NCBI GenBank assembly: GCA_938017685.1
Contig: CALIIL010000030.1
Span: 1-64,000 of the forward strand
Reading direction: 5' to 3'
Length of the DNA: 64,000 bases
DNA from: an uncultured Chitinophagaceae bacterium
GTDB taxonomy: Bacteria > Bacteroidota > Bacteroidia > Chitinophagales > Chitinophagaceae
How positions within the stretch are numbered: the first letter of the stretch is position 1; each line of letters starts with the position of its first letter. Positions 1-64,000 of the stretch are shown one piece after another. Under the pieces are notes generated by a model, which was not told the origin of the DNA, did not search any database, and worked only from the letters and a program-made list of their open reading frames with translations. A program made the position numbers and the translations under genes.

Positions 1-2
1 TT

Positions 3-248
3 GATGCTAACTGGATGCACTCTCACGTATTCCGTGGCACAATCACAGCTGATGCTGGTGACCCAATCGAATTAAACTCTTCTGACAAATACACTAAAGT
101 TGAATTTGCAGGTGTTGATATAAGTTCTTTCAAAATAGCAGATAAAGCAAATGCTCATGTAGCTGCTTTTGTAAATGATAATTCTGGAGCGCGTGACGTA
201 TTAAACGCACAAGAAGCTAGCTTCAATGAAATTAAGAAATGGGATTAA
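3..248 (+). CDS. C-terminal part of Omp28-like outer membrane protein (5' end outside window)
   Basis: Open frame continues to the window edge; C-terminal sequence compatible with the Omp28 family; a related truncated copy lies downstream. Confidence 0.5.
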   Translation, partial: DANWMHSHVFRGTITADAGDPIELNSSDKYTKVEFAGVDISSFKIADKANAHVAAFVNDNSGARDVLNAQEASFNEIKKWD

Positions 249-268
249 TCCTTAATTATTTTTAATAG

Positions 269-299
269 AACGCTCACCTTTATGGTGGGCGTTTTTTTT
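269..299 (+). terminator. intrinsic terminator
   Basis: AACGCTCACC-TTTAT-GGTGGGCGTT stem (one U:G) followed by T run. Confidence 0.85.
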
Positions 300-546
300 G
301 GATTTTCTAATCCTATTCATTCTATTTTTTAATCGAAACCCAGAATAATATTTTTTTACTAAAAAAACCAATAAGCACTTAATACCATAGACTACAAGTT
401 TGCAGCATGCAAATATTTAAACTAAAACTCAATATTCTTAGGGGTTCAGGCAAATAAATACGATATATTATGTAGGTAATTCATCTTAATCTGATCAGTA
501 ATTTTTTTACCTCACCTAATTTTCTAATAATCTAAATAATAAAACT

Positions 547-816
547 ATGAAAAAAGTATTAGCAATCTTCTTAGCAACAACAATGATTTTAGCCATCGGT
601 TCTTGCACCAAACAAGCTCCCAATGGTGATGGGCAATAAGTATTTTATGTTCCAGACCCAGGAAGTGCAACTACTGAACCAGAACCAACAACAGTACTTC
701 CAGTTGGAGATGCACCAACTTCATTTACAAAAAAAATAATTATAGAAAAAATGACAGGCGAATGGTGCGGAGGGTGCCCAAGTGGAGGAGTGACTATCGC
801 TAGCAACCATTTTTGA
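547..816 (+). pseudogene. truncated Omp28-like lipoprotein with in-frame stop
   Basis: MKKVLAIFLATTMILAIGSCTKQAPNGDGQ* (TAA 637-639), then same frame continues to KKIIIEKMTGEWCGGCPSGG and stops at 814-816. Confidence 0.7.
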
Positions 817-1009
817 ATTAATTGAATGGACCGTAGCCGCCTTAACTGATAGCGAAACAGGGGAAACCTATGTTGCTACACAAGGTGATGTGTGGGATGC
901 GCATAAGGATATTGCGCTCGCATTATTGGGATGTGCGATTGTGGCACTTGCTCATTATTATTGGCAGAAAAAAAAGACCTTTGAGGTTTTACGAACCTCA
1001 AAGGTCTAA
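812..1009 (+). pseudogene. C-terminal fragment of DUF2238/YjdF-like membrane protein
   Basis: Frame gives FELIEWTVAALTDSETGETYVATQGDVWDAHKDIALALLGCAIVALAHYYW; no start codon or N-terminal part. Confidence 0.5.
975..1007 (-). terminator. intrinsic terminator for the 1013..1981 minus-strand gene
   Basis: 14-bp perfect stem AGACCTTTGAGGTT/AACCTCAAAGGTCT followed by T8 on the minus strand. Confidence 0.85.
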
Positions 1010-1012
1010 TGC

Positions 1013-1981
1013 CTATAATCGTATACCTAATGCAAATGGTCTGCGATCAAGACCGCCTTGCCCTTGCATGGTGTACATTGATTGTAATGAATAAGTACCA
1101 TATATTTTTATAACACCTGTAACACCCAACTCAGCAGTTACTTGAGTCATCCAATCATTTATTCCATAATTACCGGCCTCTTTTTCGCCGTAGAATTTCG
1201 TCCATGATTTAAGTTTATAACTTCCTATTACACCGGCTCCTAAAAAATATCTGTGTCCTTTTTTCTTGTTGGAATTAAATCGAAGCATAAGTGGTATGCT
1301 TACATAGCTCACTCCAAATTTATTTTTTTCTTTTCCGGTTAATCTTGTAGGATCTGTAATCTCTTCAAATTGTGGAGTTATAACAGTAAGGTCATTAGGA
1401 AATCCATTATTATGTCTGACTTGAGAGTCAAATTGATAATTAAAAAACTGAAAACCTAAACCTGTTTCTATCTGTACATTATGACGGGCAATATCTTGTT
1501 TTAACCAAACAGGCCAAAAATTAAAATTAATAGACTTAGCATTTCTTAATTTTAAATCAGATGACGCAAGATTGCGCATATTTGAATCTGTTTGAACCAA
1601 TTGCTGATAATTTACTCCTGTTTTATATTCTGTATTATCAACAATATTATTAATCCCAAAGTCAAAGTGCATGCCAACATGTAGTTTTTTATGCTTCTTT
1701 TTTTTCTTTTTTAGTCTATCACCAATTTCGAAACCATGGTTACTAACAGATAAGATCGTGCCCGTTTTGTATATTTTTCTAATATATAAAATATTACTGT
1801 CAGCATCGACTATCACTTTATCGTGCTTATCAATAAGCTTAATTGAATCGAGAGCAGGCCAATTTTTATTTTTATTGTACTTAAATAGAATAGTCGTATC
1901 CATTATTTGTGCATTTGAATAGAAAAAACTCATCATAAAAATTGTAATGGTTAGTATAATTTGATAAAATGTTGATTTCAT
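1013..1981 (-). CDS. outer membrane beta-barrel protein
   Basis: 322-aa ORF with signal peptide and barrel-like C-terminus (PFALGIRL). Confidence 0.7.
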   Translation of the reverse strand: MKSTFYQIILTITIFMMSFFYSNAQIMDTTILFKYNKNKNWPALDSIKLIDKHDKVIVDADSNILYIRKIYKTGTILSVSNHGFEIGDRLKKKKKKHKKLHVGMHFDFGINNIVDNTEYKTGVNYQQLVQTDSNMRNLASSDLKLRNAKSINFNFWPVWLKQDIARHNVQIETGLGFQFFNYQFDSQVRHNNGFPNDLTVITPQFEEITDPTRLTGKEKNKFGVSYVSIPLMLRFNSNKKKGHRYFLGAGVIGSYKLKSWTKFYGEKEAGNYGINDWMTQVTAELGVTGVIKIYGTYSLQSMYTMQGQGGLDRRPFALGIRL

Positions 1982-1992
1982 AATTTTAATTT

Positions 1993-2889
1993 TTAATTAG
2001 CTTGTGCCGCTTTAGCGGTATTTAGTGTAAATAATTTTCGCTTGCCTATACATACTGTAATTGGCGTTTTTTTAATGGTTCTAATTTTATTAATTCTATC
2101 TTCTACTTTCGTCACTACTTCATTTAGTTTCTCATGTATAAGTGGGTTTTTATCTGCACTTATCGTTATTATATTTCTTCTTCCTTCGGTTTTAGAAGCA
2201 AGCTCATTCGTTGGGAGGGCTGGTGCTTGTGCAATTATACTTTTCAACTCCTCTTTGGCCTCTGGTAAGTACTTTTTAGGCTCGGGCTTATTATTAGATT
2301 TTTTTGCTTGTACTATTACTTCTTTAAGTGGCAGCTCAATAGGCTCTTTTGATTGCACTATTTGCTCTTGCTCTTTTTTTACTAGAGCTTCTTTCTTATT
2401 CAAAACTTGCTGCTTTACAATCGTTGGTTTTACTATGGCTTTCTGAACTTTTTTTGGTTTTGTTTGTGCCGGTGCTATTCGTTCCTCTTCATCCGTTTTT
2501 ACAACAGTTTCAATTTTTTGAGGCTCAACTTTTTGCTTTGGGCTTAATTCTTTTTTTGGTTCAACGACTTTTACAAGCGTGCGATTTTCAACCCCATGAT
2601 TATTTCTAAGCCATGGAATAATAACAATGGCTAAGAGAATGGCTGCAGCTGCAGGCCACATTTTTTTCCAAAGAATAAATGAACTTTCTTTTTTTAATAA
2701 AATCTCTTTCTCTTCAAAGGTTACCTCTTCATCACTTACAAACAGTAAGCCTTTATACGCATCCAATTCTTCTTTAAGATCTGGATTATTTTTGATAAAT
2801 AATTCAAATTCTATTACCTCAGTAGCATTTAACTCGCCATCAATATAGGCCACCATAAACGCTTCGTAATTGTCCCTACTTATATTCAT
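1993..2889 (-). CDS. putative anti-sigma factor-like membrane protein
   Basis: Single TM near residue 80, overlaps ECF sigma gene by 4 nt. Confidence 0.6.
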   Translation of the reverse strand: MNISRDNYEAFMVAYIDGELNATEVIEFELFIKNNPDLKEELDAYKGLLFVSDEEVTFEEKEILLKKESSFILWKKMWPAAAAILLAIVIIPWLRNNHGVENRTLVKVVEPKKELSPKQKVEPQKIETVVKTDEEERIAPAQTKPKKVQKAIVKPTIVKQQVLNKKEALVKKEQEQIVQSKEPIELPLKEVIVQAKKSNNKPEPKKYLPEAKEELKSIIAQAPALPTNELASKTEGRRNIITISADKNPLIHEKLNEVVTKVEDRINKIRTIKKTPITVCIGKRKLFTLNTAKAAQAN

Positions 2890-3380
2890 AGTGCTTTACT
2901 TTTTTGGGGTGACTGAATAATTTCTTTTAACTTTTTTCGTGCACGAAACAAATTAATTTTTACTTGACCTTCTGTTACATTTATAATCTCAGCTATTTCG
3001 GCATAAGAATAACCTTCATAATCTTTAAGCAATATCATAGAACGTTGCAAGGTGGGCAAGAGCGTTAATGCTCGATGCATAATTTCTTTATAATCATTAA
3101 CTGATGCTACTGTAATCAATGCATTTTCATGATAATCTTCTACATATAACATGCGACCACTTTTACGATAAACATCAATGACTTGATTGTGCGCCACTTG
3201 AAACAAAAAGCTTTTAATCTTTTCATTGCTTACGTTGTCCTTGTTTTTCCAAAGTGCTTCGTAACAGTTTTGTACTATGTCTCTTGCAGTTTCCACGTCT
3301 TTATTTAAGTTCTTTAAGATGAAACGCAACAGCCGATCCGAAAAGTCTTTTACAGCTTGGTTGTAGCTTTTAATATTCAT
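2886..3380 (-). CDS. RNA polymerase ECF sigma-70 family factor
   Basis: Sigma-70 regions 2 and 4 motifs (ALTLLPTLQRSMILLKDYEGYSYAEIAEIINVTEGQVKINLFRARKKL). Confidence 0.9.
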   Translation of the reverse strand: MNIKSYNQAVKDFSDRLLRFILKNLNKDVETARDIVQNCYEALWKNKDNVSNEKIKSFLFQVAHNQVIDVYRKSGRMLYVEDYHENALITVASVNDYKEIMHRALTLLPTLQRSMILLKDYEGYSYAEIAEIINVTEGQVKINLFRARKKLKEIIQSPQKSKAL

Positions 3381-3638
3381 CTTACTCTTATATATCGTAC
3401 GAGGATAGATAAAGTTACAAGAAATTATAAATTTTTATTTTTTAAGCACTTTACCGTCTAAAAATATCAAAAAGGATGAGCAATTGCTCTAACGTATAAA
3501 TGCATATTTTTGTATGTACAAGTGCATTTATAATCATTAATACGTATTAGACAATATGATACATATTTATAATTACTTAACATGTTTATATGACATTAAT
3601 TTGTTACTTTTAATATAAGTCATATAAATCTGTAACGC

Positions 3639-4124
3639 TTGCCTACTCAAGCTTTACTACAGTCCTGCATGCACATGATAGAAAAAGAAGAAAAAATAAA
3701 TAAACTACATACAATGCTAGTCCATTGGAATGATTGTAATCTCAACGGCTTAGCCTCTTTATTATCTAGCCAAGTTGAGTTAATAACCCCACCGATACAA
3801 ATTGGCCCCGTGCCACTTGGTGGGAGAGAATTAACGGGTATACATCATGTTTTAAAATTCTGGAAAGAGTTATTTAAAAAATTTTCATTTAGCTGTAACA
3901 ACGCTAGAATAATAGATATTAGAAATAATATTACGACCGTTGTTATTGATTACCCTGATATTAAAATGAGTGCCAAATGCAACTTGCAATTTAATAAAGA
4001 AGGGCAAATAAGCGCCATGCACTTTTATAAAGTAATGGAACTAGGATTAGAAGAAGAAGCCAAAGCAATACCGTTAATGCTGCGTTTATTTGGCAATAGG
4101 ATTAAGACGAGGTTAAGCAAGTAG
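3639..4124 (+). CDS. nuclear transport factor 2 / SnoaL-like protein
   Basis: 161-aa ORF, NTF2-like pattern. Confidence 0.55.
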   Translation: MPTQALLQSCMHMIEKEEKINKLHTMLVHWNDCNLNGLASLLSSQVELITPPIQIGPVPLGGRELTGIHHVLKFWKELFKKFSFSCNNARIIDIRNNITTVVIDYPDIKMSAKCNLQFNKEGQISAMHFYKVMELGLEEEAKAIPLMLRLFGNRIKTRLSK

Positions 4125-4156
4125 TACAATTATTCAAGCTTTCATTTTTCTATCCC

Positions 4157-4420
4157 TTAGTTATTATAAAGAACCTTAATTTTTTCAATAACTGCCAATA
4201 GTTCAACTTTGAGTTTAGCATCACCATAATAACTAGCGCATTCAATTCTAAAGTTTTCATTTGGCTCATAATAATCCAAATCATAAGCAAGATCTTGTAA
4301 CAAAGAATTGATTCTTTCATCCAAGCTAAATGCCTCACCATGCCATATACGCTGCTGAAAAGAGGCCATTAATTCCAGCTTATTATTATCTGATACCAAT
4401 ATTTCTTCTAATACTTTCAT
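4157..4420 (-). CDS. conserved hypothetical protein (87 aa)
   Basis: Compact ORF with coherent composition; alternative frame 4150..4341 looks spurious. Confidence 0.5.
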   Translation of the reverse strand: MKVLEEILVSDNNKLELMASFQQRIWHGEAFSLDERINSLLQDLAYDLDYYEPNENFRIECASYYGDAKLKVELLAVIEKIKVLYNN

Positions 4421-4444
4421 GGATAAAGGCCCCTACAAACAAAA

Positions 4445-4470
4445 AAACCGATTACAGAAGTAATCGGTTT
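4445..4470 (-). terminator. original tRNA-Lys terminator, now beside attL
   Basis: AAACCGATTA-CAGAAG-TAATCGGTTT perfect 10-bp stem, T-run on minus strand, 4 nt from the 22-bp att repeat. Confidence 0.75.
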
Positions 4471-4474
4471 AGAA

Positions 4475-4496
4475 GTGATCCGGCTGGGGCTCGAAC
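4475..4496. repeat. attL core: 22-bp direct repeat of tRNA-Lys 3' end
   Basis: GTGATCCGGCTGGGGCTCGAAC identical to 41952..41973. Confidence 0.95.
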
Positions 4497-4601
4497 TATT
4501 CATTCAAATGCTTCTATTTTCTTTAAAATTCATACTAATTGCTAATATAACTGAGTGTAAGAAGAATACAATGTCAATTAAAAGCTCGAAAATGAATAAA
4601 A

Positions 4602-4622
4602 TGTTTACCCCAATGTTTACCC
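4602..4622. promoter_or_regulatory. putative left integrase arm-type sites (TGTTTACCC x2)
   Basis: TGTTTACCC at 4602-4610 and 4614-4622; same motif pair at right end. Confidence 0.6.
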
Positions 4623-4662
4623 TAATAGATAATTGTTCTGTAATTTTAGACAAATCGTTCGT

Positions 4663-5865
4663 ATGCCAAGTATTTCAATTGTATTCCGTAAAGATAAACT
4701 AAATAAAAAAAGTGAAGCCCCCATCCACTTTCGTATTATCAAAAATAGAAAAGTGAGGTATATTTCATCTGGCCAAATGCTTCATCAAAAACATTGGGAC
4801 GGTAAAAAGAATAAAGTAAAATCCTCATTTAAAAACTCAGCAAGATTAAATAATCTACTAACAACTAAACTGTCAGAATTTCAGAGTAAAATACTTGAGG
4901 CTGAAACAACAAATGACAAAAAATCTTCAGCCTATTTAAGAGAACTTATTGTTGGCAAGAAAAATATAGACTTCTTTTCATTTGCAGATAAAATTGTAGA
5001 AAGTTATCAATTAAAAAACCAAATTGGCACCTATGATAAAAGCAAATCCATTATCGCTAAGCTAAAAGGATACTTTGACGGAAAGAGTACTTCTTTTAAA
5101 GAAATTTCGCCGAGCTTATTAAGCGACTACGAGCAATACTTAAGACGAGAACATAAAAACAAAACAAACACCATACTGCGTGATATGAAATTTATCTCAA
5201 AAATATTTAATGACGCTTATAGGGAAGAATTAATAGAACACAAAGACAACCCTTTCTTGCGATATAAAAAACCCAAAGAAGAAAAAACAAAGAAAGAATA
5301 CTTAGCGGAAGAAGAGTTAGAACGGTTAGAAAATTTAGAAATGATTGAAAATACCAAGATTGCAACGCACCGCGACATTTTCATATTTTCTTGTAATGGT
5401 GGTGGCGAAAGAATTTCTGATTTATTTACTTTAGAATGGAAAAATTTCGATGGTACACATATCAATTTCTCAACAACTAAAACAGAAACGCAGCTATCTA
5501 TTTTATTACCTAAAAAAGCATTGGCAATTCTAAAGAAATACAAGAAAAAGAATACACGTTTTGTTTTTCCTATCCTTAAAGAAGATTTAGACTTAAACAA
5601 TGCCAGACAATTAGATAATGACATAAGCTCAGCAACTGCTCTAATGAACAAAAACCTGAAAAAGATCGCAAAGCGAGCAGAAATTGAAAAGAACATTAGT
5701 ACACATACTGCAAGACATACTTGGGCAACCCGAGCACTACGTAAAGGAATAAGTATTGATAAAGTTTCTAAGATACTGGGGCATTCTAATATTAAACAGA
5801 CTCAAGTCTATGCCAAGATTGTAAGTTCGGAATTGGACAAAGCCATGCAAGCATTTGATGAATAG
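4663..5865 (+). CDS. tyrosine recombinase/integrase (phage_int_SAM-like, Bacteroidetes type)
   Basis: C-terminal HTARHTWATRALRKGISIDKVSKILGHSNIKQTQVYAKI; ORF can begin at 4633, MPSISIVFRKDK start at 4663 preferred. Confidence 0.95.
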   Translation: MPSISIVFRKDKLNKKSEAPIHFRIIKNRKVRYISSGQMLHQKHWDGKKNKVKSSFKNSARLNNLLTTKLSEFQSKILEAETTNDKKSSAYLRELIVGKKNIDFFSFADKIVESYQLKNQIGTYDKSKSIIAKLKGYFDGKSTSFKEISPSLLSDYEQYLRREHKNKTNTILRDMKFISKIFNDAYREELIEHKDNPFLRYKKPKEEKTKKEYLAEEELERLENLEMIENTKIATHRDIFIFSCNGGGERISDLFTLEWKNFDGTHINFSTTKTETQLSILLPKKALAILKKYKKKNTRFVFPILKEDLDLNNARQLDNDISSATALMNKNLKKIAKRAEIEKNISTHTARHTWATRALRKGISIDKVSKILGHSNIKQTQVYAKIVSSELDKAMQAFDE

Positions 5866-5917
5866 GTTTAGGTAATTAACTCAACGAGCATTATTTTTAA
5901 TAAAATTAGAAATAATA

Positions 5918-7642
5918 TTGGTCATGAAAAAAATATTTACAATCCTTACAATATGTACATTCCCATTTTTCTCATTTGCGCAGACAAGTTTTGATTGGGC
6001 TAAATCAATGGGAGGTATAAGTGATGATGATGGATATAGCATTACTGTCGACTCGCTCAATAATTCGTACATAACGGGTAGTTTTAGAGGAACAGCCGAT
6101 TTTGACCCATCACCGAGTATATCAAATATTACTTCCGTTGGTAATAAGGACGTTTATATTGCTAAATATGACTCTTTAGGAGGGCTCGTTTGGGTTAAAC
6201 AATTCGGAGGTAGCGATGATGATATACCTTCAGAAATTCAAGTTGATAAAAGTGGAAATATTTATTGCATTGGACAGTTCAGACAAATTGCAGATTTTGA
6301 CCCTTCTCCAAATACGGCTAATCTTACGGCTCTAGGAGAGGATGATATTTTCATCTTAAAACTAGATAATTCAGGAAATTTTATTTGGGTCAAACATATA
6401 GGTGGGGTTGAAGAAGATGGAGGTACATCTATTACTATTAATACGCAAGACGAGTTACTAATCACTGGATATTTTAGAGGCTCAACAGACTTGGACCCAG
6501 GTGTTAATATTAACCAACATATATCCAGTGGCAAGAGAGACATCTTCATATTAAATTTGGACAATAGCGGAAATTTAAATTGGGTCAAACAAATTGGCGG
6601 ACCAGAAGAGGATTGGGGATTAACCATAAGAACGGACCATAATGATAATATTTATGTTTCAGGCTCTTTTGACGACACTGTAGACTTTGACCCTGATATT
6701 GGTATTAGTACCTTAACATCAACGGGAATATTTGGTGGTTTTGCTTTGAAGCTAAATGGTTTGGGGAATTTTCAATGGGCTTATCCTATAGTAGGTAGTG
6801 GGATAGGCATTGAAAATGCAACTCAATTGTGCACAGATTTACAAAGCAATGTTTATATTACTGGCGCTTTTAATAGCCCAACTGTAGACTTTGACCCAAG
6901 TGCCAATGTAGCCAACTTAACAAGAATAGCTTCGTTCGATATTTTTGTGTGCAAGTTGGATAGTAATGGAAATTTTAAATGGGTAAAGCAATTGGGTGGA
7001 TTAGGTTATGATATTAGCAGTGCAATTATTTCAGACGAAAATGCGAATATATATGTAAGTGGTTCATTTGATGCTACCTTAGATTTTGACCCGAGCACTA
7101 CTACAACCCATAACTTAACTCCATTAGGCGGCTCAGATATTTTTGTATGTAAGTTAGACTCAAATGGAACCTTTGTTTGGGCGGAACAACTTGGAGGAAC
7201 AGGTATTGAGAAAGTATTCAAGTCAAACCTTTTTAGAAATTCGTACGGTACAATTTATACAATAGGTTCCTTTGAAGGAACAGTCGATTTTGATCAAACA
7301 GCAGGGGTACTTAACTTAACAGCGCCAATTGGTGGCACAGATATATTCGTGCATAAAATGACTGAAGAACCAGTTACACCCATTGGTGTAAAACAGACGA
7401 TAGCCTCCAACTTTAAACTCTACCCTAACCCTACTCAAGGGCAACTCAAATTATTAATGGACAAACAATATGCTGAAGTAGAAATAAACATATTGAGCGT
7501 AACTGGGCAATTAATTAGTCGTAACAATTATAAGAATGAACAAACTATTATACTAAACATTGAAAGCAGCACAGGTTTATATTTTGTAGAAGTAAAAACT
7601 GCGAAGGGAACGCAAGCACTCTTCAAAGTGCTGAAGAGATAA
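5918..7642 (+). CDS. secreted SBBP-like beta-propeller repeat protein with T9SS C-terminal tail
   Basis: Repeats of G(S/A)F..T.DFDPS...NLT..G..DIFV.KLDSNGNF.WVKQ.GG; C-terminal LYPNPTQGQLKL... sorting domain. Confidence 0.85.
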   Translation: MVMKKIFTILTICTFPFFSFAQTSFDWAKSMGGISDDDGYSITVDSLNNSYITGSFRGTADFDPSPSISNITSVGNKDVYIAKYDSLGGLVWVKQFGGSDDDIPSEIQVDKSGNIYCIGQFRQIADFDPSPNTANLTALGEDDIFILKLDNSGNFIWVKHIGGVEEDGGTSITINTQDELLITGYFRGSTDLDPGVNINQHISSGKRDIFILNLDNSGNLNWVKQIGGPEEDWGLTIRTDHNDNIYVSGSFDDTVDFDPDIGISTLTSTGIFGGFALKLNGLGNFQWAYPIVGSGIGIENATQLCTDLQSNVYITGAFNSPTVDFDPSANVANLTRIASFDIFVCKLDSNGNFKWVKQLGGLGYDISSAIISDENANIYVSGSFDATLDFDPSTTTTHNLTPLGGSDIFVCKLDSNGTFVWAEQLGGTGIEKVFKSNLFRNSYGTIYTIGSFEGTVDFDQTAGVLNLTAPIGGTDIFVHKMTEEPVTPIGVKQTIASNFKLYPNPTQGQLKLLMDKQYAEVEINILSVTGQLISRNNYKNEQTIILNIESSTGLYFVEVKTAKGTQALFKVLKR

Positions 7643-8034
7643 TGTGATTGGAAAAAATAGTGAGACCATCGCTGTAGCTGATGATTTTAAGCAACAATAT
7701 TACTATGCACTGCAGCTGTTATAGTATCTAACTTCTTATGTGAGTACTAAATAAAAAAAAATAACGCATCCTGTTAATACTGCTATTCCTTCTTTAAAAT
7801 TAGCTCTTATTATAATATACTGACGCACCGCATGGCGGCGCTGACGGTTTAGAGAACCTAATTTACCAATACGTTCGCGATGACTTTGTTGCGCAAAAAC
7901 ATCCCAAACAGCCGTTATAAGAACACTTCGAACGGATGACACACATTGGAAAAATACTTCGATTAGCGAGATTGTAAACAAACTCATGTGCACTTCACGA
8001 AAGATGCAAAATTCTCATGTCTAAATCTGACACG

Positions 8035-8571
8035 TTACTTATTGTTGTTTTTCAATAAGGTGTCTCTTTCTAAAATATTTATCATATTGTCAAGTACAAC
8101 GTATAGCTGCTGTTCTTCAACATTAGCTCCAATTAGATGTTTTTTTAGATTACTTAAAAAACTAATGATAAAAGAGATATTCGAACCAAATTTTTGCACA
8201 ACATTAGTTCTATTTTTTAATTCAAGATCAACAATAGAATTATAATAAATGTTTTCATATGGCTTCAAACAACGAGAAATATTTAAATCCATATCATAAC
8301 TTTTTAAATAATTTGCTACCAAACTAAATGTTCTATCTTTTATCAATAAAAAAACTTGTTTATTCGAATCAATAGTAAAACCACGCGTGTATTTCGAATT
8401 TAGAATAAAACGTTTATATCGGTCAAGTTCGAGCGAGTCCGAACCTAAATACAATTCATTATATCTAAAATCTTCTGAATAAAAATTTGTTCTAAATGAA
8501 ACAAGCGTTTGAGCTTCACCAACTAAAAAAAACAACAATAAAACACTTGTACATGTAAGGCTCTTCTTCAT
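8035..8571 (-). CDS. small secreted protein downstream of Rhs protein; candidate partner/immunity protein
   Basis: Signal peptide MKKSLTCTSVLLLFFLVGEAQ; start 4 nt from the Rhs stop codon. Confidence 0.6.
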   Translation of the reverse strand: MKKSLTCTSVLLLFFLVGEAQTLVSFRTNFYSEDFRYNELYLGSDSLELDRYKRFILNSKYTRGFTIDSNKQVFLLIKDRTFSLVANYLKSYDMDLNISRCLKPYENIYYNSIVDLELKNRTNVVQKFGSNISFIISFLSNLKKHLIGANVEEQQLYVVLDNMINILERDTLLKNNNK

Positions 8572-8575
8572 AAAT

Positions 8576-11500
8576 CTATCTTTGATATCTATTGGGGTTA
8601 TTAATAACATTCATATGAAACTGAGAAGGAGTAGTTACATTGATTTGTTTATATCTTTGATTACCCATTGTAGTACTAAAACTCCAACCATAACTTGTAG
8701 TTTGAAGCCTTATCATGGAGTTATTCTTCCTAATGCCAACCAAGGATAACTCAGCGCGCCAAGAAAAATTTCTATCTGCAGGTCTTGCTGGAGTATCAGA
8801 GAATTTAAAATTTCCTACATCCTCGTAGTTTGCATTAGAAAAAGTTCTGTCAATTTCATTATCTGTATATTCCATGGAATTATAAAAAACGCCACCACCA
8901 TCATTATCAACAAAAGGTTGATTAGGAAATGACCCGTTAGCGGGGAAGTCCGTTACAATAGTTTGAACCCATTTAACATCTTTTAATGTGGACAATATCT
9001 CAGGATCAATACTCGATTTATCTACGGAATAATCAAATACTACAAATGATTCTAAATCTTCATATTCATTCGCTTCCACAAAATTAGCTTCATACAAATG
9101 AGTAGTTCCTTCTGTAACATCTTCCGGTTCCTCATCAGCCATTTCCTCTAATTTCTCTTTGAGCGCCTCTAAATCCATACTAGAAATATCCTTAGGAAGA
9201 TGAACATCTGAATCTTCTTCATCAAGCATCTCTTCAATTTCTGATCTTAATTGAGCGTTATGCTCTTCCATTTTTAAGCCATTAACATAATCTGTATGTT
9301 CGGCGTCGGCTGCGGCCATGTCTGCGAAAACATCCACAGTTGGAAAAACTGATGCTATCGCTACTTCAGCTGCCAACATAGGTTCACTACTAACATAAAC
9401 ATTATTCCAAGCATTCTGCCTTTCACTTTGATTAGACCTATTAATGCTCCAAGTCGCTTGACTTTTGTAATCTTGCACTGCCACCATGCCCGTAGGATCT
9501 ACAAAACTTGTAGGGTTATTGGCCATGCCCACATAACCACTCGCAAACTGCCCAGCAGGATCTACACTAGCAAAGCGTCCCAACAATGGGTCATACTGCC
9601 TTGCATGAAAGTCATACAAATTCAAGTTCTCCGTTTGGGTCAATTCTTTGGTTTGGTACAGTTGTTGGTTCGTTGGTTTTATATTTAAATCCTGGCTTAT
9701 ACGCACTGCCATACCGTAAGGGTAATAATGGTTCTCTTCCAAGAGTGCTCCTCTATAAAACCGTATATCTAAATCATCGAACCAGCTAACCATTCCAGTG
9801 CTCTCATTAGAGATGTAAATAGCAATATAACCACCTTGCTTTATTACTAAATCACCATTAGTTTGTAGTGTATGCCAGTTATCAGCAGTGTTCACTTGGA
9901 CCGCACCACATTGGTCGGGCACAATCTTATAGTTCTCATCAAAAACTACATAGTTTAAATAGGCACGTGGCTTTGTTGGATCTGTCAGTTGGTTCTTAAT
10001 AGCATCATAGCCGCCAATGTAATTGCTATAGTTAAAGGTATTATTTACAATCTCAGCATTACTTGGGCCTTCTCCCTGAGGTTCTTGAGAGGCATTACTC
10101 AGCAAGGTATTGATAATTTGCTCTAGCATATCCTCTCCGCTCGTTGTACCTGTTGGTGTGCTACTACCATCATAATAAGCATCAGCACTGATATTAACCT
10201 TATCTCCCGCCATTACATGTAGCAATAGAGAAGTACCTACGCGTGTGGCTGGGTCATCACCGTCTAAGCGAGCAGCTCTTCCATTACTTGGTCCAGTACC
10301 AGGTCGCACTCCTCGGCGGCCGTCTATATTTTCAAAAACAGCTTCCTCTACTTGCGCATAAGCTACCTCGTGCGTGGCTAAGTAATCGTAAAAAGGCATA
10401 AGTTGTGAGGTCACAACTGTTCTTACATTGTCTAAATGATCTTTGACCAAATAGTCATAATTAAAAGTGCCTGCTTGGTTATTGGCACCTGCCGCATAAC
10501 GCGCACGACCTTCGGCATGATATTTTAGTGATAAATCTTTGTCCTTATATTCATAGCCTCCAATAAATGCTCTGGCCATAGGCACAGCATTTTGCGTTGT
10601 TATCTCCTCAAGTTTACTGCCATCAGCTGTATAAATATAATCAATGGTGGTACCGTTATTAAACTGAAGTTTATCAGGCTTGTCCAAATAATTGAAAGTG
10701 GTCTCTACTTGCTTATTGGCATCTGAAGTGGTATTACCATTTTTATCATAGCTGTAATCCTGCCCCCCAGGATTATGATCTTGGAACTCTTGTTCTACAC
10801 TTCCAGGGTTTCCAAAGTTTGCATTATCGGTCACTTCTTCTAAGCGATTACTCACATCTCCATTAGTATAAGCTAGTTGCAATTCATCCCAAGTTTGTAT
10901 GCCTGATTGATCTGTACCCATTCGATGCACACTCAATATATTACCGTTGGCATCATAGTTTAATTCTGAAACTGTAAAATCCACTTGTGCATCATCCCAA
11001 TCCGCTGGATTAGTATTTGTGGTTCCGTCGAACTGGTCAAAATCAGCATGTAATAATTGTCCATTTGTACTATAAGTATAACCGTAAGAACGTGGTTTTA
11101 CCGAAGGGGTGCACCATGTTATTCCACTAATATTACCATCATATCTTTTCTCATTAAACCCATGGTCATATTTTATACTCTCGCCAAAGGTTGTATTGGG
11201 CATAGAAACGCCAGTCTCAGCATACGATTTATTTATACCTGTTAACTGTCCGCGGATATTGTTTTCGTACCGTTGTATTTCTACTTGACCCATATTCTTC
11301 TCTATCAAAGCACCTGTCTGACTATCGTAAGTTAACTCATTTATGATTTCCCAGTTCTGATTATCTATCTTTTGAGACACTTTTAACAACTTGAAAGTCC
11401 GCGCTTGGTATTCATGCTTGTCAGTAGTCCAATGCGTTGAAGATGTTGCACTGCTTGGGTTATTAATGTCAGGGTAGATCGTTTTATTATGTTCACTAAT

Positions 11501-13207
11501 AGAACGTAATACTCGACCACCAAAATCATACATGCTTGTATTCACATCTTTATAAATTGTTTTAGCGTTGCCCGCCACATCCTGTTCTAGAGACTGAATA
11601 CTTTGAATGGTGCGTCCATATTCATCAAAGAAGAAGACATTGGTTACCCAACCAGAAAAAGAAGAGACACCATTGGGGTCTAAAATCTTGGTTCGAGTAG
11701 CTACTAAACTTCCTTGTGTAGGAAAAGTAGATTGTATAGGAACGGTTCCATACGTATTAGAATAAACATCAGCATAGAGGTGGCTTATAAAAGCAGTTGA
11801 AAAACTGTATCCACTAATCTCTGAATGATTGTAATGGTCGTAATAATTATAACTCAATATTTCCGTATTTGAGATACTAGCAGGATAGCTTCCACCATTC
11901 TGCACTAGATTAACGCCATTGATTAAATAAGTGTAAATTTGATTTGGGTCGCTTAAATCAATAGCACTCGGCAACGTACTTGGCGCGGTTCCCGTACGAT
12001 CTAAAATATATTGCCAATAGTCCCTATCTTCAGTACTTGAAATAATACCTGTGAAGGCAGTTCGTCCCATGGCATCATGCACCGTAAACATCCATTGGTT
12101 TTTGTCTTTTAAGTTAGGGTCTTGTACCAGTACAGCGCGTTTACTTTTATCATAAACTAAGACTTCTTTCCCATCCTTATCAGGCGAGCTTACCGCAATT
12201 TCTCTGCCCAAGGCATCATAGGTTTTATAACCACATAAATTGTCGGCAATGTTTTGTGTCATAACCCATGCATTGGCATTAATCTTTTCGGTGGCTTTAG
12301 GCGATATAGAATAACACAAACGGTCATAACGATCATACACAAAGTAACTAGTCTGATAAGAAGAAGTTGCTTGGTTAGCCAACACTTTTTTTGCAACTAA
12401 TCGACTACGGTCATCGTAATATGAAATAACTTTTCGACCATGTTGTCCTTCTTTGGTTTCAGATACTAGTTGGTTTGGACCGTATGCACCAGGACTGACA
12501 GGTAAAGAATTAATACCCGTATAAACCCAGCGCCTTATCGTAGTTGTACCTACTAATTCATTTTGCGTTGTTGTTCCTCTTAACTGACCAACTTGAGACT
12601 TTCCTGGCTTAAAATTATAAGCCTTACGCTTACCATTTGTTACAACAAAACTTGATACTGAAAAAGCCGTATGTCCCTCATTGGGAAAGTGAGCATTATA
12701 ATAATTGCGTTGCTCAGTAAATACGTCATATCTAAAACCATCTCCATTATTAATTGATCCCAAGCTGTTATCAGCAATAGCATATGGCAAAAAACTATAC
12801 TTCCCACCTTTTAAAACTCTTGTGTCTTGAAAACTTATGCCATGATGAGTTGGAGTAACTGCATACCGACTAATCGATTGCAAGCTGTTGCCAAAACCAT
12901 CTATGTAAGATGTTGCTTGTAAGTTGTCATTAACGGACGTACTCTCATCTACATTATTGGCATCTGTAATTGGTATCTGCGGGTTCCATACTCTTGTAAA
13001 ATTAAGCTTAGGAACCGCCGGCTGCGTATATCCAACAGGCGATATCGGAGCTATGGTGAGGGCTCCTGCCGGAGCAATTTCTCCAAGGTCTGGTTTATTC
13101 TGGGCAAGCATGGCGTTACTCAACAGACATAGACCAAATAAAACAATTAGCCTTAAATTTTTTCCTAGCATTTTCATAGCTGTTATTATTAAATTATTAC
13201 TGATCAT
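8576..13207 (-). CDS. Rhs/YD-repeat protein with RHS-associated core and variable C-terminal domain
   Basis: YDFHARQYDPLLGRFASVDPAGQFASGYVGMANNPTSFVDPTGM core; signal peptide; ~290-aa unrelated C-terminus. Confidence 0.9.
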   Translation of the reverse strand: MISNNLIITAMKMLGKNLRLIVLFGLCLLSNAMLAQNKPDLGEIAPAGALTIAPISPVGYTQPAVPKLNFTRVWNPQIPITDANNVDESTSVNDNLQATSYIDGFGNSLQSISRYAVTPTHHGISFQDTRVLKGGKYSFLPYAIADNSLGSINNGDGFRYDVFTEQRNYYNAHFPNEGHTAFSVSSFVVTNGKRKAYNFKPGKSQVGQLRGTTTQNELVGTTTIRRWVYTGINSLPVSPGAYGPNQLVSETKEGQHGRKVISYYDDRSRLVAKKVLANQATSSYQTSYFVYDRYDRLCYSISPKATEKINANAWVMTQNIADNLCGYKTYDALGREIAVSSPDKDGKEVLVYDKSKRAVLVQDPNLKDKNQWMFTVHDAMGRTAFTGIISSTEDRDYWQYILDRTGTAPSTLPSAIDLSDPNQIYTYLINGVNLVQNGGSYPASISNTEILSYNYYDHYNHSEISGYSFSTAFISHLYADVYSNTYGTVPIQSTFPTQGSLVATRTKILDPNGVSSFSGWVTNVFFFDEYGRTIQSIQSLEQDVAGNAKTIYKDVNTSMYDFGGRVLRSISEHNKTIYPDINNPSSATSSTHWTTDKHEYQARTFKLLKVSQKIDNQNWEIINELTYDSQTGALIEKNMGQVEIQRYENNIRGQLTGINKSYAETGVSMPNTTFGESIKYDHGFNEKRYDGNISGITWCTPSVKPRSYGYTYSTNGQLLHADFDQFDGTTNTNPADWDDAQVDFTVSELNYDANGNILSVHRMGTDQSGIQTWDELQLAYTNGDVSNRLEEVTDNANFGNPGSVEQEFQDHNPGGQDYSYDKNGNTTSDANKQVETTFNYLDKPDKLQFNNGTTIDYIYTADGSKLEEITTQNAVPMARAFIGGYEYKDKDLSLKYHAEGRARYAAGANNQAGTFNYDYLVKDHLDNVRTVVTSQLMPFYDYLATHEVAYAQVEEAVFENIDGRRGVRPGTGPSNGRAARLDGDDPATRVGTSLLLHVMAGDKVNISADAYYDGSSTPTGTTSGEDMLEQIINTLLSNASQEPQGEGPSNAEIVNNTFNYSNYIGGYDAIKNQLTDPTKPRAYLNYVVFDENYKIVPDQCGAVQVNTADNWHTLQTNGDLVIKQGGYIAIYISNESTGMVSWFDDLDIRFYRGALLEENHYYPYGMAVRISQDLNIKPTNQQLYQTKELTQTENLNLYDFHARQYDPLLGRFASVDPAGQFASGYVGMANNPTSFVDPTGMVAVQDYKSQATWSINRSNQSERQNAWNNVYVSSEPMLAAEVAIASVFPTVDVFADMAAADAEHTDYVNGLKMEEHNAQLRSEIEEMLDEEDSDVHLPKDISSMDLEALKEKLEEMADEEPEDVTEGTTHLYEANFVEANEYEDLESFVVFDYSVDKSSIDPEILSTLKDVKWVQTIVTDFPANGSFPNQPFVDNDGGGVFYNSMEYTDNEIDRTFSNANYEDVGNFKFSDTPARPADRNFSWRAELSLVGIRKNNSMIRLQTTSYGWSFSTTMGNQRYKQINVTTPSQFHMNVINNPNRYQR

Positions 13208-16200
13208 TTGCTTGAGATTTTAATTGTTTTTTAGAAATGATATGACCGTTAAAATCTCTAGAGATTTCTATCCTGTTTTCTTTATCATATTCATAATGAG
13301 TAGGTCTATTCGCAGGTCCATTGTCTGACATCTTACCTAAAAGTGGTGCGTAGGTGTGTGTATTAATAAGCGCATCGGCTGGATACAATCGTAACTCATC
13401 AATATAGCAACTTGTGCTATTAGTCGTACTTGTCAAACGTACTTTATCGTAATTGGCAACAAACTCTACTTGATACAATGTCCAACCATTTAGTTTAAAA
13501 AAGTTTGAAGAAATTGTTTTGTAAGCCTGCATCGTCAACGCTTGAGAACCAGTTGCTCCAAAATTATCAACTGTGATTGTTAAATTCTGGTTTTGGTTTG
13601 TGGCCTTAGCCCAAAATGCTAAAATGTATTTTTTTCCTTGAACAAGACTAACGTTATCAGCAGTTGTAATACTAGTTGCAGCATTACCAGCATCTATTAA
13701 ATTATATGATCTGCGACCTGTAAAGCCCATTGGAGTAGCTGCCAAAGTTTGTGCAATATTCGGATGAATTACAGGAAATATCCAATTCCCTTTGTCTTTT
13801 TGAAACAAAGGGTCTGTATTGTCATACACATAATTATTACTTTCAAAACTAGAGTAAGCAATCTCATTGTATTGAGCATTAGAAACACTTGCTACTAAAA
13901 CATCTTGATGGTAATCATAAATGGAAGAAGCGTACTTTCCATCGGCACCAACCACTTCGACTGTATTTCCAATATCATCATATTGGGTAATTTCGCCTCC
14001 TTTATCAAAATTCGTAATTGGTGTTCCTGCATTAGCTGTCGGTATGGTATAAGCCCCATTTAATGGAGAAGTAGTAAGGTTAGCATCTTGTAATAAGCCA
14101 TAAGAATGTTTACGTTTTACTTTTCCTCCATATAGATCAAAACCACTTCCACTTGCATTAATCAGTTTTTTGGTTTGTCCAGGTTCAGTCTTCCAAACTT
14201 CACTATATACAATTTTCCTTTCGTTTTCATTATTAAGTGCTGCCATCATTGGCTCTGTACTCCAAGTAGGATTATCGTGATAGAATTGTATATTTTCAAG
14301 CTCTGTTCCATCCGCAAAGGTCTCAACTGTTTTTTTCAAATAATCAGTTTGGCTATCATATGTATATTCAAATTCTTTTTGTTTAACGTTTGTATTATCC
14401 AGATAGGTTTTAATCGTATTCTTTTTCAGCATCATACGACCCGAAAATGGATGGTAATAATCCATTGTAATATTGGTTGCATCGCAATTTGAACCTCCCT
14501 GATTACCATATATATCGTTTCGTGCATAAAGATTTAGATAATCATCATTATTATAAACTTTCACTTGTATATCAAACTCTTGCTCACTTTCCATTACTTT
14601 AAGTCCGCCCAAACCATATTGAATGTTTTTATATTCTGTACCAATTACCCATGAAGGAAAGTATTGTTTATAAGTATATGGTTCACTCTCTGTCGGGAGA
14701 TGGTAATTTGTACTATTCAATGTTAATCCCGTAAATTGTGTATTCGAAGCTGGCGCAGGAAAAATAATGTTCGTATTGTTCATTCCATAAGTCGTAGGGT
14801 CTAAACTCGACGTATTAAAGGTCAAGGCACTTGGGAGGTTTCTTAATGTAACGAAATAATGTTCCTTCCAGTCTAGAACATCGGCAGTTGTACTAACAAC
14901 ATTTGTGCTGAAATTTTTGGATTTTACTTCTTTCTCTCTTTTAATAGTCACTTTGCCATATCCATGTTGTGCACCGCCTAATTGCCCAATAAAGTAATTG
15001 GTATATAAATCAACATTACTTACAGTGAAAGGCGGGTTAATATTGGTGTTAGGACCACCAGCGCATTTAAACGTTACCGTTTTAGTAAATAGATCATTGA
15101 TTATTGGATAAGCATTACTTGGAACTAACCATTCTCCATCGGAATATTCATACCTTGAAATATGCTTTGTTAGATTGTCCTCCATACCTTCCGTATAACT
15201 CTCCGTTCGGTTAATTCTTATCCCATCAAGCTTTGTCAATACACTATTTACTATCGCTTCATTATTCTCATAGAAAAATTCTGTAACTCCTTTATTTTCA
15301 TTGATGATTTTTTTCAGTGAATAGGTTCTAGCATTAATATTCGGTGTTCTATCTATACCCTTTGAAACACCACCAATAACTTGCTGTGGAATAGCAAATG
15401 CATCAAGCAAATTACTATTTGGAGCTGCGGTAAAATACCCCCAATAATCTTGCGAGGGAGTTCCAAAGAAAGGAGGTTGCGCATCAGCAGGTTCAGGGTA
15501 AATTATATCCTGAACATCATAATATTCGTAGTTATATAATGTTCTTGTTGTATTTCCAATTGTTGAACTAATGCCGTCTAAACGAAGTCTTGTGGCTAGA
15601 TCTGCTTCACTTGCTCCTGTTGCTGTTACCCAATCAGTATTAGCAGGTGCCGTAGGTGTAGCATCAAAGTAGCTATAATTCAATTCAATTTTTTTGCTTT
15701 TAGACGGGTGTAGGGCATTACCCGCACCCCATGAAGAAAAATTATTTCTTTCTTCTAAATCAATAGATGCTAAGGTCCTTACTCTATCTATAAAAGTGGT
15801 AGAATATTGAGTAGGAACTGGCATATAATTAAACTTAATTATGACATCATCAAATACTATTCTCTCAAGAATTCTATTGTAAAACTCACTATAGCTCCTA
15901 AAGAAACTCTCCTTAAGAAGACATGGAGTACTAGTCGCTGAGGCATAATTACCATTTGGATTATACTCTTCTATAATCCCTGTTAACTGTTTAACCTTTA
16001 CTGGATTACTTTCATACTCATATTTTACTAACTTCCCATTATGAGTAATAATTTTTTCTAACATCCAATTCATAGAATACTTAACCTGAAGCATTCCAGT
16101 AGTTGTTCCGCCGTAACCACATGGTGAATTAAAAGTCTGTTCAACTTCATCTCCTGATATATAATAAAATTTATTCCCATTTTCATCCGTTATTATAAAG

Positions 16201-16820
16201 CCCAAGTTATTGGTCATACTAGCTAACTTAGGAAAGGTAGAAACGACACTTCCATTAACTGTCCGTTCCACTCGGATTTTAGTATTACTTGGGATAGTAA
16301 TAATTTCATCTTTCCCATTAAACATAAATTCTAAACTCATCCCATTAAAACTTGCGTTAAAAACATCCATCTGTCCATCAACGCCATTAATGGATACACT
16401 AGCTTGGGCAATTGCTTCACCCAAATGCTCTATAGTCGAAGGCCCAACATCTATATTGTAATTCTCCCTATGCCAATAACCGAATTTAGTAATCTCATCA
16501 GGAATACCCTTTACCGTCCTGTTTATCATCCCGCCATAATTTAAATTCCAACCTAAGCCAACGGCAGAGACTGGCTGGTTCATGGTAACCCCACTTGTTG
16601 TATAGGCAATAGATACACCTGCATTAACCCCATCAACTTTTTTACTTATCAATGGGACAAAAATGTTTGAGGCCCCTGTAAATAAATTCTCTGATACGGC
16701 ATTTGAGCCTTGAGCTACCTGTCCCTGTACACCATTGGTTTGTGCTACACATAGAATGGGTGTGAGCAATAAGAGCACTGCAAAAGATATTTTTTTCATA
16801 TTCATAAATTCAATTTTCAA
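13197..16820 (-). CDS. large YD/Rhs-associated secreted protein
   Basis: Signal peptide, N-terminal SAVGLGWNLNYGGMINRTVKG motif of Rhs-family partners, C-terminal HYEYDKENRIEISRDFNGHIISKKQ; overlaps the next gene. Confidence 0.8.
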   Translation of the reverse strand: MKIEFMNMKKISFAVLLLLTPILCVAQTNGVQGQVAQGSNAVSENLFTGASNIFVPLISKKVDGVNAGVSIAYTTSGVTMNQPVSAVGLGWNLNYGGMINRTVKGIPDEITKFGYWHRENYNIDVGPSTIEHLGEAIAQASVSINGVDGQMDVFNASFNGMSLEFMFNGKDEIITIPSNTKIRVERTVNGSVVSTFPKLASMTNNLGFIITDENGNKFYYISGDEVEQTFNSPCGYGGTTTGMLQVKYSMNWMLEKIITHNGKLVKYEYESNPVKVKQLTGIIEEYNPNGNYASATSTPCLLKESFFRSYSEFYNRILERIVFDDVIIKFNYMPVPTQYSTTFIDRVRTLASIDLEERNNFSSWGAGNALHPSKSKKIELNYSYFDATPTAPANTDWVTATGASEADLATRLRLDGISSTIGNTTRTLYNYEYYDVQDIIYPEPADAQPPFFGTPSQDYWGYFTAAPNSNLLDAFAIPQQVIGGVSKGIDRTPNINARTYSLKKIINENKGVTEFFYENNEAIVNSVLTKLDGIRINRTESYTEGMEDNLTKHISRYEYSDGEWLVPSNAYPIINDLFTKTVTFKCAGGPNTNINPPFTVSNVDLYTNYFIGQLGGAQHGYGKVTIKREKEVKSKNFSTNVVSTTADVLDWKEHYFVTLRNLPSALTFNTSSLDPTTYGMNNTNIIFPAPASNTQFTGLTLNSTNYHLPTESEPYTYKQYFPSWVIGTEYKNIQYGLGGLKVMESEQEFDIQVKVYNNDDYLNLYARNDIYGNQGGSNCDATNITMDYYHPFSGRMMLKKNTIKTYLDNTNVKQKEFEYTYDSQTDYLKKTVETFADGTELENIQFYHDNPTWSTEPMMAALNNENERKIVYSEVWKTEPGQTKKLINASGSGFDLYGGKVKRKHSYGLLQDANLTTSPLNGAYTIPTANAGTPITNFDKGGEITQYDDIGNTVEVVGADGKYASSIYDYHQDVLVASVSNAQYNEIAYSSFESNNYVYDNTDPLFQKDKGNWIFPVIHPNIAQTLAATPMGFTGRRSYNLIDAGNAATSITTADNVSLVQGKKYILAFWAKATNQNQNLTITVDNFGATGSQALTMQAYKTISSNFFKLNGWTLYQVEFVANYDKVRLTSTTNSTSCYIDELRLYPADALINTHTYAPLLGKMSDNGPANRPTHYEYDKENRIEISRDFNGHIISKKQLKSQANDQ

Positions 16821-16830
16821 TTTACATTAT

Positions 16831-18336
16831 TTATTTTTTCCACCCAAAGCGTATTAATATAGGCGAAGGTTTATCATATTCATTCCATAAAAAATCATAG
16901 GCAATCAATATCGTGCCATTATATTTTTTATTTAATCTATAGGTTTTCATTATTCCAGCGTAAGCTGTATGCTTTAGGTAATTTGTTTGCGATATTAATT
17001 GCGGAGTTACGTCTGTTGTTTCTTGAAACATGAAAGCTGTTTCATATTCCTTATACAAAGCTTCATAGCCCGCTTGAGCACTCAAACCCCACATCCATTT
17101 CCAATCAACGTTAGCACCTGCTCTTACACCTTGCCAACTTAATTTAATATTTCTAATGTCTTGCCCTAAACCAATCGCTGTTCCCGCCAATAAATTATAA
17201 GTCAGTCGTTCTCTATGCTTAAAGCCAACTTGAAAATTAAAATCAGCTATTGCTGGTTGTGCATTAGCTGCACGTTTAACTTGCCAGTTAAAATTCTTTT
17301 CAATTCGCTGTGCAAAAGGCAATCCGCGCATTGGGTTTGGCTTAAAACCTTCTTCTTTGATTTGTTTCAGCTCTTTTTGTACTTGGGCTTTTTGCGTTTT
17401 CAATTCATTGAACTCTCCTTTTGCTTGACTTATTTTTTCTTTAAATGCCTTTGTCTTTTCCTGATTATTGAGATTAAATTTCTGACTAATATTCTCTTTG
17501 ATACTTTGCTTGGTTTGGAAACCCATGCGTTTTAAACCTTCAGGCTTCATTCCTTGCATACTCACACCACCCTCTGCACTTCTTTGGCGCAGCCCATTAC
17601 TTAAGGACGTTTCAAAACCTTCTAAGCCCTTCAAATAATTCAAAGCTAACTCTTCCACTTTTTCAGGCTCTTTAGCCATGTTCTTATAAACTTGTGCTTT
17701 CTGATTGTAATAGAAAAAAGTTTTATTTAATCCTTTGAGATTGGCTACATTCCCTAATTGGCCCAAAGAATTCTTTAGTCTATCATTCTGTTTGGACATT
17801 AATTGGCTCAACTCATCTTGTAAAGCCAACTTAGACTTTAAGTCCGCGAGTTGGTTATCAGCACTAGGTATATACAAGTCATTCTTCAATAATCCGTTTT
17901 GCTTTGCTTGATCTAAAGTTTTTTGCGTAAATTTTTTCATTACACTTAAACTGTCCAGCACCTTATTGGTCGTTCTGCTTACTTTACAACTTTGCAGTTT
18001 CTCTTTTTTGGCTGCATAATAATTTTTCAAACTATCATAACTTAAACTATTCTCTAGTTTTGCATGGGCACTGCTATCCTTTTTCTTTAATTTATTTTTT
18101 AACTTTTGCTCTTGCTTTGTAAGTCTCTGAAGTGCCTTCTTTAGTTGTTTGTCTTGCTTCTTATAGAGCTTATCTAACTTACCTAGTCTTGTATCAACAT
18201 ATTTATTGGTAAGCTCGTTGAGTTTCTCGTAATCAACCGTTTCAACTTCTTTAACTGCTACATAGTTTGCAACATTCTGCCCAAAAGAACTGTTGGCAAA
18301 GGTTACAAGCAATAATATAGCAGCAAATAATTTCAA
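16831..18336 (-). CDS. secreted coiled-coil/outer-membrane protein of the Rhs operon
   Basis: Signal peptide, long coiled coil, barrel-like C-terminus; 10 nt from the downstream gene. Confidence 0.6.
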   Translation of the reverse strand: MKLFAAILLLVTFANSSFGQNVANYVAVKEVETVDYEKLNELTNKYVDTRLGKLDKLYKKQDKQLKKALQRLTKQEQKLKNKLKKKDSSAHAKLENSLSYDSLKNYYAAKKEKLQSCKVSRTTNKVLDSLSVMKKFTQKTLDQAKQNGLLKNDLYIPSADNQLADLKSKLALQDELSQLMSKQNDRLKNSLGQLGNVANLKGLNKTFFYYNQKAQVYKNMAKEPEKVEELALNYLKGLEGFETSLSNGLRQRSAEGGVSMQGMKPEGLKRMGFQTKQSIKENISQKFNLNNQEKTKAFKEKISQAKGEFNELKTQKAQVQKELKQIKEEGFKPNPMRGLPFAQRIEKNFNWQVKRAANAQPAIADFNFQVGFKHRERLTYNLLAGTAIGLGQDIRNIKLSWQGVRAGANVDWKWMWGLSAQAGYEALYKEYETAFMFQETTDVTPQLISQTNYLKHTAYAGIMKTYRLNKKYNGTILIAYDFLWNEYDKPSPILIRFGWKK

Positions 18337-18583
18337 TAACTGGGGTTGTTTACAATAGGTTAACGTAAATATATGTAAAATATTATGTAGCTACAAAATA
18401 GAATTGTCATTTATACATGACTTTTTTGAGGAACGGTATGGTTTTTCCATTTAACGGTAATTCTAACATTTGCTCACCAAGTAATTCGGTTGATTTGAAT
18501 ACTTTTTCTATTTCAATAATGAACTCAAAGGTTAAACCCAAGTAAATAACAAGCGTACGTTTTATGAAAAATAACTAACTATT

Positions 18584-21454
18584 CTAAAAATTCTGTCCCA
18601 GAGAAAACATTAAAAGTGGTCGCTTAACTTTATTCTGTTGCAAATTTTGCCAAGCTAAATCCATACGGATTTGATAATTCAATAAATTAGTATGTAAGCC
18701 AAATCCAAAACTATTTGCCCAAGTAGGTAGGTTTTCAAATTTTATTTTATCGTTGTTCCATGCATTGGCAACATCTGTAAACAGCACTAATTTCAATTGA
18801 TTTAAACTATTCAAACGAGTGGTCACATTAAAAAATGTATTGAGTACAGGAATACGAATTTCTGAATTAATCAATACATAGGAATTTCCGAACCTTATAT
18901 TCTGCGCATACCCCCTTAGTCCTGTAGCATAACTAATTAAGGAATAGTTTTCTTGCGGACTAAAGTCCGCGTTACTATCAACCAAAGGGGCTAATTGGTT
19001 TTGTGTTCCGCCCAAGGTATACATAATTCCTAAACTCTCTCCACCTGAAGCAGCCGCTTTTACTCTATTAGCCCAGATCACATTCTTGTATAGGCTTTGA
19101 TAATAACGCGCATCAACGCCAACATGCATAAAGGCTTTTTGTTCATTCTTTAACTGTAAATGGTATTCAATAAAAGCATTGGCACGAAACCCCTTTCGAA
19201 TATCAGGCAACACTTCTTTAGTTTTATCATATAGATAATTTATGCGCCCCAAACTCCATAATTGAGAGGTATCAGGATAACGCAAGCTAAATGTATCTGA
19301 AGCAATGAATATCTGTTGATCATATCGAATGGCTCCTGTCATTTTTACAGACTGCCTCCGTGTAAAAGGATATAATGCAAAGGCTTCTGCATAATTCGTT
19401 TTTTGCTTTATGTAAGGTGGATAATATAGACCACCCTTAAAAAACCAATCTCGATTGTTGAGAATGGTAAATTTCTCAACGTGGCGCAAATAACTAAAGC
19501 CCCAATCCATTAGCCTTCTCCTATTCGTGTAGCTCATAAAGAAATCACTTCCCTTTCCATTGCTTGGTAATCGTAAACCGAGCTTTACACTATGATCTTC
19601 AAATACATCGGTAAAGGCGTATTGTATCATTCCGCCAATAGGTGCTTGATGAAACAAACCTTGATTAAAAGCATAAGACTGATATTTATTTATGAGTAGT
19701 CCATTGCTCAAATTCGCTGACGTATAGTCAGATATAAATTTGAGTTGATACTTCTTTGCATTTTTTGAATTAAACTGCTTGGCCCTCTTTAAACTGTCTT
19801 TATATTTTCTAATTTCATCTTTACTCGCACCAAATAAATTCAGCCCTTCATCCTTTTGAACTTCTTGTTCTTTTCTTTGTTTCAATCGAATGACCTTTAG
19901 CTTCTCTTGCTCTAGTTCTTGGGAAAAGACCGTTTTTCTTGAACTTAAAACGTTCTTAGCATACTTACTTTGTTTAATTGTATCTTCCGATAAGCTGTAT
20001 ACGATTACTTGGCGCTTTTCAATGGCAAAATCGTTGATACTGTTTTTAGTATGTAGAATACTCTTTGCGTTTTCTTTTATCTCCATATACCCATTCTTAT
20101 CAATGAGTGTATAAATTTTATTAGCTATCTTCTTTTTTGCAATGAATAACCCTTGTTCTTTTTGTAATTCCTTAATTTGTATACTATCCGTTAGTTGCCT
20201 AAAGCTATTACCTCTTTGCTTATAAAAGTGATTAACGCCACCCTTATAACCGTATATAAATACTTTGTCATCCTGAAATATTATATCATCTACGCCATCA
20301 ATGTCTTTCAATTCATAAGTAGATTTTCTAATATTAGAAATAGAATTCCGAAAACGAAAAATAATCAACATGAGTTTTTCCTTTTTGTGATAGGCTACAA
20401 CTAAACCTTCTTGTTTCCATTCCATAATGGGTAAGTCTTCCTCTTGGAACACATCTTCTTTTTGAATTTGCAGCAGCGTTTCTTCTTGTCCTGCTTGTCT
20501 TACATTGATTTTATAACAATCTTCTTTTTCTATGCATTGCGCAATGCGACTTGAATTATTTGAAACTTTTAATTGTCTAATTTGTTTGCCATTTTTGATA
20601 GGTTCTCCCTGTTCTATGCTTGGTTTTACCCTAATCTGTGCATTGTCCAAAATATATCGATTGGCATAGTACAATAAGCACTCCTGCTGCACTTCCCACA
20701 ATGGCTTCTTGAACATGAGCTGAGCCGAGGCTTGTGGAGATTTACCTTTCAAAATCAAGTATATAAAATTCCGTGCAACGCCCGCGTTTTTCTCTTTAGA
20801 CAAATAATATAAAAAAGCCATTCCGCTCAAAGTAGCATCTCTTTCAATTAAGTCATTAAAAGTTTTTTTCTTGGGTTGTAAGACCAACTCCTTAAATTGA
20901 AGGTCATTTTGAACTGACCAACCATTACTGTAGAATTTTGGCACACCTTGCATAATCCAATCAGGGACAGATTTTTCCTGAACACTTTTCATGAATGATT
21001 GAAGTCCTTCACCATATATTGTTTGGAGCATCAAGGCCTCAATTAGTTTCTTCTTGAAATCCATTCTTAGAGTTTCTTCACCCCCTTTATAGGCTAATAC
21101 AATTCTGTTTCCCGTAAATCGTTTACTGCCAATAGGCAATAGTTTATCAGCACTTATTCCAATATTACTTTGTTGTAATGCATGGACAGATGGATAGAGA
21201 AAAAGTTTTAGTCTTTTGCTTGAATTGCTAAACAGACTATCCTCAACCTCTTTGGTAGCTTCTTGAATGAAACCCAAAACATTTGACACCAAACTATCTC
21301 CATCCTGAGGGTAATAGATCGTATACTTTGAAGTTGTATATACTTTCCAACCTAAGTGCTGGTGTTGCATTCGATAGTTATCAAAGTCACCATTCTGCGC
21401 TTGGACATTTATAGCCAAACATAAAATCGTCAAAATGAAAACGCCTTTCTTCAC
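18584..21454 (-). CDS. large outer-membrane protein, possible TolB-like/surface-antigen barrel
   Basis: Signal peptide, 956 aa, C-terminal barrel-like repeats ending LMFSLGQNF. Confidence 0.6.
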   Translation of the reverse strand: MKKGVFILTILCLAINVQAQNGDFDNYRMQHQHLGWKVYTTSKYTIYYPQDGDSLVSNVLGFIQEATKEVEDSLFSNSSKRLKLFLYPSVHALQQSNIGISADKLLPIGSKRFTGNRIVLAYKGGEETLRMDFKKKLIEALMLQTIYGEGLQSFMKSVQEKSVPDWIMQGVPKFYSNGWSVQNDLQFKELVLQPKKKTFNDLIERDATLSGMAFLYYLSKEKNAGVARNFIYLILKGKSPQASAQLMFKKPLWEVQQECLLYYANRYILDNAQIRVKPSIEQGEPIKNGKQIRQLKVSNNSSRIAQCIEKEDCYKINVRQAGQEETLLQIQKEDVFQEEDLPIMEWKQEGLVVAYHKKEKLMLIIFRFRNSISNIRKSTYELKDIDGVDDIIFQDDKVFIYGYKGGVNHFYKQRGNSFRQLTDSIQIKELQKEQGLFIAKKKIANKIYTLIDKNGYMEIKENAKSILHTKNSINDFAIEKRQVIVYSLSEDTIKQSKYAKNVLSSRKTVFSQELEQEKLKVIRLKQRKEQEVQKDEGLNLFGASKDEIRKYKDSLKRAKQFNSKNAKKYQLKFISDYTSANLSNGLLINKYQSYAFNQGLFHQAPIGGMIQYAFTDVFEDHSVKLGLRLPSNGKGSDFFMSYTNRRRLMDWGFSYLRHVEKFTILNNRDWFFKGGLYYPPYIKQKTNYAEAFALYPFTRRQSVKMTGAIRYDQQIFIASDTFSLRYPDTSQLWSLGRINYLYDKTKEVLPDIRKGFRANAFIEYHLQLKNEQKAFMHVGVDARYYQSLYKNVIWANRVKAAASGGESLGIMYTLGGTQNQLAPLVDSNADFSPQENYSLISYATGLRGYAQNIRFGNSYVLINSEIRIPVLNTFFNVTTRLNSLNQLKLVLFTDVANAWNNDKIKFENLPTWANSFGFGLHTNLLNYQIRMDLAWQNLQQNKVKRPLLMFSLGQNF

Positions 21455-21482
21455 TTGGTAAATTTATTGTTTTTACTTTTGA

Positions 21483-22298
21483 ATGGTGCGATTTATCCTT
21501 TATCTAATTTTATTTTTTAACGTTTCACTACTTTCTGTGGCGCAAACGAGAATTACTAAAAAAGGAAAAAAGCTTGCCAAGGATATTCAAAACAAGTCAA
21601 CTTTCCTATCAATGAAAGTTAAAAAACCTCATCGTTTGCTTGGCTTATATGGCCAAATGAATACCAATGGCTATGGTCTTGGTATATTCTTTGAAAAGAA
21701 AATAAGCAAGAAAAAATATAGACACATGCACCTCTTTCTTTCTGAAGTCAAAGCGGATAAAGAAGAAAAATTCAAGCCAACAAATTTAGAAATTAAGCCT
21801 TTCGAGAAACCCAAGCCCTATATTTATGGTAAGCGGAACTCATTCTATACTGTTAATCTAAACTACGGACAACGTCATTTAATTTATGAAGGTCTATTTT
21901 CTCCTGCAATTGATATTTCGTTTAGTTATTATGGTGGCATTACGCTTGGATTACTAAAACCATATGCATTGAAACTTAAACACCCTGAAGGATTAGGATA
22001 CAATATTCAAGAAGAAGTCTATTCTTCACTCAATCAAGATACTTTTTTAGATAAAACTTCTATTTACAGTCGTGCTGCTTTTTCATATTCCTTAAATGAT
22101 TTGAAATTTGTTCCTGGTGCAACTCTTGGTTGCTCTTTTGAAGCTGAACTCGGGAAACAAGCATTGATTACAAAGCGATTGTTTATAGGTTCGTCAATAA
22201 GTGTATACTCCAGTTCGTTTAATCTTATGGTCGATGATAATTCTCGAAGATTTCTTTACAATGCTTTTGTGGGGATGAGAATTGGGAAATGGTGGTAA
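21483..22298 (+). CDS. outer-membrane/periplasmic hypothetical protein
   Basis: Signal peptide (ILYLILFFNVSLLSVAQ), divergent from the previous gene. Confidence 0.6.
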   Translation: MVRFILYLILFFNVSLLSVAQTRITKKGKKLAKDIQNKSTFLSMKVKKPHRLLGLYGQMNTNGYGLGIFFEKKISKKKYRHMHLFLSEVKADKEEKFKPTNLEIKPFEKPKPYIYGKRNSFYTVNLNYGQRHLIYEGLFSPAIDISFSYYGGITLGLLKPYALKLKHPEGLGYNIQEEVYSSLNQDTFLDKTSIYSRAAFSYSLNDLKFVPGATLGCSFEAELGKQALITKRLFIGSSISVYSSSFNLMVDDNSRRFLYNAFVGMRIGKWW

Positions 22299-22551
22299 TA
22301 TTTTAAAATTGCGTGAAAGCATTTAAAAGAAGTAAACTGATATTTCTTTTAAAAAGAAGGGAACCTCATTTAAATACCTAGGGCTAACTAAATGACTTTC
22401 AACTAATTAAACGCTTTTTTTCTTGTTTTTGTGCTTTTTTTATGTTATTTTAATAGAGAAAAAAATAAAAACTGTTTAAAAAAATATACATTTGTAATAT
22501 CTCATTGACCATATAGAAATATTGTTAGTGTTAAAAGAGAAAAAAAGCCGT

Positions 22552-23040
22552 TCAGTCCTCTGAGCGGTTTTGGCTTTTAATATAGGCCTCATATTCCTTA
22601 AGATACTTTCTTCTTTGATTGGGGTAAGTAATCAAAAATGCAGTCCATGGTAAAATATAGTCTTTTCTATCATCTAGCACAACCAAATATTCTTCTTCCT
22701 CATGGTATATTAAAATTCTATTCTTACCATGCCTCTTGTTTTTCCAAACCTTTAATACCTCTGAAGTCGAATTCTCTATCAGAAACTTTGGGTAACTAAT
22801 GCGTTCCATTCTTCTAATATCAGGTGTCCTTTCACTTTCAACCTTCCCGCTATGTGTAAAATGATAAAACGTATACTCCTTATCATCAACAATAGGATAT
22901 TTTTTTAAAGCCAATTTTTTTCCCTGAAAAAAAGGTTTGCTGGTCACAAAATCATTTCTGAAAATACTATAAACAGCCTGCATGTAAGAAGCAAAATCTC
23001 CACCATAATCTTCTAAATATATTAACTCAGGTAACTTCAA
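22552..23040 (-). CDS. hypothetical protein, possible BECR-fold (phage-associated nuclease-like) protein
   Basis: C-terminal KVWKNKRHGKNRILIYHEEEEYLVVLDDRKDYILPWTAFLITYPNQRRKYLKEYEAY resembles BECR-type proteins from memory. Confidence 0.4.
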   Translation of the reverse strand: MKLPELIYLEDYGGDFASYMQAVYSIFRNDFVTSKPFFQGKKLALKKYPIVDDKEYTFYHFTHSGKVESERTPDIRRMERISYPKFLIENSTSEVLKVWKNKRHGKNRILIYHEEEEYLVVLDDRKDYILPWTAFLITYPNQRRKYLKEYEAYIKSQNRSED

Positions 23041-23056
23041 ATCCTATTAATTAATT

Positions 23057-23809
23057 TTACTTATTTGCCTCCCAAACAAATAGATTTGTTTTACTCTCTA
23101 GATATAGAGTTGATTTTAGTAATTCATACCCAGACCTCTGTTGTATTCTTTTAATCAGTTTAACCTTAGCGGCATTTCCGTCAAGCCCACGATGTAAATA
23201 TCCAATAGCACCGATTAATAAATCAGTAAGTTGCAAAACTTCTACCTCGTCAGAACGCACCTGTTGAATTCTTCTAATTATTTTTTCCTTAAAGTCATAG
23301 TGTGTTGTTCTCAAGTATTTGAGAAGTTTTACAATTTTCTCTTGCATATTAGTATCCTTAATATCAAGATATATATAATACGAATGGCTAGGAGACATTA
23401 TAACCTTCAAGAGATCAAAATACATTTTATAATAAAAATCTTCATGCGTTTGGTTATAACGTTCATGGTCTAGTTGAGACTTACTAGGCACCACTAAACC
23501 TCTAAATTTAAGATCATCATCATCATAAAAATAATCAATCAATTCAAGATAAAAATTAACTTTAGAATTAGATACCTTATTCCACTTAACTTCAAATTTC
23601 CTGCCTAGTTTATGCTTTTCTTTAATCTCCCTTATACGAGTAAAAATTTCCTGCCTTTTCTTTTTGGGACATATAATTGCACCCAAAACCATAACATCGC
23701 TTTTGTCTTTTAATAAATGACAACTTTCATCACAATATATATTTAATTCCCCCACTATTAATTTTTCATTGCAAAAGTAACACAAGAATTTTTTATCATA
23801 AAAACTCAT
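23057..23809 (-). CDS. DUF3800 domain protein (RNase H-like fold)
   Basis: LNIYCDESCH...YIYLDIKDT...SDEVEVLQLTDLLIGAIGY; true start may be GTG near 23755 rather than ATG 23809. Confidence 0.8.
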   Translation of the reverse strand: MSFYDKKFLCYFCNEKLIVGELNIYCDESCHLLKDKSDVMVLGAIICPKKKRQEIFTRIREIKEKHKLGRKFEVKWNKVSNSKVNFYLELIDYFYDDDDLKFRGLVVPSKSQLDHERYNQTHEDFYYKMYFDLLKVIMSPSHSYYIYLDIKDTNMQEKIVKLLKYLRTTHYDFKEKIIRRIQQVRSDEVEVLQLTDLLIGAIGYLHRGLDGNAAKVKLIKRIQQRSGYELLKSTLYLESKTNLFVWEANK

Positions 23810-23826
23810 GTCACACCATTCTCTAC

Positions 23827-24090
23827 ATGGGATAGCTAAGGGAAGCCCTTAGCCAAGATAGCGATAGTGACAGCCATCATGCTATCTATGAGTTAAACAA
23901 GAAACAAATGAGATGTTTTTTTTCTTGATGGGATTGCAAAGGGTTTCCTTTTGCCAAGACTGCGTTGGGGCATGAACGATAGTGACCGTCACAACGCAAT
24001 CTTGCTAATATCCAAAGGCTATTACAGATAAATATTACGACCTTAGTAAAGGTCTTAGAGTTCGACCGAAAATTTCAATAGTGACCGTCA
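23827..24090. repeat. structured repeat array (two ~65-75-nt homologous units plus a third partial unit)
   Basis: (C/A)(G/A)ATAGTGAC(A/C)G(C/T)CA at 23862-23876, 23977-23991, 24076-24090; hairpins with compensatory changes. Confidence 0.7.
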
Positions 24091-24149
24091 TATAAATCAC
24101 TTGCAACCACAAAGCTGCCTTTTAAAATTGAGCCCCGAAAAGGCTTGTT

Positions 24150-24677
24150 TTAAAATTCGGAATACTCTTTAATAATTTCCTTTAACAGAAATTGGCCGAA
24201 AATTGCTGTTTCGCTAAAGCCATCAAAATGACCATTTTCACGAGCAACTCCAAAATATTGTCTTGCTTCTTCGTAATTAGGAACGGTCAATCTTCTTTGA
24301 AATTCAGCATATTCTCTTATGTCTCGTATTGGGCAAGCTAAGTATTCTTCATCAATGATTTCGCCATAATCTAAAAAACCCGCAAGCTTTACATATAAAT
24401 AATCGGGTTCAATAAATTGGTGTAAGTGAACATCTCGCCTGCCCGATTTCCCCCCATGTTGATAGCAATTTGAGCTTCTAGGGTTTCCCTTATTAAAAGG
24501 AGATTTAGAGGCATGGTGAACGATATTGAAGCTGTGATAGTCATGTTTTCTATTAATTAAGCCATCTTGGCCAGTATGGCTACTTGTATCGTCAAGCCAT
24601 TCTACCATCCCATCTTCGGGTTTCTCGATTAATTCGCCGCAAGTATCGCAGATATATTGTTTCAAGGGTGTCAGCAT
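24150..24677 (-). CDS. hypothetical protein with CxxC motif
   Basis: MLTPLKQYICDTCGELIEKPEDGMVEWLDD; the upstream extension in the 332-aa ORF is antisense-frame read-through of 24781..25188. Confidence 0.6.
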   Translation of the reverse strand: MLTPLKQYICDTCGELIEKPEDGMVEWLDDTSSHTGQDGLINRKHDYHSFNIVHHASKSPFNKGNPRSSNCYQHGGKSGRRDVHLHQFIEPDYLYVKLAGFLDYGEIIDEEYLACPIRDIREYAEFQRRLTVPNYEEARQYFGVARENGHFDGFSETAIFGQFLLKEIIKEYSEF

Positions 24678-24780
24678 ATTTGAATGTTTTATTTTCAAAA
24701 ATACGATTTGTTTTATGAACGAGATAGAGTAATAAAAAAGCTCGCTGAAGCGAGCTAGTATCAAATTGTAAGAAGTAGGG

Positions 24781-25188
24781 TTACTGCCTCCAAAATTGTT
24801 CAGAAGCATCAAAGCCAATCCATTTACCAGTATCATCATACCCACGACAACCAAGTTCATAACGGATAAACTTTTCAAATGGAATGTTATGAGCCAATAT
24901 GAAACGAAGTAAATTTCCGTCCATAGTGGAAATAACACCTGATAAGTTTTCCCAATGCTGTAAGGGTTCGGTGTCGGTACGGATAGCTTGAATATCCTTG
25001 TAATCCATTTTATGATATTGGGTTTCCATTGAAATGTGATACGAGGTGTCAGTTTCTGTATCTTTAGAACACACCAAGTAATTGCCATTATCATGTTCAA
25101 TAACATAAAAGGACATATCGGTGTGAACGAAATTGAGCCAGTTGGCATAATCTATTGCTTTTTGTTTGTCAGTATATTCTTGCATCAT
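24781..25188 (-). CDS. hypothetical accessory protein (135 aa)
   Basis: Coherent acidic ORF, typical mobile-element accessory gene. Confidence 0.55.
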   Translation of the reverse strand: MMQEYTDKQKAIDYANWLNFVHTDMSFYVIEHDNGNYLVCSKDTETDTSYHISMETQYHKMDYKDIQAIRTDTEPLQHWENLSGVISTMDGNLLRFILAHNIPFEKFIRYELGCRGYDDTGKWIGFDASEQFWRQ

Positions 25189-25281
25189 TGTAAATAAATT
25201 TATTCGGCCAAGCTATGAGGTATTTATAGACTACCCATGACCACTTAGGGAATGTTACCGACAATATACCTACATGACATA

Positions 25282-26073
25282 TTATTCAATTTTGTAGTTC
25301 GTTGTTACGACTTCAATTTTTCGTTCTCGCTTACTTCCATTTTTTGATTTACTCGCCGTCAGCGGTCGGTCAAATCGTTTCTGATACCAACCGTTACGTT
25401 TTACAAATTCATCAAGTAGCGGACTGTCATAAGTCGTTAGGAGAAATTTCCCTTTGAGCGTAGAAATGAGTGCAAGTAGATTTTCAAAATCACTTTCAGT
25501 ATAGCCACCATAATGTCCCATGTCCGCATTGAAATATGGTGGGTCAATAAAATGGAAGGCGTCTGAGCTATCACGAGAAGCAATAACCTTGACTGCATCA
25601 TTACATTCAATTTGTGTATTTTCTAATCTCTTAGAAAGCTCTTGTGTAAATTGTAATTTTCGATTATTAAATGCTTTTACTTTTTGTCCTATTTTATCAT
25701 ACGACCACGAACCTATCATTCCAGAAAACCCTTGTGTTGTCAGTACCCAAAATGCCCATGCTTTTTGTAATTCAGTAAAGAAATGAGGAAGTTGATACAT
25801 GCTATGAGCAACCTTAAAAGCTACACGACTAAAAAGTGTCGCTTCAATTTTTGATTGTAATATTTCAAAATCAGTTTTGAGTACAGAAAAGAAATTGGTT
25901 ACAAAACCATTAGTGTCATTTATGATTTCCGTCTTTGACTTCTCCTTCGCGAAAAAGAGTGCACCACCGCCCATGAATGCCTCGGTATATGTCGAATAAT
26001 TCTTAGGGAAAAGCGGTAAAATTTTCTGTACTAAACTGAGTTTTCCTCCGTAATACGGGATCGGGCTTTTCAT
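25282..26073 (-). CDS. D12-class N6-adenine DNA methyltransferase
   Basis: PYYGGKLSLVQKILPLFPK, FMGGGALFFAK, FHFIDPPYFNADMGHYGGY motifs. Confidence 0.92.
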   Translation of the reverse strand: MKSPIPYYGGKLSLVQKILPLFPKNYSTYTEAFMGGGALFFAKEKSKTEIINDTNGFVTNFFSVLKTDFEILQSKIEATLFSRVAFKVAHSMYQLPHFFTELQKAWAFWVLTTQGFSGMIGSWSYDKIGQKVKAFNNRKLQFTQELSKRLENTQIECNDAVKVIASRDSSDAFHFIDPPYFNADMGHYGGYTESDFENLLALISTLKGKFLLTTYDSPLLDEFVKRNGWYQKRFDRPLTASKSKNGSKRERKIEVVTTNYKIE

Positions 26074-26103
26074 ACGAGTTAATTGGTTATAATTGATAAT
26101 GGG

Positions 26104-26463
26104 CTAAATGTTTAGCCCTAATTCATTGGCGAGTAATTGCGCTGTTTCTTCAAATGCAAACCATGTGTACCAATTCATTAAATCTCCATTGGGCGTAAGG
26201 GCGTGGCCGAGCATTTCTTCTTGCTCATATCGCAGTTCTTCGATTTCGGCATAATGCTTATTAAAGAAAGCGTGTGTGTCAGCGTAATAAACTAAAATAG
26301 AAATCATACCACTTACGCAGCCATATTCTAATAAGTCAGAAAAGAAGTCCGCTATGTTTTCACTCGTGTAGTCTAGTGCCTCTTGCGCGACTTCCTTGCG
26401 AATACTATGGCCGCTTTCGTTTGTGATTTCTTCTAGTTTGTTTTTCAGTTGTTCGTTATTCAT
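26104..26463 (-). CDS. phage/plasmid-type hypothetical protein
   Basis: SGMISILVYYADTHAFFNKHYAEIEELRYE...NWYTWFAFEETAQLLANELGL. Confidence 0.6.
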   Translation of the reverse strand: MNNEQLKNKLEEITNESGHSIRKEVAQEALDYTSENIADFFSDLLEYGCVSGMISILVYYADTHAFFNKHYAEIEELRYEQEEMLGHALTPNGDLMNWYTWFAFEETAQLLANELGLNI

Positions 26464-26531
26464 TGCTATTATATTTTGCTTCCTTAGCATTTTGCACCAA
26501 GAACGAAAAACGAAATACTATCACTCTGTTG

Positions 26532-27725
26532 TCATAAAAAGTCTTGATATGGAATGGTCACAGCGGTAAACGGTTTTGAAGGCGATTTATCTACCATCAG
26601 TTTTATCCAAACATGGTACTTAGGCATATCAACAAAATCTCCTATGGTTAGTTCGGGCATTTTCTCTTTATACATTTCTTTAAGCATGTAAGTGGCGTCC
26701 TGCGCCGAAGTGCGAAATGATACGATTGAGCCAACATTCCCAAAGACACTTTCGCGGATATCTCCCTTAAGCTGGCTCAGGTGCTGAAAACTTATCTCTA
26801 AGAAAATTTTGAACTTTCTCATCTCAGACAAATAGTTCACTATGGAATACGTTGCATATTGTCCAAATTCATCGAGATATAAAAAGAAGGGCAATCTTTT
26901 TTCTTCGGGTGTATCTACGCGTGAAAACCCTGCACTCGCCATAGAGGATAAGAGTAACGAAGCCATGACTTGGGTCGTATCCATACCAAGCGAACCTTTG
27001 CTTAAATTAATGAGTAATATTTTACCCTCGTCCATAATCTGGCGCAGTGAAATATTTTCTTTGTTTTCAATTAGCACTCTTTTAATGGCAGGGTGTGCTA
27101 AGAACGCACCGACCTTGTTTGTTATCGGTAGAAAATCATTTTTCGAGTATTTATCAAACTCCTGTAACCAAAACTTTTTCAGGTCAGGATTGACCACATG
27201 AGTAATACACTTCTCTCGAAATGCCTTATCATGAATAATGCGCGTAATGTCTGCAATGTTGGCTTTGGGTTGGTCAAGCAAGCTCAAAATGATATTACGT
27301 AACAATCCTTCCATACGAATACCCCAAGCAGCTCCAAAGAGCCGTTGGAAGCTCTCTAAGAGCGCGCTAGCGACTAAGGAACGCTTCTCGTATGATACTT
27401 TGCGTAAGGGATTGTAACCAAGCTTTAATTGAGGATTAGGCAAGTCTAAATAGACAATATCTTTTTGTCGGTGCTTAGGAATGTGCGGTAAAAGTGTCGG
27501 TATAATATCCGCGTGAATATCATATACACAAAAGCCAAACTTGCTTCTTGCTTGTTGAATAAGTTGGCATAATATTAAATTTGTTTTACCTGCACCTGTC
27601 TTTCCCAATGTTATTTTATGCAAGGCTCTGTCAGCTAATTTTAATCCGACTAATCTGCCATGCCCTCTGAAATTTGATTTTGCAAAATAGCTATTATCAG
27701 GATTTTTGTATTTGAGTTTAAGCAT
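26532..27725 (-). CDS. type IV coupling/HerA-like ATPase
   Basis: Walker A TLGKTGAGKTNL, Walker B FFLYLDEFGQYA, SFQHLSQLKGD. Confidence 0.8.
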   Translation of the reverse strand: MLKLKYKNPDNSYFAKSNFRGHGRLVGLKLADRALHKITLGKTGAGKTNLILCQLIQQARSKFGFCVYDIHADIIPTLLPHIPKHRQKDIVYLDLPNPQLKLGYNPLRKVSYEKRSLVASALLESFQRLFGAAWGIRMEGLLRNIILSLLDQPKANIADITRIIHDKAFREKCITHVVNPDLKKFWLQEFDKYSKNDFLPITNKVGAFLAHPAIKRVLIENKENISLRQIMDEGKILLINLSKGSLGMDTTQVMASLLLSSMASAGFSRVDTPEEKRLPFFLYLDEFGQYATYSIVNYLSEMRKFKIFLEISFQHLSQLKGDIRESVFGNVGSIVSFRTSAQDATYMLKEMYKEKMPELTIGDFVDMPKYHVWIKLMVDKSPSKPFTAVTIPYQDFL

Positions 27726-27756
27726 AACGATTGTATGATTACTCTAGTAATAAACC

Positions 27757-28563
27757 TCACTCCAATTTCATAAATGAGTTATTTTTTAACTCTTGATAAA
27801 TTTTGGGAGACTTCTCTCGTACGAATTTATTCAGCGTTTCTTGTATAATATTGGCAACCCAATATTCTGAACCATCAGGTGGTGCCATATCCATATCTTT
27901 GTAGTCAATATAATCACTCGAAGACATATATTCACCTTTTACAGTAAAGAGATACACTAAGTGAAGCGTAAACAAAGTTTCAAAATCTGTTTGAAATCTA
28001 TCCAAAGCTTGCAAGCGATACTTAATGTAAATCTCATTATCATTAACTATCAGATTAGAGAGATAATTGTAATGCGTATTGTCATTGCCACGCTTACGAA
28101 TATCCTTAATCGCTTCGTGATTAATAAGTTCATTGATTTTCTGAAGTTTAGAACATGAGTTTAATGTCTCACTCATTTTTCTATATGTAGGAGCCTTTTT
28201 CTCGCCAATTATCCAATCGTTGATTTCATCAACGACATATTTTGGAAACTCATTTTCTAAGCCATCTTCCAATTTAATAAGCGTAAATACATTTAAAATG
28301 ATTGCGTCATGGAACTTTCTTAAAAGGGTAAAGCCATCTCCAATTCGAGCTTTTTCTAGAATAGTTTTTATAGAGTCTGTTGTTCCTTGCATCGATGAAA
28401 AAATATGGCGGTCGATATTTCCTTTATATAAATAACCCGGTATTATAAAACCCATGGCAACTCCAGACATATACTCATAAAACTCTATGACTTCTTCCAG
28501 AATTGAAAAAACCTTGTGGTCATTATATTCTTTTCCTTGATTGATATGACGTTTTTCTAACAT
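27757..28563 (-). CDS. hypothetical protein, possible HEPN-like
   Basis: R-x5-H-like motif in IKDIRKRGNDNTHYNYL, mostly helical. Confidence 0.4.
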   Translation of the reverse strand: MLEKRHINQGKEYNDHKVFSILEEVIEFYEYMSGVAMGFIIPGYLYKGNIDRHIFSSMQGTTDSIKTILEKARIGDGFTLLRKFHDAIILNVFTLIKLEDGLENEFPKYVVDEINDWIIGEKKAPTYRKMSETLNSCSKLQKINELINHEAIKDIRKRGNDNTHYNYLSNLIVNDNEIYIKYRLQALDRFQTDFETLFTLHLVYLFTVKGEYMSSSDYIDYKDMDMAPPDGSEYWVANIIQETLNKFVREKSPKIYQELKNNSFMKLE

Positions 28564-29075
28564 TCATTAAATTTACTCCTAATTGATAATATTTCTGCTA
28601 GTCTTGCTGTATCAGACTTTCTCTTTTTGCACGGATTTTTCCCTTTTTGTTCTTTTAGTTTTGAATTATTTAGTTTTGTTATATGACTTTTTTGCACATC
28701 TTTTTGTCGTAAAATGCATTGGCTTTTGTCGTTTTCTGCACTAGCACCAAGTAAAGGTGTGTAATATATGCAGGTCTTTCCCTTGCGTTGGTCGGCAGAG
28801 ACAAGAACCTTGCCTCCATAGTCGCTTGCTCGGATTAATTCTTTTTCAATCAAGGATTGAATAGCACTAGAAATAACTCTACGAGATAGTCCTGTTTTTG
28901 TTTCAAATTGTGCGTATGAAATTCTATCTCTTTTCTTTCGTTTTCCATTGGGTAATACCCAACCGTATGTTTGACGAATAATAATCGCGAGTATTTTGAT
29001 TTCAGAACCTGAGAGGTTCTTCAAATGGAAATCAAAAAACACATTAGGCATGTGCGTTGTGTTTTTATAATTCAT
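28557..29075 (-). CDS. winged-helix replication-type protein (phage RepO N-terminal-like)
   Basis: LSGSEIKILAIIIRQTYGWVLPNGKRKKRDRISYAQFETKTGLSRRVISSAIQSLIEKELI. Confidence 0.65.
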   Translation of the reverse strand: MNYKNTTHMPNVFFDFHLKNLSGSEIKILAIIIRQTYGWVLPNGKRKKRDRISYAQFETKTGLSRRVISSAIQSLIEKELIRASDYGGKVLVSADQRKGKTCIYYTPLLGASAENDKSQCILRQKDVQKSHITKLNNSKLKEQKGKNPCKKRKSDTARLAEILSIRSKFNEC

Positions 29076-29081
29076 ATATCC

Positions 29082-30659
29082 CTAATAGTTAAGTGGGCTT
29101 GATAAAGCGACTGTTTTGTAAAACTGTTTGTATAGTTGCTGTAATTCACTTTTGCGGAGTTTTCTCGGAACGATTGGGGAGGACTTGCTTGTTAAATAGA
29201 CAATTTTCGTTCGAGCTCTGACCCGCTTGAGTGCACAGTAGTGCAACATATCTCGATTTAAGAAGTCGTAGTAAGGAGAACGTATTGTAAATACTATCTC
29301 TTTTCCCTTTACTTCAAGGTTCGAGAACACCTTTTTGAGGAAATCACGTTTTTCATCATGATTTCCTAAATCATAAGTAAAATCAAAGTGTTTTAGTAGT
29401 TCGAGAAAATATTTCATTTGTTGTAATATTTTTCCTTTTTCAGTTTGAATAGACTTTTTTTGTTCTTCTAGACTTCGCTGTTCAATGATTAATTTTTCTC
29501 GTTTAGCTTGATATGCTTTCTTATCGACTATTCCATCAATGAGTGCATCGGTTAATTTATCTAAACGAGCTTCATAATCTCCGATTTGCATACTCAAGGT
29601 ATTAAGTATTTCTACTTTTGCTTGTACCCATTCTTTTTGCTCAGTATTCAAATGGCTTTCTAGTTCATTTAATTCGTTTTTAGGTAATTGAATAGCCTGA
29701 AGTAAATCAGTAACGTAGCGAACAATCAAATCCTCTCGCATTGTTTTTGTTAAACAAGTTTTGGTTTGACAGCGATAGTACACATGACCTTTCTGTTTCT
29801 CTGGAACAAGTGAACGATTGCAAAGGGTACATCTAATCATTTTCCGAAAGAGATACTCATGCTTATGTCGCTTTCCGTTGGTCTTACCAAGCATTATTTC
29901 TTGCCCTCGGTTATACGTTTGAATAGGTATTATTGCTTTATGCTTCCCTTTGTATATTTCTCCTTTCACTTTGATAAGTCCTGCATAGAATGGATTGTTT
30001 AAAATGGCATTAATACCATTTCGGGTAACCTTTTTTCCTCTTGAGGTTCGTAAGTCTGCCGTTTGCATAAGCGCATGTATCTCTCTAATAGATTTTCCTT
30101 TTTCAGTATAAAGCTTGAATATATTTTTAATAATAGGAGATTTCTTTTGGTCAATCGTTTTTAGTTTCCCTCCCTTGCCATTATCTAAATATCCGACTGG
30201 TGCTTTGAAAGGATAAATACCTTGATTTAATCTTCCATAAATCCCTTTGCGAACTTCTGAGGCTAGATTGCGAGAATAATTGCTGGCAATGACAGCCTGT
30301 ATATCAGCTGTCAGTCTCACATTGCTTTCTTTCAGGTTGATATTTTCTACTGCTGAACACATGTCAAAGCCTGCATCAGCTAATTCATTTATGGTCATCC
30401 AATCTCTGTCATTTCTAGAAATTCTATCAATCTTGTGAAATACGCATCCTTCAGCCTTACCTTCCGATAGACTAATCATCATTTCACTAAATTTTGGACG
30501 AACCCCTTTCGAAGCAGAATGGATTTCTTCAAACCACTTTATTATTTTCAAATTTTTACTCAAAGCATATCGTGCTACAACATCCTTTTGAACATCAAGT
30601 GATACACCTTCATCTTGTTTCTTCGACGAAATTCTTACATAAGCATAAACATTTTTCAT
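29082..30659 (-). CDS. large serine recombinase
   Basis: N-terminal AYVRISSKKQDEGVSLDVQ, recombinase domain, zinc ribbon CTLCNRSLVPEKQKGHVYYRCQTKTC, coiled coil. Confidence 0.93.
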   Translation of the reverse strand: MKNVYAYVRISSKKQDEGVSLDVQKDVVARYALSKNLKIIKWFEEIHSASKGVRPKFSEMMISLSEGKAEGCVFHKIDRISRNDRDWMTINELADAGFDMCSAVENINLKESNVRLTADIQAVIASNYSRNLASEVRKGIYGRLNQGIYPFKAPVGYLDNGKGGKLKTIDQKKSPIIKNIFKLYTEKGKSIREIHALMQTADLRTSRGKKVTRNGINAILNNPFYAGLIKVKGEIYKGKHKAIIPIQTYNRGQEIMLGKTNGKRHKHEYLFRKMIRCTLCNRSLVPEKQKGHVYYRCQTKTCLTKTMREDLIVRYVTDLLQAIQLPKNELNELESHLNTEQKEWVQAKVEILNTLSMQIGDYEARLDKLTDALIDGIVDKKAYQAKREKLIIEQRSLEEQKKSIQTEKGKILQQMKYFLELLKHFDFTYDLGNHDEKRDFLKKVFSNLEVKGKEIVFTIRSPYYDFLNRDMLHYCALKRVRARTKIVYLTSKSSPIVPRKLRKSELQQLYKQFYKTVALSSPLNY

Positions 30660-30889
30660 AATTTTTTATTGGTTATGCAAGTCCGCCCCAAATCTATTGT
30701 ACTATCAATATCAAAATACTCAAAAGCGTTGTCGGCACCTTTTTCTAAAGCGTTGCGTGTTCCAATTTGATTGACCAAAGCCATAAGGCTCTGCAATCTC
30801 TTTTTATGTTCTTGTTTTGATAAAATCTGTTCTTCTTGTTTAAAATGATACATAACGAAGTAATCATACCCAACTACAAACCCCTTCAT
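30656..30889 (-). CDS. small hypothetical protein coupled to the serine recombinase
   Basis: 77-aa ORF with ATGA overlap with the recombinase start. Confidence 0.5.
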   Translation of the reverse strand: MKGFVVGYDYFVMYHFKQEEQILSKQEHKKRLQSLMALVNQIGTRNALEKGADNAFEYFDIDSTIDLGRTCITNKKL

Positions 30890-30973
30890 ACTATCACTTC
30901 CTTGTCAGAAGTTACCCTTGTGGCAAAAGCTACTCTGTAAATGAAGTTGTAATAAAAAAGAAATATTCTTGGC

Positions 30974-31056
30974 AAAATGTATCTCAAAACGTCTTGTAGG
31001 AGAGAATGCGGAAGCATTCTTGTTATTCACTCCTACGAGCGTTGTTGATACATTTT
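30974..31056. other. 83-nt nested palindrome
   Basis: AAAATGTATC/GATACATTTT, AACG/CGTT, GTAGGAG/CTCCTAC, GAATGC-GGAA-GCATTC nested symmetrically. Confidence 0.85.
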
Positions 31057-31127
31057 AGATCCCTGAGAAAATAGAAGCCCACCTGAGCCTCAACTTTATT
31101 CACATACGTTGCGTCACCAGAAAAAAA

Positions 31128-31144
31128 ATTGTCAAATAGACAAT
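31128..31144. promoter_or_regulatory. candidate operator ATTGTC-AAATA-GACAAT
   Basis: 6-bp inverted repeat in the divergent region upstream of an XRE regulator. Confidence 0.4.
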
Positions 31145-31184
31145 AGAGTGGTAGTATATCGAAATTTACATATACATAGAATGC

Positions 31185-31217
31185 AAAAAGCGTTGGTTCT
31201 AATCCCCAACGCTTTTT
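31185..31217. promoter_or_regulatory. 12-bp perfect hairpin (terminator/attenuator-like) 5 nt before the XRE start
   Basis: AAAAAGCGTTGG-N9-CCAACGCTTTTT. Confidence 0.7.
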
Positions 31218-31222
31218 AAAAT

Positions 31223-31573
31223 ATGAAAACAAAACAATCATTATCAGCGTATAGAAGCGAACAAGAAATTGCCCTCAAAGACATTGCTCGTGTGCTTCAG
31301 ATAGATACTGCTAATCTTTCTCGCATGGAGCGAGGAGTTAGAGAACCTAGTACGCGTTTATTTCTTCTGTACCACATTTTATTCGATGATATATCTATTC
31401 CGCAATACTTCCGTAAAAACTATAGTCAATGGATAACTCAAATCATACAACGAACTACTTTACTCACAGAGGAACTTGAAAAAGAACAAAGCCCGAATGC
31501 AGAATATAGAGTAGCATATCTCAAGCACATATTAAACCGTCTAAGCACATTGAAACATGAGAGCGAAAAATAG
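31223..31573 (+). CDS. XRE-family HTH regulator
   Basis: LKDIARVLQIDTANLSRMERGVREPSTRLFLLYHIL. Confidence 0.8.
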   Translation: MKTKQSLSAYRSEQEIALKDIARVLQIDTANLSRMERGVREPSTRLFLLYHILFDDISIPQYFRKNYSQWITQIIQRTTLLTEELEKEQSPNAEYRVAYLKHILNRLSTLKHESEK

Positions 31574-32066
31574 CGAAGGCTACGAGCGGGTGCTCTCGTT
31601 CTTTCCCAATGCTCGAGGCGTGGGGTTTGCATATATGGAGGGGCCGATAACAATCTTAGATAAAGGTGTATACAAACAGGACAAGGCAAATAACGTTCAA
31701 CTCATGAAGCGTATTAAAGCTTTAGTGAAGGAGCTACAACCCGAACGAATTTTGTTGGAAGAAATTATCAAGGATACAAAATCAATGCGAGTGAGTAATT
31801 TGATAAAGGAAATTTCGCGTCATGCTAAAACAAAAAATATTCCAGTAACTTTCTATTCAAGAGAGCAGATACAGTTTGTATTCTCAATATGGACGAAGGT
31901 AAAGAAGTCTTCAAAATATGAAATTGCCAAAGTGATTTCAGATTATATTAAGCCCATGCAATTCTTTTTTTACAACGAGCCAAAATATCCAAAGGGAGAG
32001 CCGCATTTTGCTTCGCTCTTTCATGCCGTGTCGATTGGCATTTCGCATTTTTATGTGACGACTTAA
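31557..32066 (+). CDS. RuvC-like (RNase H fold) protein
   Basis: FFPNARGVGFAYMEGP...PERILLEEI...HFASLFHAVSIGISHFY; overlaps the XRE gene. Confidence 0.5.
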   Translation: MRAKNSEGYERVLSFFPNARGVGFAYMEGPITILDKGVYKQDKANNVQLMKRIKALVKELQPERILLEEIIKDTKSMRVSNLIKEISRHAKTKNIPVTFYSREQIQFVFSIWTKVKKSSKYEIAKVISDYIKPMQFFFYNEPKYPKGEPHFASLFHAVSIGISHFYVTT

Positions 32067-32214
32067 AAAACGTACTGTTTACAGGAGCCTGAAAATTGTC
32101 GCGTGGGATTTTTTGACGTTTTCAGTTTAATTATTACCCATCATTATTTGGATAAATAACAAAACGAACTACTTTTTAAGGCAAGTGGTTTTTTTTATAG
32201 AGAAATAGCCAACC

Positions 32215-32239
32215 TAACTTTTTACAAAAAGTTATTTTA
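32215..32239. repeat. left copy of 25-bp palindromic cassette-flanking repeat
   Basis: TAACTTTTTACAAAAAGTTATTTTA, 22/25 identical to 35525..35549. Confidence 0.8.
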
Positions 32240-32290
32240 CGAATAAAATAACCGTCTCATTCCCTTATTTTGTGAAAAAAACATTCTATC

Positions 32291-32959
32291 ATGAAGCAGT
32301 ACAAGTATTTCTCATTCATAACAGGCATCTTTTGTGCAGCATTGGTTATCTCTAATGTCTTAGATACCAAGTTATTTCAAATCGGAAGTGCAGCATTTCC
32401 AGCGGGCATAATATTGTTTCCTATCGTCTATGTATTCGGTGATATTTTTACGGAAGTGTACGGTTTTAGCTACAGCCGTAAAGCAATTTGGGCAGGTTTC
32501 TTTTCTTTATTAATCATGGTAATTACATTGGAGATAGCACGACATCTTGAGCCAGCTGGTTTTTGGAAGAACCAAGAAGCCTTTGAGGCTATCCTCGGTA
32601 AGGTTTGGCGCATCGCTATTGCTTCCATCGTTGCATATTTATCAGGAGAGTTTGTAAATTCATTTACTATGGCAAAAATGAAAGTGAAGCAAGGAGGAAA
32701 GTCTATGCCAATACGTTTTGTGGTTTCTACTATTTTTGGACAGGCAGTAGATACGTCTGTATTTATACTTATTGCCTTTGCAGGAACAATGAATTTTTCA
32801 GCTATGTTTACTTTGTTTTTGTCGGCATGGGCTTTTAAAGTGATTTGGGAGGTGCTGGTACTACCTATAAGCATACCTCTTGTAAATAGACTTAAGAAAA
32901 TTGAAAATGAAGATTACTATGATAATAATACCGACTTTAATCCCTTCAAGATTTCATAG
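32291..32959 (+). CDS. queuosine precursor transporter (YhhQ/VUT family)
   Basis: LVISNVLDTKLFQIG...FPAGIILFPIVYVFGDIFTEVYGFSYSRKAIWAGF; multi-pass membrane. Confidence 0.9.
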   Translation: MKQYKYFSFITGIFCAALVISNVLDTKLFQIGSAAFPAGIILFPIVYVFGDIFTEVYGFSYSRKAIWAGFFSLLIMVITLEIARHLEPAGFWKNQEAFEAILGKVWRIAIASIVAYLSGEFVNSFTMAKMKVKQGGKSMPIRFVVSTIFGQAVDTSVFILIAFAGTMNFSAMFTLFLSAWAFKVIWEVLVLPISIPLVNRLKKIENEDYYDNNTDFNPFKIS

Positions 32960-32963
32960 TAGT

Positions 32964-33653
32964 ATGAGTAAAAGTAGGGTTAATAAAAAAGAAGTATATT
33001 ACTTCAAGGAGGAGTATTGCAATGAAAATGAAACTATAGTCGAAATAATAAATAAGGACTTACAACAATATTTCAAACCACCTATTCTTGACGTAGGCTC
33101 TGGTATTGGCGATATTGCGTTTAAGTCATTTAAAGGAAAGAAGACAATACTTATAGACGTTAATCCAATCACTAAGCATGATTACCCTTGCCGACCGAAA
33201 CACGTCCGCAAGCAGGCAGATTTCTTAGAGTTCAAAAGCAAAGAGCAAATCAATACCATTCTTATTTCTCATACACTTCAATTCATTGACGAAGATATAG
33301 AAGAGTTAAATGGCAAAATTGAAGAACTAAAACCCGAGTATCTTGTTATGGTTTTGAACAAAAACAATGATTTTATGGGAGAGGTTATAGAATGGACAAA
33401 TGAACATTTTGCCATTTCAAATCCCGAAGTACGGATAGATAACTTCCCTCTGGGGTATAATCTAATTAAAAGCGTCCCCTTTGTGGCTGAAATTATTTGC
33501 GAAGATTTTGAAACACTAGCACAGCAAATTTCCTATCTTATGCTAATAGACCTTAAAGAAAAGAAGCAAGAGATTTTAACTTTTTTGAAAACCAATCTAC
33601 AAACCCCTAGTTTTACATTTAATCAATCCATAGACGTATATCACAGATTATGA
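32964..33653 (+). CDS. class I SAM-dependent methyltransferase-like protein
   Basis: PPILDVGSGIGDIAFKSFKGKKTILIDVNP; 4-nt overlap with the next gene. Confidence 0.7.
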   Translation: MSKSRVNKKEVYYFKEEYCNENETIVEIINKDLQQYFKPPILDVGSGIGDIAFKSFKGKKTILIDVNPITKHDYPCRPKHVRKQADFLEFKSKEQINTILISHTLQFIDEDIEELNGKIEELKPEYLVMVLNKNNDFMGEVIEWTNEHFAISNPEVRIDNFPLGYNLIKSVPFVAEIICEDFETLAQQISYLMLIDLKEKKQEILTFLKTNLQTPSFTFNQSIDVYHRL

Positions 33654-34168
33654 GCAAAGACAATTTACAAACTTTATTTGGCTTCGTTGAAAACGAAGAA
33701 GTCCGCGAAAAATTACAGCAGTCAGAAGACCGCATACGCCGTTCGTACAATGAGCTATTTTCGGGCTATAAACTACAAGCCAAAGATATTCTCAATGACG
33801 TAGTCCATGTAAAGGATTACAATGGAATTGTAGAAATGAGAAACATTCAGTTTTATAGTATGTGCGAACATCACTTTGCACCATTTTTTGGCAGTTGTGA
33901 TATTTACTATCAACCCAAGGAAATAATAACTGGGCTTGGTAAGCTGGTGCGACTTGTTAAGGATATGCACAGTAAGCGGCTTCAAATACAAGAGTTAATG
34001 ACTCGAGATATATGTCAAGATATTATGAAGGAGTTGGAAGCAGAAGGTTGTTATGTAAGAACGCAGGCGAAACATCTTTGTATATGCTCTCGTGGCCCAC
34101 AAGATGATTTGTCTGAAACAGTTTGTACGTATGCAGAAGGAACTCTTAAAAATAAAATATTTGAGTAA
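33650..34168 (+). CDS. folE: GTP cyclohydrolase I family protein
   Basis: FYSMCEHHFAPFFG, GLGKLVRLV, RLQIQELMT, AKHLCICSRGPQDD. Confidence 0.9.
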   Translation: MSKDNLQTLFGFVENEEVREKLQQSEDRIRRSYNELFSGYKLQAKDILNDVVHVKDYNGIVEMRNIQFYSMCEHHFAPFFGSCDIYYQPKEIITGLGKLVRLVKDMHSKRLQIQELMTRDICQDIMKELEAEGCYVRTQAKHLCICSRGPQDDLSETVCTYAEGTLKNKIFE

Positions 34169-34176
34169 GTAGCAGT

Positions 34177-35526
34177 ATGTCCTCTTTTGAAATACATAAC
34201 GACTTTAATGAACTAGATTTTATTTTAAAAAAATCCAGCTCGGAGAAGGATTTGTTTGATATGATTACAAGAGAGATTTTCGGCGATAATTTACTTTTTG
34301 CTATTATAGAAACAACAACTATAGGCGACGTTTCGGGAGTAGGAACAAGTCAATATATTGCTCACAAGCCTTATGAGTATATACAAGAAGTAATCCATAA
34401 AGATTATTTCGACATTATTCAAACTGTAAAAAGTGATAAGTTTGGCGGGCCCTCTAAATATATCAATTGGTACAGGAGAGATAATAGTTATTATGTTATT
34501 GGAAAGAATAGGGAGACGGAGAAATCATTTGAAGGAAAATTGAATAGTGAAATATTACCACCATACGAAAAGGACAAAACAGCTGAGCAATACATTTCAG
34601 ATTATGTAACTCCCTTAACGGAAGAAACAATACGCAGTTTCTTTAATTTATACGTGGACAGTTTACTTGAAAAAGAGTGGTTTAGAGAGCTGCCGAATTA
34701 TTTTGTTTTAGTTAAGCCATTAAGTGTCAAAGACGATAGTGCTTGGTATATCCCTTTAGGAAATCTATATGTAAAGATTGGAACTAAGACTACTGTTGAA
34801 CTAGAAACATATCAAAAGTATGTGACTATTTTACAAACGGCTTGGTTCAAAAAATATGGAGCCAAAATGCTTCAAGAGTTTTCAAAAAAACGAACCAGTG
34901 ACGAGTATAAGCCGAAGTATACCATCGATAAGGATATGGGGAAGCGTTTTGGCGAACCTTTATTTACTATTAGTGGTAGGCCAATAATGTTTCATGACCT
35001 CTTTCAGATTACTTTTGATTCTGAGGAATACAGAGCGTGTCAAGAGACAGAAGGGTATTTGCTATTGGAATCATCGGAGTTAATAAAAGAATTAATAAAA
35101 AAAGACCCTACAAATAAGCAAGGTATTTCTGATTTTGTTCGTTCCATTTTTAAAGATTATTCCGAAAATGACCCTGCCAATTTCATCAAGGCCAACAAGG
35201 ACGGATTGGTGAAGTTAAATGGTATTGGTAAAGAATGTGTTCACTATTTTCTGCAACTATTGTCTCTACGGAGACTGGCACTTATGTTGTTGTTCGTGTA
35301 TGACATGACTTTTGAAGAAGTGCATAGTTGTATTACATATGGTGAGAGAGGCAAAAGTAAATCACCAAGCATCTCCAAGTACTTTCGTGAAAATACATTT
35401 GTTTATAAAAAGAACAGGAAGCTAAACGTTGAACTACTTGCAGAGCGAGAGGAGAAATTTCTGCAAAACACATTTCAAAAGATACAGAAAAATTTTCCAA
35501 ACTTCTCCAGTACCCTTTTCAAATAA
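34177..35526 (+). CDS. hypothetical protein, no family recognised (449 aa)
   Basis: Long ORF 8 nt downstream of folE, same operon. Confidence 0.8.
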   Translation: MSSFEIHNDFNELDFILKKSSSEKDLFDMITREIFGDNLLFAIIETTTIGDVSGVGTSQYIAHKPYEYIQEVIHKDYFDIIQTVKSDKFGGPSKYINWYRRDNSYYVIGKNRETEKSFEGKLNSEILPPYEKDKTAEQYISDYVTPLTEETIRSFFNLYVDSLLEKEWFRELPNYFVLVKPLSVKDDSAWYIPLGNLYVKIGTKTTVELETYQKYVTILQTAWFKKYGAKMLQEFSKKRTSDEYKPKYTIDKDMGKRFGEPLFTISGRPIMFHDLFQITFDSEEYRACQETEGYLLLESSELIKELIKKDPTNKQGISDFVRSIFKDYSENDPANFIKANKDGLVKLNGIGKECVHYFLQLLSLRRLALMLLFVYDMTFEEVHSCITYGERGKSKSPSISKYFRENTFVYKKNRKLNVELLAEREEKFLQNTFQKIQKNFPNFSSTLFK

Positions 35527-35549
35527 CTTTTAACCAAAAGTTATGTTAG
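35525..35549. repeat. right copy of 25-bp palindromic cassette-flanking repeat
   Basis: TAACTTTTAACCAAAAGTTATGTTA, begins at the stop codon of the 449-aa ORF. Confidence 0.8.
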
Positions 35550-35853
35550 CATAGTTTTTTTTGAAATAAAGTTATTTCAATTCCATGTTTCTATCTAAAA
35601 GTTAAGTGCGGCCATTTGAGCTTTTTACTCCTTTATACATTCGAAGAAGTTTTCAAAGTTGCGTTGGCAAAGTTCAAAATCGGGGCACAAAAAAGAGCCC
35701 TTAGTATAAGAGCCCCGCCAACCTCCCGTCAAAGGCATTGGCTAAGGTATATAAGTTTCTGACTCTTATTTACCCTACAATCACACTAGCAAGGCCAATA
35801 TAATTGTCAATACCTAGGACGGTTTTTGAGACGTAACGTTTAAAAGCCGAATT

Positions 35854-36048
35854 ATGGATAACAAAAAATTACAAAGCAGTAAGAACAAGACAGATGAGCT
35901 AACAATGGAGCAGTATAGCCTCCAGATTGCATCTCAAATTGAAAAGAGACGACAGGATTACCTAAAATCTTTAAAAGGTAAAGAGGACAAGCCTGCAATT
36001 CCTTTTACTTTTTATTATAACGATTACAAACAAAGCGCAACGGAATAA
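35854..36048 (+). CDS. small hypothetical protein (64 aa)
   Basis: Charged ORF at head of the mobilization operon. Confidence 0.45.
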   Translation: MDNKKLQSSKNKTDELTMEQYSLQIASQIEKRRQDYLKSLKGKEDKPAIPFTFYYNDYKQSATE

Positions 36049-36090
36049 TTCTGTTGTGCTTTTTCATTTTATAAACAAAAATTAAAACGC

Positions 36091-37935
36091 ATGAAAATTT
36101 TACAAGTACTAAAAAATAAACTAAGGAAAATGCCAAACTCAAAACTACATTGCGAAAATCGCATAGCGCAAAGAAAACCCGAACTCAAACAAGTTTTCGA
36201 TAAGATAGCGTCACGCCTATCAGTCATGCCGCAAGAAGCTTTAGCTACATGTGGCATAGAAAACTATCTACATGAAGCAAAAGCCGTGGCTGAAAGTTTA
36301 ACTCAAGAAGTTACGAAGACAATCTCTATTCCTGTTGAGCAAATGGCGGTAAATATTGACCGTATAGACACGTCAGAAAAATCAGGAGAGCTAACAGCAG
36401 ATATTCAGGCTAAAACAAATGCTGTCAATTTTAAAACAGGAGAATTACTCATTGGCGAGAACACAGACGAGCAAAAGGTAAAAAAATACAAGAGGATAAT
36501 TCGTCCTGTCAAAGGGTTACTTACCATGCTTGATACAATCCTATTTGCAGGAGCGTTAACACTTACAGGTATGACAACATTGTCTGCTTATGCCAGTAGT
36601 ATAGGCATTGGCATTGGGTTCTATTTCTATACAACACATATTGTTATGAAGATAAAGAAGGTGGCAAATTCTAATTGGAAAATTGAGCTTCCTTTGTTTA
36701 TCGTTGCGCTTGCGGTTCCTTCATATATCTTTTTTCGTTTTGCTATTCTTCGCGCTGACATGCTCAAAGCAACTCTTGAACTAGAAGGAGTGAATTTTGA
36801 TTTAAGCCCAATCACATTCGTAATACTGAACGTATTTCTTGTATTCTGCGCCATGATTTTGACGAGGGTTTATCGTCCTGAACAACATATATTGGAGCAG
36901 TCTGAAAAAAATAAATCGGAACGCAAAGCAATACAGAAAGAGCAAAAAAATATACAAACATTGCAAGACGAAAAGTCCAATCTGCAACCAAATCTTCGCT
37001 CTAAAACATTAGGGCGTTACGCTAGAATATGCCGAGCGAAAGAAGTAGTGGCAGACGTACATAATGAATATCGCACACAATGGGAACAAGCAAAGGGTAT
37101 GATATTAGCACGCACGCAAGGATCGGCCGCAGAAGCACTTTCAAAAGTGAGGTTGCCACCGCTTGAGCGAAACCCTTATGAGGAGGTCAATAAGAGAGAG
37201 AGTAAGACATATTTTTTTATACCATTTTTAATTTTCATTTTCCTATCTGCTTGTACAAGTAACACAGCACCAACTAAGGCAGTCCTTATTTATGATTTTA
37301 GCGATAAACTATTAGCACAAGAACAAATCGGCAATATTAATAAGCAAGATTTTCAAAGAGTTTTTCTTCCCAAAGAGACAATAGCAGGGCATGAATTTGA
37401 ACAAGTATCGGTGACAGATAAAATGTATGGAGAAGCGATACAAAAAATATCACTTATAGCTAAGAAGAGTATAGTAAATGGAAGTGACTGGACCAGACGT
37501 GCTGAAAAAGCTGTTTTTGTAAAGAAAGGCGTAAAGCTCCTGCATAGTTTACAATCAAAACCTACTGGAGAGAGCCGCACGCTTTTATTATTTCAAGTAC
37601 ACAAGGTCTTGAACGGCATACAGCAATCAGATATTAAATCAGCTCGCATAGTTGTTTGTTCAGATTGGCTAGAGCATTCCGAGACATTGAATTTATACGA
37701 CCCCAAAACGCTCAAGAAATTACAGGAACATCCTGCGGAATTATATAAGCTCATAGACCAAGAATTTCCCTTGCAGAAAATCACGAAGCCCATTGAGATA
37801 ATTTTTCTTTTTCGATCTAGCACAACTAAAGAAGATACTTTATTTCACATAGTTAGTGGCTTGAGAAAATATTATGAGAGCAAAAACATAGAGGTACAAA
37901 TAACAACAAACCTTCAAAATATTAATCAACTATGA
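36091..37935 (+). CDS. multi-TM protein with internal lipobox-like segment (614 aa)
   Basis: TM helices in first half, KTYFFIPFLIFIFLSACTSN in the middle, soluble C-terminal domain. Confidence 0.6.
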   Translation: MKILQVLKNKLRKMPNSKLHCENRIAQRKPELKQVFDKIASRLSVMPQEALATCGIENYLHEAKAVAESLTQEVTKTISIPVEQMAVNIDRIDTSEKSGELTADIQAKTNAVNFKTGELLIGENTDEQKVKKYKRIIRPVKGLLTMLDTILFAGALTLTGMTTLSAYASSIGIGIGFYFYTTHIVMKIKKVANSNWKIELPLFIVALAVPSYIFFRFAILRADMLKATLELEGVNFDLSPITFVILNVFLVFCAMILTRVYRPEQHILEQSEKNKSERKAIQKEQKNIQTLQDEKSNLQPNLRSKTLGRYARICRAKEVVADVHNEYRTQWEQAKGMILARTQGSAAEALSKVRLPPLERNPYEEVNKRESKTYFFIPFLIFIFLSACTSNTAPTKAVLIYDFSDKLLAQEQIGNINKQDFQRVFLPKETIAGHEFEQVSVTDKMYGEAIQKISLIAKKSIVNGSDWTRRAEKAVFVKKGVKLLHSLQSKPTGESRTLLLFQVHKVLNGIQQSDIKSARIVVCSDWLEHSETLNLYDPKTLKKLQEHPAELYKLIDQEFPLQKITKPIEIIFLFRSSTTKEDTLFHIVSGLRKYYESKNIEVQITTNLQNINQL

Positions 37936-38063
37936 AAGACGTACTGACATTATCATTTAAAATTATTGGGTTAGCCACGCAGCTTCTTTTAAAAGTGGCC
38001 GAAGTGTTTTTTACTGCCCTTCAAAAAATCTTTGAGGCTATAAATAAATCATTAAAAAATTAA
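37932..38063 (+). CDS. 43-aa hydrophobic small protein
   Basis: MKDVLTLSFKIIGLATQLLLKVAEVFFTALQKIFEAINKSLKN; ATGA overlap with the upstream stop, 3 nt before the next gene. Confidence 0.55.
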   Translation: MKDVLTLSFKIIGLATQLLLKVAEVFFTALQKIFEAINKSLKN

Positions 38064-38066
38064 ATT

Positions 38067-39572
38067 ATGAATAAGGAAAAATTTCTAGACTATTTACGAA
38101 GAGGAGCAAGTGCTACTTCTCATTTTTTCAACAGAGCGAAATCATTTACACAAGACGCAGTCATTCAAACTGAATATTTGAATAATAAGCTGGAGAAAAC
38201 AGATAGGCAGCGTAAAGCAACTTTCTCAAAGCCAAGAGAGGTGGGATTGGCTCCAAACAACCGAGGTTGGAGATACGGTGCAGAATACGCGCTTTCACTC
38301 GACCAGCCCACTTTTCGCATGGGTGCTGTGATAGGAAATACTGGGTCGGGCAAAAGTACAAAATGTATCAATACCTTACTCGCCAGTAAAAATGAAGCTT
38401 CTATTGTAACAAGAAATACGGGTGGGCAAGAAGGTTGCTTTGGATATATAGCATCGCAAGGATACGACATACATCATATTAATGTATCAGAGCCTGAAAT
38501 GAGCAGCGACTGTTTCAACCCACTCGAAGGAGATTTGGACGAAGCAGCCATTAAACGCATTGCTCATATTTTAACTAAGACAAGCTATTCGGATAAGGAG
38601 GATTTCTGGTCACTTCAAGCTGAGAATATTTGTGGTACAGAAATAGAAACGCTTAAAAAATGTTTTCCACCAGAGTTTCATACGGTCTATCATTTGAAGA
38701 TTTTAAACGAAGAATTACAGGGAGATTTCTCAATTCTCGACCAGCGATTGGGAGCTTGTGACGACGAGGGGTTACACAGAAAATGGAAAGCCATTTTTTC
38801 TTTAGACGAAAAAGTATGTTCAGGTGCACTAGCAACTATTGCAACAACTTTGAGCCGATTAGATAGCTCTCTAGGTCGTCTTATGAGTACTTCTACATTT
38901 CGCTGGGAAGAACTCCGTACAAAGAAAAAACTCATTATGATAACGAGCAATCCTGCCGACGCTTCATACCTCGGGGTCTTTGAAAGTTTACTGTATTCTC
39001 AATTATTACGTGTCATGTTGGGTGATAGTAAAATGATAAGTCATAAAGAAAATGCGGTGCTAATTCTGCTAGATGAAATCTCAAGCTTGTCACCTTCATT
39101 GGGGCCGCTTTTGGAAAAATGTTTTTTAAACTTGAGAAAGCGTAATTGTGGCATATTAGCTTGTTTTCAGGGACATGCTGCCTTGCAGAGTGCATTTGGA
39201 GAAAATGTAAAAAATGTCATTTTGGATAATTGCTATAGCAAATTGTATTTGCCAGGCGTTTCCTACTCTACATGTGAGCAGCTTTCAAGAATGATTGGAG
39301 AGGAGGTCATAGAAACGAAGTCGGGCGTAAAAGAGCGCCGACCGTATATGACACCCTATGCGATACAAAATATGAACGCATCGGAAGGGCTGCTTTTTGT
39401 ACAAGGCTATCCATGTTGCAAGCTGCACCTTCAACCATTCTACTCTAACTACAAGATGAAACGCCGTTGGGAAATACCTGCGCCACCCATGCGCACTCTT
39501 AGCGATATTGTGCCAATAGAATTGCCTCCACTTGATTTACAACCTTACGGAAACTTAAACGAAGAAAATTAA
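38067..39572 (+). CDS. VirD4/TraG-type coupling ATPase
   Basis: AVIGNTGSGKSTKCINTLL, NAVLILLDEISSLSP, ACFQGHAALQSAFG. Confidence 0.8.
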   Translation: MNKEKFLDYLRRGASATSHFFNRAKSFTQDAVIQTEYLNNKLEKTDRQRKATFSKPREVGLAPNNRGWRYGAEYALSLDQPTFRMGAVIGNTGSGKSTKCINTLLASKNEASIVTRNTGGQEGCFGYIASQGYDIHHINVSEPEMSSDCFNPLEGDLDEAAIKRIAHILTKTSYSDKEDFWSLQAENICGTEIETLKKCFPPEFHTVYHLKILNEELQGDFSILDQRLGACDDEGLHRKWKAIFSLDEKVCSGALATIATTLSRLDSSLGRLMSTSTFRWEELRTKKKLIMITSNPADASYLGVFESLLYSQLLRVMLGDSKMISHKENAVLILLDEISSLSPSLGPLLEKCFLNLRKRNCGILACFQGHAALQSAFGENVKNVILDNCYSKLYLPGVSYSTCEQLSRMIGEEVIETKSGVKERRPYMTPYAIQNMNASEGLLFVQGYPCCKLHLQPFYSNYKMKRRWEIPAPPMRTLSDIVPIELPPLDLQPYGNLNEEN

Positions 39573-39577
39573 ATACT

Positions 39578-39862
39578 ATGAAACATTTTATTAAAAACAA
39601 TCTGTACAAGAGCTCACATAGCCGTCATGAATTTTTCATGAAGTGTGAAAAGATTGGACTGAAGATATATACCCGGGCTGGTGTTCCTTATGGGCTTCGT
39701 GACGGCAATAAAAGATATTCCTTTCACTCGTTGAACATAACACCCGAGGACTTAGAGCGATTGGATAGACGCAAAGAAATGAGCGTCATGCGTACAAGAA
39801 TAGCAGCATTAGAAAAAGCACGCAGTAAAGGCAAAGGACAAGAAAAAAATAGAGAACGATAA
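39578..39862 (+). CDS. small mobilization-operon protein (94 aa)
   Basis: In operon; C-terminal tail KGKGQEKNRER. Confidence 0.6.
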   Translation: MKHFIKNNLYKSSHSRHEFFMKCEKIGLKIYTRAGVPYGLRDGNKRYSFHSLNITPEDLERLDRRKEMSVMRTRIAALEKARSKGKGQEKNRER

Positions 39863-39874
39863 AAATAAATACCC

Positions 39875-40318
39875 ATGAAATTTGATTTTATATATATATC
39901 ACTTCATCATTTTTTAGATAGTCGTATTGAAAATGGTACGGCAACCGCCGACGAGGTCATTGCCTTGAAAAAGGAATACCGACGACTGTATAACAATGCG
40001 TATCAAAAATGGAAGCGGCAACATAAGAAAATAATACATCTCGCTATTTCGCACAAACAGTATAGCATTATGCAATCGCTTGCTGATAATCATAAGCTAA
40101 GCCTTTATCAATTTATCACGCAATCAGCTATCAATCCAAAAGTTTTTTTAGCAAATGAATTAATAGACCATGTACATATTGCTTTTACCGACTTGTGCCA
40201 AAGCATAGAAGACCAAGAATTAGAAAGTGGCCGAAGTCAAACAAAAGAAGTACAAGAAAAGTTTGAATTGTTAAATCAAGCCATCTTAAAACTTGAAAAC
40301 TCAAATAATGATAATTAA
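39875..40318 (+). CDS. mobilization accessory protein (MobC-like)
   Basis: RHH-like AISHKQYSIMQSLADNHKLSLYQFITQSAI directly before the relaxase. Confidence 0.55.
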   Translation: MKFDFIYISLHHFLDSRIENGTATADEVIALKKEYRRLYNNAYQKWKRQHKKIIHLAISHKQYSIMQSLADNHKLSLYQFITQSAINPKVFLANELIDHVHIAFTDLCQSIEDQELESGRSQTKEVQEKFELLNQAILKLENSNNDN

Positions 40319-41153
40319 GACCTTGTCTCATAAAAGTAACATGAAGTGCTTTCGCACCTTGGTAAATTATATTCTTGACCTTCAAAAAACGAAAGGGCAG
40401 TTTTTGCTCACTCGTAATTTTAGAGGAATAGATAAAAGCAAGGAAGCAATTGTTGAGCAATTTGTAATAAATGAACGTAAGCGAGATAGTCTGAGTAAAA
40501 GACGAAAAAATATTTTTGCATTTCACGACATAGTCTCCATAAGTGCCTTGGATAAAGAGAATATTTCTGAAGCGGATATATTAAAAATTGCCCGAGAATA
40601 TATGAAAATGAGAAGTAATAAAAGTCTTGCTTGCTGTGCCTATCATGCCGAGCCTCAACCGCACCTACACTTTATATTCTCGGGTGTTCAATATCATAAT
40701 CATAGGGCGGCCCGCATAGAAAAGTCTGCACTAGCTGATTTGAAAAAGCACATGGAGGAATTTCAGGAGCAATATTTGAATTTACAACATAGTACTGTGG
40801 CACATGGTAAAGGTGGTAGCAAATTGCGACCACTTGAAAGAGAGTATCGTTTAAAAGCACGCACGCAAAAATTGAGTATAAAAGAACATGCCCATTTACG
40901 TATTCAAAAAATATATGAAAGAGCAGGCAGTCCTAAAAGTTTCTTAGAGCAATTACAAACAAGTGATATTCCTGTATATGAACGCAACGGAAAACTAACA
41001 GGGATATATATTAATAATCGTAGAATAAGACTTTCCAGTCTTGGCTTTGATAAAGAAAAGATACGAGAACTGGATATCGTGTATAAGAGAATGAAGGATT
41101 TTGAAGAGGTGCGAAAAAGAAAACAAGAACGAGGTAGAGAGCGAGAACGATAG
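40308..41153 (+). CDS. MOB relaxase/mobilization nuclease
   Basis: MIIKTLSHKS start, HUH motif AEPQPHLHFIFSG, Arg-rich C-terminus. Confidence 0.85.
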   Translation: MIIKTLSHKSNMKCFRTLVNYILDLQKTKGQFLLTRNFRGIDKSKEAIVEQFVINERKRDSLSKRRKNIFAFHDIVSISALDKENISEADILKIAREYMKMRSNKSLACCAYHAEPQPHLHFIFSGVQYHNHRAARIEKSALADLKKHMEEFQEQYLNLQHSTVAHGKGGSKLRPLEREYRLKARTQKLSIKEHAHLRIQKIYERAGSPKSFLEQLQTSDIPVYERNGKLTGIYINNRRIRLSSLGFDKEKIRELDIVYKRMKDFEEVRKRKQERGRERER

Positions 41154-41194
41154 AAAAAAGAAGACAAACGAATAAATAAAGAAAATTAGAGATT

Positions 41195-41575
41195 ATGAAA
41201 TTAATGACACAAGAATTAGAAAAACGATTTAGAGAGATAGGCATACAAGACATTATTGATGACCCTATTGTAGTGGTCAAGTATTTTGACCCCTGCGGTA
41301 GTGCTACGTGGTATGCGACCGAATTTGAACCGAAAACAGGTGTTTGCTATGGATATGTAACAGGTTTAATAGAAGATGAATGGGGGCGATTTTCGATAGC
41401 GGAGTTGGAAGCAATACAACGTCCATTCGGTTTAACCATTGAACGCGATATATACAGCGGAGAAAAAAGCATTTCAGAATATTGTCCTGAACTTAAAGTG
41501 CATATAGAAAAAGTAAAAAAGCTGCGAGCCGCTCGTAAGAAATATCAAGAAAAAGAACAAAACCGAGAACGCTAA
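41195..41575 (+). CDS. DUF2958-like protein
   Basis: VVVKYFDPCGSATWYATEFEPKTGVCYGYVTGLIEDEWGRFSIAELEAI. Confidence 0.8.
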   Translation: MKLMTQELEKRFREIGIQDIIDDPIVVVKYFDPCGSATWYATEFEPKTGVCYGYVTGLIEDEWGRFSIAELEAIQRPFGLTIERDIYSGEKSISEYCPELKVHIEKVKKLRAARKKYQEKEQNRER

Positions 41576-41585
41576 ATAAATTAAA

Positions 41586-41873
41586 ATGAACATTGTAATA
41601 CTATCAGCTGATCAACATCAAGAAATAATTAAAAAGCTCAACGATCTACATGAAAGAATTGAGAAGAATAATCATCAAGCCCTAAGAAATAGGATTTTGA
41701 CCAATAATAAAGTGGCTGAATTACTTAGTGTTACAACTAGAACTTTGTTCAATTGGCGATCGAAAGGCCTAATCGCATATTCACAAGTTGGCAAGAATAT
41801 ATACTATCGGGCTGAAGACATTAAGTTATTCATTGAGTTAAACCGAAAAGAAGCCTTTAATCAAAAAAAGTGA
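41586..41873 (+). CDS. HTH_17/excisionase-like DNA-binding protein
   Basis: LTNNKVAELLSVTTRTLFNWRSKGLIAYSQVGKNIYYRAEDIKLFI; adjacent to attR. Confidence 0.8.
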   Translation: MNIVILSADQHQEIIKKLNDLHERIEKNNHQALRNRILTNNKVAELLSVTTRTLFNWRSKGLIAYSQVGKNIYYRAEDIKLFIELNRKEAFNQKK

Positions 41874-41874
41874 T

Positions 41875-41894
41875 TGTTTACCCTATGTTTACCC
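41875..41894. promoter_or_regulatory. putative right integrase arm-type sites (TGTTTACCC x2)
   Basis: TGTTTACCC at 41875-41883 and 41886-41894. Confidence 0.6.
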
Positions 41895-41904
41895 CAAAAA
41901 GAAA

Positions 41905-41939
41905 AAAACGCTTACAAGTCTTTGACTTATAAGCGTTTT
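41905..41939 (-). terminator. element-borne replacement terminator for tRNA-Lys
   Basis: AAAACGCTTAYAAGTC hairpin with T-run on minus strand, just downstream of the tRNA. Confidence 0.75.
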
Positions 41940-41951
41940 AAGAAGTATAAC

Positions 41952-41973
41952 GTGATCCGGCTGGGGCTCGAAC
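41952..41973. repeat. attR core inside the intact tRNA-Lys
   Basis: 22-bp identity with 4475..4496. Confidence 0.95.
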
Positions 41974-42025
41974 CCAGGACCCCAACATTAAAAGTGTTGT
42001 GCTCTACCAACTGAGCTACCGGATC
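41953..42025 (-). tRNA. tRNA-Lys(TTT)
   Basis: Minus strand GATCCGGTAGCTCAGTTGGTAGAGCACAACACTTTTAATGTTGGGGTCCTGGGTTCGAGCCCCAGCCGGATCA; TTT in CTTTTAA loop. Confidence 0.97.
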
Positions 42026-42090
42026 AACTTTAGATTATTAATTGCCTAATCCTCTAAAAGAGGAGCAAAAGTAATACTATTTTCTCATCT

Positions 42091-42930
42091 TTGCCAAAGG
42101 TTAAATTAATTATTTCTGTGCAAAGATTCTATACCAATAAGATAATACTAATAACAGGCGGTACAAGTGGCATTGGCTATGCTTTGGCGCAAGAAGCCTT
42201 GCAGCAAAATGCTAAAGTTGCCATTTGTGCGCGAAGCCAAGATAAGCTCCAAGCGATGGAACAGGCGCTCGGAACTGACAATCTATTTACATTCCAAGCC
42301 GATGTAAGCGAGGAGGAACAATGCCAAGCCTTTGTAAAGGCAAGCAGTGAGCGCTTTGGACGTATAGATGTACTCATTAATAATGCCGGTATAAGCATGC
42401 GCGCCTTATTCCAAGAAGTAGATACAGCAGTGCTCAAGCAAGTGATGGATATTAATTATTGGGGTAGCATATTTACTACAAAGAGCGCCCTACACAGCAT
42501 TATTGCAAGCAAAGGCACTATCGTTGGTATAAGCTCCATTGCAGGTTACAAAGGGCTGCCAGGTCGTGTTGCCTACTCGTCTTCAAAATTTGCATTGCAA
42601 GGATTTTTAGAATCCTTACGCATAGAGTTATTACACACAGGTGTAAATGTAATGTGGGTTAGCCCAGGCTTTACCGCCTCCAATATAAGAAATACTGCTC
42701 TAGACCAAAGCGGTCAAGCACAAGGCGAGACACCCCTTAAAGAAGATAAGCTCATGAGTGCCGAGGAGTGCGCAAATATCATACTCCGTGCCATTGCCAA
42801 ACGTAAGCGCACCGTAATTATGACCTTCCAAGGAAAATTAACCGTGTGGCTAAATAAATTATTCCCATCTTTGGTAGATAAATTGGTATACAATCACTTT
42901 AAAAAAGAGCCAGACTCTCCATTAAAATAA
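42091..42930 (+). CDS. SDR family oxidoreductase
   Basis: ITGGTSGIGYALA, NNAG, YSSSKFALQGF. Confidence 0.92.
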   Translation: MPKVKLIISVQRFYTNKIILITGGTSGIGYALAQEALQQNAKVAICARSQDKLQAMEQALGTDNLFTFQADVSEEEQCQAFVKASSERFGRIDVLINNAGISMRALFQEVDTAVLKQVMDINYWGSIFTTKSALHSIIASKGTIVGISSIAGYKGLPGRVAYSSSKFALQGFLESLRIELLHTGVNVMWVSPGFTASNIRNTALDQSGQAQGETPLKEDKLMSAEECANIILRAIAKRKRTVIMTFQGKLTVWLNKLFPSLVDKLVYNHFKKEPDSPLK

Positions 42931-44217
42931 ATGACTACATTAGACAGAACACAAATACCCAAGGTATTTCCAGCCACTGATTTTAATTTCAAACTATCCG
43001 GCATTGAGCACGATACATTATCCAATGGTGCCAAGCTATACAGCTTAAACTCCGGAGTACAAAAAGTAGTAAAGCTGGAAATTTATTTCCCAGCCGGACT
43101 AATATACGAAAGCCAAAAAACAGTGGCCAAAGCTGCCGCCAGCTTATTAAAATCGGGAACAAGCCAGCATACTGCCTTAGAAATAAATACTTTTTTTGAA
43201 AATGTAGGGGCCAGCCTAAACTCTTATTCTAATAACGATTATGCAATTATTTCACTCAGTTGCTTAAGCAAGCATTTGACCAAACTACTGCCACTCATCC
43301 ATGAAATAATTACGGATGCTCAATTCCCAGAGAGCGAGTTAGCAATATACAAGGCTCAATCAGAGCAAGGATTACAGGTGAACCTTAAGAAAGGCGAATT
43401 TGTAGCTAACCGATTAATAGACGAGTATATTTTTGGTTTTGATCATCCTTATGGTGGTTATGTGCGCACAGGAGATTTTGATAAACTAAATACTGCATTA
43501 CTCAGAAATTTTGTTACCCAACATTACAATCTGCAAGAAGCCAAGATCTTTATCAGCGGTCGTTTTCCGGAACAGTACCTTGAGGAGATTAAATCAATCT
43601 TTGGTCAAGATACAAGTGATGTAGCTCCTTCAACACTCAATTTAGACACTGTAAACCCGCACCAAGAAAAAAAGCACAGCATTATTAATGATGAAACAAG
43701 TGTGCAAGGTGCCATTCGTATTGGAAAAGCATTTGTACCCAATACACACGATGACTTTACCCCCATGCAGTTTGTCAATACACTCTTTGGCGGCTACTTC
43801 GGTTCACGCCTTATGAGTAACATCCGAGAAGATAAGGGTTACACCTATGGCATCTATAGCTATGTACAAAGCCAGCAACATGGCTGCACCTATATGGTAG
43901 CAACTGAAGCAGGAAAAGATGTAGCCGAAAAAGCCGTGCAAGAAGTATGGAATGAAATGAAACGCCTACAAGAAGAGAAAGTGCCTGAAGCAGAATTGCA
44001 GCTGGTCAAAAACTACATTCTAGGCAGCATACTGGGTAGTATAGACGGACCCTTTAAGATTATGGGGCGCTGGAAAGGATTGATATTAAATGATTTTGAG
44101 CAAAGCCGCTTTGACCGCAGCATTGATATTTATAAGAACATCACCACCGAAGATATTCAAGCATTAGCTCAGAAATATTACAATAAGGATAGTTTTTATG
44201 AGTTGATTGTTTATTAA
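42931..44217 (+). CDS. M16 family peptidase-like protein (no zinc motif seen)
   Basis: GGYFGSRLMSNIREDKGYTYGIYSYVQS typical of M16 C-terminal part. Confidence 0.85.
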   Translation: MTTLDRTQIPKVFPATDFNFKLSGIEHDTLSNGAKLYSLNSGVQKVVKLEIYFPAGLIYESQKTVAKAAASLLKSGTSQHTALEINTFFENVGASLNSYSNNDYAIISLSCLSKHLTKLLPLIHEIITDAQFPESELAIYKAQSEQGLQVNLKKGEFVANRLIDEYIFGFDHPYGGYVRTGDFDKLNTALLRNFVTQHYNLQEAKIFISGRFPEQYLEEIKSIFGQDTSDVAPSTLNLDTVNPHQEKKHSIINDETSVQGAIRIGKAFVPNTHDDFTPMQFVNTLFGGYFGSRLMSNIREDKGYTYGIYSYVQSQQHGCTYMVATEAGKDVAEKAVQEVWNEMKRLQEEKVPEAELQLVKNYILGSILGSIDGPFKIMGRWKGLILNDFEQSRFDRSIDIYKNITTEDIQALAQKYYNKDSFYELIVY

Positions 44218-44272
44218 AGACCTTTTTATCATGTGTCATGTTGAGCCTGTGTCGAAAACCTATAACCTCATT

Positions 44273-45019
44273 TTAGAAATTATAGGATAAAACAATGCCA
44301 GGACGGAACTTAAGCCTACCTCGACTATCTCTCCTAAAATTAGTAATTGCAGTCTCTTCTGTAGTTACAACACCATTTTCAGTAACGCTTTTATAATTGG
44401 TTCTTTGACCAAACCGCATATCAGTATCTATTCCAATAGCAGTCTGGGCGCCTAAATATACTTTTCTATATATGTTCATATTTAAGTTGAAGTTACAATA
44501 AACACCAAATTTAATATTGTTGGGCTCTATTGTTTTAGAATAGTCAATAATATTTGTTCCATTAGTAAGAATATCAATATCCCGAGTAAACTCGAACTCA
44601 TGCTTAGTTACATATTCTATTGGGAAAATAAGAGAAGTAACAAATTGGAAGTTGCTAAAGTAATAATTTTGAAATAAGGTTGGGCAGATATAAAAAATAT
44701 TATACGGGCTAATTCTGTCTTGAATTTCGTTGTAACTGTTATCCAAGGTTTTAGAAGTAATGGTACTCTTTGTAGTAGAATGCATAAATCCAATCTCACA
44801 GCCTATCCCCGTATTACTCTTTAAAGTTCTGTAATATCCAATAGAAGGTAACACGCTAAGATTAGTTTCTTTTTCAGTTTGTAGAGTATCTTGTGAAGAG
44901 GCATGTTCAGTTTGATAATTAAAAGAGTTAATTATGAGGCTAATTCTATTAGCTTGGCCTTGTGCTGAAGCAAAAATAACTAAAAGTACAAGCAATAAGG
45001 TTAATTCTCTAATTTTCAT
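44273..45019 (-). CDS. outer membrane beta-barrel protein, tandem paralog 1
   Basis: Signal peptide and RGRLKFRPGIVLSYNF C-terminus. Confidence 0.7.
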   Translation of the reverse strand: MKIRELTLLLVLLVIFASAQGQANRISLIINSFNYQTEHASSQDTLQTEKETNLSVLPSIGYYRTLKSNTGIGCEIGFMHSTTKSTITSKTLDNSYNEIQDRISPYNIFYICPTLFQNYYFSNFQFVTSLIFPIEYVTKHEFEFTRDIDILTNGTNIIDYSKTIEPNNIKFGVYCNFNLNMNIYRKVYLGAQTAIGIDTDMRFGQRTNYKSVTENGVVTTEETAITNFRRDSRGRLKFRPGIVLSYNF

Positions 45020-45023
45020 ATTT

Positions 45024-45767
45024 TTACCAATAATACTGCAAAGATAAAGTGGGTCTAAAGTTTAAGCTTCCTGATATATTCCTTTCATACTTGATAATGG
45101 TTTCCCTGTTGATTGTCGTAATCCCATTCTCCATTTCTTGATAAGTATCTATCCTATTTCCGAAATATATTTCGTTTGTTATTCCCACACCCATTTCTGC
45201 TCCAAAATATAAACCCCTATAAAGCTTTCTATATATTCCTAATTGCATATATGCAGCCCAATTCAATATTTTGGGATACAACCTTTGGGTTTTTTTCTCA
45301 AGATATGTGTTTTGACTTACCTTATCCGTTTCCCAAGAATTTAGTATTTGTTCGCGCTTTAAAAAATATTCTAATGGTAACTCTATTCCTATATTAAATC
45401 TTAAGTTTTCACTCGCAAAACTACGTAATAAGTAAGGAGCAAAATAAATAGAAGTAGTAGGCAATGAATTAGTCTCTGTTCTAACAAATGGCAATACGGA
45501 TGCCGTTGAACTTGAATAAACATTGTACTTTACTTGTTTATAAGCTAATTCGCAACCCAACCATAATCTATTTAATTCTTTGGAATAGCCAAAAGCCGGA
45601 AATAGCTGAATACTTTTTTGATTTCCAAAATTTGTTGAATCTAAGGAAGAAACAGATTGATTAAAGAATAAGAGTGAGTTTAAAGACACGCTTACATTAT
45701 TACTTTGACAAAAAGTAATTTTTGAAATGGTCAATAAACTCACAAGTAAATAATATTTCAACTTCAC
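45024..45767 (-). CDS. outer membrane beta-barrel protein, tandem paralog 2
   Basis: Co-linear similarity with previous ORF; SGSLNFRPTLSLQYYW C-terminus. Confidence 0.7.
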   Translation of the reverse strand: MKLKYYLLVSLLTISKITFCQSNNVSVSLNSLLFFNQSVSSLDSTNFGNQKSIQLFPAFGYSKELNRLWLGCELAYKQVKYNVYSSSTASVLPFVRTETNSLPTTSIYFAPYLLRSFASENLRFNIGIELPLEYFLKREQILNSWETDKVSQNTYLEKKTQRLYPKILNWAAYMQLGIYRKLYRGLYFGAEMGVGITNEIYFGNRIDTYQEMENGITTINRETIIKYERNISGSLNFRPTLSLQYYW

Positions 45768-45809
45768 TCTATAAATATATCATAGAAACTAATCATTGAT
45801 AACGAATTC

Positions 45810-47171
45810 CTATTGTTTAATAAATTTATTCAAAAAGAAATAACCATTGTCACTTGAAAACGAAACTAAGTAAATTCCATTTGCAAAATTAGAAGTTTCA
45901 ATATATTTATCTCGTTCGCTAATTGATCCTTCTAAAACAACACGTCCTAGGGTATTAAATATTTTATATGAATATTTTTCTTTTGCATGAACAAACAGAT
46001 TACCTACCGTTACATTTGGATAAATTATCTTTCTTTCGACTTTACTATATCTTTGGGTACTCATCGGGAAAATTGGCAGAAGAGTAATTGTATGACTTAT
46101 TCGAGATAAATCTATTTGAACATTAGGATCAGTTGATGATAATGTTATTGAGGCATAACTTGGATTATTTACAATTGGATTAAAAGTTCTTTTAATTTTA
46201 GGGATTGTTGTGAATACACCGTAAGGATTTCCTATATTATCATTACATTGAGTTGTCGATTGTGCGCCATTCCATTCCAATTCTGGATTTGGATTAGCAA
46301 CCGTAGAATAACAGACATCAGTGGGCCCTGAATGCAAATAATCAATAGTAATACTTGCATTGTTAATTGGTTGATTAGATCCAGATTGACCATTGATAAT
46401 TAATTGCATTGGATCAACTTGGCCTTCATCACCTAAATAGAAAATGAACGAAGATTCTTCAAATCCGATATAATCTTGCCCTTCAGGCTTATTACACATA
46501 CATTTATGCTCTCCAATATCAGAAATGTCGCTCGAAAGATGATACGACCAATTACCTAAAATGCCTTCTGTTGTAAAGTTAGGTTCTCCTTCTATAACAA
46601 ATAAGCCGCGTCGTACATCAATATTATTATAATCATCTAAGTTTAAATCAAATGAAGCTAAGTAAGACACGGGGTCTAAAAGCATCTGATTTATATCTAA
46701 CACAGTATTTGGCGTGTTAGGTATTCCTTCTCCTACTTTATCAATAACAACACTGTTCTTCCTTAATTCAAGTGAAAGTTTATCGCCAAAGTCTAAACCT
46801 GCATTCAATTGATCAGAAATTTGTTGCAAATCTACTCGTGCATTTGAGTTGCTAACTACGTAAACTTCATGAGATGATAATATCCCTGATAATGGTATGG
46901 TTACCTGACCAAGTATATTATTTTGAAGCTGCAGGTCATAAATTGCCAAATTAATATCAGTACCCGAAGCATTAAATATCTCAACTGCGTAATTTAATTC
47001 TGCAATATTATTTACACCTGGTTCTTTATTAAAAAGTATCTCTGAAATAAACAGGTCGTTACACCCTGCATCGGGGTCAGGATTACCGCCATCTTGACCT
47101 TGCATAAGTAGTGGCGAGCACAGTAAACAAAGAACTAAGAATGCTTGAAGTAAGGAAATTTTGTTTTTCAT
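45810..47171 (-). CDS. secreted lamin-tail-domain-like protein with T9SS tail
   Basis: DLFISEILFNKEPGVNNIAELNYAVEIFNASG; C-terminal YKIFNTLGRVVLEGS...NGIYLVSF. Confidence 0.75.
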   Translation of the reverse strand: MKNKISLLQAFLVLCLLCSPLLMQGQDGGNPDPDAGCNDLFISEILFNKEPGVNNIAELNYAVEIFNASGTDINLAIYDLQLQNNILGQVTIPLSGILSSHEVYVVSNSNARVDLQQISDQLNAGLDFGDKLSLELRKNSVVIDKVGEGIPNTPNTVLDINQMLLDPVSYLASFDLNLDDYNNIDVRRGLFVIEGEPNFTTEGILGNWSYHLSSDISDIGEHKCMCNKPEGQDYIGFEESSFIFYLGDEGQVDPMQLIINGQSGSNQPINNASITIDYLHSGPTDVCYSTVANPNPELEWNGAQSTTQCNDNIGNPYGVFTTIPKIKRTFNPIVNNPSYASITLSSTDPNVQIDLSRISHTITLLPIFPMSTQRYSKVERKIIYPNVTVGNLFVHAKEKYSYKIFNTLGRVVLEGSISERDKYIETSNFANGIYLVSFSSDNGYFFLNKFIKQ

Positions 47172-47274
47172 ATTGGTATTATTTTTTAATGTTCTGAACT
47201 AAGTTAATGAATTATTAATAAAAATAGGCAAATATGCCTACTTTTTATGTGCTAAAAACCTTCATTCTTACAAT

Positions 47275-47511
47275 GTGAAAATTAAGCGTCATACTAATAT
47301 TATTAAATTAGTAGGCGAAAATGTGAAGTATTACCGAAATCTTAAGGGCATAACACAGTCGGAATTGGCATACTCCGCAGATTTTGAAATTAGCCAAATC
47401 AGTAGAATTGAGCGCGGGGTAATAAATACAAGCATATCACAGCTTTATACAATTTCTCTCGTTCTTGAAATTGACGTTAAGTTATTTTTCGATTTTACCG
47501 AGAAGGAATAA
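47275..47511 (+). CDS. XRE-family HTH regulator
   Basis: YYRNLKGITQSELAYSADFEISQISRIERGVINTS. Confidence 0.85.
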   Translation: MKIKRHTNIIKLVGENVKYYRNLKGITQSELAYSADFEISQISRIERGVINTSISQLYTISLVLEIDVKLFFDFTEKE

Positions 47512-47579
47512 TTCTCTTTTTCCAAACATTAGGAAAACATTATATCCTATGCAAAAGCCATGATGTAATTTTGTAACAA

Positions 47580-48281
47580 GTGAAAAAAATACTTTTCATA
47601 TTATTAATAGCCTGCATAGCTCAGCTAAATATGCAAGCACAGACTGTATTGCATGGTGTTGTATTGGACTCCGCAACCAATACCCCTATGAGCAAAGTGA
47701 GTGTAAATAACTTAACAAGCAAGTATGGTGTTGTTACAGACTTCAGAGGGCGTTTTTCTATTGAAGTAAAAGACGACCAATATCTTAAGATCTCTTACGT
47801 AGGTTATAACTGGAAATCTATTCATATTAATGAGGTCAAAAACTTTGACTTCTTAACCGTAAAGCTATCTTTTAAAAGAAATATATTAAAAGACGTAGTG
47901 ATAGAACGACAGCTTACGCCTTATCAAAAAGACTCCGTGCGCCGAGCCGAATTGTATAAAGATGTGCTAGAACATAAGCAAGAAAAGTCGATTCAGGCAC
48001 CGGTTAGTTCTTTATATCAAATGTTTTCGAAAAAGCATAAAGACTTGCGTAAGTTTCAACAACAAGCCAAGGATATAGAACTCCAGAAGTTTATAGACAC
48101 GAAGTACGTACCCGAAACCGTAGCAAAAATTACAGGTTTAAAAGGTGATGCACTTGCTTTTTATATGAATGAACATCCGATGGATTATCAATTTGCTAGG
48201 ACCGCTTCCGAATTAGAGATCCGCTGGTGGATACGAACCACCTGGGAACAATATAAAAAAGAAAATAGCGGTAAGTTTTAA
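47580..48281 (+). CDS. carboxypeptidase-like regulatory domain protein
   Basis: LHGVVLDSATNTPMSKVSVNNLTSKYGVVTDFRGRFSIEV. Confidence 0.8.
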   Translation: MKKILFILLIACIAQLNMQAQTVLHGVVLDSATNTPMSKVSVNNLTSKYGVVTDFRGRFSIEVKDDQYLKISYVGYNWKSIHINEVKNFDFLTVKLSFKRNILKDVVIERQLTPYQKDSVRRAELYKDVLEHKQEKSIQAPVSSLYQMFSKKHKDLRKFQQQAKDIELQKFIDTKYVPETVAKITGLKGDALAFYMNEHPMDYQFARTASELEIRWWIRTTWEQYKKENSGKF

Positions 48282-48283
48282 GC

Positions 48284-49066
48284 ATGCCTATTCCATCGCG
48301 TTCCATAGAAATACCAGCTGGCAAGTACGCTTACTTTGCTTCTGACTTTCACTTTGGCATACCAGATTATGAGACATCTCTTGCTCGTGAGCGCGAAGTA
48401 TGTATATGGTTAGACCAAATAAAACCCTCCGCAGAATATCTCTTTCTCATGGGTGATGTATGGGATACTTGGTTAGAGTATAAAAAAGTAATACCTAAAG
48501 GTACAACACGCTTCCTAGGTAAGTTGGCTGCTTTGAGCGATGCAGGCGTGCATATCATTTTCTTTACAGGAAACCATGATTTATGGACACGAGATTACTT
48601 TACCCAAGAATTGAATATTGAAGTAATACATGAGCACAGCACTTTTAAGATAAATCAAAGCAGCGTACATCTTGGCCATGGAGACGGTGTTGGCCCAGGA
48701 GATAAGAAGTATAAATTACTAAAAGCTGTGCTTCGTAATAAGATATGCCAATTCTTGTATCGCAATGTGCATCCAGATCTTGGTTTTAAAATAGCTAGTT
48801 TTTTAAGCAAGCAAGGACCCAAGCATAAGTATAAAGATTTGGAGTTTTTTGGAGAGGATAAGGAATTGCAAGTTTTGTATGCCAAAGAGTTACTACAGAA
48901 GCAACATATTGACTACTTCGTATTTGGGCACAGGCATATTCCTAATCATTTGCCGCTAGGCGCCAAAAGCCACTTTATAAACTTGGGCGATTGGTTGAGC
49001 TATAAAACCTACGCTAGACTGGGCGAAACAATGGAATTACTCACTTTTGATAAGAATAGTGCATAA
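48284..49066 (+). CDS. lpxH: UDP-2,3-diacylglucosamine diphosphatase-like phosphoesterase
   Basis: ASDFHFG, LMGDVWDTW, FTGNHDLW, HLGHGDG, FGHRH. Confidence 0.75.
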   Translation: MPIPSRSIEIPAGKYAYFASDFHFGIPDYETSLAREREVCIWLDQIKPSAEYLFLMGDVWDTWLEYKKVIPKGTTRFLGKLAALSDAGVHIIFFTGNHDLWTRDYFTQELNIEVIHEHSTFKINQSSVHLGHGDGVGPGDKKYKLLKAVLRNKICQFLYRNVHPDLGFKIASFLSKQGPKHKYKDLEFFGEDKELQVLYAKELLQKQHIDYFVFGHRHIPNHLPLGAKSHFINLGDWLSYKTYARLGETMELLTFDKNSA

Positions 49067-49198
49067 AAAAAGCCTGAAAGCTTACTCCCTCTTATTAATT
49101 GTTCTAAATTTGACCCCTTAATCATTTCGCAATTTTTAATGTCAGACTGAGCCTGTCGAAGTCCTAATGAATTACGCGAATATCAAGATAAATAAATA

Positions 49199-50461
49199 AT
49201 GATTGATGTACTATTAGGCCTACAATGGGGCGATGAAGGAAAAGGAAAAATAGTGGACTATTTAGCCAAAGATTATGATATCATCGCGCGCTTCCAAGGA
49301 GGTCCCAATGCTGGTCATACGCTATATGTAAAGGATGAAAAAATTGTATTACATACCATACCATCGGGCGTATTTCATGATAATATTATTAATGTTATTG
49401 GTAACGGGGTAGTCATTGATCCTATTACACTTGAAAAAGAATTGGAATCTATTAAATCGCACGGTGTTGATCCAACATCCAAAATTTTGGTAAGCGATCG
49501 TGCGCACATCATACTACCAACACATCGCGCCTTAGATAAAGCAAGTGAGCTAGCCAAGGGAAAAGACAAGATTGGTAGCACACTTAAAGGTATTGGACCA
49601 ACCTATATGGACAAGACTGGGCGTAACGGTATCAGAGTGGGCGATGTAATTAAAGCAGATTTTAAAGAAAGATATAATACGCTAAAAGAAAAACATGTAA
49701 AACTGTTAAACCAAATGGGCTTTACAGAAGATATAGCAGCATACGAGAAAGGATTTTTTGAATCGCTGGCCGCATTAAAAAGCTTAAAAGTTATTAATGG
49801 CGAATACTACTTGAACAATGCTATAAAAGCGGGCAAGAGAATATTAGCAGAAGGCGCTCAAGGCACGATGCTAGATATTGATTTTGGCACCTACCCTTTT
49901 GTAACCTCAAGCAACACCATATCGGCAGGCTTGTGTAATGGTTTAGGTGTGCCTCCAACGATGGTTGGAAAAGTATTTGGAATTACAAAGGCTTATTGCA
50001 CACGTGTTGGTAGTGGCCCATTCCCTACCGAGCTACATGATGCCACCGGCGATAAATTACGCAAGTTAGGCGGTGAATTTGGTGCAACAACTGGTCGCCC
50101 AAGACGTTGTGGCTGGTTGGATTTAGTAGCGCTTAAATACTCTTGTATGATTAATGGTGTTACTGATTTAATCATTACTAAAACGGATGTGTTAGATGAT
50201 TTTGACACCTTAGAAGTAGCTACATCATATATTATTGATGGTAAGGCTACGGACCAATTCCCATATGAGTTTACCACCGAAAATATTAAAATCGGTTATG
50301 AAAGTCATGCAGGTTGGGGCGTATCTATGGCTGACTGTCGCGCGATAAGCGACTTGCCTCAAACATTTATGAATTACAGAAAGTTCATAGAAGACTATAC
50401 AGACGTGAAGGTGAGCTTTATCTCCAACGGAGTAGCGCGTGAAGCCTTGATTGAGTTGTAA
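49199..50461 (+). CDS. purA: adenylosuccinate synthase
   Basis: VLLGLQWGDEGKGKIVDYLA, GGPNAGHT, TTGRPRRCGWLDL. Confidence 0.98.
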   Translation: MIDVLLGLQWGDEGKGKIVDYLAKDYDIIARFQGGPNAGHTLYVKDEKIVLHTIPSGVFHDNIINVIGNGVVIDPITLEKELESIKSHGVDPTSKILVSDRAHIILPTHRALDKASELAKGKDKIGSTLKGIGPTYMDKTGRNGIRVGDVIKADFKERYNTLKEKHVKLLNQMGFTEDIAAYEKGFFESLAALKSLKVINGEYYLNNAIKAGKRILAEGAQGTMLDIDFGTYPFVTSSNTISAGLCNGLGVPPTMVGKVFGITKAYCTRVGSGPFPTELHDATGDKLRKLGGEFGATTGRPRRCGWLDLVALKYSCMINGVTDLIITKTDVLDDFDTLEVATSYIIDGKATDQFPYEFTTENIKIGYESHAGWGVSMADCRAISDLPQTFMNYRKFIEDYTDVKVSFISNGVAREALIEL

Positions 50462-50506
50462 ATTTTTGCACGGCTTTAAGGTTTGAACCAATAAATTTGC
50501 AAGCGC

Positions 50507-52234
50507 ATGTTACGCTTTCAACATCAAGAATATTTTATTCTATTGCTTTTAGTAGTAATAGCAGTTGTTGTGTACTTCATGTATCAGCTGCAACGTAAAA
50601 AGAAAATTACCAAGCTTGGTGATCAAAAGCTGGTTGAAAGCCTAACCCCAAGTTATAGTGCATTACTCAATAAAGTAAAATTTATATTTCTTGCCTTGGC
50701 CTTATTCTTTGGTGTAATTGGTCTGGCCAACTTACAAAAAAGTGGTGAGGTACAGCAAGTAGCTCAGAAAGGTATTGATGTAGTTATTGCATTAGATGTA
50801 AGCAACAGTATGTACGCGCAAGACTTAAAACCAAGCCGATTAGAAAAAGCAAAATTATTTACCAATAAACTCATTGATGGTTTAAGCAGTAATCGTTTGG
50901 CATTTATCCTTTTTGCTGGGCGTCCATATTTATCAGTTCCCTTAACGTCTGATGTTGAAGCATTAAAAATGAACTTAAGCCTAGCTTCTCCAGAGCAAGT
51001 ACCAACACAAGGAACGGTATTGGGTGATGCACTGCAAATGGCTCGCGAAACATTCAATACAAAGGATGCTAAACACAAAGCCGTAATCGTTATTTCTGAT
51101 GGAGAAGATCACGATGAAAAAGCACTAAACGAAGTAAAAAAATTAAGCGAAGAAGGAATAACTATTTGTACCATTGGAATTGGTTCAGAACAAGGAGCCC
51201 CTATTCCATTACCCAATAACGAAGGCTTTAAAAAAGACGGAGAAGGTAAAGAAATTATTTCTAAAATGAATGAAGAGGAACTCCAAAAACTAGCTGATGT
51301 AGGCAATGGCATGTACATACGCTTAAACAATATTACAAGTGATGTTGCATCCTTGAAGAATCAATTAGAACAAATTGAAAAAAGTGATTTGGGTAATAGT
51401 CGCTTTACGAACTACAGCTCCTACTTCCAGTATTTCTTAGCGTTTATGTTATTGTTTATGCTTATCGAATTTTTCATGCCCAATAAAAAAAGTGGTAAGC
51501 GATTGCGTACAGCATTTCATCTATTATTATTGATGATCTTACCTCAAATTGTAAGCGCGCAAACTGCTACTGACCGTAATATTTATAAAGGAAATGAATT
51601 TTATAAAAAAGGAAAATACACCGAAGCCCTAGCAGAATATCAAAAAGCAGCAAAGAAAAAAGAGAACAAAAAAACAGCTGACTTTAATATGGGTAACAGC
51701 CATTTTAAGAATAAAAATAGTGAGGAAGCTATTAAAAAATTTAATCTAGTTGGCGCCAGTGCTATTAATAAGAAGGTTGGCGCCGCTGCGTATCATAACG
51801 CAGGTAATGTGAGGGCTCAAGAGCAAAAATGGCAAGAAGCAATTAATTACTATAAAGCCTCTTTAAAGAAAAATCCTACCAGCGCAGAAACAAAATATAA
51901 CCTTGCCTACGCACAACAAAAACTAAAGCAAGAACAAAAGAAAAAAGATCAAGACGATAAGAAAAAAGACGACAAAAAGAAGGATAAGGATAAAGACAAA
52001 AAAGAAGAACCTAAGAAACCAAAAGACGACAAAAATAGTGAAGATAAAAACAAAGAAGACAAGCCTGAAGACAAAAAAGAGAAAGAACAACAAAAACCTA
52101 AACCGCAACCAAGCAAAATAAGCAAAGACCAAGCCGATAAAATATTAGATGCTCTAGGACGTGAAGAAAAAAAGATCAAAGACAAAAAAGAAAAAGGCAA
52201 GGCGGAGCGTCGCATGCTAGAAAAGGACTGGTAA
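50507..52234 (+). CDS. VWA-TPR protein (BatB/BatC-like fusion)
   Basis: VWA DVVIALDVSNSM; TPR region; Lys/Asp-rich tail. Confidence 0.85.
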   Translation: MLRFQHQEYFILLLLVVIAVVVYFMYQLQRKKKITKLGDQKLVESLTPSYSALLNKVKFIFLALALFFGVIGLANLQKSGEVQQVAQKGIDVVIALDVSNSMYAQDLKPSRLEKAKLFTNKLIDGLSSNRLAFILFAGRPYLSVPLTSDVEALKMNLSLASPEQVPTQGTVLGDALQMARETFNTKDAKHKAVIVISDGEDHDEKALNEVKKLSEEGITICTIGIGSEQGAPIPLPNNEGFKKDGEGKEIISKMNEEELQKLADVGNGMYIRLNNITSDVASLKNQLEQIEKSDLGNSRFTNYSSYFQYFLAFMLLFMLIEFFMPNKKSGKRLRTAFHLLLLMILPQIVSAQTATDRNIYKGNEFYKKGKYTEALAEYQKAAKKKENKKTADFNMGNSHFKNKNSEEAIKKFNLVGASAINKKVGAAAYHNAGNVRAQEQKWQEAINYYKASLKKNPTSAETKYNLAYAQQKLKQEQKKKDQDDKKKDDKKKDKDKDKKEEPKKPKDDKNSEDKNKEDKPEDKKEKEQQKPKPQPSKISKDQADKILDALGREEKKIKDKKEKGKAERRMLEKDW

Positions 52235-52275
52235 TATTAAATACCCTTTATTCATAATCATACTAAATTATTTAC

Positions 52276-52671
52276 ATGCGCATATTTATTACCCTACTTA
52301 TAATAGTAGCTTCCATTGGCACCGTATCATCTCAGCATATCATTGCGGATAGCCCATATAAATCTGGCGCAAGCTTCCCAGGAGGCATGGACAGTTTGAA
52401 TAGTTTTTTAGCCAAGAATATCAAATACCCTAAATATTTAAAGGATAGAAAAAAAGAATTAGAAGAAATAGTGATTATAGAGTTTACCGTAAAACGCGAT
52501 GGTTGGATTGAAGATATAAATATCCGCAAGGGGAAAAATGCAGCCTTTAAAAAAGAAGCCAGACGTCTTGTAAGAGAAATGCCACGTTGGAAACCTGCCG
52601 AGATGGAAGGCAAAGTAGTCAATGAAACAATTATCCTTCCCATCCGATTTAAACTCGAATTTGAAGATTAG
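52276..52671 (+). CDS. TonB C-terminal-like protein
   Basis: FPGGMDSLNSFLAKNIKYP...MPRWKPAEMEGKVVN. Confidence 0.8.
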   Translation: MRIFITLLIIVASIGTVSSQHIIADSPYKSGASFPGGMDSLNSFLAKNIKYPKYLKDRKKELEEIVIIEFTVKRDGWIEDINIRKGKNAAFKKEARRLVREMPRWKPAEMEGKVVNETIILPIRFKLEFED

Positions 52672-52700
52672 ACTTATCTTTAAATAAGAAATATGAGCAG

Positions 52701-53102
52701 ATGCTATTAAAGAAACTATCATTACTATTTAGCCTTTTATTACTTACACAATTCTCTTTTGCCCAAATACAAAGTGAAGAAAAAGTATTTGAATTTGTAG
52801 AAAGTATGCCGACATTCCTCGGTGGTGAAGCGGCTATGTATACTTACCTTGGTAATAATATTAACTTTCCCAGATCTGTTCAAGAAGACAGTACGTTCTC
52901 TGGAGAAACGGTATATATTAACTTTGTTGTAAACAAAAAAGGAGAAATAACACGAGCCAAAATAAAGAAAGAAAACTGCATCCCGTGTGCTAAAGAAGCT
53001 TTAAGAATAGTAAAAAAAATGCCTAGATGGAAAGCCGGTATGCAAAACGGCAGAGCTGTTAAGGTACGTTACACATTACCCATTCAATTTCTAACTGAAT
53101 AA
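52701..53102 (+). CDS. TonB C-terminal-like protein (tandem paralog)
   Basis: FLGGEAAMYTYLGNNINFP...MPRWKAGMQNGRAVKV. Confidence 0.8.
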   Translation: MLLKKLSLLFSLLLLTQFSFAQIQSEEKVFEFVESMPTFLGGEAAMYTYLGNNINFPRSVQEDSTFSGETVYINFVVNKKGEITRAKIKKENCIPCAKEALRIVKKMPRWKAGMQNGRAVKVRYTLPIQFLTE

Positions 53103-53106
53103 AACA

Positions 53107-53826
53107 CTACTTAATAATCTTAGCACTAATAATGCGCACGTCTTTATAAGGTCTATTCGTTTTATCTCTTGGCACGCTCGCAATTCTTGTAATAACATCT
53201 AGGCCTTCAATAACCTCGCCATAGACAGTATATTCGTTATCCAAGTGTGGTGTACCGCCAATGGTCATATAAAGCTTTCGTTGTGCATCAGTATATTTTA
53301 GATTTTTTTGCTTTTCTAAATTAGCTAACTCACTCGCATTATACGTTTTACCACCCACTATATAGAACTGACAACCGCTACTTGCTTTTTCTGGATTACC
53401 ATCACGAGCTGCTGCCAAGGCGCCTTTCTTATGAATATATTTTTCTACCATAAACTCTGCCGGCACTCTATAACCAACGCTTCCACTACCTAGTGCTTTA
53501 CCAGCGGGAGCCGTTTTACTTTGAGGGTCCCCTCCTTGTATCATGAAGTTTGGAATAACTCTGTGAAACAATAAACTGTCGTATAAGCCTTGCTTAACCA
53601 ACTTAATAAAGTTGTTAGCGTGTTGTGGCACATCACTATATAGCAATAACGTAATATTCCCTTCGGTCGTTTCCATTGTTACTTTGGTATTTTCTTGTTG
53701 CTTTTGCTTGCCTTTAAATATGGAGCAAGAAGCCAAAGACAGAACAAATACGGAGAGTAGCAATATATTTTTCATGATGTCGTTTTTAATAAAAATAATC
53801 GAGGCAAATATAATGAGTTTTAGCAA
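53107..53826 (-). CDS. cyclophilin-type peptidylprolyl isomerase lipoprotein
   Basis: LASCSIFKG lipobox; LLFHRVIPNFMIQGGDP. Confidence 0.95.
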   Translation of the reverse strand: MLKLIIFASIIFIKNDIMKNILLLSVFVLSLASCSIFKGKQKQQENTKVTMETTEGNITLLLYSDVPQHANNFIKLVKQGLYDSLLFHRVIPNFMIQGGDPQSKTAPAGKALGSGSVGYRVPAEFMVEKYIHKKGALAAARDGNPEKASSGCQFYIVGGKTYNASELANLEKQKNLKYTDAQRKLYMTIGGTPHLDNEYTVYGEVIEGLDVITRIASVPRDKTNRPYKDVRIISAKIIK

Positions 53827-53869
53827 TGCTTAAGTAAAAAGTTAATGCCAAAACTTTACCTTTGAGCTA

Positions 53870-54706
53870 ATGGATTTAAATCAATTTATAAAGCAAGCAC
53901 TTGAAGAAGATATACGCGATGGAGATCATAGCACGCTATGTTGCATCCCTGCTGATATTGAAGATGAGGCTGTTCTTAAGATTAAAGAAGATGGAATTAT
54001 TGCTGGTCTAGAAATTGCGGAAAAAATATTCAAATACGTGCAGCCCGATTGTGAAATCATTTTTAGCAAAAAAGATGGCGACCAAGTAAAAAATGGTGAA
54101 GAGGCGTTTCGTATAAAAGCAAAGACTAGAACCTTATTAAGTACTGAGCGATTAGTATTAAATATTATGCAACGTATGAGCGGTATTGCATCACTAACCC
54201 ATCAATACGCACATAAAGTATCAGATACGACAACCAAATTATTGGATACTAGAAAAACAACGCCACTCTTCCGATGGTTTCAAAAAGAAGCGGTAAAAAT
54301 TGGTGGAGGTCATAATCACAGAATGGGCCTATACGATATGATTATGCTCAAGGATAATCACATTGATTTTTGCGGAGGTATTGAAAAAGCGATTGATAAA
54401 GCCAATGAATACTTAAGCGAAAAAAAATTAGACATCAAAATTGAAGTAGAGACACGCGACCTTGAAGACGTGAAAAAAGTTATGGCGCATGGTGGTGTTC
54501 ATAGAATTATGCTAGATAATTTTAGCCCAGACCAGATAAGAGAGGCGCTTACAATTATTGATAAAAAATATGAAACAGAGGCCAGCGGCGGCATTGAAAT
54601 TGATACTATAGCTGCATATGCGGCAACAGGAGTAGACTATATATCAAGTGGCGCCATCATACATCATGCCACGAGTATGGATTTAAGTTTAAAAGCAGTA
54701 AAATAA
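53870..54706 (+). CDS. nadC: nicotinate-nucleotide diphosphorylase
   Basis: LEEDIRDGDHST, LDTRKTTPLFRWFQKEAVKIGGGHNHRMGLYD. Confidence 0.97.
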   Translation: MDLNQFIKQALEEDIRDGDHSTLCCIPADIEDEAVLKIKEDGIIAGLEIAEKIFKYVQPDCEIIFSKKDGDQVKNGEEAFRIKAKTRTLLSTERLVLNIMQRMSGIASLTHQYAHKVSDTTTKLLDTRKTTPLFRWFQKEAVKIGGGHNHRMGLYDMIMLKDNHIDFCGGIEKAIDKANEYLSEKKLDIKIEVETRDLEDVKKVMAHGGVHRIMLDNFSPDQIREALTIIDKKYETEASGGIEIDTIAAYAATGVDYISSGAIIHHATSMDLSLKAVK

Positions 54707-55038
54707 TGAGCAAAAAAAACCGTTCTAATAATGGCATAGTATACAGTACCAACTCAGATTGGCAGCCAGATGATAATGCTGAAGAAACACCAGGACCAGC
54801 ACCAAGTGAACAAACGCTTTATGTAAGGTTTGAAACAAAGCATCGCGGAGGCAAAACCGTAACCGTTGTTTATGATTTTGAAGGGAATGATACGGAAGGG
54901 AAAGAGCTAACCAAAACTTTGAAACAAAAATGCGGGACAGGGGGTAGTTTTAAAGAAGGTGAAATTATTATACAAGGTAAAGCAGTTGATAAAGTAAAAA
55001 CTGAATTGACTAAACTCGGTTATAACGTAAAAGGATAA
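54706..55038 (+). CDS. SUI1/YciH-type translation initiation factor
   Basis: RGGKTVTVVYDFEG...LTKTLKQKCGTGGSFKEGEIIIQG. Confidence 0.9.
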   Translation: MSKKNRSNNGIVYSTNSDWQPDDNAEETPGPAPSEQTLYVRFETKHRGGKTVTVVYDFEGNDTEGKELTKTLKQKCGTGGSFKEGEIIIQGKAVDKVKTELTKLGYNVKG

Positions 55039-55619
55039 TGATGAAAGTACAAAAGAAGGTAAGTGTTAGAGTTATAGCGGTTGCTATTATTTGTATATCT
55101 ATTAGTGCCTGTGGCAAAAAGAAAAAATATAATGGTGATAGTCGAGTAAACTATCCGGATATTGAATTGGTATTAAGCGATTACTTAGATATGGAAGCTC
55201 CATTGATGTATAATAAGTATGTAAATGACAATGGAAGCAAAGACAGCAGCAAAGTGCCAGATAATAAAATGCCTTGGACAGATATTAAAGAATTATTTAA
55301 AGAGGCTAACATACAAGACAAATCCTTAGATAAAAAGTACTTGATAGATATTACTCATGATACAGCTACCCATGCAATGACCCTGCACTACAGCGCGATG
55401 GATCCGAGCTTATATACCCAAAGTATAAGTATCATATCAAGCGATGACGACCGATCACTCAGAAGCCTTTATATCGAAACCAGCGATCCAGGTTGGATTA
55501 GTAGTACCCACCAACGTATATTATTTATTCCGGAGCGCACCTTACAGATTCAGGAACAAGTAAAGCGACTTTTCTCAAAAGAGAAAACGGTTATAACTAC
55601 CTATAAATTTCCAATTTAA
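55038..55619 (+). CDS. hypothetical lipoprotein
   Basis: Lipobox-like ISACGKKKK. Confidence 0.65.
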   Translation: MMKVQKKVSVRVIAVAIICISISACGKKKKYNGDSRVNYPDIELVLSDYLDMEAPLMYNKYVNDNGSKDSSKVPDNKMPWTDIKELFKEANIQDKSLDKKYLIDITHDTATHAMTLHYSAMDPSLYTQSISIISSDDDRSLRSLYIETSDPGWISSTHQRILFIPERTLQIQEQVKRLFSKEKTVITTYKFPI

Positions 55620-55646
55620 AGACAAATGTCTTATCTTTGTAGACAA

Positions 55647-56087
55647 ATGTACAAAGGTAAAGAAAATACAATAGCCGAAGAAGTAGCCGTAGCTTACGAA
55701 CGAGTATTTGACAGTCGCTTAGAGCTTATACAATCCATCAAGCGCGGTATTTCATACAAGCTATTTGCATACATTAAGAACCGAGCTCCATTTTCTGACA
55801 AAGAATGGGCTAGCTTCCTAGATATCTCTGAGAAGTCATTACAACGTTATGCCCTTTCCAAGAACCATACCTTTAAGTCGTCTCATGCCGAAAAAATACT
55901 AGAAGTAGCCGAAGTATGTGATGCAGGCCTAGAGATATTTCAAGACAAAGAAAGTTTTTACGAATGGCTCATGGAGGATAGTATTGCTTTTGACAATCTA
56001 CAACCTATGCACTTTATGGATACTTCTTATGGTATGCAATTAATTATTCATCAGTTGGGGCGTTATGCGCACGGCATTTTTGCATAG
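55647..56087 (+). CDS. Xre/MbcA/ParS-type antitoxin
   Basis: SDKEWASFLDISEKSLQRYALSKNHTFKSSHAEKILEVAEV; first ATG is 55626 but a promoter box overlaps it. Confidence 0.8.
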   Translation: MYKGKENTIAEEVAVAYERVFDSRLELIQSIKRGISYKLFAYIKNRAPFSDKEWASFLDISEKSLQRYALSKNHTFKSSHAEKILEVAEVCDAGLEIFQDKESFYEWLMEDSIAFDNLQPMHFMDTSYGMQLIIHQLGRYAHGIFA

Positions 56088-56095
56088 GAATAATT

Positions 56096-56557
56096 ATGTG
56101 GGCCTACCGACTAACTCCTGAAAAATATGCAAATGAATTAAGTGGTGTAGGTGCAAGCTTATACGGCGGCCGCTGGAATGAATTGGGTGTAGAAATGATA
56201 TACTGCGCCGAACATGCTTCATTAGCTTTATGTGAGATGCTGGTACATTTAAATAAAAGATTAAAGCTCGCTCCTATTCATTTACTAAAAATTCAAATAC
56301 CAGATAAGTATCCAATACACACCATTAAAGAAAAAGACTTAAATGAACATTGGCAGCTGACAAAAAATATTAGAGACACACAACAACTCGGAACAGAATT
56401 AATTATTGACAATAAGTATTTGGCCATTAAAGTTCCATCTGCCATATTGCCTATGGAAAGTAATATTATTATTAACCCCATGCATCCAAAATTTCGGTAT
56501 GTAAAAATAGTGGAGAGCAACCCCTTTATTATAGATAGCCGATTAGTAAAAGTATAA
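56096..56557 (+). CDS. RES-domain toxin
   Basis: GVGASLYGGRWNELGVEMIYCAEHASLALCEMLVHL. Confidence 0.92.
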   Translation: MWAYRLTPEKYANELSGVGASLYGGRWNELGVEMIYCAEHASLALCEMLVHLNKRLKLAPIHLLKIQIPDKYPIHTIKEKDLNEHWQLTKNIRDTQQLGTELIIDNKYLAIKVPSAILPMESNIIINPMHPKFRYVKIVESNPFIIDSRLVKV

Positions 56558-58359
56558 TGACCAAAGAAGAGTATAGCCATATTGCCCCTTCTATACCCCA
56601 CGAACCGGGTGTGTATCAATACTTTGATGCCAGTAAGAAAATAATTTATGTAGGCAAGGCCAAAGATTTACGCAAGCGCGTATCCTCTTACTTCGTAAAA
56701 AAAACACAGTACTTCAAAACAACTCGCCTGGTAAGCGAGATTGCAGAAATAAAATTTACCATTGTAAATTCTGAACATGACGCACTCCTACTAGAAAATT
56801 CATTAATTAAAAAACATCAACCTAAGTACAACATTGATCTTAAAGACGATAAGAGCTACCCACATATTGTAATAAAAAAAGAAGCTTACCCACGAGTATT
56901 CTTAACGCGAAGAAAAATAAAAGACGGGTCGGAATATATAGGACCATTTACCTCAGTAAAAAATGTGCGCGAGCTATTACAATTTATTAGAGAGACACTG
57001 CCTATTAGGACGTGCAATCTCAATTTATCGCCTAAAGAAATTGCCAAAAATAAATACAAAGCTTGCCTGCAGTATCACATAGGTAATTGTAAGGCACCTT
57101 GTATTGGATTACAAAGTGAGGAAGACTATAAGTTTCATATAGATCAAATAAAAGAAATACTCAAAGGCAAAAACAGCTCAATAGAAAAAGAGTACAAGAA
57201 ACAAATGCAGCTCTATGCTGAAGAGCTACAATTTGAAAAGGCAGAAATTGTAAAAAAGAAACTAGACTATATTAAAAACTACCAAAGCAAATCTATTGTA
57301 GCCAATACTAAAATAGATAATACGGAAATTGTTGGTGTTGTGACTAACTCAGATAAAGTATTCATTAATTATATGATGATATTTCAGGGGAATATTGTCA
57401 ACAGTTTTTCTCAATCGTTTACTAAAAAACTAGAAGAGCGCGAGGAAGATATCCTGCCCAATATTGTTCTACAACTAAGAGATAAGTTTAAAAGCGACTG
57501 CCAAGAAATTATACTTCCCTTCCCAATAGACTTACCTATTGATGTAAAACAAACCATACCTGTCGCTGGAGACAAGAAGAAACTATTAGCACTTTCTGAA
57601 AAAAATGCTACCTACCTCATTGATGAGGAAAAGCGTAAAACAATCCTGCACATTAAAGAAAAAACAGTAGACGACTTAGCCGAACTATTAGAACAGCTTC
57701 AGGAGGATTTAAGCTTACCCTTTTATCCTGATCATATTGAATGCTTTGACAACTCCAACTTTCAAGGTAGCTTTCCTGTTGCAGGCATGGTGTGTTTTAA
57801 AAATGGCTTACCATCCAAAAGCGATTATAGAAAGTATAATATTAAAACGGTAGTAGGCATTGATGATTTTGCCTCCATGACCGAAGTGGTGTTTCGCCGG
57901 TATAGTCGCTTACTACATGAGAAGCAACCGCTACCTCAACTCATTATTATTGATGGCGGTAAAGGACAATTAAATGCAGCCATTACAGCACTTAATGACT
58001 TAGAATTAATGGGCAAGATTAATGTAATAGGGTTAGCTAAGAATATTGAAGAAATATTTTTTCCTGGAGATAGCGAAAGCTTAAAACTTCCTTACCATAG
58101 TGAAAGTTTAAAATTCATACGCCGTGTACGTGATGAAGTGCATCGATTTGGTATCACCTTCCACCGTTCTAAAAGAAGTAAGGGGGTTATTAAAAATGAA
58201 TTAGAAGACATTAAAGGCATAGGCAAAAAAACAGCTATGGAACTTTTAAAAAAGTTTCGCTCGGTAAAAAAATTAAAAGAAGCCAGCGAAAAAGAAATAT
58301 CAGAAGTCGTTGGTTTTTCTAAAGCTCGGATTGTTTTAAATTATTTCAATAAAAAATAA
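56557..58359 (+). CDS. uvrC: excinuclease ABC subunit C
   Basis: GIY-YIG PGVYQYFDASKKIIYVGKAKDLRKRVSSYF; IECFDNSNFQGS; LIIIDGGKGQLNAA. Confidence 0.98.
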   Translation: MTKEEYSHIAPSIPHEPGVYQYFDASKKIIYVGKAKDLRKRVSSYFVKKTQYFKTTRLVSEIAEIKFTIVNSEHDALLLENSLIKKHQPKYNIDLKDDKSYPHIVIKKEAYPRVFLTRRKIKDGSEYIGPFTSVKNVRELLQFIRETLPIRTCNLNLSPKEIAKNKYKACLQYHIGNCKAPCIGLQSEEDYKFHIDQIKEILKGKNSSIEKEYKKQMQLYAEELQFEKAEIVKKKLDYIKNYQSKSIVANTKIDNTEIVGVVTNSDKVFINYMMIFQGNIVNSFSQSFTKKLEEREEDILPNIVLQLRDKFKSDCQEIILPFPIDLPIDVKQTIPVAGDKKKLLALSEKNATYLIDEEKRKTILHIKEKTVDDLAELLEQLQEDLSLPFYPDHIECFDNSNFQGSFPVAGMVCFKNGLPSKSDYRKYNIKTVVGIDDFASMTEVVFRRYSRLLHEKQPLPQLIIIDGGKGQLNAAITALNDLELMGKINVIGLAKNIEEIFFPGDSESLKLPYHSESLKFIRRVRDEVHRFGITFHRSKRSKGVIKNELEDIKGIGKKTAMELLKKFRSVKKLKEASEKEISEVVGFSKARIVLNYFNKK

Positions 58360-59790
58360 TCATTCCTGTTCAATCAGCTCTACCCGCTGTTCATCATTTA
58401 TAAAACCCCATAATTTTAAAGACTTATTGATGGTTATCATATGCTCTGCATATTGAAACTCGGTAGTAGTCCATGTAAGCACATTACATGGAGCCTCAAC
58501 TTTTATTACGGGCAACTTACTATGCGTCACTTCCTCTAAAACAGCACGCTGACAATCATTTGTGGCGCGACCATCATATTTATCTGCGATAGAAAAGATT
58601 ACCCAGAAAGAGAAAACAATACCCAGGAACGCAATCCTTAAAGTACCATGAACCTTCCAAAAGATATAATGCGCCAGGTATACAAAAAGAAAGACAAAGC
58701 ATAAGGTAACAGGCAAGAAGGTATCGTACCGAACAATTAAAGGACGATAAGATCTATAGCCACCCAAAGGCAACAAGAATAAATAAAGCAGACTAAAAGA
58801 TAAAATGAACAATAATAGCTTGGACAATGTTTTTTTATCAATAAGCTTAAATCTCACAGCCACATAATATTGAATAGCAATAGCTAAAAATAAAAATAGC
58901 CAAGCAGGTTTTAATGTCAATATATGTAGGACACCTTGTAACATGAGCTGATATCTCTTAACAACAGGAACGGATGCATCAGCTTCAATATTATATGTAG
59001 TTGTATAAAAAGCATACAAACAAAAAATAAAAATGTAAATAAAATAGCATGTAATCCATTTACTTTTTCTTAAGCCAAAAAATGCATTAGGCACATAAGT
59101 GCCTAAAAGATAGAACAGCCATAAAATAAATACAATAGGTTGTATCAATGGACCACTAAAAGCAAGTAATGGACCAAGTAAAAGCAAAATCAGATGCCAA
59201 AATTTAGGTAGCTTTTCAAAATCATTGGCGGTATAAAACTTGTAAAAAGGATAGAAATAAAACAACAATACAAACAATGGCAAGGCGTAAAAGAAACAAT
59301 AATTAATACTCCTATCTATAATACCCAAGCATTCATGATAACCATTATATTGAATAAAGGCCGTAGCTAAAAAAGAGATAAAAATAAATGATTGAAGCTT
59401 AAACTGACTTTTACCTTTGGCATATATATAAGCTAACACTAAAAATATTAAATGAAGGAACAAGCTAAAAGCAGTTGAAGTGATATACAATTGCAACACC
59501 TTATCTTTTACAAATACACCTATAAGTCCATGCATGGAAGTAAACCACCACTGGGTAAAATAATGGCATGAAAAACGACCAGCACCTGCATAAGCTTGTT
59601 GTGATTTTAATATATTCATCCCTAATGGATCAGCCAATACCGCTTCATAAGTAATTGATGGTGCAACTATTCTTGCCAAATCACCGTCGATAGGCAGGTT
59701 AAAATAATAGTAAATAGAAGAGCTTAAATCAAAAAGTAAAAGGAGAGCTAAGAACAGTATTAGATAATTGTATTTGTTCTCAAGTTTCAT
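58360..59790 (-). CDS. polytopic membrane protein
   Basis: About 10 hydrophobic segments. Confidence 0.7.
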   Translation of the reverse strand: MKLENKYNYLILFLALLLLFDLSSSIYYYFNLPIDGDLARIVAPSITYEAVLADPLGMNILKSQQAYAGAGRFSCHYFTQWWFTSMHGLIGVFVKDKVLQLYITSTAFSLFLHLIFLVLAYIYAKGKSQFKLQSFIFISFLATAFIQYNGYHECLGIIDRSINYCFFYALPLFVLLFYFYPFYKFYTANDFEKLPKFWHLILLLLGPLLAFSGPLIQPIVFILWLFYLLGTYVPNAFFGLRKSKWITCYFIYIFIFCLYAFYTTTYNIEADASVPVVKRYQLMLQGVLHILTLKPAWLFLFLAIAIQYYVAVRFKLIDKKTLSKLLLFILSFSLLYLFLLPLGGYRSYRPLIVRYDTFLPVTLCFVFLFVYLAHYIFWKVHGTLRIAFLGIVFSFWVIFSIADKYDGRATNDCQRAVLEEVTHSKLPVIKVEAPCNVLTWTTTEFQYAEHMITINKSLKLWGFINDEQRVELIEQE

Positions 59791-59808
59791 TGCTGTTTCA
59801 AATATAGC

Positions 59809-62031
59809 TTACATTTTATATCGCAAGCTCAAAATAAAATTACGCCCTGGAGCTGAAATACCCGAAGCAAAGGTGCGATAGTTTCTATCCATAATATTAT
59901 CTACACCAGCTTGCACTTTAAAGTGTTCATTTAAATTATAATGCCCTCTTAAGTTAATCGTATACCAAGATGGCGTACCGGTTGGCAATGCAAATTTAAA
60001 ATTATCACGCCCATTAATATTATAGTCTTCTAGGCGCTTGGTGCCATTATATAGGAAGAAGAATTGACTACCCCATTTTTTTTCATTGTAGCCTAAGCTC
60101 ACCCTACCATACAATGGTGGCACGTGATCCAAAGGCACTTCATAGCCAGCATTTATATACCTTCCAAATGTGTAACTCGTATTAGCATTAAACTGAATTT
60201 TTTTTGTCAAGTCAATCCTTGCTTCAATTCCTCCTCCATACAAATAAGCCTCTGCCTTATTCTGATTTGAGAAAACAGGAGTAAGTGTACCATTATACAT
60301 AATACTATCACTCCCATTAAAAGTAGTTTTATCCAATACAATAGCATTTAAGAATTGTGTGTAAAAACCAAAGGCACTGATAAACAATTTATCCGTTTGA
60401 TACTGTACGCCTAAGTCTACTGAGTTAGTATACTCTGGATTAATATTCTCATTTGGTATAACCAATAGCTCACCGCTAAAACTATCAAACACCTTGCCAG
60501 CATCATCAATATTAGGAGAGCGAAAACCACGAGAGGCATTTAGATTAAAACGAAGCTCTTTGGTAGCAAAGTATATCAAACCTATATTACCTGTAAGCGC
60601 TCTATTGTTCTGATTAATCTCTGTAAATGGAAGATTCAATAAATTATTATCAATCGTAGAGGACAAGCTTGATTGATTAATACGCAAGCCATCATTCAAC
60701 ACAAAACGACCATTGGCAAACTTATAAATGTGTTGAACATAAGCACCGTACAAATTCATATTATTATCACCATCAGGATATCTTGTATCAATAATACTTC
60801 GTTGCTCTGTCACCACATTTTGGCCAAATGCTGTTGATTTCAAAAAGTTAACTTGAGCATCACCACCATAGGTAATTTCATGATTACCTAATTTTATACG
60901 CGCTGCAATATTAAGCGCCAGCACATTCAACTCTTCTTTTCTTTTAGACAATTCATCGCTTTGAAACCTACGTGTATTTCTGCTCTCTTCGATAAATTGA
61001 TGACTAAGGTTCATCGTAAAGTCATTTAATAATTTACGCTCTCCGAAATAATCATATTGATACGCAACCAAACTTCTTATTTGCGGACCGTAATACCACT
61101 CCGCATGTTTCGGCAGTCCAGCACTCGTTTCAGTTAATCGATCATAACGCGGTATGTCTGAAGTCGTTGAGTATTGCAAATTAAGCTGGTGAATATTATT
61201 ATAATTTGGTGCGTAGGTAATCTTTTGCAACAAATCCATTTGGCTATAGCCACTATTTTTTTGATACAGATTATTGCTATTATTCACTATGCTGTCTATA
61301 CCATTAATACGTTGTACATAAGAGTTTCGCCCCCATGTCGCTAACTGATTATTGGGATCCCACCCTCCTTGTCGTAAATCTTTAAACGAGCCTAAACTAA
61401 TATTAGTAAACGTACCCCAATGTTTATTTCCAAAACCAAAACCTGTACTAACTGAATTCTCTTGATTGGCAGATGCATAACGAAGCATGGCTTGTGCCTG
61501 ACTTAGTTTAAATTCTTTCTCATTAGTAAGCCTAGGCTTAATCGTTTGCATGGACACTACACCGCCCAATGCATCACTCCCATATATTGTTGAGGCAGGA
61601 CCATTCAATATCTCCACGCTAGAGAGCATATTATTATCTACAGAAATAACATTCTGTAAGTGCCCTGAACGATAGATTGCATTGTTCATACGCACGCCAT
61701 CTAACATTAATAATACTCGACTAGCTTCAAAACCACGCACAACAGGACTTCCTCCTCCTTGTTGGCTTTTCTGAACAAATACCTTCCCACTTTGAATGAG
61801 CACATCGGCTATAGTAGGCATGTTCAAAGCCTTTAATTCTTTGGCGCCTATTACATCAATTTTTTGCGCTATATTTTTTTTTCTCTCTGAAAATTTACTG
61901 CCTGAGATTACAATCTCATCGAGCTCTTTTAACTTCTTTAACTCTGAGGTATCCGTTTGCGACCAAGCAATAAATGGAACACACACACTTATCAAAATCA
62001 CCCATAAAATCTTATGTCCCATTTGTGTCAA
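59809..62031 (-). CDS. TonB-dependent receptor
   Basis: Plug domain KSQQGGGSPVVRGFEASRVLLMLDGVRMNNAIYRSGHLQ; C-terminal NFILSLRYKM. Confidence 0.95.
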   Translation of the reverse strand: MTQMGHKILWVILISVCVPFIAWSQTDTSELKKLKELDEIVISGSKFSERKKNIAQKIDVIGAKELKALNMPTIADVLIQSGKVFVQKSQQGGGSPVVRGFEASRVLLMLDGVRMNNAIYRSGHLQNVISVDNNMLSSVEILNGPASTIYGSDALGGVVSMQTIKPRLTNEKEFKLSQAQAMLRYASANQENSVSTGFGFGNKHWGTFTNISLGSFKDLRQGGWDPNNQLATWGRNSYVQRINGIDSIVNNSNNLYQKNSGYSQMDLLQKITYAPNYNNIHQLNLQYSTTSDIPRYDRLTETSAGLPKHAEWYYGPQIRSLVAYQYDYFGERKLLNDFTMNLSHQFIEESRNTRRFQSDELSKRKEELNVLALNIAARIKLGNHEITYGGDAQVNFLKSTAFGQNVVTEQRSIIDTRYPDGDNNMNLYGAYVQHIYKFANGRFVLNDGLRINQSSLSSTIDNNLLNLPFTEINQNNRALTGNIGLIYFATKELRFNLNASRGFRSPNIDDAGKVFDSFSGELLVIPNENINPEYTNSVDLGVQYQTDKLFISAFGFYTQFLNAIVLDKTTFNGSDSIMYNGTLTPVFSNQNKAEAYLYGGGIEARIDLTKKIQFNANTSYTFGRYINAGYEVPLDHVPPLYGRVSLGYNEKKWGSQFFFLYNGTKRLEDYNINGRDNFKFALPTGTPSWYTINLRGHYNLNEHFKVQAGVDNIMDRNYRTFASGISAPGRNFILSLRYKM

Positions 62032-62152
62032 ATTTATATTAAATCGTACAAAAGCACCTCTTTTTTGCGTCTAATCTATAGTTCATTGGACTGACAACAA
62101 TGACCATAGTTTAAGGATCCAACATTTTTTTTGACATTATAATTAGATTACC

Positions 62153-62290
62153 ATGAAAACAAAATATGCCGATGTTCTTATCATTACCCTCCTCCTCTAT
62201 GCCATTTTCATTTGTACGAGTCTATCTCATAAAAAAGCAGGCGACACTTTAGCCATGGCTGAAGAAAAGATTGAAACTTACAAACAATAA
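62153..62290 (+). CDS. 45-aa small membrane protein
   Basis: MKTKYADVLIITLLLYAIFICTSLSHKKAGDTLAMAEEKIETYKQ; below the ORF-track length cut. Confidence 0.45.
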   Translation: MKTKYADVLIITLLLYAIFICTSLSHKKAGDTLAMAEEKIETYKQ

Positions 62291-62297
62291 AATGATA

Positions 62298-63842
62298 CTA
62301 AGCATTAAAAAGTACCTTTCCCGTCATATCAGATGGAATGTCTATGCTCATATAATTTAGAATACTTGGTGCAATATCTGCCAGCTTACCATCTTTAATG
62401 CTTTGACCTTGTTCATTTGAGATAAAAAATAATGGCACCGGGTTGAGCGTATGCGCTGTATTAGGCGTGCCATCTTCATTTATTAACAAATCACTATTGC
62501 CATGATCAGCGGTTAAGAATATCGCATAATCATTATTCAAGGCTTCGGTCACAATTTTTCCTACACATTTGTCTACAGTTTCGGCTGCTTTTATAGCTGC
62601 TTCCCATACGCCTGTATGACCAACCATATCAGCATTGGCAAAATTTAAACACACAAAATCAGCTGCTCCATCTTTTAACTCAGGCAGTAAAGCTTCTGTC
62701 AATTCATATGCGCTCATTTCTGGCTTAAGGTCATAAGTCAGAACATCTTGCGGCGAAGCTTTCATCATTCTCTTCTCACCTTCAAACTCGGTCTCACGAC
62801 CGCCCGAAAAGAAAAAGGTTACATGCGGATACTTTTCCGTTTCAGCCATGCGAATTTGTGTTTTTCCATTTGCTGCTAAGACTTCGCCCAAAGTGTTTTT
62901 TAAATTTTCATTGGTAAAAAGTACGTTTATGCCCTTATACGTCTTATCATATTCGGTCATAGTACTATAATGCACGCTTAGTTTATGCATATTATGTTCG
63001 GGCATATCTTGCTGTGTAAGCACTTCCGTTATTTCTCGGCAACGGTCTGTTCTAAAATTAAAACACAGAACAGCATCACCATCTTGAATGGTTGCAAGCG
63101 CTTGTTTCTTCTCAACAACTATTGTTATCGGTTTTAAAAACTCATCTGTAACACCATTGGAATAAGATTGTTTCAATGCATTTGTTGCACTAGTAACTTT
63201 CGTGCCATTCCCGTGCACCATATTATCATAAGCCAGTTTTACTCGTTCCCAGCGCTTGTCTCTATCCATCGCATAAAAACGTCCAGTAATAGTAGCAATC
63301 TTAGCATTAGTACCTTTAATACTCTTTTCTAACTGTTCTATAAATCCTAAGCCACTCTCAGGGTCAGTATCGCGCCCATCTGTAAATGCATGAATAAATA
63401 CCTTGTCAAGCCCTTGTTCGTTACAGAAATTACACAATGCAATTAAATGTTCTATATGGGAGTGTACCCCTCCATCGCTCACCAAACCCATTAAATGCAA
63501 GGGTTTATCGTTTTCTTTGGCATAGGTAACAGCCTTTATTAAAGCAGCGTTTTTAAATAGCTCTTTAGTTCTTATGGCTACATTAATACGCTCCAATTCT
63601 TGATACACAATGCGGCCAGCGCCAAGGTTTAAATGACCGACTTCGCTATTGCCCATTTGCCCGGCTGGCAAGCCTACTTGCTCCCCACATGTAATTAATT
63701 CGCTATTAGGATATTGGTTATATAAGCTGTCTACAAATGGCGTATTTGCGTTTTTTATCGCATCTGCACTTGCATTTTTACCATGGCCCCAACCATCCAT
63801 TATTATAAGTAAACACTTTTTTGACATAATAAGTGGGCACAA
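62298..63842 (-). CDS. gpmI: 2,3-bisphosphoglycerate-independent phosphoglycerate mutase
   Basis: LLIIMDGWGHG, GQMGNSEVGHLNLGAGRIVYQ, FLTADHGNSD. Confidence 0.97.
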   Translation of the reverse strand: MCPLIMSKKCLLIIMDGWGHGKNASADAIKNANTPFVDSLYNQYPNSELITCGEQVGLPAGQMGNSEVGHLNLGAGRIVYQELERINVAIRTKELFKNAALIKAVTYAKENDKPLHLMGLVSDGGVHSHIEHLIALCNFCNEQGLDKVFIHAFTDGRDTDPESGLGFIEQLEKSIKGTNAKIATITGRFYAMDRDKRWERVKLAYDNMVHGNGTKVTSATNALKQSYSNGVTDEFLKPITIVVEKKQALATIQDGDAVLCFNFRTDRCREITEVLTQQDMPEHNMHKLSVHYSTMTEYDKTYKGINVLFTNENLKNTLGEVLAANGKTQIRMAETEKYPHVTFFFSGGRETEFEGEKRMMKASPQDVLTYDLKPEMSAYELTEALLPELKDGAADFVCLNFANADMVGHTGVWEAAIKAAETVDKCVGKIVTEALNNDYAIFLTADHGNSDLLINEDGTPNTAHTLNPVPLFFISNEQGQSIKDGKLADIAPSILNYMSIDIPSDMTGKVLFNA

Positions 63843-63887
63843 TGTACTAATTTTGAGAGACTTACCTACTGTAAGTAACCTACTACA

Positions 63888-64000
63888 TTGAAAAAGTTAA
63901 TCACATATATTTGCTTTTTTAGCTTTATGTTTCTGCCCGCGTTTGCCCAAGAAAGCAATTTGACGGTTGCGGAGAAGAGTCTGGAAAGCGGCAACTTAAA
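63888..64000 (+). CDS. 5' end of a secreted protein (truncated by window)
   Basis: (TTG)KKLITYICFFSFMFLPAFAQESNLTVAEKSLESGNLK signal peptide. Confidence 0.5.
   Translation, partial: MKKLITYICFFSFMFLPAFAQESNLTVAEKSLESGNL

What the first reader, a model, noticed from the sequence alone, without database searches (positions are those of the whole stretch)
32215..35549. Four-gene deazapurine/pterin-like cassette (YhhQ transporter, SAM methyltransferase, FolE, 449-aa orphan) carried as IME cargo
Seen: four tightly packed plus-strand genes (gaps of 4, -4 and 8 nt) between the XRE/RuvC pair and the mobilization operon. Known: YhhQ-family proteins import preQ0/preQ1, and FolE makes dihydroneopterin triphosphate, the first intermediate of the preQ0 pathway. 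Phages and Dpd islands use FolE/Que enzymes plus a DpdA transglycosylase to put 7-deazaguanines in DNA. Inference: no queD, queE, queC or recognisable dpdA is present, so this is not a standard Dpd cluster. It could import or boost a deazapurine that the methyltransferase and orphan use to modify DNA, RNA or a small molecule for defence or anti-restriction.
Basis: partly seen in the sequence, partly recalled or inferred. Interest (0 to 1): 0.85.

Follow-up and report, generated by a model that had tools for sequence, protein, structure and literature searches.

The report
Mobile FolE–YhhQ–methyltransferase cassette with orphan gene

Summary
The four genes are real, at the stated positions and spacing, inside a mobilisable element next to tRNA-Lys. 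They form a discrete unit: a 30-nt inverted repeat with a palindrome that occurs nowhere else in the 2.78 Mb assembly marks both ends. YhhQ is a true COG1738/Vut_1 transporter. Its closest relative found (48% identity) lies on a Methylobacterium nodulans plasmid in the order folE–pteridine-reductase-like SDR–yhhQ–SAM methyltransferase. Related yhhQ genes sit beside queC/queF, a QueF-like T-fold gene, or folE. So linkage of yhhQ to FolE/QueF-type enzymes and a methyltransferase recurs, but the cassette's own methyltransferase and the 449-aa protein were found nowhere else. The cassette FolE keeps its zinc and catalytic residues but belongs to a rare clade with a Streptomyces plasmid protein and PDB 9ujf, not with phage or host FolE. 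The host genus has TGT and QueA but no convincing QueC or QueF, so it looks like a preQ1 salvager, and FolE cannot plausibly boost preQ0 there. The deazapurine reading is partly supported; DNA modification and defence are untested. Best guess: an IME-borne small-molecule cassette, pterin- or deazaguanine-based, with an unidentified 449-aa partner.

The parts
32208..32237 (+). left arm of the flanking inverted repeat (contains palindrome TAACTTTTTACAAAAAGTTA, 32215-32234)
32231..32252 (.). second palindrome of the left end, GTTATTTTACGAATAAAATAAC
32291..32959 (+). yhhQ-like Vut_1/COG1738 transporter, 222 aa
32964..33653 (+). class I SAM-dependent methyltransferase-like protein, 229 aa, divergent, target unknown
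33650..34168 (+). FolE-like GTP cyclohydrolase I, 172 aa, rare GLGK/CSRGP subfamily
34177..35526 (+). 449-aa orphan protein; no relatives found
35521..35550 (+). right arm of the flanking inverted repeat (palindrome TAACTTTTAACCAAAAGTTA, starts at the stop codon of the 449-aa gene)
35561..35580 (.). second palindrome of the right end, TTGAAATAAAGTTATTTCAA
29082..30659 (-). large serine recombinase of the carrier element
31223..32066 (+).
38067..39572 (+). VirD4-like coupling protein of the carrier element
40293..41153 (+). MobA/VirD2-like relaxase of the carrier element
41952..42025 (-). tRNA-Lys bordering the element

Best explanation
The four genes are one operon-like cargo cassette that was added to a mobilisable element as a unit. 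It most likely encodes a short small-molecule pathway. YhhQ moves a purine-like heterocycle (a 7-deazaguanine such as preQ1, or a related pterin) across the membrane. The specialised FolE opens GTP to dihydroneopterin triphosphate or a close analogue. The SAM methyltransferase modifies the resulting or imported heterocycle. The 449-aa protein carries out or uses the final step. Shown: gene order and spacing, families of YhhQ and FolE, conserved FolE active site, recurrent yhhQ-folE/queF(-methyltransferase) linkage, matched ends. Inferred: one pathway, the pterin or deazapurine substrate, the methylation target. Unknown: what the 449-aa protein does.
For: Tight packing; unique matched palindromic ends around exactly these four genes. 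Closest YhhQ relative found (48% over all 222 aa) sits in folE-SDR-yhhQ-SAM-MTase on the M. nodulans plasmid (clade support 0.966); the SDR is above the cut-off of NCBIfam PRK09134, with pteridine reductase as next family. Related yhhQ genes adjoin queC-queF, a QueF-like T-fold gene, queC plus a methyltransferase and folE-tgt. Cassette FolE keeps zinc and catalytic residues (C72, H74, H75, E115, H142, C144; roles from knowledge of E. coli FolE) and groups away from folate and phage FolEs. Host lacks convincing QueC and QueF, so FolE output would not go to preQ0.
Against: The M. nodulans methyltransferase is an O-methyltransferase (PF01596) with no detectable similarity to the cassette one, and its FolE is of the ordinary type, so the two clusters are analogous at best. 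One enzyme of the set (449 aa) is unassigned. No metabolite, expression or structure data. AlphaFold models without alignments were unusable (pLDDT 33 and 36). Nothing separates a pterin from a deazaguanine as substrate. No preQ1 riboswitch upstream.
Confidence: 0.4

Rival explanations
1. Nucleic-acid modification cassette: YhhQ imports preQ1 (or preQ0), the methyltransferase methylates it and the 449-aa protein inserts it into DNA or RNA as a novel transglycosylase, for protection against restriction or phages. FolE would be accessory.
For: A Streptococcus phage carries yhhQ in a queC-queD-queE-folE-yhhQ-tgt operon; yhhQ lies in about 9% of dpd islands (PMC11888242) and in some phages (PMC6884629). 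The 449-aa protein has a helix-hairpin-helix-like motif by eye (LVKLNGIGKECV, residue 344), which could bind DNA.
Against: No TGT/DpdA match: Pfam, PADLOC and PHROGs silent, profile comparison probability 1.6%, no CxCxxC zinc motif. No DNA-methyltransferase motifs. The HhH-like motif gets no Pfam support. FolE has no role in this scheme if the precursor is imported.
Confidence: 0.25
2. Plain nutritional cargo: an extra queuosine-precursor importer and an extra folate/pterin enzyme that help a salvage-dependent host, with two unrelated passenger genes.
For: Host genus is a predicted preQ1 salvager (TGT and QueA present, no convincing QueC or QueF) and has chromosomal Vut_1 genes, so import of Q precursor matters to it.
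Against: Host already has its own Vut_1 genes and a chromosomal folE (only its end is seen at a contig edge in this assembly, whole in two congeners). Cassette FolE is not of the folate type. Tight packing and common ends argue for one function.
Confidence: 0.2
3. Nucleotide-consuming conflict cassette: the FolE-like enzyme acts on GTP or dGTP to starve an invader, with the other genes as control or immunity.
For: The cassette is mobile cargo of a recombinase element, a usual place for defence genes; FolE is non-canonical in two otherwise conserved stretches.
Against: No PADLOC match to any of the four genes except a weak sub-threshold one; no precedent known to me; does not explain the transporter.
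Confidence: 0.07

Closest known systems
folE-SDR-yhhQ-SAM-methyltransferase cluster of Methylobacterium nodulans ORS 2060 plasmid pMNOD02
   Same: folE, yhhQ and a class I SAM methyltransferase together; YhhQ 48% identical and each other's best match in the plasmid collection
   Different: has a pteridine-reductase-like SDR; methyltransferase not recognisably related; ordinary FolE; no 449-aa gene; different gene order; not shown to be an IME cassette
Phage 7-deazaguanine operons (Streptococcus virus MS1 queC-D-E-folE-yhhQ-tgt; Queuovirinae such as PaMx25)
   Same: FolE and, in MS1, adjacent YhhQ
   Different: no QueC, QueD, QueE or transglycosylase in the cassette; FolE in another clade
Bacteroides-type yhhQ-queC-queF operon
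   Same: YhhQ of the same family, 37% identical
   Different: no queC or queF here; those genes serve tRNA queuosine
GLGK/CSRGP FolE clade: Streptomyces sp. 3211 plasmid FolE and PDB 9ujf
   Same: 43% identity, shared signature residues, clade support 0.997
   Different: surrounded by cupin, VOC and NUDIX genes and transposases; biological role not known from what could be read here
Dpd DNA-modification islands
   Same: mobile setting; some carry folE and yhhQ (PMC11888242)
   Different: no DpdA or other Dpd protein

Membership tests
COG1738/YhhQ (QPTR) queuosine-precursor transporters | match to Vut_1 / TIGR00697 above curated cut-off | tested here: met
   PF02592 153.7 bits (cut-off 27.2), TIGR00697 95.9 (cut-off 50.95)
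COG1738/YhhQ (QPTR) queuosine-precursor transporters | transports preQ0, preQ1 or queuine | not testable with these tools
   family is heterogeneous in substrate (PMC5372724)
GTP cyclohydrolase I (FolE) | Pfam family and zinc/catalytic residues | tested here: met
   PF01227 159.7 bits; C72, H74, H75, E115, H142, C144 conserved
GTP cyclohydrolase I (FolE) | NCBIfam folE equivalog cut-off (folate-type enzyme) | tested here: not met
   TIGR00063 134.7 bits against cut-off 181.6; all four folE models below cut-off
Dpd / phage 7-deazaguanine DNA modification | TGT/DpdA transglycosylase | tested here: not met
   no Pfam, PADLOC or PHROG match; hhalign probability 1.6%
Dpd / phage 7-deazaguanine DNA modification | preQ0 synthesis genes queD, queE, queC in the cluster | tested here: not met
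   none in the cassette; QueC also not found in the host genome
Dpd / phage 7-deazaguanine DNA modification | 7-deazaguanine in DNA | not testable with these tools
   needs LC-MS
M. nodulans-type folE-yhhQ-methyltransferase cluster | homologous transporter | tested here: met
   48% over 222 aa
M. nodulans-type folE-yhhQ-methyltransferase cluster | homologous methyltransferase and FolE of one clade | tested here: not met
   no blastp similarity of the methyltransferases; FolE of ordinary type there
Integrative and mobilisable element | site-specific recombinase, relaxase, coupling protein, insertion near a tRNA | tested here: met
Integrative and mobilisable element | defined attachment-site repeats | tested here: inconclusive
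   no shared 14-mer between tRNA-Lys region and left side

The most novel reading that the evidence does not exclude
A previously undescribed, self-contained mobile pathway in which a specialised GTP cyclohydrolase and an imported heterocycle supply a methylated pterin or deazapurine to a new 449-aa enzyme family, in a host without preQ0 synthesis.
Probability: 0.25. Interest if true: 0.8.

Novelty: new variant of a known kind. Interest (0 to 1): 0.5.

Why it matters
It ties a COG1738 transporter subfamily to FolE-type enzymes and methyltransferases outside the queuosine pathway, in at least two phyla, which bears on the open question of what else these transporters carry. It also offers a compact mobile unit with clear ends that can be cloned whole and tested by metabolomics.

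Tried and rejected
Relatives of the 449-aa protein: none in about 800 Bacteroidota genomes (three hits at E about 5e-4 to 9e-4 are an unrelated long secreted protein), a GTDB pattern scan, viral contigs, plasmids and phages, PDB. The two GTDB/viral pattern scans reach close relatives only. Methyltransferase: none in 299 genomes of the family (only generic hits), plasmids, phages or viral contigs. Weak matches RNA_pol_Rpb1_3 and PD_DExK rejected as sub-threshold. Structure prediction without alignments gave unusable models, so no fold search was run. TGT/DpdA identity of the 449-aa protein rejected. preQ1 riboswitch: none. Carrier-element relatives: only 25-30% identical in VirD4; none of 20 fetched regions holds the cassette, so no empty site could be shown. 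A first shuffle test of the inverted repeat missed the right arm because the stretch began after the stop codon; the corrected test is. QueF hits in congeners fall inside folE and are cross-matches. Role of PDB 9ujf: no paper found.

Full report
Observation. All four genes exist as described. The order yhhQ, methyltransferase, folE, 449-aa gene, with spacing +4, -4 and +8 nt, is what an operon looks like. The carrier has a large serine recombinase, VirD4-like coupling protein and relaxase, and ends next to tRNA-Lys, so 'IME cargo' is fair, although attachment repeats were not found.

Ends of the cassette. A 30-nt inverted repeat, 80% complementary, lies at 32208-32237 and 35521-35550 and is the top-ranked inverted pair of the surrounding 24 kb. 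Its core, TAACTTTTN4AAAAGTTA, occurs at these two places only in the 2.78 Mb assembly, even with one mismatch. Each end has a second, different palindrome beside it, and these are the only perfect palindromes of arm 8 or more between 28.3 and 44.9 kb. In shuffles of the two intergenic stretches 1 of 3000 reached the repeat score and 1 of 3000 shared a palindrome arm. The unit therefore looks like a discrete inserted or exchanged cassette. How it moves is unknown: no transposase lies inside it, and the palindromes could instead be regulatory or terminator-like.

YhhQ. It passes the curated thresholds of Vut_1 and the queuosine precursor transporter model. The host's own Vut_1 genes are distant (26-28%). 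The best relative found is on the Methylobacterium nodulans plasmid pMNOD02, 48% over the full length, in a cluster folE-SDR-yhhQ-SAM methyltransferase; the two are each other's best match in the plasmid collection and group with support 0.966. The SDR belongs to NCBIfam PRK09134, with pteridine reductase as the next best family. Other relatives adjoin queC-queF in Bacteroides-type DNA, a QueF-like T-fold gene in Spartinivicinus and Piscirickettsia, queC and a methyltransferase in Legionella geestiana, and folE-tgt in Streptococcus virus MS1. Zallot and colleagues (PMC5372724) already argued that the family is heterogeneous and may carry other purines.

FolE. Zinc and catalytic residues are kept. 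It falls below all four NCBIfam folE cut-offs and forms a clade of support 0.997 with a Streptomyces sp. 3211 plasmid FolE and PDB 9ujf. These three share GLGK where others have GLSK, and CSRGP where others have RGV or RGI; none of the other FolEs with a readable motif has either. Branches are long, so the clade should be treated with some caution, but the shared residues support it. The role of these relatives could not be established.

Methyltransferase and 449-aa protein. The methyltransferase has one clear SAM-binding motif and no DNA-methyltransferase catalytic motif. The 449-aa protein has no family, no relatives in any collection searched, and no useful model. A helix-hairpin-helix-like stretch at residue 344 is an eye-level lead without database support.

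Host. TGT and QueA are present. QueC gives no match in this genome and only short, borderline fragments in two congeners; QueF matches in congeners lie inside folE. Zallot and colleagues describe this pattern as preQ1-only salvage. The assembly is 93.6% complete, and QueD and QueE were not searched, so the absence of preQ0 synthesis is likely, not proven. A chromosomal folE exists (fragment at a contig edge here, whole in congeners).

Reading. The recurrent linkage of this transporter type with FolE- or QueF-type enzymes and, twice, a methyltransferase makes a shared heterocycle pathway the likeliest account. In this host FolE would not lead to preQ0, and the nearest cluster carries a pteridine-reductase-like gene, so a pterin product is at least as likely as a deazapurine. 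Nucleic-acid modification remains open but lacks any recognisable inserting enzyme. Nothing tested here speaks for or against defence.

Noticed in passing
G000 contig C111 (L047) 5727-6068 and 7798-8550: Host carries two neighbouring Vut_1 genes, one whole (250 aa) and one shortened (113 aa) with a nearly identical stretch: a local duplication of a queuosine-precursor transporter.
   Followed up: partly
L144 (Legionella geestiana plasmid) 7055-10750: yhhQ-queC-SAM methyltransferase-thioesterase-SAM methyltransferase cluster on a conjugative plasmid; another mobile deazaguanine-type cluster with methyltransferases.
   Followed up: no
L141 (M. nodulans pMNOD02) 4195-8515: VOC protein, 242-aa unknown protein, folE, pteridine-reductase-like SDR, yhhQ and O-methyltransferase in one run: a pterin- or deazapurine-type cluster whose product I could not identify.
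   Followed up: partly
L145 and L143: YhhQ with an extra N-terminal domain of about 90-100 residues, followed directly by a 133-aa QueF-like T-fold protein (below the preQ1 synthase cut-off).
   Followed up: partly
window 23057-29075, minus strand: Carrier region also holds a D12-class DNA adenine methyltransferase, a TraG/TrwB-like ATPase (45% to one in another genome, L084), a phage-replication-protein-O-like gene and a DUF3800 gene.
   Followed up: partly
window 4633-5865: A tyrosine-recombinase-like gene (410 aa), apart from the serine-recombinase element; named from its sequence by eye.
   Followed up: no
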